In this document: in pieces, positions 1 through 64,000 of the stretch
How positions within the stretch are numbered: position 1 is the first letter of the stretch
How the letters are laid out: every line of letters starts with the position of its first letter
Assembly: GCA_003669055.1 (NCBI GenBank)
Contig: RAYB01000002.1
Coordinates: forward strand, 124,001 to 188,000
From: a bacterium 1XD21-70
GTDB taxonomy: Bacteria; Bacillota; Clostridia; Lachnospirales; Lachnospiraceae
Direction of reading: 5' to 3'
Length of the DNA stretch: 64,000 nucleotides
The notes under the pieces: model-generated
Databases searched by the model: none
What the model saw: the letters and a program-made list of their open reading frames with translations, nothing else
Told to the model about the DNA's origin: nothing
Program-made: the position numbers and the translations under genes

Positions 1-497
1 AATTCTTCCTCTGAGACACTGTTGGCAATAAAATGATTGGGCACCGGGATGTGGAACGCAACAACCGCCTGCTTCACATCCTCCCTGGCAAGGACTTCCT
101 CAAGCAGAGAAAGCCCCTCCTCTTCAAACCTGCGGGCGGCATTGTCTAACACCACCACGGCAAAATGTTCTGTCAGCAAGGCATAGTTCTTCCGCCCGAA
201 ATAATCTGTATAATCCCCTGTGTCATGGTTCCCCCTCAGGCAGTACACATCATTTTCTGCCAGGCTCTCTGTGATCATCTGGATCCTCTGATAGTAATGC
301 TTCGTCCCTGCCGGTACCAAATCCCCCACAATCAGGGTGATATCGTCCTTGCTGCTCTCCTCTAAAGCGCCTGCATACACCTTCATATTGTATGTCCCCA
401 GCCCCTCGCACCCCGGATCCCCGATCACCCCTATGGAGTGCACACCTGGAAGGTGTATAATCGGCTCTGTTACTTTGATCATCTTTTCTGCATTCAT
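1..497 (-). CDS. Metallophosphoesterase (calcineurin-like), C-terminus cut off by the window edge
   Basis: Reading the minus strand from ATG at 497 gives 165 codons without a stop before the window ends, so only the N-terminal part is present. The protein has VGDL and RGNHD motifs, the second and third metal-binding blocks of calcineurin-like phosphoesterases, followed by a later AFHIP segment that fits the next histidine block. The usual first block (DxH) is replaced by IGDPG, so the first metal site may be unusual. A GGAG ribosome site lies about 10 bases upstream of the ATG. The substrate cannot be told from the sequence. Confidence 0.8.
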   Translation of the reverse strand, partial: MNAEKMIKVTEPIIHLPGVHSIGVIGDPGCEGLGTYNMKVYAGALEESSKDDITLIVGDLVPAGTKHYYQRIQMITESLAENDVYCLRGNHDTGDYTDYFGRKNYALLTEHFAVVVLDNAARRFEEEGLSLLEEVLAREDVKQAVVAFHIPVPNHFIANSVSEEE

Positions 498-677
498 AAT
501 TGTTGGTCTCCGTTTTTTAGTGTTACCGCTTTATCGATATTTTCCGCTTGGCATTTGCAAAATCCGCCTTTTTGTTTTTGTGTTTCTCATTATAACACAA
601 TTCTAAAGGCGTGGAAATAGGGAACTTTACCGGACCGGTTTCATCCGCCCCCGCAGCCGGAGACTCTATAAAAATAG

Positions 678-710
678 AGTGGAAAATTTGTTTTCTGCAA
701 CTTTTCCACT
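678..710 (-). terminator. Rho-independent terminator of the PTS operon
   Basis: A 9-bp inverted repeat (AGTGGAAAA / TTTTCCACT) lies just downstream of the PTS IIA gene on the minus strand and is followed by a T-rich run. Confidence 0.6.
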
Positions 711-743
711 CTTCCTGGCTAAAACCTTTCCCTACATTCTACG

Positions 744-1058
744 CTACGACGCCATTTTTTTATAAACCTCAATCAGCTCCTCCGCCAAAACCCGGAAGGT
801 TTCTGCACTCATCAGCTGGTCTTCTGCGTGCATGAGGATAAGGCCGGATTCCTCCAGTTTTCCGTTGGCATCCAGTGTCAAGAGGTCTGCATGGATGTGG
901 TGGCCCTGGGTATAGGCTTCATCGCCCTGCCTGATTTGTTCCTGCGCGTCTTCAAAATCTCCTTTTTTCGCGCACTGCACGGCATTGATAAAGCATGATC
1001 TTGCCGTGCCCACATAAGTAATAATCCCAAAACATGCGGTTTCAAATTCTGCGGTCAT
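744..1058 (-). CDS. PTS lactose/cellobiose family IIA component
   Basis: This 104-residue soluble phosphotransfer protein passes phosphate from HPr to the IIB partner during beta-glucoside uptake. The length fits the lactose/cellobiose IIA family (about 100-105 aa). The active histidine is His77 in the motif LILMHAEDQLM, with the nearby Asp80 that binds metal in family members. A GGAGG ribosome site precedes the ATG at 1058. It is the last gene of a minus-strand cluster with IIC 12 bases upstream, then IIB and a 6-phospho-beta-glucosidase. A terminator hairpin follows. Confidence 0.93.
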   Translation of the reverse strand: MTAEFETACFGIITYVGTARSCFINAVQCAKKGDFEDAQEQIRQGDEAYTQGHHIHADLLTLDANGKLEESGLILMHAEDQLMSAETFRVLAEELIEVYKKMAS

Positions 1059-1070
1059 TTTGTCCTCCTT

Positions 1071-2384
1071 TTACCATTCATCGTCCTGTGCTTCTTGTTC
1101 TGCTTTTGCTTCTTCCACCAGGTTCAGCTTATCGACCCTCCGCACAAACGGAAAATAAACCAGGAAGGATAAGCTGAGGATTATCAGCTGCAAAAGCGCT
1201 GTGCGCCAGCCCCCGATCAGAAATCCCGAGATAATCGGCGGGCATGTCCAGGGAACCTGGACGGCGCCGTAGAGCGGGCAAAGCCCGGTGTAGAGCGCCA
1301 CATACTGGAGCACACAGGCAATCACAGGCATGGCGATAAACGGGAATGCCAGCATGGGGTTCATAACAATGGGAATACCGAACAAAATCGGTTCGTTAAT
1401 ATTAAACAATGCGGGCACCATTTCCAGCCTTCCCAGTGTTTTTAACTGCTTGGATTTTGCAAAGAAGAACATGTAAATCACAAGCCCGATGGTAATTCCC
1501 GCACCGGTGGTATTGATAAACTGGTCTAAAAACTGCATGGTTACAATGTGGCCTCCGTTTTTGACCGTCAGTTCGATCCCCTTATCAATCAAAGCCTGGT
1601 TTTCCAGGCCATTGGCCTGGAGAATGCCGGTCATAATGCCTCCGACGATGGTCGAGCCGTGGACGCCGAAGAACCATAAAAACGGGGTCAAAAAACACAT
1701 CAGGACGGCTCCGCCAATGGAGTCTGTCATGCTCTGGAGAGGCGTCTGAATCACATTGTAAATCCCTTCCATCGCCGTCATATGGAATCCCATGGAAAAA
1801 ATCCCGTGGACAACGGTTGCTCCGGTCACGATGACGGCTCCGGGAACCAGCGCCGAGAAGGCATTGGATACCCCGTCAGGGACACCTGCCGGCATCTTGA
1901 TTTTAATATTCCTTTTCAGAAACCAGCAGTAGACATAGGCCACAATCAGCCCTACAATAATTGCGCCCACCATGCCTTTTCCCGCTGTCCAGCTTTTATC
2001 GATAATACCCCCCACTACGTCTCCGCCTTCTGTTACAATCGATGCCGGTGTCATCATAATAAAGACCCCAAGAGCAACGATTGCCCCGCTTAGCGGCTCC
2101 TGCCCCTCTAATTTGATATAGTTATAGGAAATGCCAAGAACGGCTATCATGGCACTGATATTAAAGGTTGCGCCGTTTGCCTGTTCCAGCACTGCCTTTA
2201 TGCCTGTCTGTTCCAGCATGTTTACAACTGCAGGAACCGGGAAGTTGGTAATGATCAGAAATACGGAACCTACGATCAGCAGCGGCATGGAATAGACCAT
2301 GCCATCCTTAATTGCCTGTATCCCTTTCGTATTAACAAACGCCATAATCCTGGGGATTATTTTGTCATTCATTAACTGTTTCAT
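1071..2384 (-). CDS. PTS cellobiose family IIC membrane component
   Basis: This 437-residue, strongly hydrophobic protein is the sugar-translocating channel of the PTS. It has about ten membrane segments and the family hallmark NEPILFGIPIVMNPM near residue 330, where the glutamate contacts the sugar, plus GVHGSTIVGGIMTG near residue 240. Length is normal for cellobiose/lichenan-type IIC. It lies between the IIB gene (33 bases upstream) and IIA (12 bases downstream), so a complete IIA-IIB-IIC set is present as separate polypeptides. Substrate is probably cellobiose or another beta-glucoside, inferred from the GH1 neighbour. Confidence 0.93.
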   Translation of the reverse strand: MKQLMNDKIIPRIMAFVNTKGIQAIKDGMVYSMPLLIVGSVFLIITNFPVPAVVNMLEQTGIKAVLEQANGATFNISAMIAVLGISYNYIKLEGQEPLSGAIVALGVFIMMTPASIVTEGGDVVGGIIDKSWTAGKGMVGAIIVGLIVAYVYCWFLKRNIKIKMPAGVPDGVSNAFSALVPGAVIVTGATVVHGIFSMGFHMTAMEGIYNVIQTPLQSMTDSIGGAVLMCFLTPFLWFFGVHGSTIVGGIMTGILQANGLENQALIDKGIELTVKNGGHIVTMQFLDQFINTTGAGITIGLVIYMFFFAKSKQLKTLGRLEMVPALFNINEPILFGIPIVMNPMLAFPFIAMPVIACVLQYVALYTGLCPLYGAVQVPWTCPPIISGFLIGGWRTALLQLIILSLSFLVYFPFVRRVDKLNLVEEAKAEQEAQDDEW

Positions 2385-2417
2385 CTCTCATTTCCTTTCT
2401 GACATGCGTGTATTTCC

Positions 2418-2729
2418 CTATTTCCCTGCCGCCAGCTTAAAAGCAAACCGCAGGACACCCATCCCGTTGCACATCCCGTAATCCGCCATGGGAATCACGT
2501 CCACAGGAACCCCTCTCGCCCCGCATATTTCCCTGGCTTTGGAAAGCTGATACCCTACCTGCGGCCCCAAAAGCGCCACATCGGCCTCCCCGATCAGCCT
2601 TTCCATGTCAAGGATTGGATAGGCTTTGATATCCACTTCCTTTTCTTTTTCTTTTGCTGCCTCTTCCATCTTTTTTACAAGCAGGCTGGTTGACATTCCG
2701 TTTGCACAAAACAGTCTGATTTTTAACAT
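2418..2729 (-). CDS. PTS lactose/cellobiose family IIB component
   Basis: This 103-residue protein carries the phosphocysteine of the PTS relay. The N-terminus MLKIRLFCANGMSTSLL places the active cysteine at residue 8, exactly as in cellobiose IIB proteins, followed by the phosphate-loop residues GMSTS. The C-terminal half has the family's ALLGPQVGYQL segment. A strong AAGGAGG site precedes the ATG. It follows the GH1 gene by 74 bases and precedes IIC by 33. Confidence 0.93.
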   Translation of the reverse strand: MLKIRLFCANGMSTSLLVKKMEEAAKEKEKEVDIKAYPILDMERLIGEADVALLGPQVGYQLSKAREICGARGVPVDVIPMADYGMCNGMGVLRFAFKLAAGK

Positions 2730-2803
2730 TTTTATCCTCCTTCCTGATATTCCGGTTACTGTGAAAATCCCCTGCTGAATGGGTGGTTCAAAGTTCTGAC
2801 ATC

Positions 2804-4366
<1,563 letters not shown>

Positions 4367-4378
4367 TCATTTGTTACA

Positions 4379-4406
4379 TAAAAAAAACAGACAGGGATCC
4401 CATCTG
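4379..4406 (-). terminator. Rho-independent terminator after the RpiR pair
   Basis: Near-palindrome CAGATGGGATCCCTGTCTG read on the minus strand, followed at once by eight T residues. It separates the RpiR genes from the GH1-PTS genes. Confidence 0.65.
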
Positions 4407-4464
4407 CTTTCTGCCGCTTTTTTTGTCCATAGATTTATCGTTTATGGTATTGTTGCCCTTAGTA

Positions 4465-5211
4465 CTATTGCTTTTGGAATCCTAGTATTTCGCTGGTTAG
4501 GGTTTCCAACAGGTATACCAGGGGAATCTGTGAAACCAGTTCTGTGCGTCCATGCCGGGAAATCCTGGAAATTTCCGGCATATAACAGGAGAAATTCACA
4601 TCCGACATCCGTGCAATGGGGCAATGTTCCGTATTTGTAACACTGATCAGGGGTGCGCCAGCCTTTTTGTAACGATTGGTCAGGGAAACCATCTCCTCGC
4701 CGTCTCCCTGGGAGGAAAGGATAAGGACTGCCGGTTTTGTCTCTCCTTTTGGGCAGGCACTTCCCCACCCTTCTTCTGCGGTGAAAGCCGCTTTGCCAAT
4801 GCCGGAAAATAAATATGCCCCATAGAGGATGAAGGGCCTGCTCTCCCGGTTTCCCGACAGGATGATCTGGCCTGCATCTGCACAGATTTTTGCGGCCTGT
4901 GCCATTTTGTCTGTGAACTGGCTGTCTTTTGCAGCCAGTTTCATATACCGGATGGCCGGGTCAGCATCAAAGCTTCCGTTGCGGCTGGGCGTATCCAGTT
5001 CCTGCCGGATCCGGTATTTCAGTTCGCTATACCCGGAACATCCGGCTTTTTCGCAGAAGCGCAGGACGGTTGTGGTCGATACCCCGGCGCTTTCTGCGAT
5101 CTGCCGGATATTCATTTCCGGCACAGCATCCAAATGGGATGCGATAAAATTGTAAACCCTGAATTCGCCAGGATTCATTTTCCTGAGCTGTTCGTAAGAA
5201 AAAACCGGCAT
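4465..5211 (-). CDS. RpiR/MurR-family transcriptional regulator (first of a tandem pair)
   Basis: This 248-residue regulator has an N-terminal HTH_6 domain (residues 1-75, with GVSTTTVLRFCEKAGCSGYSE as the recognition region) and a C-terminal SIS sugar-phosphate-binding domain (about 100-240, with LILSSQGDGEEMVSL as the phosphate loop). Such proteins sense phosphosugars and control sugar catabolism genes, here presumably the GH1-PTS operon immediately downstream. A GGGAGG site precedes the ATG. It follows the second RpiR gene by 15 bases, so the two are probably co-transcribed. Confidence 0.88.
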   Translation of the reverse strand: MPVFSYEQLRKMNPGEFRVYNFIASHLDAVPEMNIRQIAESAGVSTTTVLRFCEKAGCSGYSELKYRIRQELDTPSRNGSFDADPAIRYMKLAAKDSQFTDKMAQAAKICADAGQIILSGNRESRPFILYGAYLFSGIGKAAFTAEEGWGSACPKGETKPAVLILSSQGDGEEMVSLTNRYKKAGAPLISVTNTEHCPIARMSDVNFSCYMPEISRISRHGRTELVSQIPLVYLLETLTSEILGFQKQ

Positions 5212-5226
5212 GGAATACCTCCCTTT

Positions 5227-5955
5227 TCAGCTTTGCTGATTGTTGTATAGTTTTTTTGCCAGGGTTTCCATAATATACAGCACAGGGACTTGTGTCGTTA
5301 CATTTCTTTCGTTGACCATCCTTTCTGTGACATGGTAGGAAATATTGCAGTCTGCCATTTTTGCCAGGACGGAGTTGGCATTGTTGGTAATGGAGATCAT
5401 GGGGCAGCCCCTCTGATGGAGATGGGATGCGATATAGAGTGTCTGCCTGGTCATCCCGGACTCGGACAAAACGATCATAACCGTGCCTTCGGACGGGTTC
5501 TGAAGGATGGGCAGCCATGGATCGTCGATAAACAGGCTGAAATGCCCCACATTGGAGAAATACCTTGCCCCATATTTTCCCAGGATCCCGGAGGTGCCTA
5601 TGCCGATAAACAGAATGCATTTTGACCGGGCAAGATATTCCTGTGCTTTGTTCAGGCTTTCCTGAAAGTCCTGGGAACGGATTGTGGCGATAAAACTCTG
5701 CAATTCGGTATCTTTCTCGTCTTTTAGTCCCTCCTGCTTTCCTTCCAGGTATTCTTTGTACCTGATCTTGAATTCGCTGTAGCCCTTTGCCCCGCATTTC
5801 CTGCAAAAGCGCAGGATCGTTGCCGTTGAAACATGAGCCATGGCTGCTAATTCTTGGATTGTTGTCTTAGGGATTTGTTTTTTGTTTTTTACAATACAGT
5901 CGTAAACTGCGAAATCGAGTTCGGTAAACCGTTCCATTACTTCTTTTGTAAACAT
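5227..5955 (-). CDS. RpiR/MurR-family transcriptional regulator (second of a tandem pair)
   Basis: A 242-residue HTH_6 plus SIS protein. The HTH is at residues 1-75 with HVSTATILRFCRKCGAKGYSE; the SIS domain has ILFIGIGTSGILGKYGA and MIVLSESGMTRQTL. The frame opens at 6039 but the ATG at 5955, with a GGGGGTGG site 7 bases upstream and a typical MFTKEVMERF start, is preferred. It differs clearly from the downstream RpiR, so the pair is not a recent duplication. It probably helps control the beta-glucoside genes. Divergent to it lies the NADAR-Nudix gene. Confidence 0.88.
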   Translation of the reverse strand: MFTKEVMERFTELDFAVYDCIVKNKKQIPKTTIQELAAMAHVSTATILRFCRKCGAKGYSEFKIRYKEYLEGKQEGLKDEKDTELQSFIATIRSQDFQESLNKAQEYLARSKCILFIGIGTSGILGKYGARYFSNVGHFSLFIDDPWLPILQNPSEGTVMIVLSESGMTRQTLYIASHLHQRGCPMISITNNANSVLAKMADCNISYHVTERMVNERNVTTQVPVLYIMETLAKKLYNNQQS

Positions 5956-6214
5956 AATTGGCCACCCCCCATGGTGTCTTTTGGCAGGAAAGCTTTGTGC
6001 TCTTGGCTTTACTATACATGCCCGGCTTCTGTTTCGCAACTACTTTTTTTCCTTCTTGGCCTTTTACTTACTTCCGTTTGCCTTCCCCATATTTCCACAT
6101 GATTTTCTTTAAAAACCAAGGCCTTCTTAATATCCCATGATCCCGGGTCCGGCTGGCCGTGCCCTTGCCCACAAAGGATGCCCCCTGTGGACAAAGAGCC
6201 GCAAAAAACAGCTA

Positions 6215-6243
6215 TTGACATTTTCCTTAAACCCTTTTATAAT
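6215..6243 (+). promoter_or_regulatory. Consensus sigma-A promoter of the NADAR-PARG genes
   Basis: TTGACA at 6215-6220, a 17-base spacer, and TATAAT at 6238-6243: a perfect match to the vegetative consensus, about 125 bases before the ATG at 6370. The rest of the 5956-6369 gap shows no gene. Confidence 0.85.
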
Positions 6244-6278
6244 ATTGACTTATAGATAATATCAGAATGATAATATCA
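6239..6278 (+). repeat. Direct repeats overlapping and following the -10 box, candidate operator
   Basis: GATAATATCA occurs exactly at 6255-6264 and 6269-6278, 14 bases apart, with a looser copy (ATAATATTGA) at 6239-6248 over the -10 box. The position fits repression by a DNA-binding protein. The NrtR-like C-terminal domain of the downstream fusion is a candidate (inference). Confidence 0.5.
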
Positions 6279-6369
6279 ATATAAACATTAGCTTATACAT
6301 CAGATTGCCCGCCACTCCCCTCAGTGGGCAAAGGGTATTGATCACCAAAAGCATCCAGGAGGATTTTTC

Positions 6370-7815
6370 ATGTATTATAATTTAGAAGAACTAAAAAAAG
6401 CCTACAACGCAGGCGAAACACTAAAATACCTTTTTTTCTGGGGGCATACCCCTGCTGCTGACGGGCACATATCCGAATCCTGCCTCAGCCAATGGTGGCC
6501 ATGCCGCTTCCAGGTGGAAGGGGTCTCTTATTGCTGTGCGGAACAATTCATGATGGCCGAAAAGGCAAGGATGTTTGGCGATGAGGAGATGCTCGCAAAA
6601 ATCATGGAATCCTCCTATCCCAAGGAGATGAAAGCCTACGGGCGGGCAGTGAAAAACTTTGACAAAGAGTGCTGGGATTTTCGGTGCTATGACATCGTAA
6701 AGCAGGGGAACCTCGCAAAATTTTCCCAGAACCCGGAACTTCTGGAATTTTTAAAAGGTACCCGGCGGCGGATCCTGGTGGAAGCCAGCCCCAGGGACCG
6801 GATCTGGGGCATCGGAATGGGCAAAAGCAACCCGGATGCCCTCTGCCCCCTCAAGTGGCGGGGAACCAACCTGCTGGGCTTTGCACTGACCGAAGTGCGG
6901 GATCTTCTCCTGGCTGCAGATGCCGCCCCCCAGGCTCCCGGGCAGCCGCCTGCCCCCGAGCCGTTGAGAGACCGGGACGGCCTGACGGAAGCCGAATTCC
7001 TGGCAGCCTACCAGCCTGGTGATTACAAAAGACCCTCTGTAGCCACAGATATGGTCATTTTTACCGTGACTGACGAAGATGAAGGAAATTACCGCAAGCT
7101 GCCGGAAAAGGAACTGCGCCTTCTGCTGATCCGCCGCGGCGGCCATCCCTACCTTGGCTGCTGGGCTTTGCCCGGAGGCTTTGTCCGCCCCACAGAGACA
7201 ACCGAGCAGGCCGCTGCCAGAGAATTGATGGAGGAGACCGGGGTCGGCCAGGTATACTTAGAGCAGCTTTATACCTTTAGCCAGCCGGGGAGGGATCCCC
7301 GCACCTGGGTCATGAGCTGCTCCTACATGGCACTCATCGACAGCAGCCGCGTCCAGGTCCAGGCCGGTGACGACGCCGACCAGGCGGCCTGGTTTAAGCT
7401 GGCCTGCCGGATGCGCAGCCGGCAAAACGGCCGGGAATTATGGGAACTGGAACTGTCCCATGGCAGCACCATCCTGAAAGCCCTGCTGGAAAAAGAAGAA
7501 AAGGAAACCTTTTCCCAATGCCGGATCCTGGAAAACGACGGCCTTGCCTTTGACCACGCACGCATTGTGGCCTACGGCCTGGAGCGCCTGCGGGGAAAGC
7601 TTAAATATACTGACCTGGCCATCCACCTGATGCCGGAGTACTTTACGCTGACCCAATTGCAGCAGGTCTATGAGGTCGTGCTAGACCAGGAACTGCCCAC
7701 GGCAGCATTCCGGCGCAAAGCCATAACCATGGTGGAAGAAACAGAACAGTTTACAGAAAATGCCGGGCACCGCCCCTCCAGGCTTTACAAAAAAAACCCG
7801 GGGAAACAGCAATAA
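6370..7815 (+). CDS. NADAR-Nudix-NrtR three-domain fusion protein
   Basis: This 481-residue protein joins three domains linked to ADP-ribose. Residues 1-180 form a NADAR/YbiA-type domain (FFWG, AEQFMMAEKARMFGD, KFSQN, EASPRDRIWGIG), a family shown elsewhere to cleave ADP-ribose from guanine or riboflavin intermediates. A Pro/Ala linker (183-200) leads to a Nudix domain with a perfect box GX5EX7REUXEEXGU at residues 270-292. Residues about 395-480 resemble the winged helix of NrtR, a repressor of NAD genes that binds ADP-ribose through a Nudix-like domain. Whether the Nudix part hydrolyses, senses, or does both is open. An AGGAGG site precedes the ATG. A PARG-type gene follows after 16 bases. 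Confidence 0.88.
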   Translation: MYYNLEELKKAYNAGETLKYLFFWGHTPAADGHISESCLSQWWPCRFQVEGVSYCCAEQFMMAEKARMFGDEEMLAKIMESSYPKEMKAYGRAVKNFDKECWDFRCYDIVKQGNLAKFSQNPELLEFLKGTRRRILVEASPRDRIWGIGMGKSNPDALCPLKWRGTNLLGFALTEVRDLLLAADAAPQAPGQPPAPEPLRDRDGLTEAEFLAAYQPGDYKRPSVATDMVIFTVTDEDEGNYRKLPEKELRLLLIRRGGHPYLGCWALPGGFVRPTETTEQAAARELMEETGVGQVYLEQLYTFSQPGRDPRTWVMSCSYMALIDSSRVQVQAGDDADQAAWFKLACRMRSRQNGRELWELELSHGSTILKALLEKEEKETFSQCRILENDGLAFDHARIVAYGLERLRGKLKYTDLAIHLMPEYFTLTQLQQVYEVVLDQELPTAAFRRKAITMVEETEQFTENAGHRPSRLYKKNPGKQQ

Positions 7816-7831
7816 GAAAGGAATCGGAAAA

Positions 7832-8701
7832 ATGGATCGGAAAGCAATCGCCAGGGAAACCTTAGAAATCATGAAACAGGGCTATTATCTGCTGCCGCCG
7901 GGAGCCCCTGGCCTGGCGCCGGGGGATATTATCCCAAAACGGATTGCCGTCGCAGAAGATATGAAATACTCTGTAGAAAACAGCCTGCTCCTTTCCCCGT
8001 CCCAGGGGGAAGCCCTGCTGAAAAAATACGAAAGAAACCGCCTCCCGCCACAAAGCCTCCAGGCCATCCGGGATAAAACCGTGACAAAAAACCTCGCCAC
8101 CGTGGCCGCCATCCGCAGGCTGCACGCAGAGGGCAAAGACAAGATCGGCGTCCTCAACTTTGCCAGTGCCAAGAATCCCGGCGGCGGCTTCCTAAACGGC
8201 GCCATGGCGCAGGAGGAAAGCCTGGCCGCCTCCGGCACACTCTACCGGGCATTGGTAAGCCATGAGGAATATTACCGCGAAAACCGGGCATCGCGCTCCA
8301 TGATGTATCTGGACTACGCAATCTACGCCCCGGATGTGCTCTTCTTCCGTGACGGGAGTTTCCGCCTGGTAGCGGATCCGGTAAAGGCCTCGGTGCTCAC
8401 CCTCCCGGCCGTCAATATGGGCCAGGTTTTGCAAAAAGGTGAGGATGCCGAAAAAGCCGAGGCCGTCATGCGGCGGCGGATGAAGCTGGCCCTGTGCATC
8501 TTTGCCGAACAGGGCGCCAAGCATCTGGTACTGGGAGCCTACGGCTGCGGCGTATTTCGCAATGACCCCCAAAAGGTGGCCGCATGGTGGCAGGAACTTC
8601 TGGCAGAAGGGATGGGCAGCTGCTTTGGCACCATCTTCCATGCCGTGCTGGACCGTTCCCCCCGCCAGGCCTGTATCCGGGCATTTGAGGAGATCGGTTA
8701 A
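7832..8701 (+). CDS. Bacterial-type PARG / TIGR02452 macrodomain protein
   Basis: This 289-residue protein carries the poly(ADP-ribose) glycohydrolase signature GGG-X7-QEE at residues 117-129 (GGGFLNGAMAQEE), with the preceding VLNFASAKNP strand and the later VLGAYGCGVFRND macrodomain block. Family members remove ADP-ribose from modified targets. The start at 7832 has an AAAGGAA site; the frame opens earlier at 7760 but that would overlap the fusion gene. It lies 16 bases after the NADAR-Nudix gene and is surely co-transcribed. It ends 4 bases before the convergent GNAT gene, with no clear terminator between them. Confidence 0.9.
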   Translation: MDRKAIARETLEIMKQGYYLLPPGAPGLAPGDIIPKRIAVAEDMKYSVENSLLLSPSQGEALLKKYERNRLPPQSLQAIRDKTVTKNLATVAAIRRLHAEGKDKIGVLNFASAKNPGGGFLNGAMAQEESLAASGTLYRALVSHEEYYRENRASRSMMYLDYAIYAPDVLFFRDGSFRLVADPVKASVLTLPAVNMGQVLQKGEDAEKAEAVMRRRMKLALCIFAEQGAKHLVLGAYGCGVFRNDPQKVAAWWQELLAEGMGSCFGTIFHAVLDRSPRQACIRAFEEIG

Positions 8702-8705
8702 AAGG

Positions 8706-9491
8706 TCATGGCTGCCCGCCGCCATTCATCCCATTGACAAATGAACTGCCCTTCACCGTCAGTTCCACCCAGGCCGGCCGAAACCCGCTCTTGATTGCAT
8801 TGCGGACAGATTTGATGTTAGACCATGCGGCACAATAAAACGGAACCTTATCCCGCTCCAAAATTTCAAGCGCCAATCGGCTGGTAAGGCAGGAGGCCAC
8901 CTGCTGCCTCCGGTATCCAGGGAGCACATCCACCCCGATCTGCCACATGGCCTTACCGTCTGCCGAGCAGCCTGCCAAGCCGATTAACCTTGTGCCGTCA
9001 TATGCCCCTACCCCCAAAACATCCAGTTCCTTCCGCTTTTTACACAGCGCATTGCCCCACTCCTCTTTATATAGTTCTGCAAAATCACACGGATGCAACA
9101 CCCTCTGCTCGTAAGGGCAGCCCAAAGCCTTTAAGTGCTCCAAATCCGGCAGAAAATACTCTGCCATAAAGCAAACCCTCAGCCCCTCTTTCTGCATTGC
9201 ATCATTGAGGACATGCAGGCCTGGGGTCTCAAAACAATGTTCAACAGAAAACCTTCCCAGATAATCCGATACCATGCCATGGTATTTCTCATTGATGGAA
9301 GCAACAATATTATTCCCGTACGAAATCAGGCTGCAATCAAAGGGGAGTTCCAAATAACTCCTTGCATCAGGGTTCACACAGGAGGTGACTATGACATTCT
9401 CCTCCCGCATAAAGTCCTCAGCTTTACAATTCGCATCCACCGCCGACTGTTCCATCGCGATTTGCAGTATACTTTTGTTTGTAAAACCCAT
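8706..9491 (-). CDS. GNAT-family N-acetyltransferase
   Basis: A 261-residue protein whose C-terminal third is a GNAT fold: IGVDVLPGYRRQQVASCLTS matches the acetyl-CoA pyrophosphate-binding motif (V-x-P-x-x-[RQ]-x-x-G/A), followed by AAWSNIKSVRNAIKSGFRP, the usual N...A...GF block. The N-terminal 130 residues are a poorly conserved substrate region. The ATG at 9491 with an AAAGGGG site is chosen over the longer frame. Substrate unknown. The glyoxalase-fold gene lies 28 bases upstream on the same strand. Confidence 0.8.
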   Translation of the reverse strand: MGFTNKSILQIAMEQSAVDANCKAEDFMREENVIVTSCVNPDARSYLELPFDCSLISYGNNIVASINEKYHGMVSDYLGRFSVEHCFETPGLHVLNDAMQKEGLRVCFMAEYFLPDLEHLKALGCPYEQRVLHPCDFAELYKEEWGNALCKKRKELDVLGVGAYDGTRLIGLAGCSADGKAMWQIGVDVLPGYRRQQVASCLTSRLALEILERDKVPFYCAAWSNIKSVRNAIKSGFRPAWVELTVKGSSFVNGMNGGGQP

Positions 9492-9519
9492 CTTTTCCCC
9501 TTTCCATCCTGGCCTTCTC

Positions 9520-9882
9520 CTACATCGGTGTCCCCACCTCAATCAGGTTCCCGTCCGGGTCATAAAAGCGGACGGCCTTCTGCCCCCAGGAATGCTCTGT
9601 CAGGCAGTTTACAACCTCCACCGGCTCCGGATAATTTTCCAGTTTCCGGATAAAACCTTCGAGATCTGCCTCCTCAAAATACAGTTCTGCGGCATTGTTG
9701 CGCGGGATAATCTCTTTTCCTAAAAATTTTTCCCATATTCTGGCATCCTGGAGAACCAGCCCCTCTGTCAAAATCACATTGCCTTCCTGATCCAGGATCA
9801 CATCCAGCCCGAACAGCCTCTTATAAAATGCCTTGGATCGCTCCATATCCTTTGTCACAATCAGCACATTTTTTAATTTCAT
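9520..9882 (-). CDS. Glyoxalase/bleomycin-resistance fold (VOC) protein
   Basis: A 120-residue single-domain VOC protein with the paired beta-alpha-beta-beta-beta modules: VLIVTKDMERSKAFYKRLFG at the N-terminus and QKAVRFYDPDGNLIEVGTPM at the C-terminus. The final glutamate of NLIEVG is the usual metal ligand of the family, and members bind small molecules or act as metal-dependent lyases or dioxygenases. The start is ATG at 9882; the longer frame to 10167 overlaps the next gene and is not supported. Substrate cannot be inferred. Confidence 0.85.
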   Translation of the reverse strand: MKLKNVLIVTKDMERSKAFYKRLFGLDVILDQEGNVILTEGLVLQDARIWEKFLGKEIIPRNNAAELYFEEADLEGFIRKLENYPEPVEVVNCLTEHSWGQKAVRFYDPDGNLIEVGTPM

Positions 9883-9923
9883 CCCCTGCTTTGCTCCCCT
9901 CCCGCATAAAATATCCCTAACCC

Positions 9924-9985
9924 AAAAACTGCCCGGCCGTATATCTGCAGTGGCCATCCACCAGATACGGGTCGGGCGGTTTTTA
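9924..9985. terminator. Long bidirectional hairpin terminator
   Basis: Arms AAAAACTGCCCG...CGTAT..CTG and CAGATACG...CGGGCGGTTTTT pair over about 20 bases with few mismatches, between the small protein gene (10001) and the VOC gene. Confidence 0.7.
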
Positions 9986-10000
9986 TAAACATCGCTTGGA

Positions 10001-10360
10001 TTACAGAAGTTCTTCCTTCTTCTCAAGGATCGCTTCCACTGCATTGCATGCCGGGCAGTCGCAGTATTTTGCCCCTGCCGCCTTGATCTGTCTGCCATGG
10101 GCGGCCACATTCTTTGCCGCTTCGGCGCCGAATACCTGGGCACCGGCCTCCGATTCTGCAAAAGCAATCAGCCCGTCCACCGGCATTATGTCCATCTCCA
10201 GCTGCGCAATCAGCTTTTTCGTCTGCTCTGCTTCCTGCTCTGTGCCCACGGCATCTAACCAGGCCTGCCCGGCGGCTCTTGCCTCCATGCAGCAGGTTGC
10301 AGCGCCAACCATTTCCTTTACCTTCCCGGCAACATAATCCTTTACATTCTGATCCATCAT
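10001..10360 (-). CDS. Small conserved protein with a CDCPAC motif, function unknown
   Basis: A 119-residue, mostly helical acidic protein starting MMDQNVKDYVAGKVKEM. It has a cysteine pair at TCC near residue 23 and a C-terminal YCDCPACNAVEAIL motif that could bind a metal or form a disulfide. I recall close relatives in Lachnospiraceae being auto-labelled as molecular chaperone Hsp90, but nothing here resembles real Hsp90 (no ATPase motifs, far too short). It sits 45 bases downstream of a MarR gene and is probably controlled by it. A GAGGG site precedes the start. Confidence 0.75.
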   Translation of the reverse strand: MMDQNVKDYVAGKVKEMVGAATCCMEARAAGQAWLDAVGTEQEAEQTKKLIAQLEMDIMPVDGLIAFAESEAGAQVFGAEAAKNVAAHGRQIKAAGAKYCDCPACNAVEAILEKKEELL

Positions 10361-10405
10361 TTTCCCTCTCTTTCTTCCCATACGGCATTGCCACTTTTGC
10401 TTCCG

Positions 10406-10849
10406 TTATGAGGGAATTTGGCCATACTGCCGAAGATTGTCGTAAATCCTGCCAAGCATGGCCTCACACTGCACGATCTCCTCTTTGGAAAACCCGGCAT
10501 AGACAATCCCGGACATCTGGCTGGACACGGCATCATAATCCTTTTTCAGGCTCCTGGCCTTATCTGTCAGGGCCAGCAAAGTCTTCCTGCGGTCACTGCA
10601 ATCTGACACACGGCAGACCAGCCCCAAAGCCTCCATGCGGTCAATCATGCTGGTAAGCGTAGTAGCCGCAAGGCCTGTCCTGCCAGCGATCTCCTTCAGC
10701 GAAATATTCTCTTCCTGCCACAAGACATAAAGGATCCGCCCCTGTGCCCCGTTAAAAGCGTCAATCTCCCGCTCGGACAAAATATGGTCAAAAATCCGGT
10801 CGCTGACCCGTTTTATCTGGGAAATCATATTCCCTGCCTGAATGTCCAT
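10406..10849 (-). CDS. MarR-family transcriptional regulator
   Basis: A 147-residue winged-helix repressor. The recognition region is NISLKEIAGRTGLAATTLTSMIDRMEALGLV, followed by the wing VSDCSDRRKTLLALTDKA, which is the classic MarR D-x-R-D/S-x-R pattern. The helical ends form the dimer interface. Its own promoter carries a perfect palindrome over the -10 region, so autoregulation is likely. The small CDCPAC protein gene follows on the same strand and is a probable target. Confidence 0.9.
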   Translation of the reverse strand: MDIQAGNMISQIKRVSDRIFDHILSEREIDAFNGAQGRILYVLWQEENISLKEIAGRTGLAATTLTSMIDRMEALGLVCRVSDCSDRRKTLLALTDKARSLKKDYDAVSSQMSGIVYAGFSKEEIVQCEAMLGRIYDNLRQYGQIPS

Positions 10850-10869
10850 AGAAATTCCCCCTATCCAGT

Positions 10870-10898
10870 ATTATACTATATAGTATTATTTCTGTAAA
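10870..10898 (-). promoter_or_regulatory. marR promoter with overlapping palindromic operator
   Basis: On the minus strand TTTACA (10893-10898) is 17 bases from TATAAT (10870-10875). The spacer and -10 contain the perfect 12-bp palindrome TACTATATAGTA at 10874-10885, the expected kind of site for a MarR dimer. Confidence 0.75.
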
Positions 10899-10971
10899 CA
10901 CCTTTTTCCGGCAAATTCCGAAGGGGACAGAACGCCCCAGGCAGATCCTGCGCCCCATAAAGCCTTATCAT

Positions 10972-11919
10972 CTACGGGTCACAGCGGCTGCAGGGAAGAT
11001 ACCCCCTCTCCATCAGTTCTTCCCGCTTCCCGGTGAAATATTCCCTGTTTTTCTCGTTCATCTCCTGGGCGCTTAAGCAGGACGGGAGGTGGAATTTCTC
11101 TGTGTTCGTATTAATCACATAATCCTGTTCCCCGGCCTGCCCTGCCTTTGCCGGCTCCCAGGACTCATCCAGCCAGTTATCCCCTGTGCTGTAATCAATC
11201 GTGATCCCTGGCTGCACATTGTAGCAATATACATTAAAGCAGACCCCTTGTCCCTCATCCTCCACGGAGTACCCCTCCATCAATACTCCAGAAGCAACCA
11301 GGTTCTCCCCCTCAAAATAAGGGGTGACACGGTAGAGCACATGGTTTCCCGTCTCGTCCACATATTCCGCCACCACATTCTCCCACGGCAGCATCCCTTC
11401 CACATTCATGTACCGCGTCCCTGTGATCAGGTTCTTCTCATTGGCGTTCTCCCCGGACAATTGGTAACCGATCAGATGGCAGCGGTTATACAGATGCTTA
11501 TCCGATATGATATCATAGCTAACCGTCTGCCAGCCCGTGGGCTTCACCCTGCTGATATTCCCGCGCTCCCCGGTCGGCATAATCTCCCGGCAGACATTGG
11601 CATAAGCCCCTGTGCAGCGCCCTAAGCTGTCCAGGTCGCCATAATCCTCAAACGGCTCCCTGGTAAGTTCTTCCTCTGTAAAAAAAGGAACCCCCTGGTT
11701 GACAGAAACGCTCGCCTCCCCCGCATACCCCGGCAGCCCCTCATACCAGCTGCCCAAAAGCGCGCCGCCCGGATTGCCCGTAAGTTCTGCCCCTTCCTTC
11801 CCTTTGGTCCATGCTTCCTTCCCCTCCGGGCCCTCCTGGAAAAACCACTGCCCCATAGAAGAAATTACAATGGCTACAAACAACAAAAATGTCCCTAACA
11901 ATGTTTTTTTATGCTTCAT
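10972..11919 (-). CDS. Secreted DNA/RNA non-specific endonuclease with C-terminal Cys motif
   Basis: A 315-residue exported nuclease. Residues 5-25 form a signal peptide or anchor. The central domain resembles DNA-entry nucleases (EndA/NucA-like): NRCHLIGYQLSGENANEKNL holds the catalytic R-x-H and the metal-binding Asn, with ITGTRYMNVEGM after it. The last 50 residues (INTNTEKFHLPSC...CSRCDP) match the small Ada-like cysteine module often attached to secreted Firmicute nucleases, with cysteines in the pattern C-x(n)-C-x2-C. It probably degrades extracellular DNA or takes part in DNA uptake. It stands alone on the minus strand. Confidence 0.85.
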   Translation of the reverse strand: MKHKKTLLGTFLLFVAIVISSMGQWFFQEGPEGKEAWTKGKEGAELTGNPGGALLGSWYEGLPGYAGEASVSVNQGVPFFTEEELTREPFEDYGDLDSLGRCTGAYANVCREIMPTGERGNISRVKPTGWQTVSYDIISDKHLYNRCHLIGYQLSGENANEKNLITGTRYMNVEGMLPWENVVAEYVDETGNHVLYRVTPYFEGENLVASGVLMEGYSVEDEGQGVCFNVYCYNVQPGITIDYSTGDNWLDESWEPAKAGQAGEQDYVINTNTEKFHLPSCLSAQEMNEKNREYFTGKREELMERGYLPCSRCDP

Positions 11920-12053
11920 CCGCTACCGTCCTTTCCTATGCCCCAACATTCCCCCAAAACAGACAGAGTATATTCTATCACAGCATAAGGATGCTGGCAA
12001 TAAAAAGAACCGCAGGGATGCCAAGGATAAAATCCCCTGGCCCGCCGCTTCCC

Positions 12054-13178
12054 TTAAAACCGATCCCCGCAAAGCACCCTGGCAATGCCCCCGGCATACT
12101 TCCTCGCCCTTTGCCCCACATTTTCTGCCTTTCCCACACTCCCCGGCTCATTCGCAACCGCTGTCAGTGCAAAGTAAGGCGGAAGGATGAAGGTTTTGTT
12201 CATGCAGACCGCATCGATTAGCTGGGCAGCCACGATATCCCCTCCGCTGTAGCCGGACACAATGACGGAAAACAAATATTTTTCATAAAACTGCCGTTTC
12301 CGGTAAAGGGCTGTCATCCGGTTAATAAAGGCCGTCAGGTTTGCCCCCAAAGCATCGTTGTAATTCGGGCAGAGAAGCATCAGCCCGTCGCAGGATTCCA
12401 GGGCAGGATATACGCCATCCACGATCACCCCGCCGTAATAGCACTGCGTATTCTGCCCATATGTCAAGCAGGTATCGTAAGAACACCCCAGGCAATCCTT
12501 GATCTCCCCGTTGCGGAAAAAGATTTCCTGGATCCGGCAGCAGCCTCCTAAATGCTTTTTTACCATTGACCACAGCATATAGGTGTTGGAAACCCTGGTA
12601 TTGCAGGAGTGGAGGCACAATAGCTTGGGGTTCCTTTTGGGCGCGGCAGAAAAACAGGCAACCCTCAAAGCCAGTTCCCGGATAGCCTCCTTGTAAGCCT
12701 CTTCCGGTGAAATCCCCCTGACCCTGGCAGCCACCGAAAAATTGGCAAGGCCCTTCGTGGCCTCTGCCAGAGGGCGCCCCACAAAAAGGCACCCCGAACG
12801 GTTGGCGCTGAAAACAAATTCCCTGGCAACCGCCTTGGTGTACAGCTCGCCCTCCCCGTCCACCACAAGCCCGGCAATACTGCCGTCAAACCCGCCCTCC
12901 ACCTGCCGGATCATCCAAAGCATGGAATAAAGTTCCATGCAAATCCCTGTTGCCCCGATATCAAACAGAAAAAGGATCCTGGCATTTTGGAAGCCTTTGC
13001 TGCAAAAACGTGAAAAAAAACCTTCCACATCCCGAACCCACTCTACCGTAAACCCTTTTGCAGTTTCTTGCAAGGCACCGTCAAGCGGCAAGCCCTCCAT
13101 CACCCCGGATGCTATCCGGCAAAGCCTTGTGCCTCCCTCCCTGCCCGCTGCCCCGGGCATAACCACAGTCAATTTCAT
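12054..13178 (-). CDS. Flavodoxin-fold NAD(P)H oxidoreductase with an unassigned N-terminal domain
   Basis: In this 374-residue protein the C-terminal ~180 residues form a flavodoxin-like FMN reductase: LLCLHSCNTRVSNTYMLW is the phosphate-binding loop, CLGCSYDTC a cysteine-rich active loop seen in iron-sulfur flavoproteins, and LMLLCPNYNDALGANLTAFI the second FMN loop. The first ~190 residues match nothing I recognise, though ILFLFDIGATGICMELYSML suggests a Rossmann-like core. The start is ATG at 13178, overlapping the upstream gene's stop as ATGA with GGAGG 7 bases before; an ATG at 13184 is less well placed. Translationally coupled to the MDH-like gene. Confidence 0.72.
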   Translation of the reverse strand: MKLTVVMPGAAGREGGTRLCRIASGVMEGLPLDGALQETAKGFTVEWVRDVEGFFSRFCSKGFQNARILFLFDIGATGICMELYSMLWMIRQVEGGFDGSIAGLVVDGEGELYTKAVAREFVFSANRSGCLFVGRPLAEATKGLANFSVAARVRGISPEEAYKEAIRELALRVACFSAAPKRNPKLLCLHSCNTRVSNTYMLWSMVKKHLGGCCRIQEIFFRNGEIKDCLGCSYDTCLTYGQNTQCYYGGVIVDGVYPALESCDGLMLLCPNYNDALGANLTAFINRMTALYRKRQFYEKYLFSVIVSGYSGGDIVAAQLIDAVCMNKTFILPPYFALTAVANEPGSVGKAENVGQRARKYAGGIARVLCGDRF

Positions 13179-14074
13179 CCCCATTCCTCCATCTTTTGGT
13201 AGGACTCCTCAAGCCTGGCAAACAATGCCTCCGGCAAAGGCGCATCCTCCCAGGCGATCCCCATGGACGTGGTACGGCTCCTCCCCCCAAAATACACCCC
13301 TCCAAGGTAATTGGAGCAAAAACTCCAGCGGCCTTTCAGGATCTGGAGGACAGCCATTGCCCCGGAAGAAAGCGCCGGGGCGATATAGGGCTTAAAGCCT
13401 GCTTTCCTGATCTCCTGGTTGGCCTCCAGCACCAGCCTGGTAAGCTTCCTTGACCGCTCATCGTCATAACCGATCTCTGTAATGTCATTGGCAACAACCA
13501 GTTCCTGCCCATGTGCCCCAAACACCCTCCCGGAAATAAGGTAATCCTCAAATTCCCGGCTCTGCCTGGCATGGAATACTGCCCTGGCATTCATCACCCC
13601 CAGCCCGCAGCCCGTGACCTGATAGGGGTGCAGGGGATGGCTCCCCTTCCCGGAACTTTTAAGCACTGCCTTGCACAACCGTTCCACCGGGTCGGACACT
13701 ACCACAAAAAGCCCGGAAAAATGCTCGTCTGCCGCCTTCTTGGCATACCAGGAAATGATACTCTCGTTTGCCTCAAACTGTGCCATCCTCACATCCCTGA
13801 CCCCGCTTCCCACCGCCGGTACGGACTTGGCCACGCAAAAGATAAACACATCACAGTCAAAAAGCTTTTTCTCCTCTGCTATATATACCGGAGGGAAGGG
13901 GGCATCCTCAAACGGCCGGACGATCTGGTTTAATTCCAGGTAAAGCCTTTGGCACAAATTCACATTCACATCATAGATCCCGATGTTCCGGATCACCTCC
14001 CTCCCCAGCAGAACCAAGCCGGAAAGTAGGGTGCTCCCCACATCCCCCAGCCCTGCCACTACCACTCTCTTCAT
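13175..14074 (-). CDS. Lactate/malate-dehydrogenase-like NAD(P)-binding protein
   Basis: A 299-residue protein starting MKRVVVAGLGDVGSTLLSG, an NAD-binding GxGxVG loop of the LDH/MDH type. CDVFIFCVAK, GSGVRDVRMAQFEANESII, VVVSDPVERL and FGAHGQELVV follow in the order of LDH/MDH blocks (ITAG, R..L...N..I, SNPVD, GEHG). The divergence is high, so the substrate is uncertain. The start at 14074 is chosen because a GGGAGG lies 10 bases upstream and the fold begins there. It overlaps the flavodoxin-fold gene by 4 bases and lies 115 bases after the giant fusion gene. Confidence 0.72.
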   Translation of the reverse strand: MKRVVVAGLGDVGSTLLSGLVLLGREVIRNIGIYDVNVNLCQRLYLELNQIVRPFEDAPFPPVYIAEEKKLFDCDVFIFCVAKSVPAVGSGVRDVRMAQFEANESIISWYAKKAADEHFSGLFVVVSDPVERLCKAVLKSSGKGSHPLHPYQVTGCGLGVMNARAVFHARQSREFEDYLISGRVFGAHGQELVVANDITEIGYDDERSRKLTRLVLEANQEIRKAGFKPYIAPALSSGAMAVLQILKGRWSFCSNYLGGVYFGGRSRTTSMGIAWEDAPLPEALFARLEESYQKMEEWG

Positions 14075-14189
14075 CCATCTGCCGCCTCCCTGTACCCAGG
14101 AGATATGGCAGTTCGCCAAAAGGCCGTTTTTTGCTCCCTGCAGGTCGGTTATCCTTTTATTCCCCTTCACCCTACAGCCCCCTTTCTTC

Positions 14190-17100
14190 TTATTGCCAGC
14201 CGCTTCCCTTGTCCGTGCCGCACAGGCACTTAAACCTTTTTAGCCTCTGCTGCTCGCTATGCAGGCACTCTGCCGCAGTCCGGCCGGAGATTTCCACCGG
14301 CCGGATATCGGGATACCTAGGCTCCGCCATGACCTCCCCTAAGCGGCCCACCGTCAGCCTCCTCCCGCTCATCTCCTGATAGATCCGTTCCACCTCTTTC
14401 AGGATTGCCTCCGCATTGGAAAGGCACAGCGCCGAAAAAACATAAAAATCCCCCGGCTCCACGTCACATAAAAAATGCGGGATCTGGTAGGGGAGGATGT
14501 CATTGACCGACGGCAGCAGAGTGGCGCCGATCCCCTCCCCCTCCTCTTTCCTCACGCTCTCCCCGCCGATAAAGGGATAAAACCCGGATTCCGTAACCCA
14601 GGCTTTTATGTTGGGGATAAAATAGGCACACTCCACCGGTTTCTTTTTCCGGCAGGCAATATCCCTGCCGTTGCCTGACATGGCGCCCACAATAATTTTC
14701 TTCACCTCCACCCCCACCTTCTCCAGGATGGGTTCTATCCCTTCCATGCGGTAGCCCTCATGGTACAGGTCATCCACCAAAAGCACCGGCCGACGAAAGG
14801 AGCGCAGTATCTTTACCTGGGTATAAAGGTCTGCAAAATTGGGGTACTCCCGGATGGTAAAGCCCGACAAATCCGGCTCATAGATCTTCTCCGTGTCAAG
14901 GGATTTGGTGACACAATCGGCGGCTAACATCCCTCTTAGGATCTTGCCAAAAGGGACACACATATTCTCCCCTGCCTGCGAAAAGGCCGACAGCCGGGGC
15001 GCATCATGGTTCTCCTTGGCAATCATTTTCAGCACCCGGTGGTTTACTACCTCTGACTCCAGGCGCAGCACCAGGTTCCCCGGATATAAGGAGGCCAGGG
15101 CACTTTGCAGAAGCTTTCTTTTTTCCTCCATCAGTTCTGCTATTGCCTCATGGCTGCGGAACGGTTCCTTCAGGCACATCTTGGCGTCACAAAACAGCAA
15201 AAGCGGATTCCTCAGATCCACAAGAAAGCCGCCCTTTCCTGCCGGGATGCGGACGAATCCCTGCCGCATCAGAAGTTCCCTGCTGTCTGCCGGGCACAGG
15301 CAGACGGCGTAGGTATATTCCTGCTCCAAACAGACGGCCAGCATCTCTGTCAGCGCCAGCTGCCCGTATCCCTGGCTCTTGCCCCCGCACCGCTCATAGA
15401 TGCCGCTGATCCAGGCAATCCTGCCGGAAATATGTTTCCTTAACCAGGCTGTCAGTTTTTCATCCCCGCATTCCTCATAAAGCCCGCAAAAACTCACCGG
15501 GTGGAAAAGCACGGCGCCCACCATCTGCCCATATTGCTTTTCATCCCGGATCCCCACCAGCTGTTCCCGGCACAGCCTTAAGGCAAAATCCCCCCTTCCA
15601 TGGTTCCAGTCCTCCTTCAAAAGCCCTGCCGCAAGTTCCCTTAAGATATCCTCTGGAACCGTCTTTTGGTAGATCCGGCTGATCGCCCGGCTTGTCATGG
15701 TTAACTTGAATACAGGCTCCCTCCTGTACAGGCCATATTCCTCTATATAATTCTGCACGTTAGTGTCCACCAGGTTGGAGATATCCCGGTTTAAATCCAC
15801 ATATTCCCGGATCCTGCTGGAACTGACCCCTTCATATTTTTTCGGCAGCGCAAGGGCCAGAACCTCCCCCTTTATACGCTGTGCGCAAATCCGGCTTTTG
15901 TCCTCCCCGCCGCGGTTAAACACAATATGGGGGAATGAGTGGACAGAATTTTCCTCCGGGCTCTTTTTATATGCGGAAGCATTTTCCACCACGTCACTGC
16001 CCACCGCCAAATAGACCTCCCTGTGGCCGAAAAGATCCCTCAGCTTCCTTAAGTCCTCCGGGTTTGCAATGTTCACCACCATATTTTCCGGGAGCAGATA
16101 GACGTCGTTTAAATCTGCGATAGACATTTTTACAATCTGCTGCCGGATTTTGTATGGCTGCACCCTCTTTGACCAAGAAAACTCGTCCAAGGCCAGTAAG
16201 ACCCTGAACCCGCGCCCCTGGATCTCCTCCACAATGCCTTTATGCCCCAGGGAAAATGGGTCAAAAGTCCCCGGGAAAAATGCAATTTTTTTCTCCTTTT
16301 CCTCTGGAAGGCTCCCAAAGCCAAGGGAATAATCTGACAGGAAACGGTAAATATGGTTTAACACGGCACCGTAATTGTAGCGGCACAGACGGTTGGTCTC
16401 CTTCCCCATCATGCTCCTGAGTTTGCGACCCATGGACAGGAAATATTCTGCCTTCCTCTCCAGGGGAAGCTGCGGGTTTCCGAAAATGCTGTGCCCTATC
16501 ACCCAGAGCGCTTCCAGGCTGACCTCTGCGGCGTAATGGGCAGCTCCCCTTAGCAGCATCCCCTCCAGCTGCACGCGGATCTTTTGCGGGAGCGGATGCC
16601 CGCTAAGCTCCGGCTGCCCCTGCCCTCCCCCACAGGGATGCCCCGCAATCACGCCGATAGTGTCAAGCGTCACGATCGCCACATTGAAATTGGTGCTGTC
16701 AACCATTGAGCGGAACCGTTCCAAAAGCTTAAATTGGGAGTATTCCTCCAGGTGGAAAAACATCTTCCCCAGGTAGGCCGGGATGTACTTGGAAGTGGAG
16801 TACTCCCCGATCTCCAGCCCACGGAGCAGTTCGAGGGCAAGTTCGTATTTTTCCGTATCGGCAAGCTTGGGCAATAAATGGAGCAGGTTGTCGCCTGCCA
16901 AATATTTGATGACGACCCGGTCGCTGGCCTGGAGCATGTTCACGAAATGCACCCCCAACTGGAAGCATGCCCCCGCCTGCCCGCCCTGGCAGGCTTTATC
17001 CAGGATCTCTAAGTTAACCTGCTTGAATATCCAGGGAACCTCGATCCTCTGGTTTTCCATCAGTATTTCCGGCACGGCTGCCGGATCCAGCCAAAAAAGC

Positions 17101-18938
17101 CCGCTCTCCTGGTATCCCTCCCTGCAATATCTTCTTATTTTTTCTATCAGGTATCTGCAGCAGGCCGGGATGTCCCTGCCCGAAGCCAAGGCAGTCCCCA
17201 GCCAGGACAGCTCCTTCGGATCCGGGATCCAGCCCTGCTCCAGCCACTGCACCAAAAACTGCAGGGCAGCGGTAAAGATCTCCGGATCCCCCTTCTCCAT
17301 GGCATTCCATGCAAAGCTTAAAAGGGTTTCCCTCTGCCTTGCCCCGCAGCGGCCATACGGGATCACAGCCGCACAATCCATCAGGATAAAAGCCAGCAGC
17401 CCGGAATCCGGCCGGTTGCGGTAATAACTCATCAGAACCTCTAAGTATTCTTCCCCGGCTGAGGCGTTTGCCTGTTCCAGGACTGTGGTGAAAACCGATT
17501 TCATGGAAAAACCGATCCAGCGCTTGTGCTGCTGCGTGATCTTGTGGTCCGGAATCAGCATCCTCTGCAGCGCATCCGCCCACACCTCCCTCGACGACAG
17601 AGCCGGTTTTGGCAGGGATACATCCTCCGGAACCTCCTTCTGGTACCTCTCCTCAACCGAGACAATCAAACGCCCGGTGATCCTGGCCGCATGGCGCCGG
17701 ATATCTCCGTCCCGGTGCATCTGCATCTCATAAAGGAAACGGATCACAGCCACCTTTTGCTCTGCTGACATATATGTAGAATACTCATCGAGTATATTTA
17801 AATAAATCCTCACATTCCGCCAGTTCTTCTCGCTTTTTGCCTCATCCAGAAGATTCATGAATTCCGGCCTGCGCTGGATCCTGTGCATAATGGCGATATT
17901 GGAAGCAATAGCACGGAATTTGAACTCTTCTGCCAGTTCCGGCATTTCCAAAAAGCCGTTTCCCTTGCCGGGCACGGCAAAACGCTCCCCCTCTCCCTTT
18001 AACCCTACCGATATCCCCCGGCTTTTGAGGAAATTTTCAAAATCCTTCAGCTTGGAAAATACCTTCCCATAACGCCTGCGCTTCTTCTCATCCACATTGT
18101 CCAGCTTCCCTAAAATCACGTCATAGGACTCATCCAAAGACCAGAAGCAAACGTTTTCTTTTTGGTTTTTCCTTACGCTTTTCACCCGGAAATCCGCATA
18201 GATCAGCAGAAGGTTCTCCACGGACAAATTCTCCAGTTCCAAATCCCAGGTGGAATGGTTGGCCGCAATGTGCCCGATGGCATCCAGGCGGAATCTTTCG
18301 GCAAACTGCCTTGTGTAATAGTAATGCAGATAGGGAACCCGCCCTGCCTCCGCAGGGCGGCAGCCGAATTTCCCCACGTCATGGAGGATGGCTGCCGCCG
18401 AAAGCAGAGCCAGGTCAACAAAGACGTCTGTGTGCCTTAACTGCCTGGCCACGGACATAGCCACATGGTGCACCCCGGCAATATGCCCCAATGTGTCAAA
18501 CGGGGTAACCTCCCTGGCAATGCGCATGAATTCATAAAGACGGTTCTTGCCGTAGCTTTCCTTAAACCGCAGGTATTCTTCCCGGATGCCGCTCTCCGCC
18601 AATTCCTCCTCAGACAGATAGGCAAAATCCCGGCAGGGGTCAAAAGGCAACTCCCTTCTCTCCCGTTCCATCAGTTCCCCCAGCACATCAAAATAGAAAT
18701 CAAAGCAGGGCTGCAGCTTTCCTGCCTCCCCCGCCTGGAAGTTATCCGGGAAATACGCAGACAGGCAGTGTTTATACAAGGCATAAAGCCAGTTGCCCGG
18801 CGACGGAACCCTTCCTTTGAGCTGTTCCATCACCGGGCGGCACATGCCGAATACCTGCCTTAAGTCCACTCCCTGGGGAGGTAAAAGGTAATTTTCCAGG
18901 ATTGCCCTTTTTTCATCGGCGATATTCATGATATTCAT
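14190..18938 (-). CDS. Giant HD / nucleotidyltransferase / GNAT-like / PRTase fusion protein
   Basis: A 1582-residue cytoplasmic protein with at least four modules. Residues about 150-250: an HD phosphohydrolase-like domain (HHVAM at 157, HDVGK at 186-190). Residues 250-870: helical repeat-like linker. Residues 885-1070: a cytidylyltransferase/NadD-type domain with GTFDPFSLGHKG (890-901) and SSSRIREYV (1039-1047). Residues about 1080-1240: weakly GNAT-like. Residues 1290-1460: phosphoribosyltransferase-like with VLLVDDLYHEGYRMEG (1385-1400) as the PRPP loop. The NadD-plus-PRTase pairing suggests pyridine nucleotide synthesis or salvage, but the substrate is not proven. Its ATG is 6 bases after the glutamate dehydrogenase stop. 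I know of large proteins like this only in Clostridia. Confidence 0.8.
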   Translation of the reverse strand: MNIMNIADEKRAILENYLLPPQGVDLRQVFGMCRPVMEQLKGRVPSPGNWLYALYKHCLSAYFPDNFQAGEAGKLQPCFDFYFDVLGELMERERRELPFDPCRDFAYLSEEELAESGIREEYLRFKESYGKNRLYEFMRIAREVTPFDTLGHIAGVHHVAMSVARQLRHTDVFVDLALLSAAAILHDVGKFGCRPAEAGRVPYLHYYYTRQFAERFRLDAIGHIAANHSTWDLELENLSVENLLLIYADFRVKSVRKNQKENVCFWSLDESYDVILGKLDNVDEKKRRRYGKVFSKLKDFENFLKSRGISVGLKGEGERFAVPGKGNGFLEMPELAEEFKFRAIASNIAIMHRIQRRPEFMNLLDEAKSEKNWRNVRIYLNILDEYSTYMSAEQKVAVIRFLYEMQMHRDGDIRRHAARITGRLIVSVEERYQKEVPEDVSLPKPALSSREVWADALQRMLIPDHKITQQHKRWIGFSMKSVFTTVLEQANASAGEEYLEVLMSYYRNRPDSGLLAFILMDCAAVIPYGRCGARQRETLLSFAWNAMEKGDPEIFTAALQFLVQWLEQGWIPDPKELSWLGTALASGRDIPACCRYLIEKIRRYCREGYQESGLFWLDPAAVPEILMENQRIEVPWIFKQVNLEILDKACQGGQAGACFQLGVHFVNMLQASDRVVIKYLAGDNLLHLLPKLADTEKYELALELLRGLEIGEYSTSKYIPAYLGKMFFHLEEYSQFKLLERFRSMVDSTNFNVAIVTLDTIGVIAGHPCGGGQGQPELSGHPLPQKIRVQLEGMLLRGAAHYAAEVSLEALWVIGHSIFGNPQLPLERKAEYFLSMGRKLRSMMGKETNRLCRYNYGAVLNHIYRFLSDYSLGFGSLPEEKEKKIAFFPGTFDPFSLGHKGIVEEIQGRGFRVLLALDEFSWSKRVQPYKIRQQIVKMSIADLNDVYLLPENMVVNIANPEDLRKLRDLFGHREVYLAVGSDVVENASAYKKSPEENSVHSFPHIVFNRGGEDKSRICAQRIKGEVLALALPKKYEGVSSSRIREYVDLNRDISNLVDTNVQNYIEEYGLYRREPVFKLTMTSRAISRIYQKTVPEDILRELAAGLLKEDWNHGRGDFALRLCREQLVGIRDEKQYGQMVGAVLFHPVSFCGLYEECGDEKLTAWLRKHISGRIAWISGIYERCGGKSQGYGQLALTEMLAVCLEQEYTYAVCLCPADSRELLMRQGFVRIPAGKGGFLVDLRNPLLLFCDAKMCLKEPFRSHEAIAELMEEKRKLLQSALASLYPGNLVLRLESEVVNHRVLKMIAKENHDAPRLSAFSQAGENMCVPFGKILRGMLAADCVTKSLDTEKIYEPDLSGFTIREYPNFADLYTQVKILRSFRRPVLLVDDLYHEGYRMEGIEPILEKVGVEVKKIIVGAMSGNGRDIACRKKKPVECAYFIPNIKAWVTESGFYPFIGGESVRKEEGEGIGATLLPSVNDILPYQIPHFLCDVEPGDFYVFSALCLSNAEAILKEVERIYQEMSGRRLTVGRLGEVMAEPRYPDIRPVEISGRTAAECLHSEQQRLKRFKCLCGTDKGSGWQ

Positions 18939-18944
18939 AGTAAT

Positions 18945-20291
18945 TTAGCATACTCCCTGCGCCAGCATGGCTTCCGCCACCTTCTGGAACCCTGCCAAGT
19001 TCGCACCGGCAATATAGTTGCCTGGGCATCCGTAACGTGCGGAGACATCATCAATGCTGTGGAAAATATTCTGCATGATTTCCCGCAGCTTTACGTCCAC
19101 CTCTTCCTTTGTCCAGGACAAATGCTCCGCATTCTGGGACATTTCCAGGGAGGATACTGCCACGCCCCCTGCATTCACTGCCTTGGAGGGCAGGATCACC
19201 ACGCCGTTTTCAGAAAGCAGGTCAACTGCATCCTGGGTTGTGGGCATATTGGCAACCTCGATTAAGATCTTGCTGTGCCCCTCCTCGAGGATCCTGCGGG
19301 CATCCTCCTTGTGGATATCGTTCTGGGTGGCACAGGGCATATAGATATCTGCATTCACCCTGCCCCACGGCTTCTCGCCTGCATGGTATTCCACATGGAA
19401 CTTGTCTGCATAATCCTTCACCATATCCCGGCAGGATGCCCTCATCTCAAGCAGGTAGCCAATCTTTTCCCCTGTGATCCCCTCACTGTCATAAATATAC
19501 CCGTCCGGGCCGGAGAGGGTGACCACTTTCCCGCCCAGTTCGCTGATCTTCTTGCATACCCCCCAGGATACATTGCCAAAGCCGGAAATGGCAAAGGTGG
19601 TACCGGCGATTTTCTTCCCGATAGTCTTGAAATACTCCTCCGTAAAGTACACCGCACCGTAGCCGGTTGCCTCGCTGCGCCCTAGGGAACCGCCGTAAGC
19701 CAGCCCCTTCCCGGAGAGCGCCCCCGCCTCGTAGGCTCCCCGGATCCTCTTATACTGCCCATACAAGAAACCGATCTCCCGGGCTCCCACTCCGATGTCC
19801 CCTGCCGGGCAATCTGTGTCCGGCCCGATATAGCGGTATAGTTCGGTCATAAAGGACTGGCAGAAACGCATGATTTCGCTGTCTGATTTCCCCTTAGGGT
19901 CAAAATCGGAGCCGCCCTTGCCGCCTCCGATGGGAAGGCCGGTCAGGGAATTTTTAAATATCTGCTCAAACCCCAAAAACTTGATGATGCTCACGTTGAC
20001 CGAAGGGTGGAACCGGAGCCCTCCCTTATATGGGCCGATGCTGCTGGAAAACTGAATCCGGTATCCACGGTTTACCCGCACATTCCCGGCATCATCCACC
20101 CACGGCACCCGGAAGATGATGGATTTTTCCGGCTCTACTATTCTCTCTAAAATACCGGCCTTCTCATATTTGGGATCCGTGTCCACGATCGGCCGCAGGG
20201 AATTCAGCACCTCCCTGACCGTCTGCAAAAATTCCGGCTGGTTTTTGTTCTTCTCCTCGGTTTCCGCAATTACCCGGTCTACATATGACAT
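18945..20291 (-). CDS. gdhA: NADP-type glutamate dehydrogenase
   Basis: A 448-residue hexameric-type glutamate dehydrogenase that converts 2-oxoglutarate and ammonia to glutamate. The signature GPYKGGLRFHPSVN, the catalytic lysine region LPIGGGKGGSDFDPKGKS and CPAGDIGVGAREIGFLYGQY are intact. FAISGFGNVSWGV is the nucleotide-binding loop. Length and sequence order match the bacterial 450-residue class. An AAGGAGG site precedes the ATG. It sits between the enolase-like gene (27 bases upstream) and the giant fusion (6 bases downstream). Confidence 0.95.
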   Translation of the reverse strand: MSYVDRVIAETEEKNKNQPEFLQTVREVLNSLRPIVDTDPKYEKAGILERIVEPEKSIIFRVPWVDDAGNVRVNRGYRIQFSSSIGPYKGGLRFHPSVNVSIIKFLGFEQIFKNSLTGLPIGGGKGGSDFDPKGKSDSEIMRFCQSFMTELYRYIGPDTDCPAGDIGVGAREIGFLYGQYKRIRGAYEAGALSGKGLAYGGSLGRSEATGYGAVYFTEEYFKTIGKKIAGTTFAISGFGNVSWGVCKKISELGGKVVTLSGPDGYIYDSEGITGEKIGYLLEMRASCRDMVKDYADKFHVEYHAGEKPWGRVNADIYMPCATQNDIHKEDARRILEEGHSKILIEVANMPTTQDAVDLLSENGVVILPSKAVNAGGVAVSSLEMSQNAEHLSWTKEEVDVKLREIMQNIFHSIDDVSARYGCPGNYIAGANLAGFQKVAEAMLAQGVC

Positions 20292-20318
20292 TTTCTTGCC
20301 CTCCTTAATCGTTCTTTA

Positions 20319-21593
20319 TTAAAATTTTAATATCGGTGTAATGTCCGCAAGCCTGCACCCTGGGTTCAAATCACAGGCTCGCATCAGGAAATTCAGCTTG
20401 TCGATCCTCTCCCCTGACCTCGGGGCTCCGTTTTTGATAAATCCTACCTGCAGACCCACCGCCAGATCCATGACCACATCCCCGATCACGCCCCCTGCCC
20501 TCCCGGACGGGATTGCCAAAAGGTTGTGTGCCTGTGCGTACTCGTAGGTCTCTAAGGCCTCTGTGATGGTCCCCACCTGGTTGGGCTTTAGGATAAACCC
20601 GTCTAAGGCATTTAACCCATATGCCCTCTCAAGCCGTGCCCGGTTCGTCACAATGAAATCATCCCCAATGATATTGGTCCGTGTGATCCTCTCATGGGCA
20701 ACGGGATAATTCTCCCAATCCTCCTCATCCAAAAGATCCTCGATAAACACAAACGGGAACCTTTCCGTCAAAAGCTTCGCATAATCAATCAGTTCCCTGG
20801 CCTCCACCCGGCGTCCTTTTAGCAGGTAGGTCTTCTCTTCCCGGTCATACATCTCACTGGACGCACAGTCAAAGGCAAAGCCGATCTTCCCCGTATACCC
20901 GCAACGCCCGATTGCCTCGGATATCAATTCCAGGATAGCCTCCGGGTCCTCCGTGGGAGCCGCATAGCCGTAGGAGGGCGCCACCACCGGCTTATGGCCT
21001 AAATATCCGGCCAGCACTTTTTCCAGTTCCTGGAAGGTGTGGATCCCCATTTCCACGGCAGCGTCAATGCTCTTTGCCCCGTATGGCATGATGATAAATT
21101 CATTGAAGGGCTGGGTCAGGTTTTCATAGCGCCCCCCGTTTACTACATTAAAGCTGGGCACCGGCACCTGGCCGAGCGGTTTTTTTGCAATATAGTCATA
21201 CAAGGTTTTGTGGGACGCCTCTGCCGCTGCCCTGAAGGCCGCGATGGATACGGAATAGATGGCATTGCCCCCAAGTACCTTTTTCTCCGGCGTGCCGTCT
21301 AACTCCATCATTTTCTGGTCAATCTCCTTCTGGCCAAAGACGTCCATCCCCACCAGCTCCGGCGCAATGACCCGGTTCACATTATCTACTGCCTTATGTA
21401 CGCTTAGCCCATGGTATTTTCCCGGGTCATGGTCCCTGAGCACCACAGACTCAAACATCCCCACAGAAGAACCGGTCGGCGCACATCCCCTGCCTAAATA
21501 TCCGTCCTCCGTAACCACATCGACCTCCACCATCGGCCTGCATTTGCAGTCCACAAGCTGGCGTGCATGTACCTTTACGATCTTTGATCCCAT
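20319..21593 (-). CDS. Divergent enolase-like protein lacking several catalytic residues
   Basis: A 424-residue enolase-superfamily protein. The metal ligands are kept (D242 in FDCASSE, E285 in FIEDLLDE, D311 in IIGDDF), as are the two active lysines (K336 in FILKPNQVG, K387 in FIKNGAPRS). However the canonical GDEGG block is SYGY (207-210), removing the catalytic Glu; the SHRSGE block is SGRAGG (363-368), removing the His; and the SHA loop His is absent. So it may not be a housekeeping enolase. The ATG at 21593, with GGAGG 7 bases upstream, is preferred over a TTG at 21599. It follows glycerate kinase directly. Confidence 0.82.
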   Translation of the reverse strand: MGSKIVKVHARQLVDCKCRPMVEVDVVTEDGYLGRGCAPTGSSVGMFESVVLRDHDPGKYHGLSVHKAVDNVNRVIAPELVGMDVFGQKEIDQKMMELDGTPEKKVLGGNAIYSVSIAAFRAAAEASHKTLYDYIAKKPLGQVPVPSFNVVNGGRYENLTQPFNEFIIMPYGAKSIDAAVEMGIHTFQELEKVLAGYLGHKPVVAPSYGYAAPTEDPEAILELISEAIGRCGYTGKIGFAFDCASSEMYDREEKTYLLKGRRVEARELIDYAKLLTERFPFVFIEDLLDEEDWENYPVAHERITRTNIIGDDFIVTNRARLERAYGLNALDGFILKPNQVGTITEALETYEYAQAHNLLAIPSGRAGGVIGDVVMDLAVGLQVGFIKNGAPRSGERIDKLNFLMRACDLNPGCRLADITPILKF

Positions 21594-21595
21594 AT

Positions 21596-23002
21596 TCAAT
21601 CCTCCGCTTCCGGTATATATAAGACATTAAAATCACACAAGTTTGTTCCGGTATTCCCGGTAAAAACAGCATCCCCCATTGCTGCTAACGCTTCATAACA
21701 GGCATGCCCCCTGAGGGCAGAATACACGTCAACCCCCTTCTCCTTTGCCGTCTGGTAGCTGGTGGAATCACAGATCCCCCCGGCCACCGGTGTCGTCCCG
21801 TCCGTGCCCTCGGAATCAATGGACAGCATGCATGCCCCCTTCGTTTTTGCCGCCAGGATGGAAAAGCTTAGGGTAAGTTCCTGCCCGGGGCCTCCGTGCC
21901 CGCTAATCTCCTTATTGTCCAGGATTTTGGTGGTGGTTTCCCCGGAACTTAAGATCACACACGGCGCTTTCACCGGATTGCCATATGCCTGGACTTCCCT
22001 GGCAATAGACGCAAAAAAGCTTCCTGCATCCTTGCTCTCCCCCTCCAAAAAGGAGGAAAGGATGATAGCCGGGATTCCCATTTCCTCTGCGATTTCTTTG
22101 GCGTAAATACAGGAATCCGGCAGCGTATTCAGCAAATAGTAGGTGTTCCCCGGGAATGCCTTGGGAGTTTCTTTCTCCGGCCCTGCATGCATCAGGTAAT
22201 CCACCACGCTTTTGGGCAGCCGGTCTGCCACGTCATAATCTTTGATTACCCTCTTAGCATCCTCCAGCGTAGTCTTGTCCGGCCCGATGGGGGTACTGGC
22301 ATATTTTTCATACGGGATCCCGATATCCCCTGTGGCCGGGTTCCCCACTGCATCGCTGATTCCAAACCCGATCAGTTCCGCCCCTACCGACTGGATCCGC
22401 TTTGCCAGCATCCCCCCGTTCATGGCTGAGATATGGCGGCGGATTGCATTGATTTCATAGATCCCGGCTCCCGATTTCAGCATCACATCCGTGGTTTTGA
22501 CCTCATCCTCCAGGGTGATCCCTTCGATAGGGCAGCTCATCAGGGCAGAACTCCCGCCGCTGATCACCGCAATAAAAAGATCATCCGGGCCGGCATTGTC
22601 TACCAGCTTTAAGATCTTTTGGCAGGCCTCATAGCCTGCCTCATTCGGCAGGGGATGCCCTCCTACATACACATCCGTTTTCCGGAAACAATCTGTCTCC
22701 TCTGCGACCTTTACGATGGCAATCCCCTTGGTCAGCCGGTCTCCTAAAACCTCATCCACTGCCATTGCCATATGGTTGCATGCCTTTCCCGCCCCCAGCA
22801 GGTATACATTCCTTTTCTTTGACAGATCCCAGGTTTTTGTCCCGATATGCAGGATATCCCCCTCCAGGCGCATAATACTTTTGATGCGGTTATAGGCATC
22901 CAGTTTCTGCAAGGTTTTTTCTGTAATATCGAGGACAATTTTCCTGGATTTTTCATCTCCATGGGCTGTCAGAGATTCATAATTTTTAACTTTTCTGGCC
23001 AT
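21596..23002 (-). CDS. Glycerate 2-kinase (MOFRL family)
   Basis: A 468-residue glycerate kinase of the type that makes 2-phosphoglycerate. It has the N-terminal domain with YLLGAGKACNHMAMAVDEV, GGHPLPNEAGYEA and FIAVISGGSSALMSCP, and a C-terminal MOFRL domain with GGPGQELTLSF and SIDSEGTDGTTPVAGG. The ATG at 23002, with an AAGGGG site, is chosen over a longer upstream frame. It is the first gene of a long minus-strand run with the enolase-like gene next (stop and start about 3 bases apart), so glycerate could feed the enolase-like step. A good promoter lies just upstream. Confidence 0.93.
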   Translation of the reverse strand: MARKVKNYESLTAHGDEKSRKIVLDITEKTLQKLDAYNRIKSIMRLEGDILHIGTKTWDLSKKRNVYLLGAGKACNHMAMAVDEVLGDRLTKGIAIVKVAEETDCFRKTDVYVGGHPLPNEAGYEACQKILKLVDNAGPDDLFIAVISGGSSALMSCPIEGITLEDEVKTTDVMLKSGAGIYEINAIRRHISAMNGGMLAKRIQSVGAELIGFGISDAVGNPATGDIGIPYEKYASTPIGPDKTTLEDAKRVIKDYDVADRLPKSVVDYLMHAGPEKETPKAFPGNTYYLLNTLPDSCIYAKEIAEEMGIPAIILSSFLEGESKDAGSFFASIAREVQAYGNPVKAPCVILSSGETTTKILDNKEISGHGGPGQELTLSFSILAAKTKGACMLSIDSEGTDGTTPVAGGICDSTSYQTAKEKGVDVYSALRGHACYEALAAMGDAVFTGNTGTNLCDFNVLYIPEAED

Positions 23003-23045
23003 GTTTTTCCCCTTATTTATTGTTGTAATTTGCCTTGTTAGCCGG

Positions 23046-23074
23046 ATTATAGTACATTCAACTTGGGACTTCAA
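23046..23074 (-). promoter_or_regulatory. Promoter of the glycerate kinase operon
   Basis: On the minus strand TTGAAG (23069-23074) and TATAAT (23046-23051) are 17 bases apart, about 45 bases before the ATG. A small palindrome CAACATTGTTG lies further upstream near 23115 and could be an operator. Confidence 0.65.
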
Positions 23075-23157
23075 CAGAATAGAGATAAGCGGATAATATA
23101 GCAAAAAAACTGAGCAACATTGTTGAGAAAGGCAAAAAAACGTCAAAAAATGCAAGA

Positions 23158-23197
23158 AAAAACGAGCCTCCTACGCCAGCAGAAAGGCTCGTTTTTT
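23158..23197. terminator. Bidirectional hairpin terminator after the TRAP operon
   Basis: AACGAGCCT (23161-23169) pairs with AGGCTCGTT (23185-23193), with A and T runs on both sides. It separates the TRAP genes from the glycerate kinase operon. Confidence 0.85.
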
Positions 23198-23226
23198 ACT
23201 GGTTTCCATGTTTATTTCCATGTTTT

Positions 23227-24513
23227 TTAGCGAAGTAATTCCGGCAAGAATGTGACAATCTGCGGGAAACAGCTGATCAGGATTACGATCAGGTAAAGCA
23301 GCCCTACCACCGGAACCAATTCCTTCATCATCTTATCAAATGAGGAGTGGGAAAGCTTCTGGGAGATGTAAAAGCAGCTCCCTACCGGCGGGGTCACCAT
23401 GCCGATGCAAAGGTTGGTTACCATGATAATGCCAAAGGCCAGCGGGTTCACCCCCACAGCCCCGGCGATTGTCACCATGATCGGCCCAAACAGCACAATC
23501 GCAGAATTGGTGTTCACAAACATCCCGATAATAATCAGCAGGATATTCAAAAGAAGCATGATCAAAAGCCGGGAACTGGTGATGCTAAGCACCGCATTGC
23601 TGATCATATCCGGGACATTGTTCATGGACAAAATCCTGGCAAACATATTGGCCACGCCAAAGGTCATAAAGATGGTTGCCGCAGAAACCCCGGCATCAAA
23701 CACTGCCTTGCAAAAATCCTTAAAGGACAAGGACTTATAAACCAGCCCGCTGACAATCACCGAGTAGGCCACACCGATCACGGATGCCTCCGTGGCCGTA
23801 AAAATACCGGAATAGATCCCTCCTAAGACGATGATCGGCATAAGGATGGCCGGGAAGGCGTCCCACAGGATATGGATAACCTCCTTGGCCGTATAATCAT
23901 GCTCCTCCTTGCTCTTGTATCCCCGTTTTTTTGCCACGTAAAAATTGTAGGCCATCAGGATCAGCCCCATCATCAGGCCAGGGATAATGCCGCCCATAAA
24001 CATATCCGTGATGGACACGCCCATGGCAACCCCGTAGGTAATCATCGGGATGCTCGGCGGGATCACCGGCCCGATGGTGGAACCGCCACCCACCAGGCAG
24101 CCCGCATAGGTCTCATCATATCCCTGCGCCGTCATTGCTGCGATCATAATGCCGCCGATCGTGGCACAGGTGGCCGGGCCGGAGCCGGAGATTGCCGCAA
24201 AAAAACAGCAGGACACTACCGCCGCCATGCCGAGCCCGCCCGGCATCTTATGGGTGATCACATCTGCGACTTTGATTAGCTTATTTGCCAGCCCGCCCCT
24301 TGCCATCAGTGTCCCCACCATCATGAAAAATGGCATGGACAGCATGGAAAACGAGTCAATGGCAGTGACAATGCTCTGGCTGAGCATCACCGACATGGAA
24401 GCGCCATTAGACATGAAAGGGAAGGCGGCAATACACCCTAACCCGATAGCCATCCCGATCGGCATGGTCAGGCAGGCGGCAACCAACATCGTAAGCAATA
24501 ACACTGCAAGCAT
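23227..24513 (-). CDS. TRAP transporter large permease (DctM type)
   Basis: A 428-residue, 12-segment membrane protein that forms the sodium-driven translocation channel of a TRAP carrier. Typical blocks are MPFFMMVGTLMARGG, GCLVGGGSTIGPVIPPSIPMITYGV and MVTPPVGSCFYI near the C-terminus. Its ATG follows the small permease stop at once, with AAGGAGGAGG upstream. It is the third gene of a DctP-DctQ-DctM operon preceded by a box shared with the cyclodeaminase-M20 genes. The cargo is a small organic acid of unknown identity. Confidence 0.94.
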   Translation of the reverse strand: MLAVLLLTMLVAACLTMPIGMAIGLGCIAAFPFMSNGASMSVMLSQSIVTAIDSFSMLSMPFFMMVGTLMARGGLANKLIKVADVITHKMPGGLGMAAVVSCCFFAAISGSGPATCATIGGIMIAAMTAQGYDETYAGCLVGGGSTIGPVIPPSIPMITYGVAMGVSITDMFMGGIIPGLMMGLILMAYNFYVAKKRGYKSKEEHDYTAKEVIHILWDAFPAILMPIIVLGGIYSGIFTATEASVIGVAYSVIVSGLVYKSLSFKDFCKAVFDAGVSAATIFMTFGVANMFARILSMNNVPDMISNAVLSITSSRLLIMLLLNILLIIIGMFVNTNSAIVLFGPIMVTIAGAVGVNPLAFGIIMVTNLCIGMVTPPVGSCFYISQKLSHSSFDKMMKELVPVVGLLYLIVILISCFPQIVTFLPELLR

Positions 24514-25011
24514 TTATGCCTCCTCCTTTCCCTTGCCCATCAGCTCCCCCGCACGCCTCTGGATAATACGGATGCACACATCCGCCATTGCCAGCACACC
24601 GGCAAAATACATCGGCCACTTGGGAAGCCACTGCATGGAAGTATAGACCTGATGGGATTTCATCACCGTCATGGTCACTCCCCACAGCTTATAACACATA
24701 TAGGCACAAAACAGCACCGTCAGGATATCCCCGATCCAAAAAATAATCTCTTCTACCTTTGGGTTCTTCTTGTGGAAGGAATTGGCAAGGGCAGTCACCG
24801 TCAGATGCTCTGAGGTCTTGCCCGCCCAGCCAATCCCTGCACAGATCGCCCATACCAGAAGGAACCTTGAAAGTTCCTCTGCCCAGGAAAAGGTAAAACG
24901 AAAACAATAGCGCGTAACGACGCTGGTTGAGAGGATCACCACAATGGCAGAAAGAAGAAGAACAATGATAAACTCTTCTATCCGGTTGTAAAAAGGAACC
25001 TTTTTCTCCAT
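24514..25011 (-). CDS. TRAP transporter small permease (DctQ type)
   Basis: A 165-residue protein with four membrane segments, the small partner of the TRAP channel. The block FTFSWAEELSRFLLVWAICAG is the family hallmark (W-x-E-E-x-x-R). It lies between the binding protein (47 bases upstream) and the large permease (directly downstream). Confidence 0.92.
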   Translation of the reverse strand: MEKKVPFYNRIEEFIIVLLLSAIVVILSTSVVTRYCFRFTFSWAEELSRFLLVWAICAGIGWAGKTSEHLTVTALANSFHKKNPKVEEIIFWIGDILTVLFCAYMCYKLWGVTMTVMKSHQVYTSMQWLPKWPMYFAGVLAMADVCIRIIQRRAGELMGKGKEEA

Positions 25012-25058
25012 ATTTTCTTCTCCTGTAAAGTTTCTTTGTGCAGCAAATTTACTGTTTT

Positions 25059-26201
25059 TTACTCATATTTTGCGCTGATTTCAAGGCATTTATCAATGCG
25101 CTCCTGACCGATTTTATCCGCGAATTTATCATAAATGCTGCGCCCGATATCTACCCACTGCTGCTTTTCCTCCGGGGTCAGTTCCACTACCTGGCAGCCA
25201 TAGTCCGTGGCTTCCTTTTCTGCATCAAACTGCAGCTGGTCAGTGTACGCCCGTTCCCCCTCTGCAATCTCGTCGCATACCATCTGGATCAAGGCCTGGT
25301 CCTCTGCTGACAGGGTATCCCAGAAGGGCTTGGAAATGACTACAGGGGAAAAATCAAACATATGCTCAGTCTTCATGATGTACTTCTGGCATTCATATAG
25401 CTTGCTCCCCTGGATCTGCCCCCATGGGTTCTCCTGGGCATCCACGGTACCGTTCTGTAAGGCGGTGTACAGTTCACTGAATGCCATGGGGATCGGGGAC
25501 GCCCCCAGGGCGTTCCAGAATGACTCATGGATCTGGTTGCTCATAATCCGGATCTTGATCCCGTTTAAGTCAGAAGGAACCTTGATTTCCTTGTTTGCCG
25601 TAAGCAGGCGCCACAGTTCCGTGCCGCCGGTCACCCAGCCCAGCCCATGGAAGCCACTCGGCTCCAGTTCATCTAAGATCTCCCGCCCCACTTCCCCGTT
25701 CATAGCCTCATTGGCAGCCTCGCCGCAGCTAAACAGGTAAGGCAGGTCCAAAAGCATCAGGGACTCACAAAAGCCGCCTAAGTTCGCCGCTGACATACAA
25801 GTCATCTCGATGGTACCTAACTGAAGCCCCTCCAGAAGTTCCGAGTTGGAACCCATCTCCGAGTTGTAGTAGCACTCCACCTTAATCCTTCCCCCGGTCA
25901 GTTCATCCAAACGGGCAGACAGGCTTCTGCCGTAATGGCCGGAAGGCTGGTTCTCTGCCGTGGCCGTGCAGTACTTGATCACCAGGGAAGGCCCCTGGGT
26001 GTAGTCCGTGCCGTCTGCTGCCCCCTGGTCATCCTCTCCGGATGCTTTCGTATCAGCAGGGGCTTCCGTCTTTGCCCCGCCGCCTCCGGCTGCTGCCGTG
26101 GTATCCGGGGCTGCGGCTCCGCCGCTGCCACAGGCACTAAGAGCCAATGCCATGCTCGATGCCAGAACCAGGCTTGTGAATTTTTTGAGATTTTTTTTCA
26201 T
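25059..26201 (-). CDS. TRAP transporter substrate-binding lipoprotein (DctP type)
   Basis: A 380-residue extracellular binding protein. The N-terminus has a lysine-rich signal peptide and lipobox LALSACGSGG (cysteine about residue 24), then a low-complexity Ala/Gly/Thr linker up to about residue 65. The DctP fold follows, with KVECYYNSEMGSNSELLEGL and PSDLNGIKIRIMSNQI, where the arginine normally clamps a carboxylate. It therefore probably binds an organic acid. It is the first gene of the operon, downstream of the 36-bp shared box. Confidence 0.93.
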   Translation of the reverse strand: MKKNLKKFTSLVLASSMALALSACGSGGAAAPDTTAAAGGGGAKTEAPADTKASGEDDQGAADGTDYTQGPSLVIKYCTATAENQPSGHYGRSLSARLDELTGGRIKVECYYNSEMGSNSELLEGLQLGTIEMTCMSAANLGGFCESLMLLDLPYLFSCGEAANEAMNGEVGREILDELEPSGFHGLGWVTGGTELWRLLTANKEIKVPSDLNGIKIRIMSNQIHESFWNALGASPIPMAFSELYTALQNGTVDAQENPWGQIQGSKLYECQKYIMKTEHMFDFSPVVISKPFWDTLSAEDQALIQMVCDEIAEGERAYTDQLQFDAEKEATDYGCQVVELTPEEKQQWVDIGRSIYDKFADKIGQERIDKCLEISAKYE

Positions 26202-26288
26202 ATACTTGAACTCCTTTCAATAAAATCACGGTATTTTGATAGTTTTATCCTATCTGCCTATTAGGATATGACAATTCTTGCAAAATAA

Positions 26289-26324
26289 ATATAGAAATCG
26301 TGGCGAAAAATACAAGAATATTAC
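26289..26324 (-). promoter_or_regulatory. 36-bp conserved box upstream of the TRAP operon (candidate AraC site)
   Basis: Read on the minus strand, this 36-base stretch beginning GTAATATTCT matches 27708-27743 (plus strand) at about 30 of 36 positions, with the same orientation relative to its downstream gene. A TATTTTGC and an AATTGTC segment follow in both copies. The neighbouring AraC regulator is the obvious candidate to bind both. Confidence 0.7.
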
Positions 26325-26407
26325 TTCCCTTCCCAAAGCCGTAATATGCCTTTCCTTTACGAATCCCTTTTTTCTATTCCCGCCGCCTGCTTTAGCAAGC
26401 CGGCAAA

Positions 26408-26450
26408 ACAAAACTGCCAAAGGCTGTGTGCCGGCCTTTGGCAGTTTTGT
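26408..26450. terminator. Perfect 17-bp hairpin terminator between AraC and TRAP genes
   Basis: ACAAAACTGCCAAAGGC (26408-26424) is the exact reverse complement of 26434-26450. It lies in the 26202-26567 gap, which otherwise holds only the TRAP promoter region. Confidence 0.9.
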
Positions 26451-26567
26451 CTGTTGACGAGATATACCGCGGCAGGAAATTCCTTCCCTGCATGCCCATA
26501 CTTTAACCTGCAGCAAACCTTATGTCAAACCATTCTGCATATCCTGATAAGATCTTTATATTTTCCA

Positions 26568-27494
26568 TCAAAATTTTCGTAAAACAGCTTGGTTTGTAAG
26601 GTCTCCGTGGTGCTGTTTCCGGTATTTTAGAGGCGTTGTCCCCATCTCCTTTTTAAAGCATTCCGTATAATAGCTGCTGGTGTTAAAGCCTGTCTGCTGG
26701 GCAATCTGGGTGATGGTAAGTTCCGTGCAGGTCAACAGCTTAATGCTTTGCGCAATCCTGTACTTTGTCAGGTAGGTGATGGGTGACATATTCTGGATCC
26801 GTTTAAAGATCCGGCAGCATTCCCCCCTGCTGACATGGATCGAATTGGAAATATCCTCTAGGGTTATCCTCTCCATATAGTTCTTGTGGATAAAATTCTG
26901 CAGGGTTTTCATCCGCTGCTTTTCTGAAAAGGTGACCGCAGACTCCACCTCCACTTTTTCCCGGTTATTCAACAGGATCAGGTACCAGATCCTGCATAAA
27001 ATAATCTTCATTTCCAACTCATAGCCATACTCCTGGGCGTCATTTACCTTCCCCAGCTTCCATAGCAGGGCACATATTTTTTTGTGCCACGGCTGGCTCT
27101 GCAAAGGGAATGCCTGCATCTCCTTGCTGAACAGGATCGGATCCACATAATCCCTGCGGATCATGTTTTTCGGCTGCCCATAGATCATGCTGGGATGGAA
27201 GTTCACGCAGATATATTCACCTCCGCCTTTTTCTACCGGGGATACCTCATGCAGCACACCGCTATTGACAAAAATCCCCTCCCCCTTTTGGATAAAATAC
27301 TCTCCTGCCGGGGTCAGGAAACGCACTACCCCCTTGATCACTAAGGAAATCTGGATCTCATAATGCCAGTGGGTAATCTGCTTACAATCTTCCCTGGACA
27401 CCAGCTGCCGGTCCATGGACACCGGGAATTCCTCTGTCCCATGCTCCGTCAGTTCCTGCTGGCTGTCATCGATAATGATCGGCCTGAATTTCAT
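26568..27494 (-). CDS. AraC-family regulator with N-terminal cupin domain
   Basis: A 308-residue activator. Residues about 20-130 form a cupin effector domain (THWHYEIQISLVIKG, IFVNSGVLHEVSPVEKGG). Residues about 195-295 hold two helix-turn-helix motifs: ITLEDISNSIHVSRGECCRIF and ITQIAQQTGFNTSSYYTECFKK, the second being the AraC signature. It sits between the TRAP operon and the cyclodeaminase-M20 operon, and both of those have a matching 36-bp box before them. It is probably their common regulator, sensing the transported compound. The ribosome site is weak. Confidence 0.92.
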   Translation of the reverse strand: MKFRPIIIDDSQQELTEHGTEEFPVSMDRQLVSREDCKQITHWHYEIQISLVIKGVVRFLTPAGEYFIQKGEGIFVNSGVLHEVSPVEKGGGEYICVNFHPSMIYGQPKNMIRRDYVDPILFSKEMQAFPLQSQPWHKKICALLWKLGKVNDAQEYGYELEMKIILCRIWYLILLNNREKVEVESAVTFSEKQRMKTLQNFIHKNYMERITLEDISNSIHVSRGECCRIFKRIQNMSPITYLTKYRIAQSIKLLTCTELTITQIAQQTGFNTSSYYTECFKKEMGTTPLKYRKQHHGDLTNQAVLRKF

Positions 27495-27707
27495 CTCATC
27501 AACCCCATTCTCATAAAAATATGCACATATATGGACATATCCCGGCTCATTTCCCGTATCTAAAACAACAGGCCTGGAATTTGCTCTATATCATAACACA
27601 ATCCCTTAAGATGTCAAGAAAACCGCGCAATTATTTCATATTTTTCGCCCAATATGTATAAGTATCAACCCTTAACCCCCAAAACCATACCATAAATCCA
27701 AACAATC

Positions 27708-27743
27708 GTAATATTCTCGTATTTTCCGTCAAGATTTGCATAT
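27708..27743 (+). promoter_or_regulatory. 36-bp conserved box upstream of the cyclodeaminase-M20 operon (candidate AraC site)
   Basis: The plus-strand counterpart of the box at 26289-26324. It ends about 92 bases before the ATG at 27836. The rest of the 27495-27835 gap is AT-rich and carries no gene; a TATGATAAT segment at about 27765 may be part of the -10 region. Confidence 0.7.
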
Positions 27744-27835
27744 ATTTTGCCCGGATAATTGTCTATGATAATCTTATCAACACTGTAACTGCCTGACGCC
27801 TTTCTAGTTACGGATAATAAGGAGGTATTTATCTT

Positions 27836-28954
27836 ATGGACACCAAAATCGAATTTCTCTACTTATCGGAAGCAGATATGGTTGCTGCCGGGGTCAATGA
27901 TTCCAAACATTGTATTTCCATCTGTGAGGAAGTATTCGGCCTGCTGGCCAAGGGCGACTATCTGATGGGGGGCTCCGGCCACAACAGCCATGGCATGGGG
28001 ATCATCTTCCCCAAAGAAACCCCGTTCCCCAACATGCCGGTGGCCGGCCCCGACCGGCGCTTTTTCGCCATGCCGGCCTACCTAGGCGGGCGTTTTGACG
28101 TGTGCGGCTGCAAATGGTACGGCTCCAATGCTGCCAACACCAGCAAAGGGCTGCCCCGCTCCATCCTGATGATGAACTTAAACGACAAGGATACCGGCGC
28201 TCCCTTAGCCTACATGTCAGCCAATCTCCTCAGCGCAGCCCGCACCGGCGCCGTCCCTGCGGTTGCTGCCAAATATCTGGCAAAAAAGGGGGCAAAAGCC
28301 GCCGCCATCATCGGATGCGGCCCCATCAACCGCAGCTGTTTCCGCCATATTGCCGCACAGCTTGATACCCTGGAAAAAGTCTACTGCTTTGATATCATGG
28401 AAGACAAAGCAGCCGATACTGCCAAGTGGGCAAAGGAATCCTTCGGCATCGAGGGGATCGCCGTAGATGCACTGCCGGATGCCTTAAAAAATGCGGATGT
28501 TGTCACTGTCGCCGCCTCCCGGATCAAACCGCTGTACATTGAAAACAGCTGGCTTAAGAAAGGGGCTTGTGTCCTTCTGTCCGGGCCTGCCAAGGGCGAT
28601 GAAAGCCTGTGGCTGAAAAACAAGATCGTCTATGACCATATCGGCTTACATGAAAACTACGTGGCTGAGGCCATCGAGTCCGGAGATAAGGAAAACTATT
28701 ACAGCGGCGTAATCGGCGGGCCGATCTATCATCTGATTGACGAAGGGAAGCTTCCTGCCTTGAAAGAATCCGTCAGCCTTGGTATGATGGTAAACGGGGA
28801 CAAGCCCGGGCGCGAGAATGAGGATGATATCTATATTTTCGTGGCCTGCGGAATGGCTGTCTTTGACGTGGCAGTCTCCTACGACGTCTACCAGGAAGCG
28901 CTCAAAAAGGGCATTGGCCAAAAATTACTGCTGTGGGATAGCCCGGCATTATAA
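27836..28954 (+). CDS. Ornithine cyclodeaminase / mu-crystallin family protein
   Basis: A 372-residue NAD(P)-dependent enzyme of the ornithine cyclodeaminase family, members of which deaminate or reduce imino and amino acids. The Rossmann loop is AAIIGCGPINRSCFRHIAAQL, preceded by the substrate region NLLSAARTGAVPAVAAKYLAKKG, whose SAARTGA is the family hallmark. Relatives in gut Clostridia are often labelled tyramine oxidase subunit B; I see no evidence for that activity. A GGAGGT site precedes the ATG. The M20 peptidase gene follows after 11 bases. Shares its upstream box with the TRAP operon. Confidence 0.88.
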   Translation: MDTKIEFLYLSEADMVAAGVNDSKHCISICEEVFGLLAKGDYLMGGSGHNSHGMGIIFPKETPFPNMPVAGPDRRFFAMPAYLGGRFDVCGCKWYGSNAANTSKGLPRSILMMNLNDKDTGAPLAYMSANLLSAARTGAVPAVAAKYLAKKGAKAAAIIGCGPINRSCFRHIAAQLDTLEKVYCFDIMEDKAADTAKWAKESFGIEGIAVDALPDALKNADVVTVAASRIKPLYIENSWLKKGACVLLSGPAKGDESLWLKNKIVYDHIGLHENYVAEAIESGDKENYYSGVIGGPIYHLIDEGKLPALKESVSLGMMVNGDKPGRENEDDIYIFVACGMAVFDVAVSYDVYQEALKKGIGQKLLLWDSPAL

Positions 28955-28965
28955 GGAGGTTTTCC

Positions 28966-30144
28966 ATGATTGAAAATTATATGAATAAAATCCATGCCTA
29001 TATTGATGATAACCGGAATGACATGATAAAAGACTGGGAAATCCTGGTTCGCATGGAAAGCCATTTCGAGGAAGTCAAAAACGTGCAGAAGGTATGCGCA
29101 TGGGTAAAAGAGAAGTTTGAAGAAATGGGGTTTGAATGCCGCGTCGAGGATGTGGGCGACGGCTGGGCCGGCACCCTAATCGGCATCTGGGGCAAAGACC
29201 GCCCCGGCAAACCGGTCATTTTCTCCGGCCACATGGATACCGTCCATAGAAGCGGCAGCTTTGGGGACAACCCTTTCCTGGTAAAAGACGGCAATGTATA
29301 CGGCCCCGGCGTCCTGGACATGAAAGGCGGCATCATTATCGCCATATATGTAATCAAGGCCTTGCAGGAGATCGGTTTTCATGAGCGCCCGGTCAAAATC
29401 ATCTTTTCCGGCGATGAGGAATACAACCATGTCACCACCACAGGTGCAGAGGTATTCAAACGGGAGGCAAAAGGAGCCTTATGTGCTTTCAACATGGAAA
29501 GCGGGAACTTAAATAATGCCCTTACCGTGCAGCGCAAAACCAGCAACACCGTACACATGAAGGTCACCGGCGTGGGCGGGCATGCAGGAAACAATTTCCT
29601 AATCGGCAAAAATGCCATCAATGAAGCGGCCTATAAGATCTTAGACATGCTAAAGCTTACCGACTTAGAAAAGGGCACCTACATGAATACCAGCATCATC
29701 AAGGGCGGCAGCGGCAACTGTGCGATCCCGGAACTGTGTGAAGTAGTCTTCAACATCCGCCTTGCCAGTGGAGATGAATCAGAGAGGATATGCCGGGAAG
29801 TAGAAAGGATCATGGGCACAAGCCATATCGAGGGAACCAAAATAGATTATGCCATTGAAAAATCCAATCTCCCTGCCTACCAAAAGACAGAAGGCATCAC
29901 GCATCTGCTTGATTTTGTCAATGCCGTAGCCACAGAAAACGGTTTTGAGCCTTTTGGCGGCATTGCCGTAGGCGGGGCATCCGATGCAGGCAATATTATC
30001 GCTGCCGGGACACCCGTTCTGTGTGCCTGCGGGGTACGCGGGCAATACCATCACAGCGCCAATGAATTTGCCGTTATTGACTCTTTGTATGAGAGGACAA
30101 AAATATTTGCAGCTGTTGTGTGCAGCCTGTCGAAATTTGAATAA
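28966..30144 (+). CDS. M20-family metallopeptidase (ArgE/DapE/CPG2 type)
   Basis: A 392-residue di-zinc amidohydrolase or peptidase. Metal ligands are visible: H89 and D91 in FSGHMDTVH, D118 in VLDMKGG, the catalytic Glu151 and Glu152 in GDEEYNH, and a final His in QYHHSANEFA. Residues about 190-300 form the dimerisation lid (TGVGGHAGNNF). It probably cleaves an amide-linked amino acid taken up by the adjacent TRAP system, before the cyclodeaminase-like enzyme acts; this order is inference. AAGGAGG precedes the ATG and a strong terminator follows. Confidence 0.92.
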   Translation: MIENYMNKIHAYIDDNRNDMIKDWEILVRMESHFEEVKNVQKVCAWVKEKFEEMGFECRVEDVGDGWAGTLIGIWGKDRPGKPVIFSGHMDTVHRSGSFGDNPFLVKDGNVYGPGVLDMKGGIIIAIYVIKALQEIGFHERPVKIIFSGDEEYNHVTTTGAEVFKREAKGALCAFNMESGNLNNALTVQRKTSNTVHMKVTGVGGHAGNNFLIGKNAINEAAYKILDMLKLTDLEKGTYMNTSIIKGGSGNCAIPELCEVVFNIRLASGDESERICREVERIMGTSHIEGTKIDYAIEKSNLPAYQKTEGITHLLDFVNAVATENGFEPFGGIAVGGASDAGNIIAAGTPVLCACGVRGQYHHSANEFAVIDSLYERTKIFAAVVCSLSKFE

Positions 30145-30158
30145 ATGAAAAAAAGCCA

Positions 30159-30195
30159 AAAAGCCCCCTGCACCGGAATGGTGCAGGGGGCTTTT
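30159..30195. terminator. Bidirectional hairpin terminator between M20 and PFOR genes
   Basis: AAAAGCCCCCTGCAC (30159-30173) is the exact reverse complement of 30181-30195, with A and T runs on the flanks; it serves two convergent genes. Confidence 0.92.
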
Positions 30196-30213
30196 AATCT
30201 TTCTCACTTATTC

Positions 30214-33200
30214 TTATTCATTCCCGTACAGGGTCACCAGCTTGGACAGATACTCGTACCTCTCCTTCGCCTCAGCCTCGTTCTTCTCGAACAGCTTGGC
30301 TGCTCTCTCCGGATTCTTCATAGCCAGGGAAGCGTAACGCACCTCGCCCTTCAAGAAATCCTGATAGCCTTCCATATTCGGAGCCTTGCTGTCCAAGGTG
30401 AACTTCTTCTCTGCAGCCGGATTGAAGCGGAAGTTGTTCCAGTAACCGGTCTCAACAGCCAGCTTCTCCTCGGTCTGAGCTTTGCTCATGCCCTTCTTGA
30501 TACCATGGTTGATACAGGGAGCGTAAGCTAAGATCAGGGACGGACCCGGATAAGCCTCTGCCTCTGCAATCGCCTTCACGGTCTGGGCATAGTCAGCACC
30601 CATGGAAATCTGAGCCACATATACATAGCCGTAAGACATGGCAATGCTTGCAAGGTCTTTCTTCTTGGTCTCTTTACCGCCTGCTGCGAACTGAGCAACC
30701 GCACCAGTCTTGGTAGCCTTAGAGGACTGACCGCCGGTGTTGGAGTAAACTTCGGTATCGTAAACCATGATATTGATATCCTTGCCGCTTGCCAGCACAT
30801 GGTCCACGCCGCCAAAGCCGATATCGTAAGCCCATCCGTCACCGCCGAAGATCCACTGGGACTTCTTGGCCAGGAAATCCTTGTTGGCTACAATGTACTT
30901 GCAGGTCGGGCAGTCAATGCCTTCCAGGGCAGCAACCAGCTTGTCTGTAGCGCTTCCGTTCAGGGCACCGATGCCAAAGGTATCCAGCCACTCCTTGCAG
31001 GCAGCCTTGATTTCCTCAGTAGACTGATCATTGGCAGCTACCATCTCAACCTTCTCTTTTAACTCGTCACGGATCGCGTTCTGAGCCAGAAGCATACCAA
31101 ATCCAAACTCTGCGTTGTCCTCAAACAGGGAGTTATCCCATGCCGGACCCTGCCCCTTAGCGTTTACCGTGTAAGGAGTGGACGGTGAGGAGTTGCCCCA
31201 AATAGAAGAACATCCGGTTGCATTGGCAATGTACATTCTGTCACCGAACAGCTGGGTGATCAGCTTGGCATACGGAGTCTCGCCGCAGCCTGCGCATGCG
31301 CCGGAGAACTCAAGCAGCGGCTGCTTGAACTGGCTTCCCTTAACCGTGGTCTCTTTAAACTTATCAATCACATCCTGCTTGATGGTTACGGTCTGGCCGA
31401 AATCATAAACCGGCTGTGCATCCATATGGGCAGACAGCTTGTCCATGACAAGAGCCTTCTCGCCCTTCTTGCCCGGGCAGACATTCGCACAGGAGCCGCA
31501 CCCGGTACAGTCAAGGGCAGACACAGTGATAGCAAACTTGTAATCTGCCATGCCGGTCATAGGCAGCATCTTCATGCCTTCCGGAGCCTTGGCAGCCTCG
31601 TCGGCAGCCATAGCCACCGGACGGATCACTGCATGCGGGCATACATAGGAGCAGAAATTACACTGGATACAGTTGTCCGGATTCCAAACCGGCACATTCA
31701 CTGCGATACCGCGCTTCTCATAAGCAGCGGAACCAGAGGGGGTGGAACCGTCCACATACTCGGTAAATGCGGATACAGGCAGGCTGTTGCCCTCCTGGGC
31801 GCTGACCTTGGTCTGTACGTTATTTACAAAGTCAATAACATCCTTTCTTCCCTCGGTCACTACCTTGTAATCCAGTCCCTCGTCTGCGCAGTCTTTCCAG
31901 CTTGCGGGAACCTCTACCTTCACAACGCCCTGGGCACCTGCGTCAATAGCAGCCCAGTTCTTCTTAACCACATCCTCGCCCTTGCGGCCATAGGTCTTCT
32001 GTGCAGCATCCTTCATCAGCTGGATCGCCTTCTCCTCCGGGATAATGCCGGTCAGCTTAAAGAATGCAGACTGCAAAATGGTGTTGATGCGGGTCGGGCC
32101 CATGCCGGTCTCGATACCGATCTTCACACCGTCAATGGTGTACAGGTTGATATTATGGTCAGCAATAAATTTCTTCATCTGGCCCGGCAGATGCTTCTCC
32201 AGTTCCTCTGCATTCCAGGGGCAGTTCAGCAGGAAGGTACCGCCGTCAACCAGTTCCTGAACCATGTTGTACTTGCGTACATAAGACGGGTTGTGGCATG
32301 CCACAAAGTTTGCCTGGCGGATCAGGTAGGTGGATTTGATCTTCTTGTGCCCGAAACGCAGGTGGGACATGGTCACACCGCCGGACTTCTTGGAATCATA
32401 GTCAAAATATGCCTGGGCATACATGTCGGTGTTGTCACCGATGATCTTGATGGAGTTCTTGTTGGCACCCACGGTACCGTCTGCACCCAGACCCCAGAAC
32501 TTACAGTTGGTGGTTCCCTCCGGAGTAGTAACCAGAGGAGCGCCTAACGGCAGGGACAGATGGGTCACATCATCCTCAATACCGATGGTGAATCTCTTCT
32601 TCTCATTGTTGCCGTATACAGCAACGATCTGTGCCGGAGTGGTATCCTTAGAGCCCAAGCCATAGCGGCCGGAAAGGATCTCCACAGCGTCAAACTTGCT
32701 TCCCTTAAGTGCTGCCACCACATCCAGGTACAACGGCTCTCCCAGGGAACCCGGCTCTTTTGTCCTGTCAAGGACGGAAATCTTCTTTACGGAATCCGGA
32801 ATTGCTGCAATCAGGGCTTCAGCGCTGAACGGGCGGTACAGGCGGACCTTCACCACGCCAACCTTGGCGCCGGTGGTCTTTACCATGTAATCGATGGTCT
32901 CTTCAATGGTGTCATTGACAGAACCCATAGCCACAATCACATGCTCTGCATCAGCAGCGCCGTAATAGTTAAACAGCTTGTAATCGGTGCCGATCTTCTC
33001 GTTCACCTTGTCCATGTACTCCTGCACAATGCCCGGAAGAGCATCATAATACGGGTTGCAGGCCTCTCTTGCCTGGAAGAAAATATCCGGGTTCTGGGCA
33101 GAACCTCTCTGGCAGGGATGATTCGGATTCAAAGCATGCTTCCGGAAAGCGGCAATGGCATCCCAGTCAGCCATCTCGGCCAGGTCATCATAATCCCACG

Positions 33201-33753
33201 CTTCGATCTTCTGGATCTCATGGGAGGTACGGAAACCATCAAAGAAATTGATAAACGGAACCTTGCCCTTGATCGCTGCCAGATGGGCAACCGCAGTCAG
33301 GTCCATTACCTCCTGCACACTGGACTCGCACAGCATGGCGCAGCCAGTCTGACGGCAGGCATACACATCGGAATGATCACCGAAAATGGACAGCGCATGG
33401 CTGGCCAGGGCACGTGCGGATACATTGACCACGCCCGGAAGCTGCTCACCGGCAATCTTATACAGGTTAGGAATCATCAGTAACAGACCCTGGGAAGCGG
33501 TGTAAGTGGTGGTCAGCGCACCTGCTGCCAGGGAGCCGTGGACGGCACCTGCGGCGCCTGCCTCAGACTGCATCTCAGTGATCTGGACCGTGCGGCCGAA
33601 AATATTCTTCCTGCCCTCGGTCGCCCATTCATCCGTATGCTCCGGCATAACAGAAGAGGGGGTGATGGGATACATAGCAGCTACTTCGGTAAACGCATAC
33701 GAAGCATGAGCAGCAGCCTGATTACCATCCATGGTTTTCATTTTTCTTGCCAT
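30214..33753 (-). CDS. nifJ: Pyruvate:ferredoxin (flavodoxin) oxidoreductase
   Basis: A 1179-residue single-chain PFOR that turns pyruvate, CoA and oxidised ferredoxin into acetyl-CoA, CO2 and reduced ferredoxin, the central step of clostridial energy metabolism. Domain order is complete: pyruvate-binding domain (YPITPSSVMPEH near the start), domain II, CoA domain, a two-cluster ferredoxin domain (CIQCNFCSYVCP and CTGCGSCANVCP near residues 690-760), the proximal cluster site CAGCGETPYAKL, and the TPP motif GDGWAYDIGFGGVDHVLASG. A TAGGAGG site precedes the ATG. Monocistronic, with its own promoter. Confidence 0.97.
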   Translation of the reverse strand: MARKMKTMDGNQAAAHASYAFTEVAAMYPITPSSVMPEHTDEWATEGRKNIFGRTVQITEMQSEAGAAGAVHGSLAAGALTTTYTASQGLLLMIPNLYKIAGEQLPGVVNVSARALASHALSIFGDHSDVYACRQTGCAMLCESSVQEVMDLTAVAHLAAIKGKVPFINFFDGFRTSHEIQKIEAWDYDDLAEMADWDAIAAFRKHALNPNHPCQRGSAQNPDIFFQAREACNPYYDALPGIVQEYMDKVNEKIGTDYKLFNYYGAADAEHVIVAMGSVNDTIEETIDYMVKTTGAKVGVVKVRLYRPFSAEALIAAIPDSVKKISVLDRTKEPGSLGEPLYLDVVAALKGSKFDAVEILSGRYGLGSKDTTPAQIVAVYGNNEKKRFTIGIEDDVTHLSLPLGAPLVTTPEGTTNCKFWGLGADGTVGANKNSIKIIGDNTDMYAQAYFDYDSKKSGGVTMSHLRFGHKKIKSTYLIRQANFVACHNPSYVRKYNMVQELVDGGTFLLNCPWNAEELEKHLPGQMKKFIADHNINLYTIDGVKIGIETGMGPTRINTILQSAFFKLTGIIPEEKAIQLMKDAAQKTYGRKGEDVVKKNWAAIDAGAQGVVKVEVPASWKDCADEGLDYKVVTEGRKDVIDFVNNVQTKVSAQEGNSLPVSAFTEYVDGSTPSGSAAYEKRGIAVNVPVWNPDNCIQCNFCSYVCPHAVIRPVAMAADEAAKAPEGMKMLPMTGMADYKFAITVSALDCTGCGSCANVCPGKKGEKALVMDKLSAHMDAQPVYDFGQTVTIKQDVIDKFKETTVKGSQFKQPLLEFSGACAGCGETPYAKLITQLFGDRMYIANATGCSSIWGNSSPSTPYTVNAKGQGPAWDNSLFEDNAEFGFGMLLAQNAIRDELKEKVEMVAANDQSTEEIKAACKEWLDTFGIGALNGSATDKLVAALEGIDCPTCKYIVANKDFLAKKSQWIFGGDGWAYDIGFGGVDHVLASGKDINIMVYDTEVYSNTGGQSSKATKTGAVAQFAAGGKETKKKDLASIAMSYGYVYVAQISMGADYAQTVKAIAEAEAYPGPSLILAYAPCINHGIKKGMSKAQTEEKLAVETGYWNNFRFNPAAEKKFTLDSKAPNMEGYQDFLKGEVRYASLAMKNPERAAKLFEKNEAEAKERYEYLSKLVTLYGNE

Positions 33754-33817
33754 TTGATTTTCCTCCTACAAATGTGAATATTGCTCGTCCCGGAAATGCC
33801 CCGGAACCCTGTCTTTT

Positions 33818-33845
33818 ATTATAGCAACTTTTTATCAATTTGCAA
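33818..33845 (-). promoter_or_regulatory. Promoter of the PFOR gene
   Basis: On the minus strand TTGCAA (33840-33845) and TATAAT (33818-33823) are 16 bases apart, about 65 bases before the ATG. Confidence 0.7.
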
Positions 33846-33911
33846 ACATGAAAACCACAAAATCACGTATTATTTCTCATACAATTGGGCGGCAGCCTGC
33901 AATCTGCAAAA

Positions 33912-33943
33912 AAGGGCTATCCGCAGCTGTACGGATAACCCTT
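33912..33943 (-). terminator. Hairpin terminator after the VanW gene
   Basis: AAGGGCTATCCG pairs with CGGATAACCCTT over 12 bases with one G-T type mismatch and flanking A/T runs. Confidence 0.75.
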
Positions 33944-33973
33944 CTTTTCGTTTTTACATCAATACCGGCCTGA

Positions 33974-35905
33974 TCAGTTCCCTGGCATCGGAGCCACCAT
34001 CGGCGGCGCATTGTCCGCAGAACCGCCTGACTGCTGTGCCGATGTCGGTGCAGCAGGGACTGACGATGTCGTCGGTGCCGGAACGGACGGCGTTGTCTCG
34101 GGCTGCGGCTGTGTCGCCGTAGAGCCGCCCCCCGGCGCTTCCCCTACAAAATTCCCGGTATTTCCCGAATTGCCGCCCCCGGGGCCGCCTCCCGATGACC
34201 CGGTATTGCCGCCGGGCTGCGTAAACCCGTCCCCGGCTCCTTCCGGTGCGACAGACGACGGTTCATTCGGGTCGATCGTGCTTTCTTCCGGCAATGATTC
34301 CGGCGCCACCGTGCTTCCTGAGGTATTGCGAAGAACCACCGGCGAGTGCCCCCGGTAGGTCACCACATGGTCTACCTCCTGGCTGATCACCTCATCGCCC
34401 TTCTTGATCTCCAGGCGCGTCTCCCAATAGCTGCCCTTGCTGCCTTCACTTTTGACCTTCTCCACCCCCGGCTCTAACGTCGGATCCTCCTCATAGGTTG
34501 GTGCCGGCGGATCGATATCCCGCAGCTTCTTGGATTTCAGGGCGTAGGTCACCCCCTCCTCCAAAACCGGGACTCCGTAAATCGAAATGGTAACGGTCTG
34601 ATCCGAATATCTGGCACGAATGCCGATCGCCGCGCTGGAATTGTTCACAAACCGGTAATCCGGGCCGTTCCAGCTGACGGTTGCATCGGTTCCCGGAGTC
34701 ACATACGACGGCTCATAAGTGTGGGACTGGCGTTTGGTAGTCTTTAAGCCGGCTTTCAGCACGGCGTTATACAAAGTAGACGAGGTCTGGCACACACCGC
34801 CGCCAATCTCCTCCACCACTTCTCCGTTGTTATATGCAGCTGCCCCCTTGTATCCTTTGGCCTCGGTCCGCTGCCCAACCGTCTCGTTGAAAGAAAATTC
34901 CTCCCCCGGCTGCAGGACCGTGCCGTTGATCGCCTCAGCCGACAGCTTTACATTCGTATTCCGCTTGCTGTTGGAAGTCGTCTTGGTTGTAAAGCTGGAA
35001 ATGGTCTTATACTTCTCTTTCGCAGTCTCCTCGCTGAATTCCGGGTCTACCGGGTTGACAACTGCCGCTATGCTGGCATCAAAGTCTTTTTTCTTTAACG
35101 CTGCCAGGATATCCTTTGTCAGCTTCTCCTGATCCAGCACCAGCCCTTGCTCCGCCCCGGTAAACAAAAATTTGTCGTTTTCTTTATCGTAGCTTGAAAT
35201 AGACCCGTTCTTTGCGGCTTTGTCCCATTTTGCCGCCGCTTTTGCCGCCTCAGCGGCTGCTGCCTCTTCCAACCCGTCCGTGTTCAGGGAATATTTCTCC
35301 TTTGGCTCGCCGAAGTAGATTTCCCTTAACAGTTCATCCACCTTCCCTGCCATCAGGTCCGACACCTCATAGGTTTCCTCTTTCCAGGTAACTGCCATCC
35401 CCCACGGATAATCCTTAAGGATCGCCTCCCTGGCCTCTTCCATAGACATGCCTGTAATATTCACTTTGTCTACCATGACCTCTTTTTGCAGTTCCGTCTC
35501 TGAGACGGATACGGGCTCACTCCCGCTCGTTATATCGTTTTCTTCCCCTCCGGCACCTTTTATCAAAAAAACAGCCAAGGTAATCGCTGCAATCAGAAGA
35601 ACACCGCCGGTTGCCATGCCCCGGTAATCCTTCCTCGCCTTCCTGTGCCCCTTCCCGTGGTGGCCTGCCCCCCCATAGTGGCTGCCTCCCCCGCCTCTTG
35701 AAGACGTGCTGCGGGAGGATGCCCCTCTTTCCTTGCTTCCGCCTGAAGAACCCCGGGATGACGTGCTGCCATAACTGCTCCCCCTGTGGCCTGTGCCTCC
35801 CCTGGAAGCACCGCCCCTGGCAGAACTGCCGCTTTTTGCCTTTGAACCGCCCCTGGCCCGGGAACGGCCTGCCCCATACATCTGCTCTTCATCATACCTG
35901 CTCAT
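33974..35905 (-). CDS. VanW-family cell-envelope protein with low-complexity tails
   Basis: A 643-residue type II membrane protein. Residues 1-95 are a cytoplasmic Ser/Gly/Arg-rich tail, 98-117 the membrane segment (GVLLIAAITLAVFLIKG), about 150-300 a putative peptidoglycan-binding region, and about 310-450 a VanW domain (GEEFSFNETVGQRTEAKGY, GGGVCQTSSTLYNAVLKAGL). A G5-like strand region (LEIKKGDEVISQEVDHVV) follows, then a Pro/Gly/Ser-rich tail of about 110 residues. VanW proteins are associated with the cell wall but their activity is not established. The ATG at 35905 with AGGTGG upstream is preferred over a GTG at 35914. Confidence 0.88.
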   Translation of the reverse strand: MSRYDEEQMYGAGRSRARGGSKAKSGSSARGGASRGGTGHRGSSYGSTSSRGSSGGSKERGASSRSTSSRGGGGSHYGGAGHHGKGHRKARKDYRGMATGGVLLIAAITLAVFLIKGAGGEENDITSGSEPVSVSETELQKEVMVDKVNITGMSMEEAREAILKDYPWGMAVTWKEETYEVSDLMAGKVDELLREIYFGEPKEKYSLNTDGLEEAAAAEAAKAAAKWDKAAKNGSISSYDKENDKFLFTGAEQGLVLDQEKLTKDILAALKKKDFDASIAAVVNPVDPEFSEETAKEKYKTISSFTTKTTSNSKRNTNVKLSAEAINGTVLQPGEEFSFNETVGQRTEAKGYKGAAAYNNGEVVEEIGGGVCQTSSTLYNAVLKAGLKTTKRQSHTYEPSYVTPGTDATVSWNGPDYRFVNNSSAAIGIRARYSDQTVTISIYGVPVLEEGVTYALKSKKLRDIDPPAPTYEEDPTLEPGVEKVKSEGSKGSYWETRLEIKKGDEVISQEVDHVVTYRGHSPVVLRNTSGSTVAPESLPEESTIDPNEPSSVAPEGAGDGFTQPGGNTGSSGGGPGGGNSGNTGNFVGEAPGGGSTATQPQPETTPSVPAPTTSSVPAAPTSAQQSGGSADNAPPMVAPMPGN

Positions 35906-36186
35906 ATTTCCCACCTGTTCTCTATATGAAATCTTAAAAGATTTAAACCATCTGTATACCTATATGAGTATAACATACTTTAGCAAAAAAGGAATTAAAT
36001 TTTTCTTTAATTTATTCCTCTTTTTTTGGCATTCTGTTACAATTTGTCCGCCGCCTGTTTCCGGGGTTATCCGCCGCCTGTCCCTGCCCTTTGCCTAAAT
36101 CTTTCTAAAAACTTTCCAAAAAACCGGAAACTGTGACATGCAGCCCGACATATGATGGATTGTAAATAATTATTGGAGGAATTGGT

Positions 36187-36441
36187 ATGAGCGATTTGGC
36201 AGCAACAAACTGCGGATGTGACTGCAACTGCAATTGCAATTGTAATGCAGGAGGGACCGGAGGCAATATTATATGGCTGATTCTTATCCTGTGCTGCTGC
36301 TGCGGAGGCGGCAATAGCGGATGTGGATGCGGATGTGAACATAATAATTGCTTCAACTTCAGCTGTGGGAACGGCTGCGACTGGATCTGGATCATCCTTC
36401 TTCTCTGCTGCTGCGGAGGCAGCGGCGGCTTCTTCTGCTAA
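36187..36441 (+). CDS. 84-residue cysteine/glycine-rich microprotein with two hydrophobic segments
   Basis: A small protein with 20 cysteines in 84 residues. It opens MSDLAATNCGCDCNCNCNCN, then has a hydrophobic stretch IIWLILILCCCCGGG, a spacer rich in Gly/Cys/Asn, and a second hydrophobic stretch WIWIILLLCCCGGSGGFFC at the C-terminus. A GGAGG site lies 8 bases before the ATG and a terminator follows, so it is a real gene. The hydrophobic-plus-Gly/Cys ends recall Bacillus YjcZ-type spore proteins, but the similarity is only in pattern. Function unknown; metal binding, disulfide-linked coat or a membrane role are possible. Confidence 0.8.
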   Translation: MSDLAATNCGCDCNCNCNCNAGGTGGNIIWLILILCCCCGGGNSGCGCGCEHNNCFNFSCGNGCDWIWIILLLCCCGGSGGFFC

Positions 36442-36455
36442 TCTTCCACATCCGC

Positions 36456-36485
36456 GCCCCCTCATCTGAGGGGGCATTCTTTATC
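36456..36485 (+). terminator. Hairpin terminator after the cysteine-rich gene
   Basis: GCCCCCTC (36456-36463) and GAGGGGGC (36468-36475) form an 8-bp stem with a 4-base loop, followed by ATTCTTT. Confidence 0.85.
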
Positions 36486-36653
36486 CTATTTTGTATTTCC
36501 TCTTAAGTTTGCCTGCCCTTCCTTTCCCCCGGTTTCGCTGCACCTGGTACGCCCTCCCCGGTTCCCGGCTCCGTTCCTTCTCTGCTGGAACTCCTTGCAG
36601 TCCTCATCGATCTCGTATACCGCATTTCCATCTATAATCAACCTCGTTGCCAT
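36486..36653 (-). CDS. 55-residue conserved small protein (MATRLIIDGNAVYEIDED start)
   Basis: A short minus-strand gene with AGGAGG about 10 bases before its ATG. The N-terminus MATRLIIDGNAVYEIDED is a pattern I recall at the start of small hypothetical proteins in many Lachnospiraceae; the C-terminal half is basic and rich in Arg/Gly (EFQQRRNGAGNRGGRTR). It converges on the cysteine-rich gene and diverges from the next plus-strand pair. Function unknown. Confidence 0.65.
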   Translation of the reverse strand: MATRLIIDGNAVYEIDEDCKEFQQRRNGAGNRGGRTRCSETGGKEGQANLRGNTK

Positions 36654-36747
36654 AATCTATCAACCTCCTGATAAAACTAATATATGCAGCTGGTATGTTT
36701 TCCTTGAATGGCGCATATATTGTTTCAAAAAAGCAAAGGAGCCGTTC

Positions 36748-37086
36748 ATGAACAATGACGCGGGAACGGATATCCGTCTGACCGATTTTGATTACCTGAT
36801 GGCAGACCCTCACCTGCAGATGGTAAAAGCGGCCATTCCTTATATGCAACAGCCTATACAGCGGTTTCTGTCCATGGTAATCAAAATGCAGGAATTAAAC
36901 CGTACTATGAGCCTTTTTTCCGGCGGGGAGGTAACTGCCATGGGGCTTGGCTCTGCCGGGGAACGCAAAGCATCCCCTGTGGAAATGCTCCAGGCCATGA
37001 AGCCTTATGCCAACCCCAGGGAACGGGAACTGATTGAAACCATCGAGAATCTTCAGATCATGATGCAGACCATGCAGACCACCTAA
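36748..37086 (+). CDS. Conserved helical hypothetical protein (112 residues)
   Basis: A 112-residue protein predicted to be helical, with PHLQMVKAAIPYMQQPIQRF and a methionine-rich end (LQIMMQTMQTT). There is no signal peptide, membrane segment or known domain. The ATG at 36748 has an AAAGGAG site 7 bases upstream; the longer frame from 36595 is not supported. It forms a two-gene unit with the 95-residue gene 61 bases downstream. Function unknown. Confidence 0.75.
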   Translation: MNNDAGTDIRLTDFDYLMADPHLQMVKAAIPYMQQPIQRFLSMVIKMQELNRTMSLFSGGEVTAMGLGSAGERKASPVEMLQAMKPYANPRERELIETIENLQIMMQTMQTT

Positions 37087-37147
37087 AGAAGGCCTGCATG
37101 GCAGAGAGCACCTGTCACCTGCACACAACATGGAAAGGAGTTGCAAT

Positions 37148-37435
37148 ATGCCCTCTGATAACTGGAAACAAGATCCCCGCTTAAAGCAAATGTCCCCGGA
37201 AAAGCTGGATTATCTGACCACCTTTGCAGACCAGGTTACAAAACTGCCCAAGGATCAGATCCTCCCGGCCTTTATGTCCATGCAGATGGATGCAGCAAAA
37301 AAAGGGATCCGGTTTTCGGATCCTGAGACAGAGCTGTTGGCCTCTGTCCTGACTTCCGGAATGTCTCCGGCGGAGAAAAAGAAGCTGGAAACACTTCGCT
37401 TTATTGCAAAAAAACTGGCTGCCAGGTCCTCCTGA
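37148..37435 (+). CDS. Conserved helical hypothetical protein (95 residues)
   Basis: A 95-residue helical protein. The start MPSDNWKQDPRLKQMSPEKLDYLTTFADQV and the repeated Lys/Leu heptad-like spacing suggest a small helical bundle or coiled coil. The ATG at 37148 has AAAGGAG 6 bases upstream. It follows the 112-residue gene on the same strand and ends 10 bases before the convergent L,D-transpeptidase gene. Function unknown. Confidence 0.75.
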   Translation: MPSDNWKQDPRLKQMSPEKLDYLTTFADQVTKLPKDQILPAFMSMQMDAAKKGIRFSDPETELLASVLTSGMSPAEKKKLETLRFIAKKLAARSS

Positions 37436-37445
37436 CAGCCAGCCC

Positions 37446-38231
37446 TTATTCCGTAACTGCCAAGGGCAGAGACGGCATAATCACGATCTTCGCATCCGGC
37501 TTTAACTCCTGCAAAAGCCTTTTCATCTGTTCCTCTGGAATAGCGATGCACCCTTCTGTCCATGTTTTTTCCGGGTGAATACCGTGGAGGAAAATCGCAG
37601 AGCCTTTGCCCGGAATCCGATCCGTTGTGTTGTAATCTAATGCCAGCACATAATTGTAGGACGGAGTGATTCTCATAAGTTCCTCCGCAGAATCCCAGTC
37701 CCGGGCCGTTTCTGTGATATTCACCATCTGATTATAATAGCGGCTGTTGCTGTCATCCACCCAGAAATCCCCTTCCTCAAGCTGCTTGTAAGCAATCTGG
37801 CTTCCCGGATCCTTCCGTATCCCAAAAGCTGTCACAAAGCTGTACGTCCCTGTGGGAGTTCGGCGGTCTCCCTCCCTTTTGTCTGCGGACATCCCATTGT
37901 AACCGCAATAGCCTGGCACACAAAATTCCTCTGTCCAGATACCGGTTTCATTCTTCTTAAAATATGCTACATTTACCAATGAACTGTCTGTTCCTTCGCC
38001 CACCACCGTGATAATCTGCTCCGTCTCTTTTGCCGCAGACAACTTTTCCACCAAAAGCCCCAGATGATTGGCCTGCTCTGCCAAAATCCTTTCCTCCTTC
38101 TGCGTCATCGCCCCTCCTTCTGCACCCTCTCCGATCCAGGTCACCTGCTGTTCTGCCGCCATGGCGCTCATCCCTGACAATGCCACAAAAAGCCCCAGGA
38201 CTGCTCCTATTTTTCCTGCGCATATTCTCAT
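37446..38231 (-). CDS. Secreted L,D-transpeptidase (YkuD domain)
   Basis: A 261-residue exported protein with a signal peptide (residues 1-25, ending SAMAAE). The catalytic YkuD motif is at the C-terminal end: AIFLHGIHPEKTWTEGCIAI, giving the His, the Thr in place of the usual Ser, and the active Cys. RTPTGTYSF is the usual upstream block. Such enzymes make 3-3 cross-links in peptidoglycan or process it. The N-terminal 80 residues are helical and of unknown role. Stands alone on the minus strand. Confidence 0.85.
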   Translation of the reverse strand: MRICAGKIGAVLGLFVALSGMSAMAAEQQVTWIGEGAEGGAMTQKEERILAEQANHLGLLVEKLSAAKETEQIITVVGEGTDSSLVNVAYFKKNETGIWTEEFCVPGYCGYNGMSADKREGDRRTPTGTYSFVTAFGIRKDPGSQIAYKQLEEGDFWVDDSNSRYYNQMVNITETARDWDSAEELMRITPSYNYVLALDYNTTDRIPGKGSAIFLHGIHPEKTWTEGCIAIPEEQMKRLLQELKPDAKIVIMPSLPLAVTE

Positions 38232-38382
38232 AAATGCCGTTATCCTTTCATTTTCTGCTTCTGTCTTAAGAGGCAGTTCTCCTCCTCTTTATCCCAGCAG
38301 ATCCTTTGTTGTATTTTACCATAAAAAGGAACAGACATCCACAAAGAATATCTGTCCTTCTTCTTAACATTTGCTTACAGCT

Positions 38383-40560
38383 TTATTTTGCCATTGCCAC
38401 AAACACCTTCACGCTTCTTGGCTCAATCTCAAATTTTCCCTTTACTGTCTCAGGGGCAGCCATCCCGTTCTCCCAGGTATTCACCATACACTTCCAGCAC
38501 ATCCCCTCCGGCAGTTCTGGAAGCAGCACCAAAAGCTTCTCCCAGTAAGCATTGGATGCCACATAGACCACATCCGCAGGCGCATCTGCCTCCTTACCGG
38601 CAAACATCACACCCACATACCGCTCATGGCCGGCAAACTGCCCCCGCCATGGCTTCTCCCCGTGAAAACTTATATCCGGGAATCCACAGGCTCCATCGCT
38701 GATATTGGCCCGCAGCACCTTATGAGCCTTGCGGAAAGCAATCATATATTTGAAAAATTCAAAAATATCCCTGTTTTCTTCCAGCCGGTTCCAGTCCAGC
38801 CAGGAAGTGATATTGTCCTGACAGTAGGCGTTGTTATTGCCAAACTGAGTATTGCAGAACTCATCTCCGGCCAGAAACATCGGAATCCCCCGGCTGCACA
38901 TCAAAAGCCCAAAGGCATTGCGGATCATCCGCTTCCTTAAGGTAAGAACCGCCACATCATCGGTCTCTCCCTCCACCCCGCAATTCCAGCTGTTATTGTC
39001 ATTGGCTCCGTCTGTATTGTTCCATCCGTTCTTTTCATTGTGCTTTTGATTGTAAGAAAAAATATCATACAGGGTAAAGCCGTCATGACAGGTAATAAAA
39101 TTCACAGAAGCATTCTTTCTGGTACTCACCTCATAGATATCCCTGGAACCTACCAGCCGCAAGGCCGCCGCCTGGGCAAAGCCCTCATCTCCCTTCAGAT
39201 AACGGCGCATATCATCCCGATATCTTCCGTTCCACTCTGCCCAACGGTTCCAAGAGGGGAAAGAGCCTACCTGATAAAGTCCCACTGCATCCCATGCCTC
39301 AGCAATCAGCTTCACATCTCCTAAGATCGGGTCAAAAGCCAAAGACTGCAAAAGAGGCGGCTTATCCATGGGCGTCCCGTCCTCATTGCGCCCTAAGATG
39401 GATGCCAGGTCAAACCGGAAGCCATTGATCCGGTAGGTACTGACCCAGTAGCGGAGGCAGTTTAAAATCATCTGGTGGACAATGGGGTGATTGCAGTTTA
39501 AGGTATTGCCGCAGCCGCTGAAGTTGTAATAGTAGCCCTCTGGCGTCAGCAGATAATAAATATTGTTGTCAAAACCCTTAAAGGAGAAAAACGGCCCCTG
39601 TTCGTTTCCCTCTGCTGTGTGATTAAACACCACATCCAGATACACCTCAATGCCATTCTGATTAAACTCCCGGATCAGGTTCTTTAACTCATTTCCCTCC
39701 CGGTTATACTCCCGGCTGGCTGTATAGCTGGTATTTGGAGCAAAAAAGCTGACCGTGTTATATCCCCAGTAATTGTAGAGCTTTTCTCCTGCCACCTCCC
39801 GGTAATCCTGCATCTCGTCAAACTCAAAGATGGGCATCAGTTCCACCACATTGACTCCCAATTCCTTTAAATAAGGCAGCTTCTCCAAAAGGCCGGCAAA
39901 AGTGCCGGGATGGAACACACCGGAGGATTTATCCATAGTAAACCCACGCACATGGAGTTCATAGATCACCAGATCCTCCGTGGGAAGCAGGGGAGGCTGC
40001 ATATCCTCCCAGTCAAAATCATCCTTCACCACTCTCGCCTTGTAGTGCTGCTCTCCTGGTGACGAGTCCCCCCACAGGCTCTGGCCGGTAACAGCCTTGG
40101 CATAGGGATCCAGAAGATATTTGGACTTATCAAAGATCAGGCCCTTCTTTGGCTCATAAGGGCCGTCAACACGATAAGCATATTCAAATTCCTCAATGTT
40201 AAGCTTAAAAACGATCATAGAATAAACATTGCCGATCCGGTAATGCTTGGGGAAAGGCAGTATGGCAAAGGGCTCTTTTTCCATTCGGTGGAAAAGCAGA
40301 AGCTCAATGGAGGTTGCCCCGTGAGAATACACGGTAAAATTCACTCCGCCCGGAATAGCCGTAGCTCCATTGGTCTCATAAAATCCCGGGCGCACGTCAA
40401 ACCCTGCAATCCGATCCATGGGAACCAGATGGATCGTGCGAGGCAATGTAAGACTTTCCACAGGATTATCTCCTCCCTTCTTTTTCTCTGCCTCCATCTG
40501 GCTGATGGTAAATTTCCCCTCTTTGTCACTCTTTTCCCTTTGTTGCGTATTTCCCATCAT
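38383..40560 (-). CDS. glgX: Glycogen debranching enzyme / isoamylase type (GH13)
   Basis: A 725-residue GH13 enzyme that cleaves alpha-1,6 branches of glycogen or similar glucans. It has an N-terminal carbohydrate-binding module 48-like domain (residues about 50-190), then the barrel with VVFNHTAEGNEQGP, the nucleophile Asp in GFRFDLASILG, the acid Glu in LIAEAWDAVGLYQVG and the His-Asp pair in ITCHDGFTLYD. C-terminal beta domain follows. Length fits GlgX/TreX. It starts 45 bases after the YfcC gene but is probably an independent function. A weak hairpin near 38325-38360 may end transcription. Confidence 0.92.
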   Translation of the reverse strand: MMGNTQQREKSDKEGKFTISQMEAEKKKGGDNPVESLTLPRTIHLVPMDRIAGFDVRPGFYETNGATAIPGGVNFTVYSHGATSIELLLFHRMEKEPFAILPFPKHYRIGNVYSMIVFKLNIEEFEYAYRVDGPYEPKKGLIFDKSKYLLDPYAKAVTGQSLWGDSSPGEQHYKARVVKDDFDWEDMQPPLLPTEDLVIYELHVRGFTMDKSSGVFHPGTFAGLLEKLPYLKELGVNVVELMPIFEFDEMQDYREVAGEKLYNYWGYNTVSFFAPNTSYTASREYNREGNELKNLIREFNQNGIEVYLDVVFNHTAEGNEQGPFFSFKGFDNNIYYLLTPEGYYYNFSGCGNTLNCNHPIVHQMILNCLRYWVSTYRINGFRFDLASILGRNEDGTPMDKPPLLQSLAFDPILGDVKLIAEAWDAVGLYQVGSFPSWNRWAEWNGRYRDDMRRYLKGDEGFAQAAALRLVGSRDIYEVSTRKNASVNFITCHDGFTLYDIFSYNQKHNEKNGWNNTDGANDNNSWNCGVEGETDDVAVLTLRKRMIRNAFGLLMCSRGIPMFLAGDEFCNTQFGNNNAYCQDNITSWLDWNRLEENRDIFEFFKYMIAFRKAHKVLRANISDGACGFPDISFHGEKPWRGQFAGHERYVGVMFAGKEADAPADVVYVASNAYWEKLLVLLPELPEGMCWKCMVNTWENGMAAPETVKGKFEIEPRSVKVFVAMAK

Positions 40561-40605
40561 TTTCCCTCTCTTTCTGAAGCGATAAAAAGCAAATCCGTCC
40601 TGTTT

Positions 40606-42117
40606 TTATGACAGGCCAATCACCACTGCCAGAATCACTGCCAGTGATCCAAATAAGAACAACAGGGCCTGGAACTTAATCTGGAACCTTGCCCATTTCC
40701 CCCAATCCAGCTTTGCTGCCGCTAAGGCTCCCAAAAGACATCCGGATGTGGGTACGATAAAGTTGGTAAAGGCATCTCCCAGCTGATAGGCAACCACTGC
40801 CACCTGCCGCTCCACACCAACCAAATCAGCTAAAGGCGCCATGACCGGCATGGTAAGCGCCGCCTGCCCTGACCCGGAAACCACAAAGAAATTAAACACT
40901 GACTGGAACAAATACATCAGCCAGGCAGAAATAACCGGCGGGAAATTCTTCATTCCCTCACTGATGCTGTGAAGTATGGTGTTCAATACCGTGCCTTCCG
41001 TGGCGCTGGTGCCTCCCAGAATAATAATGATTCCCTGAGCCATACCGACACACATGGCGGCACCTAAAAGATCAGCGGCTCCCCGGTCAAAAGCCCTGGG
41101 AATATCATTCAGCTTCATATCATTTAAGTGAAACACAATCCCTATAATTCCGGACACCAGTCCCATCACAAAGAACTGAGAAGCAATCTCCGGAATATAG
41201 TATCCCTTTGCCACAACACCCCAGATTGTCCATGCCATACAAGCAGCAATCGTCAAAAGTACCAGCTTGTGTCCTAAGGTGAAAGGAGGCATCTTTTGTC
41301 CATTTCTGGCAAATTCCGTCCGGTACGCCTCATCCGACTCATAGGCCACTGAGGACTGAGGATTCTTTTTTACCTTCATGGCATAGCGCATGGTAAACAC
41401 ACAGGCCAGTGTGGTAAAAAAGATCCACAAAGGAATCCTGAACCATGCCCCGGACATAACCGGAATCCCTGCCACTCCCTGCGCCACTGCCAGGCCAAAA
41501 GGATTCTGCCAGGAAGAACCAAAGCCGATCTGGGTGGCCACATAGGAACACATGATCCCCACCACCGCATCATATCCCATAGCCACAAACATAGGCACCA
41601 GAATCATGACAAAGGGAATGGCTTCCTCCCCCATGCCAAACACTGCTCCTCCCAGAGAGAAAAGCACAATCAGTATGGGGATCAGCACAATCTCCCTTCC
41701 ATTGGCGATATGAATCACCCGCATGATCCCGCTTTCCACCGCGCCGGTTCTCAGCACAATCCCAAAGGCGCCGCCCACCACCAGAATAAAAGCAATGATC
41801 CCCACTGCCGTTCCGTTCTTATCCCCCACAGTCATTCCCTCAAACACATAGTTTAAGATTCCCTGACCCCCAAAATCCTCTGTGCCAAACAAAGGAGCAA
41901 GCCTTGTAACCTTATTTCCATTGTCATCCAGCACATACTGAAAACTCTCCGGATCCAGGACAGTCCGGCTCTTTTCTTCCCCGTTCATCATGTAGGTGAT
42001 CTCTTTTGTCTCATATTTTCCCAGTGGCACAAACACGGTCAGAAGGGCTGCCAAAAGAATCACTCCAAAAATGATGATGTAAGTGTGAGGCATTTGAAAC
42101 TGTTTTTTCTTTTCCAT
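40606..42117 (-). CDS. YfcC-family membrane carrier
   Basis: A 503-residue, about 12-segment membrane protein of the YfcC/AbgT-like C4-dicarboxylate or peptide carrier group. The N-terminus MPHTYIIIFGVILLAALLTVFVP and an extracytoplasmic loop (residues 30-75), FGMGEEAIPFVMILVP and PTSGCLLGALAAAKLDWGKW are typical. It probably imports small peptides, dipeptides or amino acids; its neighbour is an isoaspartyl dipeptidase 47 bases upstream, supporting a role in isoaspartyl-peptide uptake (inference). Confidence 0.88.
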   Translation of the reverse strand: MEKKKQFQMPHTYIIIFGVILLAALLTVFVPLGKYETKEITYMMNGEEKSRTVLDPESFQYVLDDNGNKVTRLAPLFGTEDFGGQGILNYVFEGMTVGDKNGTAVGIIAFILVVGGAFGIVLRTGAVESGIMRVIHIANGREIVLIPILIVLFSLGGAVFGMGEEAIPFVMILVPMFVAMGYDAVVGIMCSYVATQIGFGSSWQNPFGLAVAQGVAGIPVMSGAWFRIPLWIFFTTLACVFTMRYAMKVKKNPQSSVAYESDEAYRTEFARNGQKMPPFTLGHKLVLLTIAACMAWTIWGVVAKGYYIPEIASQFFVMGLVSGIIGIVFHLNDMKLNDIPRAFDRGAADLLGAAMCVGMAQGIIIILGGTSATEGTVLNTILHSISEGMKNFPPVISAWLMYLFQSVFNFFVVSGSGQAALTMPVMAPLADLVGVERQVAVVAYQLGDAFTNFIVPTSGCLLGALAAAKLDWGKWARFQIKFQALLFLFGSLAVILAVVIGLS

Positions 42118-42164
42118 GATATCTTCTCCTTTTTCTGGTCTTTCGTTTGCTGCGATCCTCTGTT

Positions 42165-43340
42165 CTATGCTTCAAAAGTCCCCTTCACCAGAGCCTGTCC
42201 GTCTGACACCATTATGACTCCTTTAGCCATCACCAGATCGATGGCCAAGGTCTTTTCATCTGCCAGTACCAGATCTGCATCAGCCCCCTCGGCGACCCGT
42301 CCCTTATGGGGAAGCTTTAAAAGAGCGGCCGGATTAGAGGTAACTGCTTTCAGGGCTTTCGGAAGGTCTACTCCGTCCTTTAGCACTGCATCTCTCATTT
42401 CCCGGTACAAAGAGATTACTTTCCCCACTCCCAGTCCCTTTAAAGTTCCGTCCGGGTAAAACACCGGCAGGCTTCCCTGTCCGTCCGAAGAAAAGGTCAC
42501 ATGCTCCTCTCCCACCCCTGCGTCCAGAGCCATCTTAAGGCCGCTGCTTGCTTTCACCTCATCAGGCTCCAGAAAATCCGGATCCGAGCTGGTGGTCAGA
42601 TCGATATAGCCTCCCATATTTTTGGCATAGTCGATTCCGGCCATCATCAGTGTCCAGCTCCGGTTTATGTGAGTTGGCAGCATATTGGCAGAAGGAATCT
42701 GGGTATTCTCTCTCACATACTGCAAAAAATCCAGCTTTTCCTCTCCATCCCCCATGTGAATATTTACCAGTCCCGCCTTTCCGGAAAGAATCCCTCCCAC
42801 CCGGGTATCTGCCACAATCCGGGCAAATTCTTCCTTTGATGGCTGAGAGGAACGGTGATCGGAGATAGCAATCTCCCCGGTTCCCACCACCTTTTCCAGC
42901 AAAATAATGTCATCCATAATACTTCCGGTCAGCGTCCGCACCGGCACCTGATAGGAGCCTGTATACACATAGGTGGTAATCCCTTCCTCCTCAAGCCCTT
43001 TGGCCTTGGCCAGAAGATTCGTCATAGTACGGGTGCAGCCATCCGTGCCCAGGCACCCCACCACCGTGGTAACTCCGCCCAGAGTAATATCACTCAGCAT
43101 AATCTCCGGTGTCCGGCTCTTCGCGCCGCCCTCGCCTCCGCCCCCCAAAATATGCACATGGGCATCAATAAGCCCTGGCATCAAAACCTTGCCTCTGCCA
43201 TCCAGCACAGTAACCTTGTAGGCGGCTTCTGCCGGCAGGCTCTCCTCAATCTGAAGAATCCTCCCTCCGCCAACCAGCACATCCCCCTTCCCCAGATCCT
43301 CCGGAGTATAAATGTGGGCATTTTTTATTAAATACAGCAA
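42165..43340 (-). CDS. iadA: Beta-aspartyl (isoaspartyl) dipeptidase
   Basis: A 391-residue amidohydrolase that splits L-isoaspartyl dipeptides arising from damaged proteins. The metal motif DAHVHILGGGGEGG, TVVGCLGTDGCTRTM, the block AISDHRSSQPSKEEFARI and the late catalytic Asp in FSSDGQGSLPVF fit IadA. It appears to begin with TTG at 43340 (LYLIKNAHIYTPEDLG), with AGGAGGG 7 bases before; no in-frame ATG fits. It is the first of a likely two-gene unit with the YfcC carrier. Confidence 0.9.
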   Translation of the reverse strand: MLYLIKNAHIYTPEDLGKGDVLVGGGRILQIEESLPAEAAYKVTVLDGRGKVLMPGLIDAHVHILGGGGEGGAKSRTPEIMLSDITLGGVTTVVGCLGTDGCTRTMTNLLAKAKGLEEEGITTYVYTGSYQVPVRTLTGSIMDDIILLEKVVGTGEIAISDHRSSQPSKEEFARIVADTRVGGILSGKAGLVNIHMGDGEEKLDFLQYVRENTQIPSANMLPTHINRSWTLMMAGIDYAKNMGGYIDLTTSSDPDFLEPDEVKASSGLKMALDAGVGEEHVTFSSDGQGSLPVFYPDGTLKGLGVGKVISLYREMRDAVLKDGVDLPKALKAVTSNPAALLKLPHKGRVAEGADADLVLADEKTLAIDLVMAKGVIMVSDGQALVKGTFEA

Positions 43341-43468
43341 AACATCCCTCCTGTTCTATACCATACACGCTCTGGTATTTCACGTACTTTCTGAAATTTT
43401 ACCACATTTTTGCCTAAAGGTCATTTATTTTTAAGTATCCACATGATTTTTGACAATATGTACAAAAA

Positions 43469-43496
43469 AGGAGAGTCCGTCAAACCGGACTCTCCT
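43469..43496 (-). terminator. Hairpin terminator after the cysteine hydrolase gene
   Basis: AGGAGAGTCCG and CGGACTCTCCT form an 11-bp perfect stem; on the minus strand a run of T residues follows. It ends the TRAP-hydrolase operon. Confidence 0.9.
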
Positions 43497-43506
43497 GCCC
43501 TCCTTT

Positions 43507-44157
43507 TCAATTTAACGCATCCAAAAACTCCTGATAAGTCATTACCTTCCCAATCTTCGGGAAAATCCATTTCTCACAGAAATCCTGCTCCTCCTGGGTA
43601 TCTGTGGCCGTGCAGTCACTGATCACAATCACCCGGTACCCTTTGTCGTAGGCAGATCTGGCAGACGATTCCACGCACCAGTCTGTGTGAAAGCCGGTAA
43701 ATGCCACATACTCGATCTCATTGGCCCTTAAGTAATAATCCAGCCCTGTGGAATGAAAAGCATCCAAGGTTTTCTTTCCCTCCACTACCACATCTCCTGG
43801 CTGAGGGGTAAGTTCTTTAATGATCTCCGGCCCTGGTGTCCCCCGAAGCCAGGCCCCGGTTCCCCAGTCTGCTTCCATATCCATCTCAATTCCCCGCAGG
43901 CCCTCACAGGCCGGCCCGCCCTTTTTCAGTTCCGGAAATCCTGGATCAAAAGGATGGAAGGGACAGTAAAAAATCTTAGCTACCTTTCCCCGCGCCTGAT
44001 CAAGAAGATTCTGCAGATTGGCAATCACATGACGCTCTGCTAACTGTTCTTTGATGTGGGCATACATCGTACCTCCCTCCGACAAAAAATCATTTTGCGG
44101 TTCAATCAAGACGATTGCAACCTTGTCCCTGGGAATCTTAACATTTGCCATTTTCAT
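43507..44157 (-). CDS. Isochorismatase-like cysteine hydrolase
   Basis: A 216-residue cysteine hydrolase of the isochorismatase superfamily. The catalytic triad is visible: Asp in IEPQNDFLSEGG, Lys in VEGKKTLDAFHST and Cys in AFTGFHTDWCVESSA. Members hydrolyse amides, ureido acids, or enol ethers. It follows the TRAP large permease gene by about 143 bases on the same strand and is followed by a strong terminator, so it may act on the transported compound. AAAGGGG precedes the ATG. Confidence 0.88.
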   Translation of the reverse strand: MKMANVKIPRDKVAIVLIEPQNDFLSEGGTMYAHIKEQLAERHVIANLQNLLDQARGKVAKIFYCPFHPFDPGFPELKKGGPACEGLRGIEMDMEADWGTGAWLRGTPGPEIIKELTPQPGDVVVEGKKTLDAFHSTGLDYYLRANEIEYVAFTGFHTDWCVESSARSAYDKGYRVIVISDCTATDTQEEQDFCEKWIFPKIGKVMTYQEFLDALN

Positions 44158-44300
44158 AACCCCTTTCTTTTTTATAAACCGGTGTTGGAATCCCGGCTAT
44201 TTTCGTTTTTCATTGCCAACACATTTTCGCAGAATTTTGTTATAATTTCACAAACATGGCCGCTGCTTTTTCTTCGTCCTCCATTTCTTTCAAGCACACG

Positions 44301-45629
44301 CTACATAGCATTGGGCAAAAACAATACCACGGAAGGGATAAAAACACAGATCAAATCCACCACGACAATCGCGGCCAAAAACCACATGGAACCGGCAAAT
44401 ATCTCATTGACAGAAATATCCTCCATCCCTTCCATGCCATACAGCGAAGATTTGACGGTAAACACATTCATGCCAAAAGGAGGGGTGATCATCCCCGTCT
44501 CGATGGCAATGATCATAACCAGGCCGAACCAAACCAGATCATATCCCATATCTGCCACAATCGGGCACATCAGCGGAGTGGTTAAAAGCAGAATGGATGT
44601 GGAGTCCAGAATACAGCCAAGTACCATCAAAATTGCGATGAACACCAGTATAATCACCACCGGCGCCACATGCATCCCCTCCACAAAGCTGCGGATCACA
44701 TTGATCACCCCGCACATGGATAAGGTCTTGGAATAGGTGGAGGCAGAAACCAGCAAAATCAACACGCTTCCTGAGGTAGAACCAGCTGAAAGCAGCGTCT
44801 CCCAAAAATCCCGCCAGTGAAACCGGCCTTTCAAAATAACGATCAAAAAGGCTCCGAAAGCCCCCACACCACCAGCTTCCGTAGGGGTGAAAAATCCACA
44901 CCAAATGCCTCCTAGAGAGACAATAATCAGAAGTACAATAGGCCAGGGACGCAGCACAATCTTCCAGAAATCCTTCTTTTCCTCCTCGCTTAGACCCTCC
45001 ACCTCCGGAATATAGCTGGGTCGGATATGGGCAATCGTAAGGATCACGATAATAAAGGCAATGGTCATCAAAATTCCCGGAACCACCGCAGCCACAAAAA
45101 GCTTGCCAATGGACACATCTGCCTGGGAGCCATACACAATCATCAGAAGGCTGGGAGGAATCAGCATCCCTAAAATGGCAGAGCCGGAGATGGTTCCCAA
45201 AGCCACCTTCCGGTCATATCTCAGACGGAGCATTTGGGGAAGGGCGATCTTTGTAAATACTGCTGCCGAGGCAACCGTCACTCCGGTGATTGCCGCAAAA
45301 ATCGCGTTGGCCACCACAGTGGCGATCCCCACTCCTCCCCGCACCTTCTTTAAAAGCAGGCTGGCCGAATCATAGAGATCCTGGCTGGCTCCTGATAGGT
45401 TGGCCAACAGTCCCATCAGGACAAACAAAGGAATCACCCCGAACATGTATTGCCGCACGGCTCCCCAGGCTGACTGGCTCAGCACATTCATTGCCGTGGA
45501 AAATCTTCCTGTAAACAGATAGACGCTCAAAACGCTGGTAAACATCAGGGATGTGCTTAAATGTACCCCGCAAAAGATCAGGACAAGCAAGAGCACCAGC
45601 GAAAATAAGGCTACGGTTCCTGTACTCAT
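44301..45629 (-). CDS. TRAP transporter large permease (DctM type), second system
   Basis: A 442-residue, 12-segment sodium-coupled permease. Typical blocks are FGVIPLFVLMGLLANLSG, GSAILGMLIPPSLLMIVYG and ETGMITPPFGMNVF. It overlaps the small permease gene by 4 bases (ATGA), showing coupling. It belongs to the DctP-DctQ-DctM set reading toward lower coordinates, followed by the cysteine hydrolase gene. Not closely similar to the first TRAP permease in this window. Confidence 0.94.
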   Translation of the reverse strand: MSTGTVALFSLVLLLVLIFCGVHLSTSLMFTSVLSVYLFTGRFSTAMNVLSQSAWGAVRQYMFGVIPLFVLMGLLANLSGASQDLYDSASLLLKKVRGGVGIATVVANAIFAAITGVTVASAAVFTKIALPQMLRLRYDRKVALGTISGSAILGMLIPPSLLMIVYGSQADVSIGKLFVAAVVPGILMTIAFIIVILTIAHIRPSYIPEVEGLSEEEKKDFWKIVLRPWPIVLLIIVSLGGIWCGFFTPTEAGGVGAFGAFLIVILKGRFHWRDFWETLLSAGSTSGSVLILLVSASTYSKTLSMCGVINVIRSFVEGMHVAPVVIILVFIAILMVLGCILDSTSILLLTTPLMCPIVADMGYDLVWFGLVMIIAIETGMITPPFGMNVFTVKSSLYGMEGMEDISVNEIFAGSMWFLAAIVVVDLICVFIPSVVLFLPNAM

Positions 45630-46162
45630 GATCTGCTCCCTCCTTCCCCGGCAAAGCTTTTCCCGGTCATCAGTTCATAGCCATATTTTATAATCTGGTT
45701 GATAAATTCCAGTATCATCAGCCCGGAGCCAAAGATGATGGAAAACCGCCCCGGAATCGTTGTGATACGGACGGATCCGGCAATCTCAGCCTCACCGATC
45801 TGGATGGCATTCAATAAATTAGCCCAGCTGGCCCGGATGATAAACCCATACACCAAAATGCCCAGCCCGGCAGCCGCTATATCAATGATCAGGCGCCCTT
45901 TTCTTCCCGCCTTGTCATAGAGCATGGTAGTCCTCACATGGGCCCCCTTCACTGCCACATAGGGAATCTCCCAGAAGCATACCACAATGATGATGCTGCT
46001 GACGATCTCCGCTGTGCCGGCAAACGGCTTGTTAAACAGAAACCGGCTCATCACATCCGCTGTGATCAAAAGCATAATAGCAAATACTGAAATAGCGGCT
46101 ATTCCATTGACAATCCCTAAAAATCGTTCCAGAAGCTTATCCCATTTCCGCAAAACGGACAT
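45626..46162 (-). CDS. TRAP transporter small permease (DctQ type), second system
   Basis: A 178-residue four-segment membrane protein. FNKPFAGTAEIVSSIIIVVCFWEIPY is the DctQ core in which the glutamate is conserved. The ATG at 46162 has GGGAGAG 5 bases upstream; the ATG at 46174 sits too close to its ribosome site. Overlaps the large permease start by 4 bases. Confidence 0.88.
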   Translation of the reverse strand: MSVLRKWDKLLERFLGIVNGIAAISVFAIMLLITADVMSRFLFNKPFAGTAEIVSSIIIVVCFWEIPYVAVKGAHVRTTMLYDKAGRKGRLIIDIAAAGLGILVYGFIIRASWANLLNAIQIGEAEIAGSVRITTIPGRFSIIFGSGLMILEFINQIIKYGYELMTGKSFAGEGGSRS

Positions 46163-46202
46163 ATTCTCTCCCATCTCCTCTCTTTTATCGATCTCTCAGA
46201 CA

Positions 46203-46250
46203 GGCCGCCTGCTGCCTTCCTAAGTAACCTTATCCGGCAGGCAGGCTGTC
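46203..46250 (-). promoter_or_regulatory. Mid-operon hairpin between DctP and DctQ genes
   Basis: GCCGCCTGCTGCC near 46204 pairs with GGCAGGCAGGC near 46236. Hairpins here usually protect or attenuate so that binding protein exceeds permease; that role is inferred. Confidence 0.5.
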
Positions 46251-46271
46251 TTATTTTCCCAGTACAGTCTG

Positions 46272-47435
46272 TCATCCTCCGATGTTCCAGTCCCTCACTC
46301 TCTCTACCCCGTGAGATTCCAGAATCTCGTAATACCGGGACACAATCTCTGCCCCCTTATAGCCGGCATCATCCAGATTCTTCACCAGCCCGTTTACAAT
46401 GTCCGGCAGACTTGCAGCCCACTTTTCCTGCTCCTCTCTGCTCAGGCTGATAATCGTACAGCCTTGCTCCTCAAGGGTTTTCAAATCCTGCTCATGGATT
46501 TCATTAATGTAGTTTGCCTCATAATCCAGATATCCCTCTCCCACCTCGGTAAGGATCGTCTGTACCTCCGGGGGAAGATCCTTCCAGGTGTCAAGATTTA
46601 CGGTGATGGAGTTAAATGGCACTACATTAAAATTGGCATCCAGGTAATAAGGAGCCACCTCATACACTTTCAGGTTCACACAGGAGCGGGTGGGCTGGAT
46701 GGTTGCCTGGCACACATTTGTCTGGAGATTCTGATACGTATCATTCAAAGAAGTCTGAACCCCCACTGCCCCTGAGCCTTCGATCCAGGAAAGATTGATG
46801 CCGGCCGCGCCGATCTTCATTCCATTTACATCTGCCAGAGATTTCACTTCCTTTGTGCTGTAGAATCCGTAAGGATCGGACACACCAATGCCAATGAATT
46901 TTTGATTATAATCCTTTTCATAGGTCTCGGTAAATTCCGGGTATTCCGAATAAATCTGTTTGATCGTGTCTGCCACAATCAGGGGATCCGAGCAGGAGAA
47001 AGGCATACTGTACACCATATCCTGCAAAGGAAGCCGGGAAGCCTCAAACACCAGAATCGTACAGCCGATATCCACCAGCCCGTCCTGGACTCCCTGCAAT
47101 TCATTTCCCAGTGAAATGACCGCACCGCCATAAGACTTTACCCAATTGATCTCATAACCGGTCTCCGCGCTGACGCGCTCCGACACGTTCTTTACAAAAT
47201 AATCTTCCAATGCCGTGATCCATGGATTCGACTCGGAATGTCCGGAACCGATCCGCAATGTGATCGTTTCCTTATTCCCGGAAGATGCCGCCTGGCTCTC
47301 TTTAGCAGCCGGTGCGGCCGCCGCCCCTGTTGTCTTTTGTGATCCGGTATCCTTATTCCCGCTTCCACATCCAGCCATAAGTGAAATCGCCAAACCGGCT
47401 GCCATTCCCCATGCCAAAAATCTTCTCTTTTTCAT
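46272..47435 (-). CDS. TRAP transporter substrate-binding lipoprotein (DctP type), second system
   Basis: A 387-residue lipoprotein. The signal peptide ends with the lipobox ISLMAGCGSG (cysteine near residue 22), then an Ala/Ser/Lys linker to about residue 55. The DctP fold follows (RIGSGHSESNPWITALEDYF, ADVNGMKIGAAGINLSW). The usual arginine clamp position in the KIR motif reads KIGAAG, so the ligand may not be a simple carboxylate; that point is tentative. The ATG at 47435, with AAAGGA 8 bases before, is preferred over the long frame from 47627. Promoter and two operator-like repeats lie upstream. Confidence 0.9.
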   Translation of the reverse strand: MKKRRFLAWGMAAGLAISLMAGCGSGNKDTGSQKTTGAAAAPAAKESQAASSGNKETITLRIGSGHSESNPWITALEDYFVKNVSERVSAETGYEINWVKSYGGAVISLGNELQGVQDGLVDIGCTILVFEASRLPLQDMVYSMPFSCSDPLIVADTIKQIYSEYPEFTETYEKDYNQKFIGIGVSDPYGFYSTKEVKSLADVNGMKIGAAGINLSWIEGSGAVGVQTSLNDTYQNLQTNVCQATIQPTRSCVNLKVYEVAPYYLDANFNVVPFNSITVNLDTWKDLPPEVQTILTEVGEGYLDYEANYINEIHEQDLKTLEEQGCTIISLSREEQEKWAASLPDIVNGLVKNLDDAGYKGAEIVSRYYEILESHGVERVRDWNIGG

Positions 47436-47553
47436 TTTCTCCATCCTTTCTTGCCAGGCAACAGTCTCCCTGCAAATTCTTCTGCCCACAGGCTTTGTAG
47501 TGTTAGTTTGCTTATGTTTTTGATTCTCATACCTAATACCTCTGTTTTGGACA

Positions 47554-47569
47554 CCGGATATTGGATACA
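47554..47569 (+). repeat. Operator-like repeat, copy 1 (CCGGATATTGGATACA)
   Basis: This 16-mer occurs identically at 47662-47677. Copy 1 lies just downstream of the -10 box of the TRAP promoter, where a bound GntR repressor would block transcription. Confidence 0.75.
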
Positions 47570-47582
47570 ACTTTATGTTAGT

Positions 47583-47611
47583 ATCATACACTTTATTGTG
47601 TAATTTGTCAA
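47583..47611 (-). promoter_or_regulatory. Promoter of the second TRAP operon
   Basis: On the minus strand TTGACA (47606-47611), 17 bases, TATGAT (47583-47588). Divergent to the gntR promoter and followed by operator copy 1. Confidence 0.7.
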
Positions 47612-47661
47612 TAATTATACTTATCATATTTGTTTTATATTTTTATTGCACAATATTTTAC

Positions 47662-47677
47662 CCGGATATTGGATACA
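47662..47677 (+). repeat. Operator-like repeat, copy 2 (CCGGATATTGGATACA)
   Basis: Identical to copy 1, 108 bases away. It lies directly upstream of the gntR -35 box and behind the TRAP promoter, so one regulator could act on both or loop the DNA between the copies. Confidence 0.75.
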
Positions 47678-47689
47678 TAATCCAATTCA

Positions 47690-47718
47690 TTGACTTTTCT
47701 CAGTTTTTACGGTATAGT
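47690..47718 (+). promoter_or_regulatory. Promoter of the gntR gene
   Basis: TTGACT (47690-47695), 17 bases, TATAGT (47713-47718), about 43 bases before the ATG. Confidence 0.75.
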
Positions 47719-47761
47719 TATAGGACAGAAAACATTCAAAATATAAATAAGGAGCCGCCCT

Positions 47762-48421
47762 ATGGAAAACAATCAGCCGCTTATCCAATATACAACTGTT
47801 TCCGATTCTGTCTATCTTTGGATTAAAAATGCGATTATTCAGGGAGATTTTAAACCCGGAGAACATATTGCCCAGGAAAGCCTGACCAAGAAATTAGGCG
47901 TCAGCCGTACTCCGATCCGGGATGCCATTAAGCGTTTAGAGGCTGAAGGACTTCTCATCACCCGTCCCCATTGCGGAGCCGTGGTATTTCAGTTGGACAA
48001 AAATTGCCTCCACGAAATCTATGATATCCGGATTTTGATTGAGCAGTACTGTGCTGCCAGAACTTGTATGAAAGCGTCTGAGGAACAGATTGAACAGATT
48101 GAAGCCATCAATTTGCGCATGTTAAATTATTCTAACAATTCAAAAGAATTCATGCAGCTGGATCGGCAGTTCCACGGACTTTTGTGTACCCTTTCCGGCT
48201 GCACCAACACCATAGAGATCCTGGAAGGTTTGTGGAACAAGTGCGATTCTTTTAAGTCTATCTATTACTCCTTAGAAGGGCGGAGCAATGACACCTTAGC
48301 TGAACATACCCGTATCATTCAATGTCTGAAAAACCGTGATGTGGCCGGAACCAAGCAGGCGATCTTTGACCATCTAAACGATGTTGTTGACAGTGTAAGC
48401 GCTCAGGTAAATTTTTCCTGA
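47762..48421 (+). CDS. GntR-family regulator, FadR/FCD subgroup
   Basis: A 219-residue regulator. Residues 10-80 form the winged helix (SVYLWIKNAIIQGDFKPGEH, KLGVSRTPIRDAIKRLEAEG) and the helical FCD effector domain (about 90-215) has the metal-binding His/Asp pattern (LDRQFHGLLCTLSG, EHTRIIQCLKNRD). FCD regulators sense small organic acids. It is divergent from the TRAP operon, and a TGGATACA-type site also occurs before the class II aldolase operon, so it may control both. AAGGAG precedes the ATG. Confidence 0.92.
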   Translation: MENNQPLIQYTTVSDSVYLWIKNAIIQGDFKPGEHIAQESLTKKLGVSRTPIRDAIKRLEAEGLLITRPHCGAVVFQLDKNCLHEIYDIRILIEQYCAARTCMKASEEQIEQIEAINLRMLNYSNNSKEFMQLDRQFHGLLCTLSGCTNTIEILEGLWNKCDSFKSIYYSLEGRSNDTLAEHTRIIQCLKNRDVAGTKQAIFDHLNDVVDSVSAQVNFS

Positions 48422-48449
48422 ACCATATCCCCCATTACCTGTCAAAAAA

Positions 48450-48490
48450 GGCTGTATCCTCCCGGATCTTCCATCCTGGATGATACAGCC
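48450..48490. terminator. Bidirectional hairpin between gntR and the aldolase gene
   Basis: GGCTGTATC (48450-48458) pairs with GATACAGCC (48482-48490), between convergent genes; an A run before and a T-rich stretch after. Confidence 0.8.
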
Positions 48491-48530
48491 CCAGCTTTTA
48501 TGCCAGATGCTCTTCTGCTTAAGCAGTCTT

Positions 48531-49121
48531 TTAAATATTTCCTGATAAAATGGAAATCTGAGCCGTCTCCTCCACAAGTTCCGCCAAATAGGCTGCCTCC
48601 CTCATGTCCCTTCCCATTGTCACCTGTCCATGCGCCCGCAAAAGAAATCCGAAAGCCCCCGGATGCCCGGCCAGATTTTCAAGAATATGGGGAAAATACT
48701 CTTTCGGCACAGCATAGGAATGGGTGTCAAACACTGGCACATAACCACCAAGTTTCATCCGCGAATGATGTGTGGCAAAATCCAGTTCCTCGTGGGCTGC
48801 CGCCCACGCTGTTGCATAAGGAGAATGGCAGTGCATAACCGCGCCGATCTGAGGAAATGCCCGGTACAAGGCGCCGTGAAGCAGCGCCTCCTTGGAGGGC
48901 TTTCTGTCCCCTGCTATCACATTCCCGTCAAAATCCGTAATCACCACCGTGTCTCTTCCCACCTCATGAAAGGCAACATCGGTTGCCTTGACCATCATCT
49001 GTTCCTTTCCGGCAATCCGGATACTCAGATTTCCTCCATTGCTCATCTGATACCGCAAAAGATAAAAGCGCTTTGCCACCTGCCTCAGTTCTTTTGCCTG
49101 CTCTCTGTATTCAAAATCCAT
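48531..49121 (-). CDS. Class II aldolase/adducin family protein
   Basis: A 196-residue zinc-dependent aldolase-like enzyme (fuculose-phosphate or ribulose-phosphate aldolase fold). Zinc-binding histidines are in GAVMHCHSPYATAWAA and LRAHGQVTMG; the acid Glu is in KPSKEALLHGALYRA. The ATG at 49121 with AGGAGGG 6 bases upstream is preferred over a GTG at 49139. It is the last gene of an operon with a Tm-1-like protein and a metallo-hydrolase. Such a set may break down a sugar acid brought in by the TRAP system. Confidence 0.88.
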   Translation of the reverse strand: MDFEYREQAKELRQVAKRFYLLRYQMSNGGNLSIRIAGKEQMMVKATDVAFHEVGRDTVVITDFDGNVIAGDRKPSKEALLHGALYRAFPQIGAVMHCHSPYATAWAAAHEELDFATHHSRMKLGGYVPVFDTHSYAVPKEYFPHILENLAGHPGAFGFLLRAHGQVTMGRDMREAAYLAELVEETAQISILSGNI

Positions 49122-49135
49122 AGCCATCCCTCCTG

Positions 49136-50362
49136 TCACATTCCCTCAGCCTTTAAAAGTCCCGCCATTTCCTCTGCACAGATGTGGGCAAACTCCGGAT
49201 CACAGAAATTCAGATCATATGCCTTAAAAATAATCTCCGGTTTTAATTCCTCTTCAAAAATTCGCCTCATCTTCCGGATGGTGTCCGGCTTGTGGAAGAT
49301 TTCTCCAGGCCTGCTTAAAGTCCGAAGTCCTCCTAAAGGTAAAATGACCTCTGTTTTTCCTTTGGACTGATTCAGACGGCTTACAATCGTTTTTGTAATC
49401 TCCAAAATCTCATGTTCATAAAGCCTTGTATGGGTCAGATTTTTATTGTGCCACACATATCCGCGCTCCTTGGTATCCTCAAACAATTCATCCGGACGCA
49501 GGCAGGCAAAATCAATCCCTCCCGGACAGATCAATGCAGGAATACCCATCTGCGCAGCCGCACAGAGACGATGATCCGCCCCCTTGCTGTAGCCATAGCC
49601 TCCAAAGTATTCTGCCGTCATCTCATGCAGGGACAGATCCATAACCGCTCCAATGACTCCCTGCCGGATCAGATCTTCCATCACTCTTCCTCCAATGCCG
49701 GTGGAATGAAAGCTGATCGTCCTCCTCCCCTTCTCTGTCAGCTCATTGGCTGCCTGCATCACCGTATCATTGGTAATCCCCATCAGTGTGGCGGCTATGT
49801 AGCACTCCCCTCTGGTATCAATCAAAGCCCCTCCGCAAGAAACCATTCCAATCATGGCTCCCACTGCATTCCCAAGTACCGCCTCGCTAATCGGATTCAT
49901 GCCTGCAAAATCCACAATGGAAGGAAGCACCACAATATCCTTATCTCCCACCACTGTATCAAAATACCGGAATCCGCTGGCTATCGTGGAACAGATAAGC
50001 TTGGGAAAACCAATGGGAAGCAGGCGAAGAGCGGCTGAACAGACCACTGTATTCTGAAGCCCGCCCATGCCGATTACCCCATCAATCTCCTTTTTCTCAT
50101 AAAGATGAAAGATCATCCGGCAGATACTGTCTGTCATTGCAGAGATTGCTCCGCTTTTGTCCATTGCGCAAACCTGCTCCCAGGTATAGCCACCCATGGT
50201 CAGCACCTGCTCCCGGGAAATATCCGCCCGGATCGGAACCTCTGGCCCTGTACTAATGTCCAGAATCAACGGCTGCATCCCTGCCGCCTGGATTTTCTCC
50301 TTTACAAACAGAATCTCATGGTATTTTGTATCACAACATGCAATCACTGCAATTACTGCCAT
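49136..50362 (-). CDS. Tm-1-like ATP-binding domain protein (UPF0261)
   Basis: A 408-residue protein of the Tm-1-like family, with VIAVIACCDTKYHEILFVKEKI at the start and IDGVIGMGGLQNTVVCSAAL and AGMNPISEAVLGNAVGAMIG in the core. The C-terminal domain has GYGYSKGADHRLCAAAQMGI. The family occurs next to class II aldolases, kinases and isomerases in sugar acid pathways; some relatives are metal-dependent hydrolases or isomerases, but the reaction is not established. The aldolase gene follows after about 14 bases. Confidence 0.85.
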   Translation of the reverse strand: MAVIAVIACCDTKYHEILFVKEKIQAAGMQPLILDISTGPEVPIRADISREQVLTMGGYTWEQVCAMDKSGAISAMTDSICRMIFHLYEKKEIDGVIGMGGLQNTVVCSAALRLLPIGFPKLICSTIASGFRYFDTVVGDKDIVVLPSIVDFAGMNPISEAVLGNAVGAMIGMVSCGGALIDTRGECYIAATLMGITNDTVMQAANELTEKGRRTISFHSTGIGGRVMEDLIRQGVIGAVMDLSLHEMTAEYFGGYGYSKGADHRLCAAAQMGIPALICPGGIDFACLRPDELFEDTKERGYVWHNKNLTHTRLYEHEILEITKTIVSRLNQSKGKTEVILPLGGLRTLSRPGEIFHKPDTIRKMRRIFEEELKPEIIFKAYDLNFCDPEFAHICAEEMAGLLKAEGM

Positions 50363-50391
50363 TATTCTCGAAGTTTTCCAAACTTCTTATC

Positions 50392-51210
50392 TCACCTGCC
50401 TTCCGCTGTCAGGCCAAGAACCGGCGTTTTTTCAATCCGCTCCATCATCTCCCTGTCATGACAGGTCAGAATATGCTCCAGGCTCTGGGCACGCTCCTTA
50501 ATCAGGCGAATACTTTTCCAAACAGCTACAATGTCGGAAAAACGGTTGGGAGGCGTAATATCATAGTGCAGCTTTTCAATCGGTTTTGTATTGTCCATAA
50601 TAAATATGGCGTCACCGCAGCAGATGTAGCTTCCTAAAGCCGTATCAATCTCCACCGACTGATGCCCCACCGAATGTCCCGGCGTCTCAAACACCCGGAC
50701 GCCTGGCATAATCTCTGTCTCCCCCTCCACCAGATTCATGGAAATCCCCTCAAAAGGCCGGATAAGCCCCAGCTGAGGCGCCTCGTAGGATTTGTAATAC
50801 AAGGGGATCGGATCCATGGCAAACTCGTACTCCTTACGATTCACATAAAACTGCGCATTGGTGAATCTCTCCATATAAAAGCAGTGATCCCAATGAAGAT
50901 GGGTAAACACCACGATCTCAATATCCTCTGGCTGATATCCCAGCTTTGCCAGCTGCTCTGTGATCGCCATCCCTTCTGGCTGAAAGGATCCGTGGTGGTG
51001 ATAGCGGTCTGCCCTTTGGGTGTAAGCCATACCCGTGTCCACCAGCAAAAGCTTGTCTCCTCCCTCCACCAGATAAGTAAAAACCGGATATTCCTCTTCC
51101 TGGTCGGAAGCCTCCGGATAAAAAGCAGTCGTGGAATGATGATACAGATATTGTCTGGGAATCATTGTCACAAATCCGGTGTTAATAGGTCTTATTGTCA
51201 ATTTACTCAT
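50392..51210 (-). CDS. Metallo-beta-lactamase-fold hydrolase (AHL-lactonase-like)
   Basis: A 272-residue metallo-hydrolase. The zinc motif HxHxDH appears in FTHLHWDHCFYME; a further His in ETPGHSVGHQS and an Asp in CCGDAIF complete the site. It is closest in layout to N-acyl-homoserine lactonases, but here it is the first gene of a sugar-acid-like operon and may open a lactone ring there (inference). AGGAGG lies 8 bases before the ATG. A TGGATACA-type repeat precedes it. Confidence 0.87.
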   Translation of the reverse strand: MSKLTIRPINTGFVTMIPRQYLYHHSTTAFYPEASDQEEEYPVFTYLVEGGDKLLLVDTGMAYTQRADRYHHHGSFQPEGMAITEQLAKLGYQPEDIEIVVFTHLHWDHCFYMERFTNAQFYVNRKEYEFAMDPIPLYYKSYEAPQLGLIRPFEGISMNLVEGETEIMPGVRVFETPGHSVGHQSVEIDTALGSYICCGDAIFIMDNTKPIEKLHYDITPPNRFSDIVAVWKSIRLIKERAQSLEHILTCHDREMMERIEKTPVLGLTAEGR

Positions 51211-51238
51211 ACATGATACCTCCTGATTATTTTAATGA

Positions 51239-51263
51239 GGTATCCATTGTATCCAGTGTCCAA
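51239..51263 (-). promoter_or_regulatory. Third GntR-like site, before the metallo-hydrolase operon
   Basis: Read on the minus strand: TTGGACACTGGATACAATGG and on. It shares TTGGACAC..GGATA and TGGATAC with the region of copy 1 (47547-47569). This links the operon to the TRAP/GntR locus. Confidence 0.6.
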
Positions 51264-51318
51264 TTTGATTATAAAAAATTCCGGCTGTTTTGTCAATCTG
51301 ATTTTGAGAACAGAATAA

Positions 51319-51363
51319 CTGCCGGCCAAAGACACCCCATATAGGTATCTCTGGCCGGCTGTT
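51319..51363 (-). terminator. Hairpin after the collagen-like gene
   Basis: CTGCCGGCCAAAGA and TCTCTGGCCGGCTG pair over about 12 bases; the T run is weak. Confidence 0.55.
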
Positions 51364-51381
51364 AAACAATCTGTATTACTA

Positions 51382-52395
51382 TTAATCCAGCTTTTTCACT
51401 GTAAGTGTGGCATTGACACCGCTGCCAAGGGTCACTCCCACCGCCAGCACTGCCGACAAAGCCAAATCCACAACACTTGTTGCTGTCAAAGTTACAATGG
51501 TGCTTCCGCTGAACAGCGAACTGGTACCAACTGCAAGAAGCCTGGAAATGGTTGCACTGGGAACATTGGTTCCATTGACTCTTACAGCAAATGTAATGGT
51601 CGTTGCCACTGCTGCCGTCAAAGTGGTGGAGTAATTGATTTCATAAGTGCCTGCTTCTGCAACCACAATGCTGTTTGCCGGTACATAGGTTGCATTTTTT
51701 ACGGGTCCGGCTGTGGCAAGAGGAATCTGCGTTGTCCCTCCCACGGTCAGATTCAAAGTCTGCGGTGCCGTGCTGTACAAAGCTCCATAAGCATTCAGAC
51801 CATTTGCCGGGCCAGTGGGACCGGTAGCCCCTGTGAGGCCTGCCGCTCCGGTCGGGCCGGTCGCTCCCACCGCGCCTGCTGCCCCGGCTGGGCCTTCTGG
51901 GCCGGTCGGGCCGGTTGGGCCGGTCGGGCCGGTTGGGCCTGCTGCTCCCGTTGGACCTGCTGGGCCGGTTGGACCGGTCGCTCCCGCCGCTCCTGCCGGA
52001 CCCTCTGCTCCGGTCGGACCTGCTGGGCCGGTTGGACCTGTCGCTCCCGCCGCTCCTGCCGCTCCCGCTGCTCCCGTTGGACCTTCTGGGCCGGTCGGAC
52101 CGGTCGCTCCCGCTGGACCTGCCGCACCGGTCGGACCTGTCGCTCCCGCCGCTCCTGCCGGACCCTCTGCTCCGGTTGGACCTGCTGGGCCTGTTGGACC
52201 TGTCGCTCCCGCCGCTCCCGTGGCTCCTGCTGCTCCGGTCGGACCTGCTGAGCCAGTGGGACCCGTTGCTCCCGCCGCTCCTGCCGGACCTGCTGCTCCC
52301 GTTGGGCCTGCTGGGCCTGTTGGGCCTGTTGCTCCCGCCACACCTGCTGGACCGGTCGCTCCCGTAGGACCCGCCGCTCCCGTGGCTCCACCCAT
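51382..52395 (-). CDS. Collagen-like protein, C-terminal half (severed by the serine recombinase element)
   Basis: 337 residues: about 200 of unbroken Gly-X-Y triplets (mostly [12 protein letters not shown]), then a 135-residue globular domain beginning [19 protein letters not shown], resembling the trimeric C-terminal domain of BclA-type exosporium proteins. There is no N-terminal region, no ribosome site before the ATG at 52395, and an in-frame TAA directly upstream. It therefore looks like the rear half of a larger gene. The front half is at 57852-58592; both contain GGAGCCACGG at the break in the same codon phase. Separate expression is doubtful. Confidence 0.8.
52380..52389 (+). repeat. 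Left junction core (CCGTGGCTCC)
   Basis: The direct repeat at the left end of the element; host collagen DNA lies to the left, element DNA (ACCCATTTATAC) to the right. The 10-mer also occurs at 52218-52227 and 58163-58172 inside the Gly-X-Y region. Confidence 0.65.
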
Positions 52396-52434
52396 TTATA
52401 CAAAACTTAAAGCTGAAATTTAATAGGAAACCTG

Positions 52435-54135
52435 CTATGCCGTTTTCCCATTCTTTTTTCCAACGATTGTTCGTTCATTTTGATTATTTTCCATCCACTC
52501 TATAATCCGGTGATGTTGGTCTGCAAAGTTAAACTCAATGCTGATTTCACCGCCCTGGTGAATATAAATATTTTTTACCAAATCAACCAAGATTCCTCTG
52601 TTCAGTTCTTTTATATTTTTATATTTCAGAAAATAGGCCAAATAAGGGTCATTCTTTGAAACTCCTTTTGCCATTACCTGACACTCTGACTGAATGTTTT
52701 GTATCGTCACTTTCAGCTGTTCCGCTTGGGAAGAATACTTCTGTTTTAAACGAGTATATTCGTCTTTGGAGATATCTCCGCTTTTCCAATCACCATAAAG
52801 CCCATCTGCAATGCCAATCACTTTATCCAACTCCTTTTGGCGAAGGTGGAGCATAGCTGCCAAACGGGTTGATTCATTTTTGGCAACGGGGGACTTATTG
52901 ATTTCCTCCACCACATCAGTTAAAGAATCAACCAGAGAAATCTGTGCCTGGATTGCTGCTAAAACAGCTTTCATCACCACTTCTTCCTTGATGGTATGTT
53001 TCGTGCAGGCATTTTTTGATTTTTCCCGGAAGGTACGACAGTAATAATAAACAATATTTTTTGTTTTCTGTCTTGTCATCGCCTTTTTGCAATCCGCACA
53101 GCGGATAAATCCAGATAATAAATGCAGCTTTCTCCCTGACGGCGCTGTCCGGGTATCTCTTGTCTGAAGGTCAGACGCTTTTTGGAAAAGTTCAGCTTCA
53201 ATAATCGGCTCATGGGTATCAGGAACCATATACCAGTCTTCCTCTGGAACAGCAACTTTATCATGTACTTTATAGCTGATTACTGTCTGCTTGCCTTGCA
53301 CCATAATTCCTAAGTACATTTTATTTTTCAAAACCGTAGTAACTGAACTAGGCGACCAAAGTCCGTCATTTTTCCCTCCCTGGGGACAGCAAAAATTCAG
53401 TCCTTTGCTTTTCTTATAAGCGGCCGGGCCCGCTATCCCTAAGTCATTGAGCCGATGTGCGATTCCATTTTTACTCATACCCTCATAAACAAACCATTGG
53501 TAAATATTTCGCACTACTTCTGCGGCCTCTTCATCAATGATTAAAGCATTTTTATTTTCCGGGGCTTTCTTATAGCCATATGGAGCAAATGCTCCAATAA
53601 ATTCACCCTTTCGGCGTTTTGTTGCAAAGGTATCGCGGACGTCTGATGAAGTTTTCGCCGCAAAACGGTCATTCATCAAGCCATTAATCGGGACTTCTAA
53701 GCCCTGAAGGGTTTCCGGGTGAAGAAAAGAATCAACTCTTGGGGCACTAACCGTAATGAACCTGGTTTTATTCATGGGAAAGATTTTTTCCAAAAAATAT
53801 CCCTGATCCGAATAATTCCGAAACATGCGGGAAAGGTTTTTGCAGATAATACAGTTAATCTTTCCGGCCTCCATATCATGGAGCATTCGTTGAAAATCCG
53901 GGCGGTCATAATCGGTTCCCGTCAGGCCGTCATCAATATAGTAATCAACAAGTGCAAACTCTCCCTCAAAAAAGGTTTCCAAATACTCCCCAATGATTTT
54001 TTTCTGATTAGTAACGCTTAAACTCTCATCGTTTCCATCTTCCCGTGAAAGACGAATATAGGCAGCAATGAGCCAAATTGTTTTGTGAGAAGCTGAATGA
54101 ACACCACTACTCACAGCTTTTCTGATTCTAGCCAT
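52435..54135 (-). CDS. Large serine recombinase
   Basis: A 566-residue site-specific recombinase of the TndX/TnpX-like clostridial type. The catalytic domain (residues about 20-170) has the serine at 30 in AYIRLSREDG and the Arg-rich block KNLSRMFRNYSDQGYFLE. The recombinase domain follows (APYGYKKAPENK), then a zinc ribbon (FIRCADCKKAMTRQ...YYYCRTF, with a later Cys in KNACTKH) and a C-terminal coiled coil (about 430-490). It can insert and excise DNA at att sites. Its stop is 46 bases from the left junction, the usual position beside an att site. GGGAGG precedes the ATG. Confidence 0.93.
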   Translation of the reverse strand: MARIRKAVSSGVHSASHKTIWLIAAYIRLSREDGNDESLSVTNQKKIIGEYLETFFEGEFALVDYYIDDGLTGTDYDRPDFQRMLHDMEAGKINCIICKNLSRMFRNYSDQGYFLEKIFPMNKTRFITVSAPRVDSFLHPETLQGLEVPINGLMNDRFAAKTSSDVRDTFATKRRKGEFIGAFAPYGYKKAPENKNALIIDEEAAEVVRNIYQWFVYEGMSKNGIAHRLNDLGIAGPAAYKKSKGLNFCCPQGGKNDGLWSPSSVTTVLKNKMYLGIMVQGKQTVISYKVHDKVAVPEEDWYMVPDTHEPIIEAELFQKASDLQTRDTRTAPSGRKLHLLSGFIRCADCKKAMTRQKTKNIVYYYCRTFREKSKNACTKHTIKEEVVMKAVLAAIQAQISLVDSLTDVVEEINKSPVAKNESTRLAAMLHLRQKELDKVIGIADGLYGDWKSGDISKDEYTRLKQKYSSQAEQLKVTIQNIQSECQVMAKGVSKNDPYLAYFLKYKNIKELNRGILVDLVKNIYIHQGGEISIEFNFADQHHRIIEWMENNQNERTIVGKKNGKTA

Positions 54136-54196
54136 TTAACCTCCCATCTCTCTATCATCACACAAGAGAATCACAACATATCTCGCCCTAAAGTCC

Positions 54197-54514
54197 TCAC
54201 TTTAAAGCGCAAAAATATCCAGTGAGTACCTTAGAAAGTTCCTTCTCCTCATCCACAAAGGAAATATGTACAGGTGTCCCATCACAGAGAAAGTTATATG
54301 GGTTTTGAATCTGCTCAATATATTGGAGCATACGCAAAGTACCGGGCAAACTAGAATCAATCTTTACGCCACGAATGTCTACCAGATTATCTCTAGGTAT
54401 GTCCTCAATGGAATCTTGGCACATACGCTCAAGCCGTTCTGCTGACAATATTTTTCGGCCTCCTTTAAGTTGTCGAGTAGTAAAGTCTATGATTACCCGT
54501 TTGTCCAATATCAT
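54197..54514 (-). CDS. DUF6870-type small protein
   Basis: A 105-residue protein with AERLERMCQDSIEDIPRDNL, VDIRGVKIDSSLP and YIEQIQNPYNFLCDG, a pattern I associate with DUF6870 proteins of mobile elements in Lachnospiraceae. GGAGG lies about 5 bases before the ATG at 54514. It is upstream of the recombinase on the same strand and may be co-transcribed. Function unknown. Confidence 0.75.
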   Translation of the reverse strand: MILDKRVIIDFTTRQLKGGRKILSAERLERMCQDSIEDIPRDNLVDIRGVKIDSSLPGTLRMLQYIEQIQNPYNFLCDGTPVHISFVDEEKELSKVLTGYFCALK

Positions 54515-54771
54515 CTCACCTCCCACAAATCTGTATCAAAATCATATCAACACAAAATTAGTATGATAAATGATCCAGCCAAACATACTGATAACATGTT
54601 CTATAGGACTTTTTGTATCGTATGATCTAAAACAGCAGGACTGTCCACCGGCTGCCCGTTATTTGTCAAAGTACAGAATTGAAAAGAGAGTTTTCCTTTC
54701 ACTGCCAAGGGCAGAAACCGGGTAAAAGTTGATAAAAAGTTTGGATTAAATCAACTTTTTTAAAACAAAAA

Positions 54772-54807
54772 GAATCGGTCAGACAAAAAAGCCATGTCGC
54801 CCGATTC
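54772..54807. terminator. Terminator-like hairpin in the element
   Basis: GAATCGG (54772-54778) pairs with CCGATTC (54801-54807), flanked by A and T runs. It lies in the 54515-54996 gap, where no gene is seen. Confidence 0.5.
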
Positions 54808-54922
54808 CTTTTTCAAGTTAGGTTAATATGTATTTTAATCTCTCAGGTTCGGATTCTTTAAAGTTAATATAATATAAATTGATAGAACCAATTCAATCTT
54901 ATGTTTCTTAAATAAATAAAGA

Positions 54923-54953
54923 AACTGCCGCATGTTTTTGTCAGGCGGCAGTT
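54923..54953 (-). terminator. Hairpin terminator after the 326-residue element protein
   Basis: AACTGCCGC (54923-54931) pairs with GCGGCAGTT (54945-54953); T-rich sequence follows on both strands. Confidence 0.8.
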
Positions 54954-54996
54954 CTTTTTCCTTATGGAATAAATTTAACTACTTTCTGCATATAGC

Positions 54997-55977
54997 TTAA
55001 TTATTTTCCGTTCTCTTTACCATTTCTTCCATAATCGAGGTGATTTTTTTATATAAATCTACTTCTCGTTTTGTTTCTGTCGTTTTGTGATCATAGATAA
55101 GTGAACTCTGATAGCGCACAAACGCTAATATATTTCCGTCAGCATAATCATGAACCGGCTCTAATGGCGAGTACCATGTTTCTGGTTCACTTCTGTTAAG
55201 CCTCTCTCCTCCATAACAGACATATTTTTTATCTTCCTCAGATATGACTCCTTTACTTTGAAGAAAATCTAAAAATTCGTCATATTCTTTCTGGGTCATA
55301 TTTTGGGGATTCCAGTTGGAGGAAAGGTACTCATAGTCTTTGTCCTCCAACTTTCCGTTCGGTTCCATTGCTGTAGACGAAATACCGCTTGTATCTGAAA
55401 ATGTTGCTCCCTTCGTGCGGTGACAGAAAAGGTAGCGCTCCAATTCACTCATGTAAATTCCGGCATTTTGTTTCAATCCCGCATTTTCCAGATTAGAAGC
55501 CCAGTTTTCATAATACTGTTTAAAATCCATGGCTGTGTTTACATCCTGGTGACTGCCAAGTGCCATAAGCGGTATCCCGCTGCTTGCCTTTACACTTTTG
55601 TCCCCCTGCTGTGCCAGGTGGACGCGTAACGCAGTCATTTCCGCAGGCGTGGCATTTTCTGCGTTCACATCATTTAAATGGATTTTCCGGGTAAAACTTT
55701 TTCCATGGATATCTTTTCCCTCGACATACATCACCGGGTCGTCATCTGTGGAACTTTCGTCATACTTCATGTGAAGTTCCTGCCCTGAAACGGGACTGAA
55801 CTCACTATGTAAATAGCCCATTTTTAACGTGCCATGATAATTGCTGCCAGGAGCAGATGATGACCGTCCACTTATCTGACTTTGACCAAAAACATTTCTT
55901 ATATTATTTCTGGACGTAGTTCCAGCCGGATATCTTGCCGTGGGAAATCCTGCGCCTTGTAAACCTAATACACTCAT
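54997..55977 (-). CDS. Element-borne protein of unknown family (326 residues)
   Basis: A 326-residue protein starting MSVLGLQGAGFPTARYPAGT, with no signal peptide or membrane segment and no domain I recognise. Its C-terminus (DGNILAFVRYQSSLI...DLYKKITSIMEEM) recurs in a broken copy at 56624-56766, showing a family that has duplicated in this element. GAGGAG precedes the ATG. It follows the 174-residue gene by 27 bases on the same strand; the two are probably one functional unit. Confidence 0.8.
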   Translation of the reverse strand: MSVLGLQGAGFPTARYPAGTTSRNNIRNVFGQSQISGRSSSAPGSNYHGTLKMGYLHSEFSPVSGQELHMKYDESSTDDDPVMYVEGKDIHGKSFTRKIHLNDVNAENATPAEMTALRVHLAQQGDKSVKASSGIPLMALGSHQDVNTAMDFKQYYENWASNLENAGLKQNAGIYMSELERYLFCHRTKGATFSDTSGISSTAMEPNGKLEDKDYEYLSSNWNPQNMTQKEYDEFLDFLQSKGVISEEDKKYVCYGGERLNRSEPETWYSPLEPVHDYADGNILAFVRYQSSLIYDHKTTETKREVDLYKKITSIMEEMVKRTENN

Positions 55978-56004
55978 TTTTTCTCCTCAATCTGTCTTTT
56001 TCAT

Positions 56005-56529
56005 TTATGCCTTTAATTGTTCCAATATCTCTAAAAATTTTCTGTAATCCTGAAAATGCTGGGATTTATTTACATCAACATCGGTAGCCGCTTTTGAATA
56101 TTCATATAAATTTTTATAGGAATCCAGCCCTCCGACTTCCAACATCGTTCCCAGTCCTCCCAAACTTCCAAAAGAATTGTTTTTTCGGTCGGAAACATCA
56201 TCACATTTTGTTAAAACGCCTTCTGGTTTGGTGGGATTGATCTTGCTTTCATCTAACGGCGTAATGCCTAAATAGATAGCAGTAGCCCTTCCTTTGGAAA
56301 TGATACCGGCTTCCACCAGTTCGCCCATCAGCGCAATCGAATCTTTTTTTGACATATTTGAGGAATTATATTTCTGTTTCAGATTTTCTAATTCTTCATC
56401 GGTCAGTTTATCTTTTTTTGCACCTTCTACCCATTTTTCTGCCTGCTGCTGGAAGTAAGAAGGGTGGTATGCTACTTCTTTTTTTGTAACGGCATATACA
56501 GGAAATCCATTTACCATCTGAATTGTCAT
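56005..56529 (-). CDS. Element-borne protein of unknown family (174 residues)
   Basis: A 174-residue, charged, mostly helical protein (MTIQMVNGFPVYAVTKKEVAYHPS at the start; LTDEELENLKQKYNSSNMSKKDSIALMGELVEAGIISKG in the middle, which resembles an EF-hand-like or small helical motif only in general form). No membrane segment. AAGGGG lies about 10 bases upstream. First gene of the pair with the 326-residue protein. Function unknown. Confidence 0.75.
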   Translation of the reverse strand: MTIQMVNGFPVYAVTKKEVAYHPSYFQQQAEKWVEGAKKDKLTDEELENLKQKYNSSNMSKKDSIALMGELVEAGIISKGRATAIYLGITPLDESKINPTKPEGVLTKCDDVSDRKNNSFGSLGGLGTMLEVGGLDSYKNLYEYSKAATDVDVNKSQHFQDYRKFLEILEQLKA

Positions 56530-56623
56530 AATCGTGTTACCCCTTACGTTTTAATCTATGGTTCCTCTATCGGTCAGAACCATTTATGCTCCCTTACATA
56601 TAAGTCCAAGCATATACTGTTGT

Positions 56624-56766
56624 TTAACTATTTTCTTGTAACCCGCATTCAAATATAGCCGCAATCTTACGGTACAGCCCTTTCGTTTCTTCATTAAACG
56701 CTAATGAGCCAGAATCTACCAAAGATCTTTGGCTGCGTGTAAAAGCCAGCACATTCCCATCAATTG
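56624..56766 (-). pseudogene. C-terminal fragment of a paralogue of the 326-residue protein
   Basis: The minus strand encodes IDGNVLAFTRSQRSLVDSG and on to GLYRKIAAIFECGLQENS then a stop, matching the C-terminus of the intact protein at 54997-55977. There is no N-terminal part. This accounts for part of the 56530-56882 gap, where nothing else is seen. Confidence 0.75.
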
Positions 56767-56882
56767 CTCACCTCCCTAATCTTTCTTAATTTTATATTTT
56801 TAAGAAATAATCAGAAACTGGAGAGAATTATTATTTCACCTCCTTTAAATTCTATCTCTACAGTCTGTTCATTTCGTAAAAA

Positions 56883-57429
56883 TCAAGTTTGTATGATGGT
56901 CTCTTCTATCTCTTTTATATCACTTTCAATCAATTCCGGAAAATATTTACGGATTTCGTCTGCTATAATTTTTCCTTTTTGCAACATAAAGACAGCCTTT
57001 TCTCTTGCCAAATCATACTTTTCCCTGCTTTCCAGACAGTCTTTCAATACATTTCTATCTTTACAGATATTATAGCCAGATGGTTTGACCAGCTTACTTC
57101 TATCAGCTTTCAGTTGTTTGACTTCTTCAAGAGAAAGCCCAGAAATATTAACAATTTCCTCTAAAGCATATTTGCCAGCCGCCAACATACGGAGCGCAAC
57201 CTCTTTCATTCCTTCTTTCAATGTCTGATTCCTCATATCTTCCATAGCCCGGCACATAATTTCGATCCCCTCCTTGCTTTCCTTGAAAAAATCTCACCCT
57301 GTCTGCCAGTATCCCATAGTATATATCCGCTGCGTCTGTGCAGGAGAAATCATGCATTAACTTCCCGATTGGCGTTCCGCCACTGTCAATCTTCCCACCT
57401 GCTTTCTCTTCCGTTTTCGTATCTCCATC
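56883..57429 (-). pseudogene. PD-(D/E)XK nuclease / Rpn-family protein, truncated and frameshifted
   Basis: The C-terminal part (MCRAMEDMRNQTLKEGMKEV ... KYFPELIESDIKEIEETI) is open from 57257 to 56883, and the piece just upstream (GGTPIGKLMHDFSCTDAADIYYGILADRVRFF) lies in another frame. The frames meet at a run of six T residues (minus strand; 57286-57291), which fits a one-base insertion. The N-terminal catalytic domain is missing, with a stop before 57429. Such proteins are common in Lachnospiraceae mobile DNA. Confidence 0.75.
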
Positions 57430-57453
57430 CTACCATAAACCTCCTGATTTTAC

Positions 57454-57488
57454 AAGCCGGGAGCCAGCGTATTTCTGAATCCCGGCTT
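57454..57488. terminator. Hairpin between two element pseudogenes
   Basis: AAGCCGGGA (57454-57462) pairs exactly with TCCCGGCTT (57480-57488). Confidence 0.6.
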
Positions 57489-57506
57489 CTTGCCGTTATC
57501 GTTTTT

Positions 57507-57688
57507 TCACATCTGCTGTATCTCATTTTTCAGAATACGCTTGATTTTGTCGCTCATGGTTTCCTTGCTGGTCTTACTGAAATGAATCCGCACAATGTAG
57601 GTAGTCCGGCCAATCTTCTTCACCAGTGCGAAAGCCTCTTAGCCGGTGCTGTGGTGGTAGTGTCCTCTGTGATTTTCTCGCTGCTCAT
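57507..57688 (-). pseudogene. TnpW-like transposon protein, frameshifted
   Basis: The ATG at 57688 starts MSSEKITEDTTTTAPA and soon meets a stop, while the next frame reads EEAFALVKKIGRTTYIVRIHFSKTSKETMSDKIKRILKNE to TGA at 57507. Together they match the small TnpW proteins of clostridial transposons; one base appears to be missing near 57640. Confidence 0.7.
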
Positions 57689-57714
57689 AATTTCTCCTTT
57701 TCATAAAATCAAAC

Positions 57715-57855
57715 ATCACTTTTGAAATCAGCTATGCGCAAGGCGTACTGCCGGAAGTATTCTCGGAGCCGAAGGCGAAAATGACACGGGCCGAGAAGGC
57801 CGCAGCAGAGCCGGAAGCAAAACCAGAGGCTGAGAAAATCACCGAAAGTGCCTAA
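57715..57855 (+). pseudogene. Plus-strand C-terminal remnant, unknown family
   Basis: An open stretch without a start reads ITFEISYAQGVLPEVFSEPK and ends in an Ala/Glu/Lys/Pro-rich tail before TAA. Probably the end of a lost mobile-element gene near the right boundary. Confidence 0.35.
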
Positions 57856-58592
57856 ATGCGGGTTTGCAGCACTTTTATATAAATATATGGCTCCGTGGCT
57901 CCTGCCGGGCCTGCTGCCCCCGTCGGACCGGTTGGCCCTGCCGGGCCGGTGGCTCCTGCTGCTCCTGCTGAACCGGTTGCTCCGGTTGCCCCTGCCGGGC
58001 CGGTCGCTCCCTGGATTCCCTGCGGCCCAACCGGCCCCTGGACTCCATCCTGACCCTGCGCCCCGGTCACTCCCTGAATTCCCTGCGGCCCTTGAGGCCC
58101 TTGTGGGCCTACCGCCCCTGCGGCTCCCATCGGTCCTTGCGGCCCTTGTGGCCCAGTCGCCCCCGTGGCTCCGGCAGGACCGGTTGCTCCAGTCGGGCCG
58201 GTTGCCCCATAAGGCTGTACTGCTGTCACCAGGTCATAATCCGGTGAAATCCCCGGCAGCCCTACCGGGTAATTCCTGTTTACACGGTAAAGGTAGCCAT
58301 CGTAATACACTAAGTCTCCTTCCAGATATTGTCTTGTCGGGTCAAAGGGCTCTGCCGTGGTAAGCCCTGGCCCCATAGCCCCGGTCGGTCCGGCCGGCCC
58401 CTGTGGCCCCATCGGGCCTGTAGGCCCCATCGGGCCTCTGCAGCAGCAGGATGCCCCGGGAGGATAGGGGGGTACGGGCGGATAGGGCGGAACCGGCGGG
58501 CAAGGGGGCATCGGTGGGTTTGGCTGGCAGCAGCGCCTCGATGCACATCCCTGGTTTCTCCCATTGCCGGAATCGGTCGAATTGCAATACAT
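57852..58592 (-). CDS. Collagen-like protein, N-terminal half (severed by the serine recombinase element)
   Basis: 246 residues: a Cys-rich start ([22 protein letters not shown]), a Pro-rich repeat ([12 protein letters not shown]), a short Gly-X-Y block, an insert with [20 protein letters not shown] that resembles a carbohydrate-binding-like module, then about 90 residues of Gly-X-Y to GAT at residue 233. The last 13 residues ([13 protein letters not shown]) are encoded by the element and break the repeat. AAAGGAG precedes the ATG. The frame would continue directly into 51382-52395 if the element were removed. Follows a glycosyltransferase gene on the same strand. Confidence 0.85.
57893..57902 (+). 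repeat. Right junction core (CCGTGGCTCC)
   Basis: The second copy of the 10-mer; element DNA (TATAAATATATGGCT) lies to the left, host collagen DNA (TGCCGGGCC) to the right. Confidence 0.65.
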
Positions 58593-58656
58593 AGAATCAC
58601 TCCTTTTTCATTATCCCCGCCGTCAGCCTTGAAAAGCTTTCCGTCGGTTTACTCTA

Positions 58657-59754
58657 TTATATGTCCATCTGCAATTTTGGTTCGTCCATTCCCATATCAT
58701 GAAAATATTTCTCATTCCACAGAACCGCTTCTGCATCCGGCTTGCGCTTTTTGCTGCGCCGGTGGTAGGAATACGCCTTCTGCCGGTCGCCTAGGCGGTC
58801 ATAGCACACACATAAATTAATCTCCGGCAGGTATCCGTAATAATCCCACCGGACAAACCCCCCGTTCTCCTCCTCCGGATTTAGGCGAAGTGCTGTCTCA
58901 TACCAAAATACTGCCTGCCTCCACTGTTTATGGGACTGGAAATGCTGCCCCAGTTCAAAACAGGCCTCCCCTCTGGGGCTGCCATACAGAAAACTCCCCA
59001 GCAATGCCCTGGCGGCTTCTTCTGCCTGTCCCAAGGCCCGGAAACATTCTGCCAGGTTTAAGCAGGCCTCAATCTTGTTCTCCACCCATCCGTCCCCCCC
59101 AAGGAAAGACTCAAACACCTTTATAGCATCCCCATATCGCTTATGCGCCAGCAGTTCCCTCCCATAATAAAACAAGCTTCTTCCCGACAGTACCTCCCCT
59201 TCTTGTATCATCCTCTCATAGATCCTTAAATTCCTGTCTCCGTCTCCCGGCCCCATCTTGCAATGGGTAACGGCAATGTCAGAGTGCACGATTTTCCCGG
59301 ACGGCACAATTGCCTCGTGGACACGCCCCTCCCACCGGAACCCCTTGCCATTCCGGATCAGCCGTTCCCGTTCATAGGAAAACAAAGGGTTCCCTTCGCC
59401 ATCTCTTGCCGTCTCATATTTCATCATCACCACATCGGTATCCTTGTCCAGATACCCCTTTAATTCTGACAGCTTTTTCTGGTTTTCCTCTGTCAGCACA
59501 TCATCTGCATCCAGCCACATGCAGTAATCCATGGATGCTTTTGAGAAAGCTTCGTTTCTGGCAGCCGCGAAGTCGTCCTTCCAGGCAAATTCATACACCT
59601 TTGCCCCGTATTCCCCGGCAATCTCCCGGGTTTTGTCCTCTGACCCTGTATCCACTATAATAATTTCATCAACCAGCCTGCCAACCGTCTCCAAGCAGCG
59701 TGCCAGCACCGGCTCCTCATTTTTCACAATCATACACAAACTAACCGTAATCAA
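58657..59754 (-). CDS. Family 2 glycosyltransferase with TPR-like C-terminus
   Basis: A 365-residue cytoplasmic glycosyltransferase. The GT-A domain starts ITVSLCMIVKNEEPVLARCL, with IIIVDTGSEDKTREIA and the metal-binding DxD-like MWLDADDVL. Residues about 200-330 form TPR-like helical repeats (FYYGRELLAHKRYGDAIKVF, ACFELGQHFQSHKQWRQAVF). Translation seems to begin at TTG (59754), since no in-frame ATG precedes the family start and GGGGCGG is just upstream. It lies 64 bases before the collagen-like gene and may glycosylate it, as happens for BclA in Bacillus (inference). Confidence 0.85.
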   Translation of the reverse strand: MITVSLCMIVKNEEPVLARCLETVGRLVDEIIIVDTGSEDKTREIAGEYGAKVYEFAWKDDFAAARNEAFSKASMDYCMWLDADDVLTEENQKKLSELKGYLDKDTDVVMMKYETARDGEGNPLFSYERERLIRNGKGFRWEGRVHEAIVPSGKIVHSDIAVTHCKMGPGDGDRNLRIYERMIQEGEVLSGRSLFYYGRELLAHKRYGDAIKVFESFLGGDGWVENKIEACLNLAECFRALGQAEEAARALLGSFLYGSPRGEACFELGQHFQSHKQWRQAVFWYETALRLNPEEENGGFVRWDYYGYLPEINLCVCYDRLGDRQKAYSYHRRSKKRKPDAEAVLWNEKYFHDMGMDEPKLQMDI

Positions 59755-59835
59755 AATATCCGCCCCAGCATATCTTTTTTAATATGCTATGAGCGGATAC
59801 TCCTGCTTGGCACTCAAAACTGCCGGCCGGTTTTG

Positions 59836-60582
59836 TTATTTTTTCATTTCTTTTACCACAAAGCACACTCTCTCGCTGTCTTTTTGGGGAGCAGACTCCG
59901 TCCAGGCATCATACACGGCCAGCAGCTGCATCCCTGCTTCACGGATAGCCTTTTTTACCGTCCCTATCCCATATGCCCGTTGAAAATGGGTCTCCTCATG
60001 CTTTTGGTAACGCCCGTCCTCCTCCCTGACAAACAGCGTCAGGTCATACTCGTTGATCTGCTGCCCCTCATCGAAATAATTCTCCCAGATAAAGCTTCCC
60101 TCTTCCCGGTTTTCCGCAATCGTCTGCTCTCCCAAGATCTCCCGGTATTTATAAGGCGTATTCATATCAAAGATAAATATCCCTCCCGGGTCCAGGTAGT
60201 TGTCCACCAGGCGCAGCACCTGTACCAGTTCCCCGTACTCCAGCAGATAATTCATAGAATCGCAGATGCTCACCACCGCCCTGACCGTCCCGTACAGTTC
60301 CAACTCCCTCATGTCCTGCTGCAAATAGAGGATCTTCCCATCCGGGTTCTCCTGCACGGCAACATCCAGCATTTCCGCCGATGCATCTACACCGATCATA
60401 TCATAGCCTGCTTCGGACAGCAGGCGGGTCAGCTTCCCTGTCCCGCACCCAAGGTCCAGCACCAATCCATCCGCCAGACCCTGCCCCCTTAACAGCCCGG
60501 CCAGATAATTGCACCAGTCCTCATAGGGGATGTCATCCATAAAGAGGTCGTAAACCTTTGCAAAGCCTGTATATGCATCCAT
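59836..60582 (-). CDS. Class I SAM-dependent methyltransferase
   Basis: A 248-residue methyltransferase. The SAM-binding loop is LVLDLGCGTGKLTRLLSEAG, followed by MIGVDASAEML and the post-motif AVVSICDSMNYLLEYGEL. Substrate unknown. The ATG at 60582 is chosen; the longer frame overlaps the SEC-C gene, whose stop is 14 bases upstream, so the two are co-transcribed. A small hairpin AAAACTGCCGGCCGGTTTT at 59816-59834 may end transcription. Confidence 0.88.
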   Translation of the reverse strand: MDAYTGFAKVYDLFMDDIPYEDWCNYLAGLLRGQGLADGLVLDLGCGTGKLTRLLSEAGYDMIGVDASAEMLDVAVQENPDGKILYLQQDMRELELYGTVRAVVSICDSMNYLLEYGELVQVLRLVDNYLDPGGIFIFDMNTPYKYREILGEQTIAENREEGSFIWENYFDEGQQINEYDLTLFVREEDGRYQKHEETHFQRAYGIGTVKKAIREAGMQLLAVYDAWTESAPQKDSERVCFVVKEMKK

Positions 60583-60596
60583 CCTGCCTGTTCTGC

Positions 60597-61106
60597 CTAT
60601 GCATTCCTGCCGCAGCACTTTTTGTATTTTTTCCCGCTCCCGCATGGGCATGGGTCATTCGGGAAAACCTTCTTCTCCTTGCGGATCGTCCCCGAGGCTT
60701 TCTGCTGCTTGTACAGTTCCTTGCGGCGCTCCTCGCTCAAAATTGCATCCCACTGGGGCAGCGTATACAGCCAATCTGCCTTCGCCGCTACCATATTATA
60801 ATATAGCTTTTCCGGGTCGATCTCAATCTTTACCTCAGTGTCTTCCTCCATGGTGTCAATCGGGTTCTCATACCCTTTCAGGCTTTCGTTGATCCCATCC
60901 AAAAAACCGGTCATGATCAGGATCTCTGTCCCATACCTCTCAGCCAGCCCTTTCACCGTCCCTGTAACCACCTCTGACGGGGCAGACAGAATCTTTTCGT
61001 AGATCCCTTTTTCGATCGCAAAATAACCGTCCCACAGCCTTTGTTTCTCTTTATCATCGGAGCCGTTGCCATAGGCAAGGTTTCTCCATGTTTCCAATAA
61101 TGCCAT
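60597..61106 (-). CDS. SEC-C zinc-motif protein
   Basis: A 169-residue protein with a helical body and a C-terminal SEC-C motif ([16 protein letters not shown]), the zinc module also found at the end of SecA. The body (residues 1-130) is of unknown role. The ATG at 61106, with AAAGGA 8 bases upstream, is preferred over 61115. Operon with the methyltransferase. Confidence 0.85.
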
Positions 61107-61167
61107 AATCCGCATCCTTTCTCATATTTAATATTTTATGATGCCAAGAGCCAAAACCCGTATGGCC

Positions 61168-61332
61168 CTAGTGTACTGACTCATTTACATTTCGCCAAAT
61201 GACTTGCCTGAATTTCCATCTGCTGCGTTGTTGTCGGTCAACGATGCCACCACATCGCCTCCCTCCGCCGCCTTGCAGACTGAAAATTCATTCTGCATCA
61301 TTTGGCTGAAAGTAAATGTGTCAGTACACTAG
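61168..61332. repeat. MITE-like palindromic repeat, 165 bp
   Basis: The ends (61168-61202 and 61298-61332) are 35-bp inverted repeats with about five mismatches, beginning CTAGTGTACTGAC. The interior has no open frame. It fits a non-autonomous transposable element or an intergenic repeat. It fills most of the gap between the SEC-C gene and the lactonase gene; a short hairpin at 61450-61473 near the lactonase end is the only other structure. Confidence 0.8.
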
Positions 61333-61502
61333 TATCATTTTATCATTCCAATAGTATATAACACTTCCCCCAAATTTGCAATTTATTTAGGCATAAATTT
61401 TGCAGGCCTGAAATTTCGGCCTGCCGGGCAAAAAACCGCCAAAGGCAATGCCACCCGTAAAAACGGATGGCAATCCTCTGTCCCAAACTTATCTGCCTTT
61501 TC

Positions 61503-62573
61503 CTACGGGAATATCCGGATACACACCGGCGACCCCCATCCATACCGGGATACTTCCTCAAGCCCTCCGCCCTCCAGTATCCGGAATACCACGATATTGT
61601 CACTGTCCTGGTTCCCCACCAAAACATACTCCCCCCGGGGATCGATACAAAAGTTCCTGGGTGTCCTCCCGCCGCTGTCCTGCCAGCCTCCCGGTTTTAG
61701 GCTCCCATCCTCCAGGATCCGGTAATATGCCAGACTGTCATGCCCCCGGTTTGAAGCATACAAATACCTTCCGTCCGGCGTAATATGCAGATCAGAACAT
61801 ATGTTCTCTCCGGAAAACCCCTCCGGCAAAGTACTCACCGTCTCCCTGGGAACCATTTTCCCGTTATCATAAGAAAAATGCATCACCTGGGAAGCGATCT
61901 CCTGGATCAGGTAAAAATGCTTCCCGTCCTTTCCGAATTCCCCAAACCTCGGGCCGCTGCCAGCAGGAACTGCAAAGTCTGATTCCGGCGCTGCCTCCAC
62001 CTCTTTTTTCCGGCAGGCATATGCCTTTACCTGGTCCAGCCCCAGGTCCGGCACATACAGGTATCTGCCGTCCGGGGAAAAGATAGCGCTGTGGGCATGG
62101 GGACCCTTCTGGCGGATCGGGTGCACGCTACTCCCCTCATGCTGGAACACCTTCCTTCTGCCGGTCATTGCCCCGTTTTCCCCCAATTCAAAAATGCTGA
62201 GCGCCCCGGAAGCAAAATTCGCAATTGCTAAGAAACTGCCATCCGGCGACAGGATGATATGGCACGGGTCTCCTCCCCCTGTATTGTAGGTAGATTCCGC
62301 CTTCATGTTCCCTTCCTCATCATAAGAGACCTCCGTGACCCCGCCCCCAAACCGGCCTAAGTATTCCTTTCTCTCATTTACTGCATAGATCCGTTTCCTC
62401 TTTTCGTCAATACATACAAAGGAAGGGTTGCACATCTTTAGTTCCTTCCATTTCCGAATCTCCCCGTCCTCAAACACACACAGGGAAATACCCTTCCCTT
62501 TTCCCCGGAACACCTCACCTGTCCCAAAAAGGATAGGCTCGGTATATGTTCCGATGCACAGATATTGTTTCAT
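61503..62573 (-). CDS. Lactonase-family seven-bladed propeller (6-phosphogluconolactonase-like)
   Basis: A 356-residue beta-propeller of the YbhE/Pgl lactonase family. Diagnostic blocks: CIGTYTEP at the start, GGDPCHIILSPDGSFLAIANF, GPHAHSAIFSPDGRYLYVPDLG, and SDLHITPDGRYLYASNRGHDS, with the final NFCIDPRGEYVLVGNQDSD. It may hydrolyse 6-phosphogluconolactone or another lactone. The start could be ATG 62573 or an in-frame GTG at 62582, which also has an AAGGAAG site; ATG is used here. Single gene, upstream of the MITE-like repeat. Confidence 0.87.
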   Translation of the reverse strand: MKQYLCIGTYTEPILFGTGEVFRGKGKGISLCVFEDGEIRKWKELKMCNPSFVCIDEKRKRIYAVNERKEYLGRFGGGVTEVSYDEEGNMKAESTYNTGGGDPCHIILSPDGSFLAIANFASGALSIFELGENGAMTGRRKVFQHEGSSVHPIRQKGPHAHSAIFSPDGRYLYVPDLGLDQVKAYACRKKEVEAAPESDFAVPAGSGPRFGEFGKDGKHFYLIQEIASQVMHFSYDNGKMVPRETVSTLPEGFSGENICSDLHITPDGRYLYASNRGHDSLAYYRILEDGSLKPGGWQDSGGRTPRNFCIDPRGEYVLVGNQDSDNIVVFRILEGGGLEEVSRYGWGSPVCIRIFP

Positions 62574-62619
62574 GTTTTCCACTCTTATCTTCCTTTTCTC
62601 TATGGCTTCATGGATCCTC

Positions 62620-63564
62620 TCACTCCGAATCCAGCTTGGCAGTTGCCTTCACCGCCTCGATAATGAACCTGTCCCTCTTTTCCATGTCCTTTTCTATGCT
62701 GCGCTCCTTCCAGTCATAAAAGCCCCTGCCCGTCTTTGCCCCCAGGTTTCCTTCTGACACCAGCTTCTTGAGATAGCTGTTGGCTGACTGGTCTTTGCTA
62801 ATGCTTGGCAACACCGTCTCCTGGACCGAAAGCCCCAATTCTAAGCCAATGGCATCCAGATGCTTTAAAGGACCCCACTCCGGGAAACGCATCGCCATAC
62901 CGCAGCTGATGGCTGTGTCCACATCCTCCGCGCTGGCCAGGCCTGAAGCCACAATGTCAATGGACTCCCGTATCATGGCCTGGAATATCCGGTTGGCCAG
63001 CTGTCCCGGCAAATCTCTTTTCACCAGCACCGGCGCCTTTTTCCATGTTTTCAATTCATCCCTCACCCGGATGGCCACCTCCTCATCCGTCCTGTCCCCC
63101 ATGACCACTTCCACTAAAGGCACCAGGTGGGCCGGCAGCCAGAAATGTGTGGTAAGCGTGCGTTCCGGATGGGCACACCTGCTGCTGATATCCGTAATAC
63201 GCAAACCGCTGGTATTGCTGCAGACCGGCACCTCCCCGGGCAGCAGCCCGTCTAACCTGGCAAACATCTCCTGCTTTACTTCCATATTTTCCACAATCGC
63301 CTCAATCACCAGGGACGCCCGCCCGCAGGCCTCCTTTAGATTGTCGCTGCATTCCATAAGGCCGGCTGCCCGGAGCGCCTCCTCTTGTGTATTCAGCCCG
63401 TGATCTGCCCGCAGGCGGATGCAGTCCATAGCCCTCTGCCTCCCCTGTGCTGCCCGTTCCCGGTCCACGTCCAGCAGGATCACCTTCCGCCCTGCCAGCG
63501 CTGCCATGGCTCCGATGCCGCTCCCCATCATGCCGCTTCCCACAACCAAAACCGAATCTCTCAT
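62620..63564 (-). CDS. 3-hydroxyacyl-CoA dehydrogenase family protein
   Basis: A 314-residue NAD-dependent dehydrogenase. The N-terminal Rossmann loop VLVVGSGMMGSGIGAMAALAG and the Asp of ILLDVD (NAD choice), CSNTSGLRITDISSRC and THFWLPAHLVPLVEVV (the catalytic His), and GPLKHLDAIGLELG in the C-terminal domain are as in the family. It may reduce acetoacetyl-CoA or another 3-oxo acid. GAGGAGG precedes the ATG at 63564. It follows a zinc-type alcohol dehydrogenase gene by about 46 bases. Confidence 0.9.
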   Translation of the reverse strand: MRDSVLVVGSGMMGSGIGAMAALAGRKVILLDVDRERAAQGRQRAMDCIRLRADHGLNTQEEALRAAGLMECSDNLKEACGRASLVIEAIVENMEVKQEMFARLDGLLPGEVPVCSNTSGLRITDISSRCAHPERTLTTHFWLPAHLVPLVEVVMGDRTDEEVAIRVRDELKTWKKAPVLVKRDLPGQLANRIFQAMIRESIDIVASGLASAEDVDTAISCGMAMRFPEWGPLKHLDAIGLELGLSVQETVLPSISKDQSANSYLKKLVSEGNLGAKTGRGFYDWKERSIEKDMEKRDRFIIEAVKATAKLDSE

Positions 63565-63610
63565 TTGTCCTCCTCTCTTATCTAACACCGGCAAGCCTCC
63601 CGGCCTGCCC

Positions 63611-64000
63611 TTACCCTCTCTGCCCCATCATCAGTACCACCCGCCCCTTTGCCGTGCCGTCCCTAAGCATCTGCAGGCCCTCATTGATCTCCTCAAAGGG
63701 AATGGTCTTATACACATAGGGAACCACCTTTTTTTGTTCCACCAAACGGATCACCTCTGCAAGGTCCTGCCTGGTCATCCCCCGCATGCCGATGATCTCC
63801 TTTTCGTATTTCATCACATCCTGAAAATCCGCTTCAAAATACGGGTCATTATACCCGGTGACGATCACCTTGCCCCCAGGGCATGTAACGTTTAAGGCCT
63901 CACGGATACTGCTTTTGATCCCGATATTATCAATAACCACATCACAAAGCCCGCCTCCCGTCAGCCTTTCGATCTCCTCCTGCAGATTCTTTTCCCGGGT
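63611..64000 (-). CDS. Zinc-type alcohol dehydrogenase (MDR), C-terminal part; gene begins beyond the window
   Basis: The last 129 codons of a medium-chain dehydrogenase. The visible part spans CDVVIDNIGIKSSIREALNV, GGKVIVTGYNDPY and the C-terminal FEEINEGLQMLRDGTAKGRVVLM, typical of the family's nucleotide-binding end. The frame stays open to base 64000 with no start needed inside. The 3-hydroxyacyl-CoA dehydrogenase gene follows on the same strand. Confidence 0.85.
   Translation of the reverse strand, partial: TREKNLQEEIERLTGGGLCDVVIDNIGIKSSIREALNVTCPGGKVIVTGYNDPYFEADFQDVMKYEKEIIGMRGMTRQDLAEVIRLVEQKKVVPYVYKTIPFEEINEGLQMLRDGTAKGRVVLMMGQRG

What the first reader, a model, noticed from the sequence alone, without database searches (positions are those of the whole stretch)
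51382..58592. A collagen-like surface gene is split in two by a recombinase element, and its halves rejoin in frame if the element is removed
The C-terminal half (51382-52395) has no ribosome site, has a TAA directly before its ATG, and starts inside Gly-X-Y repeats. The N-terminal half (57852-58592) has a good start but ends with a 13-residue non-collagen tail ([13 protein letters not shown]). At the break the two share GGAGCCACGG in the same codon phase. Deleting one copy plus the DNA between (about 5513 bp) gives one continuous Gly-X-Y frame of about 565 codons with an N-terminal Cys/Pro-rich head and a BclA-like C-terminal domain. A large serine recombinase gene lies beside the left junction. 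This matches the logic of sporulation genes repaired by site-specific excision in other Firmicutes (sigK/skin, spsM/SPbeta). The cell type or condition is not known.
Basis: partly seen in the sequence, partly recalled or inferred. Interest (0 to 1): 0.95.

Follow-up and report, generated by a model that had tools for sequence, protein, structure and literature searches.

The report
Mobile element splits spore-surface collagen gene
A collagen-like, probably spore-surface gene of a gut bacterium is cut in two by a decayed mobile element that still carries its own recombinase; a relative has the same gene uncut, so the gene probably works only after the element cuts itself out.

Summary
Confirmed: 51382-58592 holds two halves of one collagen-like gene around a 5,513-bp element. 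Relative G017 has the gene uncut with matching neighbours on both sides. Five other genomes have it cut at a Gly-Ala-Thr codon beside a 77-99% identical large serine recombinase. At 13 of 13 sites where I had both ends, the rebuilt attP is an inverted repeat centred on the AC of a Thr codon and the host join is in frame. Full conjugative elements (ICEs) occupy the site in G004 and G073; the window's is an ICE remnant keeping recombinase and DUF6870. G003 and G171 have a collagen gene cut twice. A sigma-K-like promoter precedes 14 of 15 collagen genes examined, and the host's own sigK is split too. The promoterless C-half still evolves as coding sequence. Not shown: excision itself, or its timing in sporulation. 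Best reading: a skin-like spore-gene-intervening element, but ICE-derived and aimed at a repetitive surface gene; a new variant of a known kind. The shared 10-mer alone proves nothing.

The parts
57852..58592 (-). N-half of the collagen-like gene; host part 57895-58592, the last 14 codons read element DNA
51382..52395 (-). C-half: Gly-X-Y repeats plus BclA_C domain; host part 51382-52383
52384..57896 (.). intervening element, 5,513 bp (crossover inside the GT/AC at 52382-52383 and 57895-57896)
52382..52405 (-). C-side att site: AC crossover plus 22-bp element arm TTTTGTATAAATGGGTGGAGCC
57873..57896 (-). N-side att site: AC crossover plus 22-bp element arm GGAGCCATATATTTATATAAAA
52435..54135 (-). 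large serine recombinase, 566 aa (Resolvase, Recombinase, Zn_ribbon_recom)
54197..54526 (-). DUF6870 protein, 109 aa, upstream of the recombinase; candidate recombination directionality factor (inference)
54997..55977 (-). 326-aa ORF of unknown function, 89% identical copy in G004's ICE
56005..56529 (-). 174-aa ORF of unknown function, 96% identical copy in G004's ICE
56883..57257 (-). 124-aa ORF, no Pfam or NCBIfam match
57480..57855 (.). broken mobile-element remnants at the N-side end (a TnpW-like stretch with stops, name recalled; and a 45-codon fragment on +)
   Evidence: sequence; name from memory
58655..58683 (-). sigma-K-like promoter GAACC-N-GGACATATAATA; the only match of its strict pattern in the own genome
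58657..59754 (-). glycosyltransferase (family 2) with TPRs, immediately upstream of the collagen gene in seven genomes

Best explanation
[quoted passage not shown] In the window's lineage the ICE has lost its transfer genes but kept the recombinase, DUF6870 and both att sites. Recombination between the two att sites would excise it and restore one 565-codon frame. Most likely this happens in the mother cell during sporulation, as with skin and SP-beta, where a sigma-K promoter then expresses the rejoined spore-surface protein. Shown by sequence: the split, the uncut relative, the att structure, the ICE ancestry, coding constraint on both recombinase and C-half. Inferred: that excision occurs, its cell type and timing, DUF6870 as directionality factor, exosporium location.
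For: Uncut 603-codon frame in G017 with the same upstream glycosyltransferase (72%) and the same downstream 390-aa and 503-aa genes (85%, 90%). Same break in G003, G004, G021, G011 and C49_72 beside 95, 95, 93, 99 (partial) and 77% identical recombinases. attP inverted repeat with best centre at the AC in 13 of 13 (15-17 of 22 matches; next best centre 10-13), in frame 13 of 13. ICE genes in G004 and G073 elements; window ORFs 54997-55977 and 56005-56529 are 89% and 96% identical to G004 ICE ORFs. Recombinase dN/dS 0.055-0.107 over six relatives. C-half versus G011 contig C36, both cut: 6 synonymous, 0 nonsynonymous changes in 140 codons, rough neutral P 0.0004. Sigma-K-like site upstream in 14 of 15 genes against 1.1 expected. 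Own sigK split between contigs C79 and C43. C. difficile bclA1-3 are sigma-K controlled (PMC3789822, passages); skin excision there uses a constitutive recombinase plus a mother-cell factor (PMC5025042, passages).
Against: No rejoined allele or circle of this element was found: attP pattern 0 of 24 genus assemblies, C-side att pattern 0 in viral contigs. The recombinase moved between species recently (dS 0.27-0.28 against 1.5 or more for chromosomal neighbours), so the cut may be young and merely tolerated. By eye the recombinase's promoter looks sigma-A-like, and no mother-cell promoter was evident before DUF6870. A 92% identical recombinase in L062 is not beside collagen. The constraint test rests on one strain pair and G011's contig C36 may be misbinned.
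Confidence: 0.62

Rival explanations
1. Ordinary ICE insertion: the collagen repeats are simply the integration site, the gene is knocked out in carriers, and excision is only the rare event needed for transfer.
For: Complete ICEs at the site in G004 and G073; recombinase dS far below that of neighbours, hence horizontal movement; the same recombinase superfamily uses other sites in many genomes.
Against: The window's element and the 3.8-kb second element of G171 keep recombinase and DUF6870 with no transfer gene among the ORFs examined; the cut-off C-half stays under constraint; promoter intact.
Confidence: 0.25
2. Phase variation: stochastic excision and re-integration switches a surface protein on and off in growing cells, without link to sporulation.
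For: Surface-type gene; serine recombinase with both att sites present.
Against: Sigma-K-like promoter in 14 of 15 genes; large serine recombinases need a directionality factor for excision (PMC5025042, passages); lost circles would make OFF-to-ON one-way.
Confidence: 0.1
3. Two independent collagen genes or an assembly artefact in repeats; no functional split.
For: Collagen repeats are easily misassembled and share many 10-mers; three of the 13 pairs lie on different contigs.
Against: Ten of the 13 pairs lie on single contigs, including a one-contig genome (G073) and a two-contig genome (G016); syntenic uncut gene; C-half start codon not conserved.
Confidence: 0.03

Closest known systems
skin element in Clostridioides difficile sigK (CD1231 recombinase, CD1234 directionality factor)
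   Same: Large serine recombinase, host gene split, in-frame rejoining by attL x attR; recombinase with a small partner gene in the element.
   Different: Target is a collagen-like gene, not sigK; ICE-derived; excision not demonstrated here; DUF6870 not shown to be a directionality factor. (PMC5025042, passages)
SP-beta in spsM of Bacillus subtilis (SprA/SprB)
   Same: Spore-envelope gene split by a mobile element; the window recombinase has YokA, the SP-beta recombinase, among its matches in solved structures (E 6e-18).
   Different: SP-beta is a prophage; here ICE genes and an ICE remnant. (PMC4191935, passages)
gin in gerE of Bacillus cereus ATCC10987
   Same: Non-phage intervening element with serine recombinases in a sporulation gene.
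   Different: Other target gene; gin has three recombinases; no ICE machinery reported in the passages seen. (PMC5595907, passages)
yin in yabG of Clostridium botulinum V73
   Same: Intervening element with recombinase in a sporulation gene.
   Different: Prophage-like; yin excision was observed. (PMC10747680, passages)
BclA collagen-like exosporium glycoproteins
   Same: Gly-X-Y repeats plus BclA C-terminal domain, glycosyltransferase neighbour.
   Different: The N-terminal head has no Pfam match; spore location untested. (PMC3789822 passages; PMC7157674 search listing only)

Membership tests
large serine recombinase integrative element | Resolvase + Recombinase + zinc ribbon domains | tested here: met
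   matches to TnpX, YokA, phiC31 and TP901-1 integrases
large serine recombinase integrative element | attP made of inverted arms around a central dinucleotide shared by both ends | tested here: met
   13 of 13 reconstructed sites, centre AC; the crossover was set at AC to build attP, then all centres within 30 bp were scored
large serine recombinase integrative element | empty site in a relative | tested here: met
   G017, both flanks syntenic
sporulation-gene-intervening element (skin kind) | lies inside a gene involved in sporulation | tested here: inconclusive
   BclA_C domain and sigma-K-like promoter; no expression data
sporulation-gene-intervening element (skin kind) | element excises as a circle and rejoins the gene | not testable with these tools
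   no reads or cultures; att-pattern searches found no circle
sporulation-gene-intervening element (skin kind) | excision timed to sporulation or the mother cell | not testable with these tools
   needs culture
sporulation-gene-intervening element (skin kind) | prophage-like gene content | tested here: not met
   relatives carry ICE genes; window ORFs have no phage family in Pfam or NCBIfam; gin is a known non-phage exception
intact ICE | relaxase and conjugation genes in the element | tested here: not met
   none among the five window ORFs scanned; met in G004 and G073
BclA-like exosporium protein | collagen repeats with BclA_C domain | tested here: met
BclA-like exosporium protein | located on the spore surface | not testable with these tools
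   needs spores

The most novel reading that the evidence does not exclude
A lineage of ICE recombinases in Lachnospiraceae and beyond has specialised on spore-surface collagen genes, whose Gly-X-Thr repeats offer many in-frame landing sites. Some genes now carry two elements with different recombinases, so their protein is assembled only after two separate excisions, in hosts that may also need to rejoin a split sigK first: a layered, combinatorial DNA-rearrangement programme of spore maturation.
Probability: 0.35. Interest if true: 0.88.

Novelty: new variant of a known kind. Interest (0 to 1): 0.78.

Why it matters
Known intervening elements sit in single conserved sporulation genes. Here the target is a repetitive, fast-evolving surface gene, the elements are ICEs or their remnants, and independent recombinase types hit the same codon motif. 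It suggests that conjugative elements hide in genes needed only in the doomed mother cell, and that spore-surface proteins of gut commensals are missed or miscalled as fragments in genome annotation. It makes direct tests possible in culturable mouse-gut isolates. Seven literature searches listed no report of a collagen-like gene split this way; that is not proof of absence.

Tried and rejected
Shared 10-mer as proof: rejected, 33 distinct 10-mers are shared. C-half as its own gene: rejected, start codon not conserved. Search for the excised circle or further carriers: C-side att pattern found only in the own genome of 397 family genomes (that draw held only two genomes of the genus, so G003, G004, G011 and G021 were not in it); attP pattern 0 of 24 genus genomes; viral contigs 0 for the C-side att pattern and no relative of the recombinase. 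N-halves were found in 4 of 7 regions scanned for them (G073, G248, G154, G171:C5) and not in G171:C8, G366:C1 and G024:C1. Collagen-adjacent recombinase loci with only one end in hand (for example L117, L120, L122, L126, L142, L065, L115, L137) were left out of the att count. The tree of 48 recombinases needs 8 changes of the collagen label (shuffled mean 14.7), so collagen targeting is clustered but not one clean clade; its labels miss L115 and L137, whose short repeats I saw only afterwards. DUF6870 as a mark of collagen elements: rejected, it accompanies 34 of 40 near and 4 of 13 far recombinases. The N-domain gave no result and was redone. The sigma-A reading of the recombinase promoter is by eye only. 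An earlier count said that G018's uncut gene shares both flanks; only its downstream flank could be seen, because its contig starts inside the gene.
Full report
What is there. On the minus strand the order is glycosyltransferase (58657-59754), collagen N-half (57852-58592), element, collagen C-half (51382-52395). The C-half has Pfam Collagen and BclA_C, the N-half Pfam Collagen, and the element a 566-aa large serine recombinase, DUF6870 and three ORFs without a Pfam match. The two copies of the 10-bp word are 5,513 bp apart; the join gives 566 codons with one terminal stop. Collagen stretches share many 10-mers (33 distinct here), so that word alone is no evidence, and in-frame restoration is automatic for any insertion into a gene. 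The case rests on comparison.

The uncut gene. Among 24 genomes of the genus searched with the N-half, 17 had a match. G017 has an uncut 603-codon frame whose C-domain is 90% identical to the window's. Upstream lies the same glycosyltransferase (72%); downstream lie the same 390-aa and 503-aa genes (85% and 90%), which in the window follow about 8 kb further on, after a block of other genes. G018 has an uncut frame with the same downstream genes, but its contig starts inside the gene, so its upstream side is unseen.

The same cut elsewhere. Recombinases 95% (G003), 95% (G004), 93% (G021), 99% over residues 139-566 (G011) and 77% (C49_72, L063) identical lie beside collagen sequence. In all six genomes, the window included, the break falls on a Gly-Ala-Thr codon. 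N-side tails and C-side arms are alike. Both ends are on one contig in the window (5,513 bp), C49_72 (6,063), G003 (19,519) and G004 (44,283). They are on different contigs in G021 and G011; G011 is a metagenome assembly and its contig C36 may be misbinned, since its C-side is 99% and its N-side about 70% identical to the window.

Attachment sites. I built attP from the two element ends with the crossover set at the AC of the Thr codon and scored all centres within 30 bp with 22-bp arms. In 7 of 7 sites and 6 of 6 the best centre was that AC (15-17 of 22 matches; next best 10-13), and all 13 joins were in frame. These are about six recombinase types, not 13 independent events. Besides type A (six genomes) they are a second element of G003 (its halves on two contigs), G073 and G248 (28,744 and 37,222 bp, same attP), G154 and the first G171 element (29,752 and 25,580 bp), a second G171 element (3,806 bp) and G016 (25,443 bp, recombinase at the other end and inverted). 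G171 has both its elements in one gene on one contig. G003's gene is likewise cut twice, its last piece on another contig being tied to the locus by downstream synteny. G004 shows a second att-like break 14 codons after the first at a contig end, an inference from one end.

How far the association reaches. Of 41 loci with recombinases at least 41% identical or of type A, 17 have Gly-X-Y runs at the recombinase's 3' end by script and four more by eye (L040, L121, L115 and L137). Of 13 more distant recombinases none did. The 41 are not independent. Twenty-four of 397 family genomes have such a recombinase. One case, Candidatus Stoquefichus massiliensis (L065), is labelled Erysipelotrichaceae. 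A 92% relative in L062 is not beside collagen, and one whole subclade uses varied other sites.

ICE ancestry. G004's element has RepA_N/DUF6017, a coupling protein, TrbL, TraG P-loop, NlpC/P60, topoisomerase and relaxase; G073's has the same set with DUF6017 and ArdA (ten ORFs of each were scanned). In G003, seven scanned ORFs of the element include a second recombinase, a sigma-54 factor and a symporter and no conjugation family; in C49_72 two scanned ORFs have none. The window's 326-aa and 174-aa ORFs are 89% and 96% identical to G004 ICE ORFs, and its N-side end holds broken mobile-element pieces (the name TnpW is recalled). So the window element reads as an ICE remnant that kept the recombinase module.

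Movement and constraint. Between window and G003 or G004 the recombinase has dS 0.27-0.28 and dN/dS 0.08-0.09, while chromosomal neighbours have dS 1.5 or more, or saturated. The module has therefore moved between species and is constrained. For the C-half, window and G011 contig C36, both cut, differ by 6 synonymous and 0 nonsynonymous changes in 140 codons (rough neutral P 0.0004). Against uncut G017 dN/dS is 0.105. A promoterless fragment without a conserved start should not keep this unless it is rejoined, at least in part of the population. It is one strain pair only.

Link to sporulation. AC-N15-18-CATAnnnT occurs upstream in 11 of 11 genes and 3 of 4 (missing in G154), against 1.1 expected in total. 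Seven of the 15 are orthologues, and four are uncut genes. A stricter form has one match in the own genome, at this gene. In 5 of 7 loci that could be read, the -10 motif lies in different frames of the overlapping glycosyltransferase (phase 0 in three, 2 in two), which speaks for a regulatory rather than coding constraint. C. difficile bclA1-3 are sigma-K controlled (PMC3789822, passages). The own genome's sigK is in two pieces on contigs C79 and C43. In the genus, 16 of 24 genomes have a near-full sigK match, 3 (G000, G003, G020) have both halves apart, one has a shortened match, 2 only a 5' part and 2 none. G020's sigK halves flank an element of about 3.5 kb with its own recombinase.

Mechanism. 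I propose attL x attR excision by the recombinase with DUF6870 as directionality factor. DUF6870 precedes 34 of 40 near recombinases (six misses) and 4 of 13 far ones, and is retained in G171's 3.8-kb element. In C. difficile skin the recombinase is constitutive and the directionality factor mother-cell-specific (PMC5025042, passages). Here the recombinase promoter looks sigma-A-like by eye, and no mother-cell promoter for DUF6870 was evident. Excision itself was not observed: no attP in 24 genus assemblies, no C-side att pattern in viral contigs.

Verdict. Integration by the recombinase into one gene is close to certain. Competence to excise is likely. Programmed excision in sporulation is the best reading but unproven, with ordinary ICE insertion as the main rival. 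Compared with skin, SP-beta, gin and yin (passages) the new features are the collagen-like target, the ICE origin, the repeat-codon landing site and the doubly cut genes.

Noticed in passing
G000:C79:3225-3509 (L112) and G000:C43:123284-123634 (L113): The window genome's sigK is itself split into two pieces on different contigs, skin-like.
   Followed up: partly
L164:1566-5881: G020's sigK is split by an element of about 3.5 kb carrying its own serine recombinase next to the 3' half.
   Followed up: partly
L062:3762-5435: A 92% identical type-A recombinase in another metagenome assembly is not beside a collagen gene and its last residues are replaced.
   Followed up: no
window about 43300-51210: About 8 kb (metallo-beta-lactamase-fold gene and a neighbouring gene block) separates the C-half from genes that follow the collagen gene more closely in G017 and G003.
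   Followed up: partly
L070 from 19065: In G004 a second att-like break follows 14 codons after the first, with a hairpin-like repeat; probably a second element in tandem.
   Followed up: partly
L078 and L084: In G016 the recombinase sits inverted at the N-side end of its 25-kb element, unlike the others.
   Followed up: no
G000:C73:1-768 and G000:C79:18557-19222: A second collagen gene of the own genome appears cut by contig ends, probably an assembly break in repeats.
   Followed up: no
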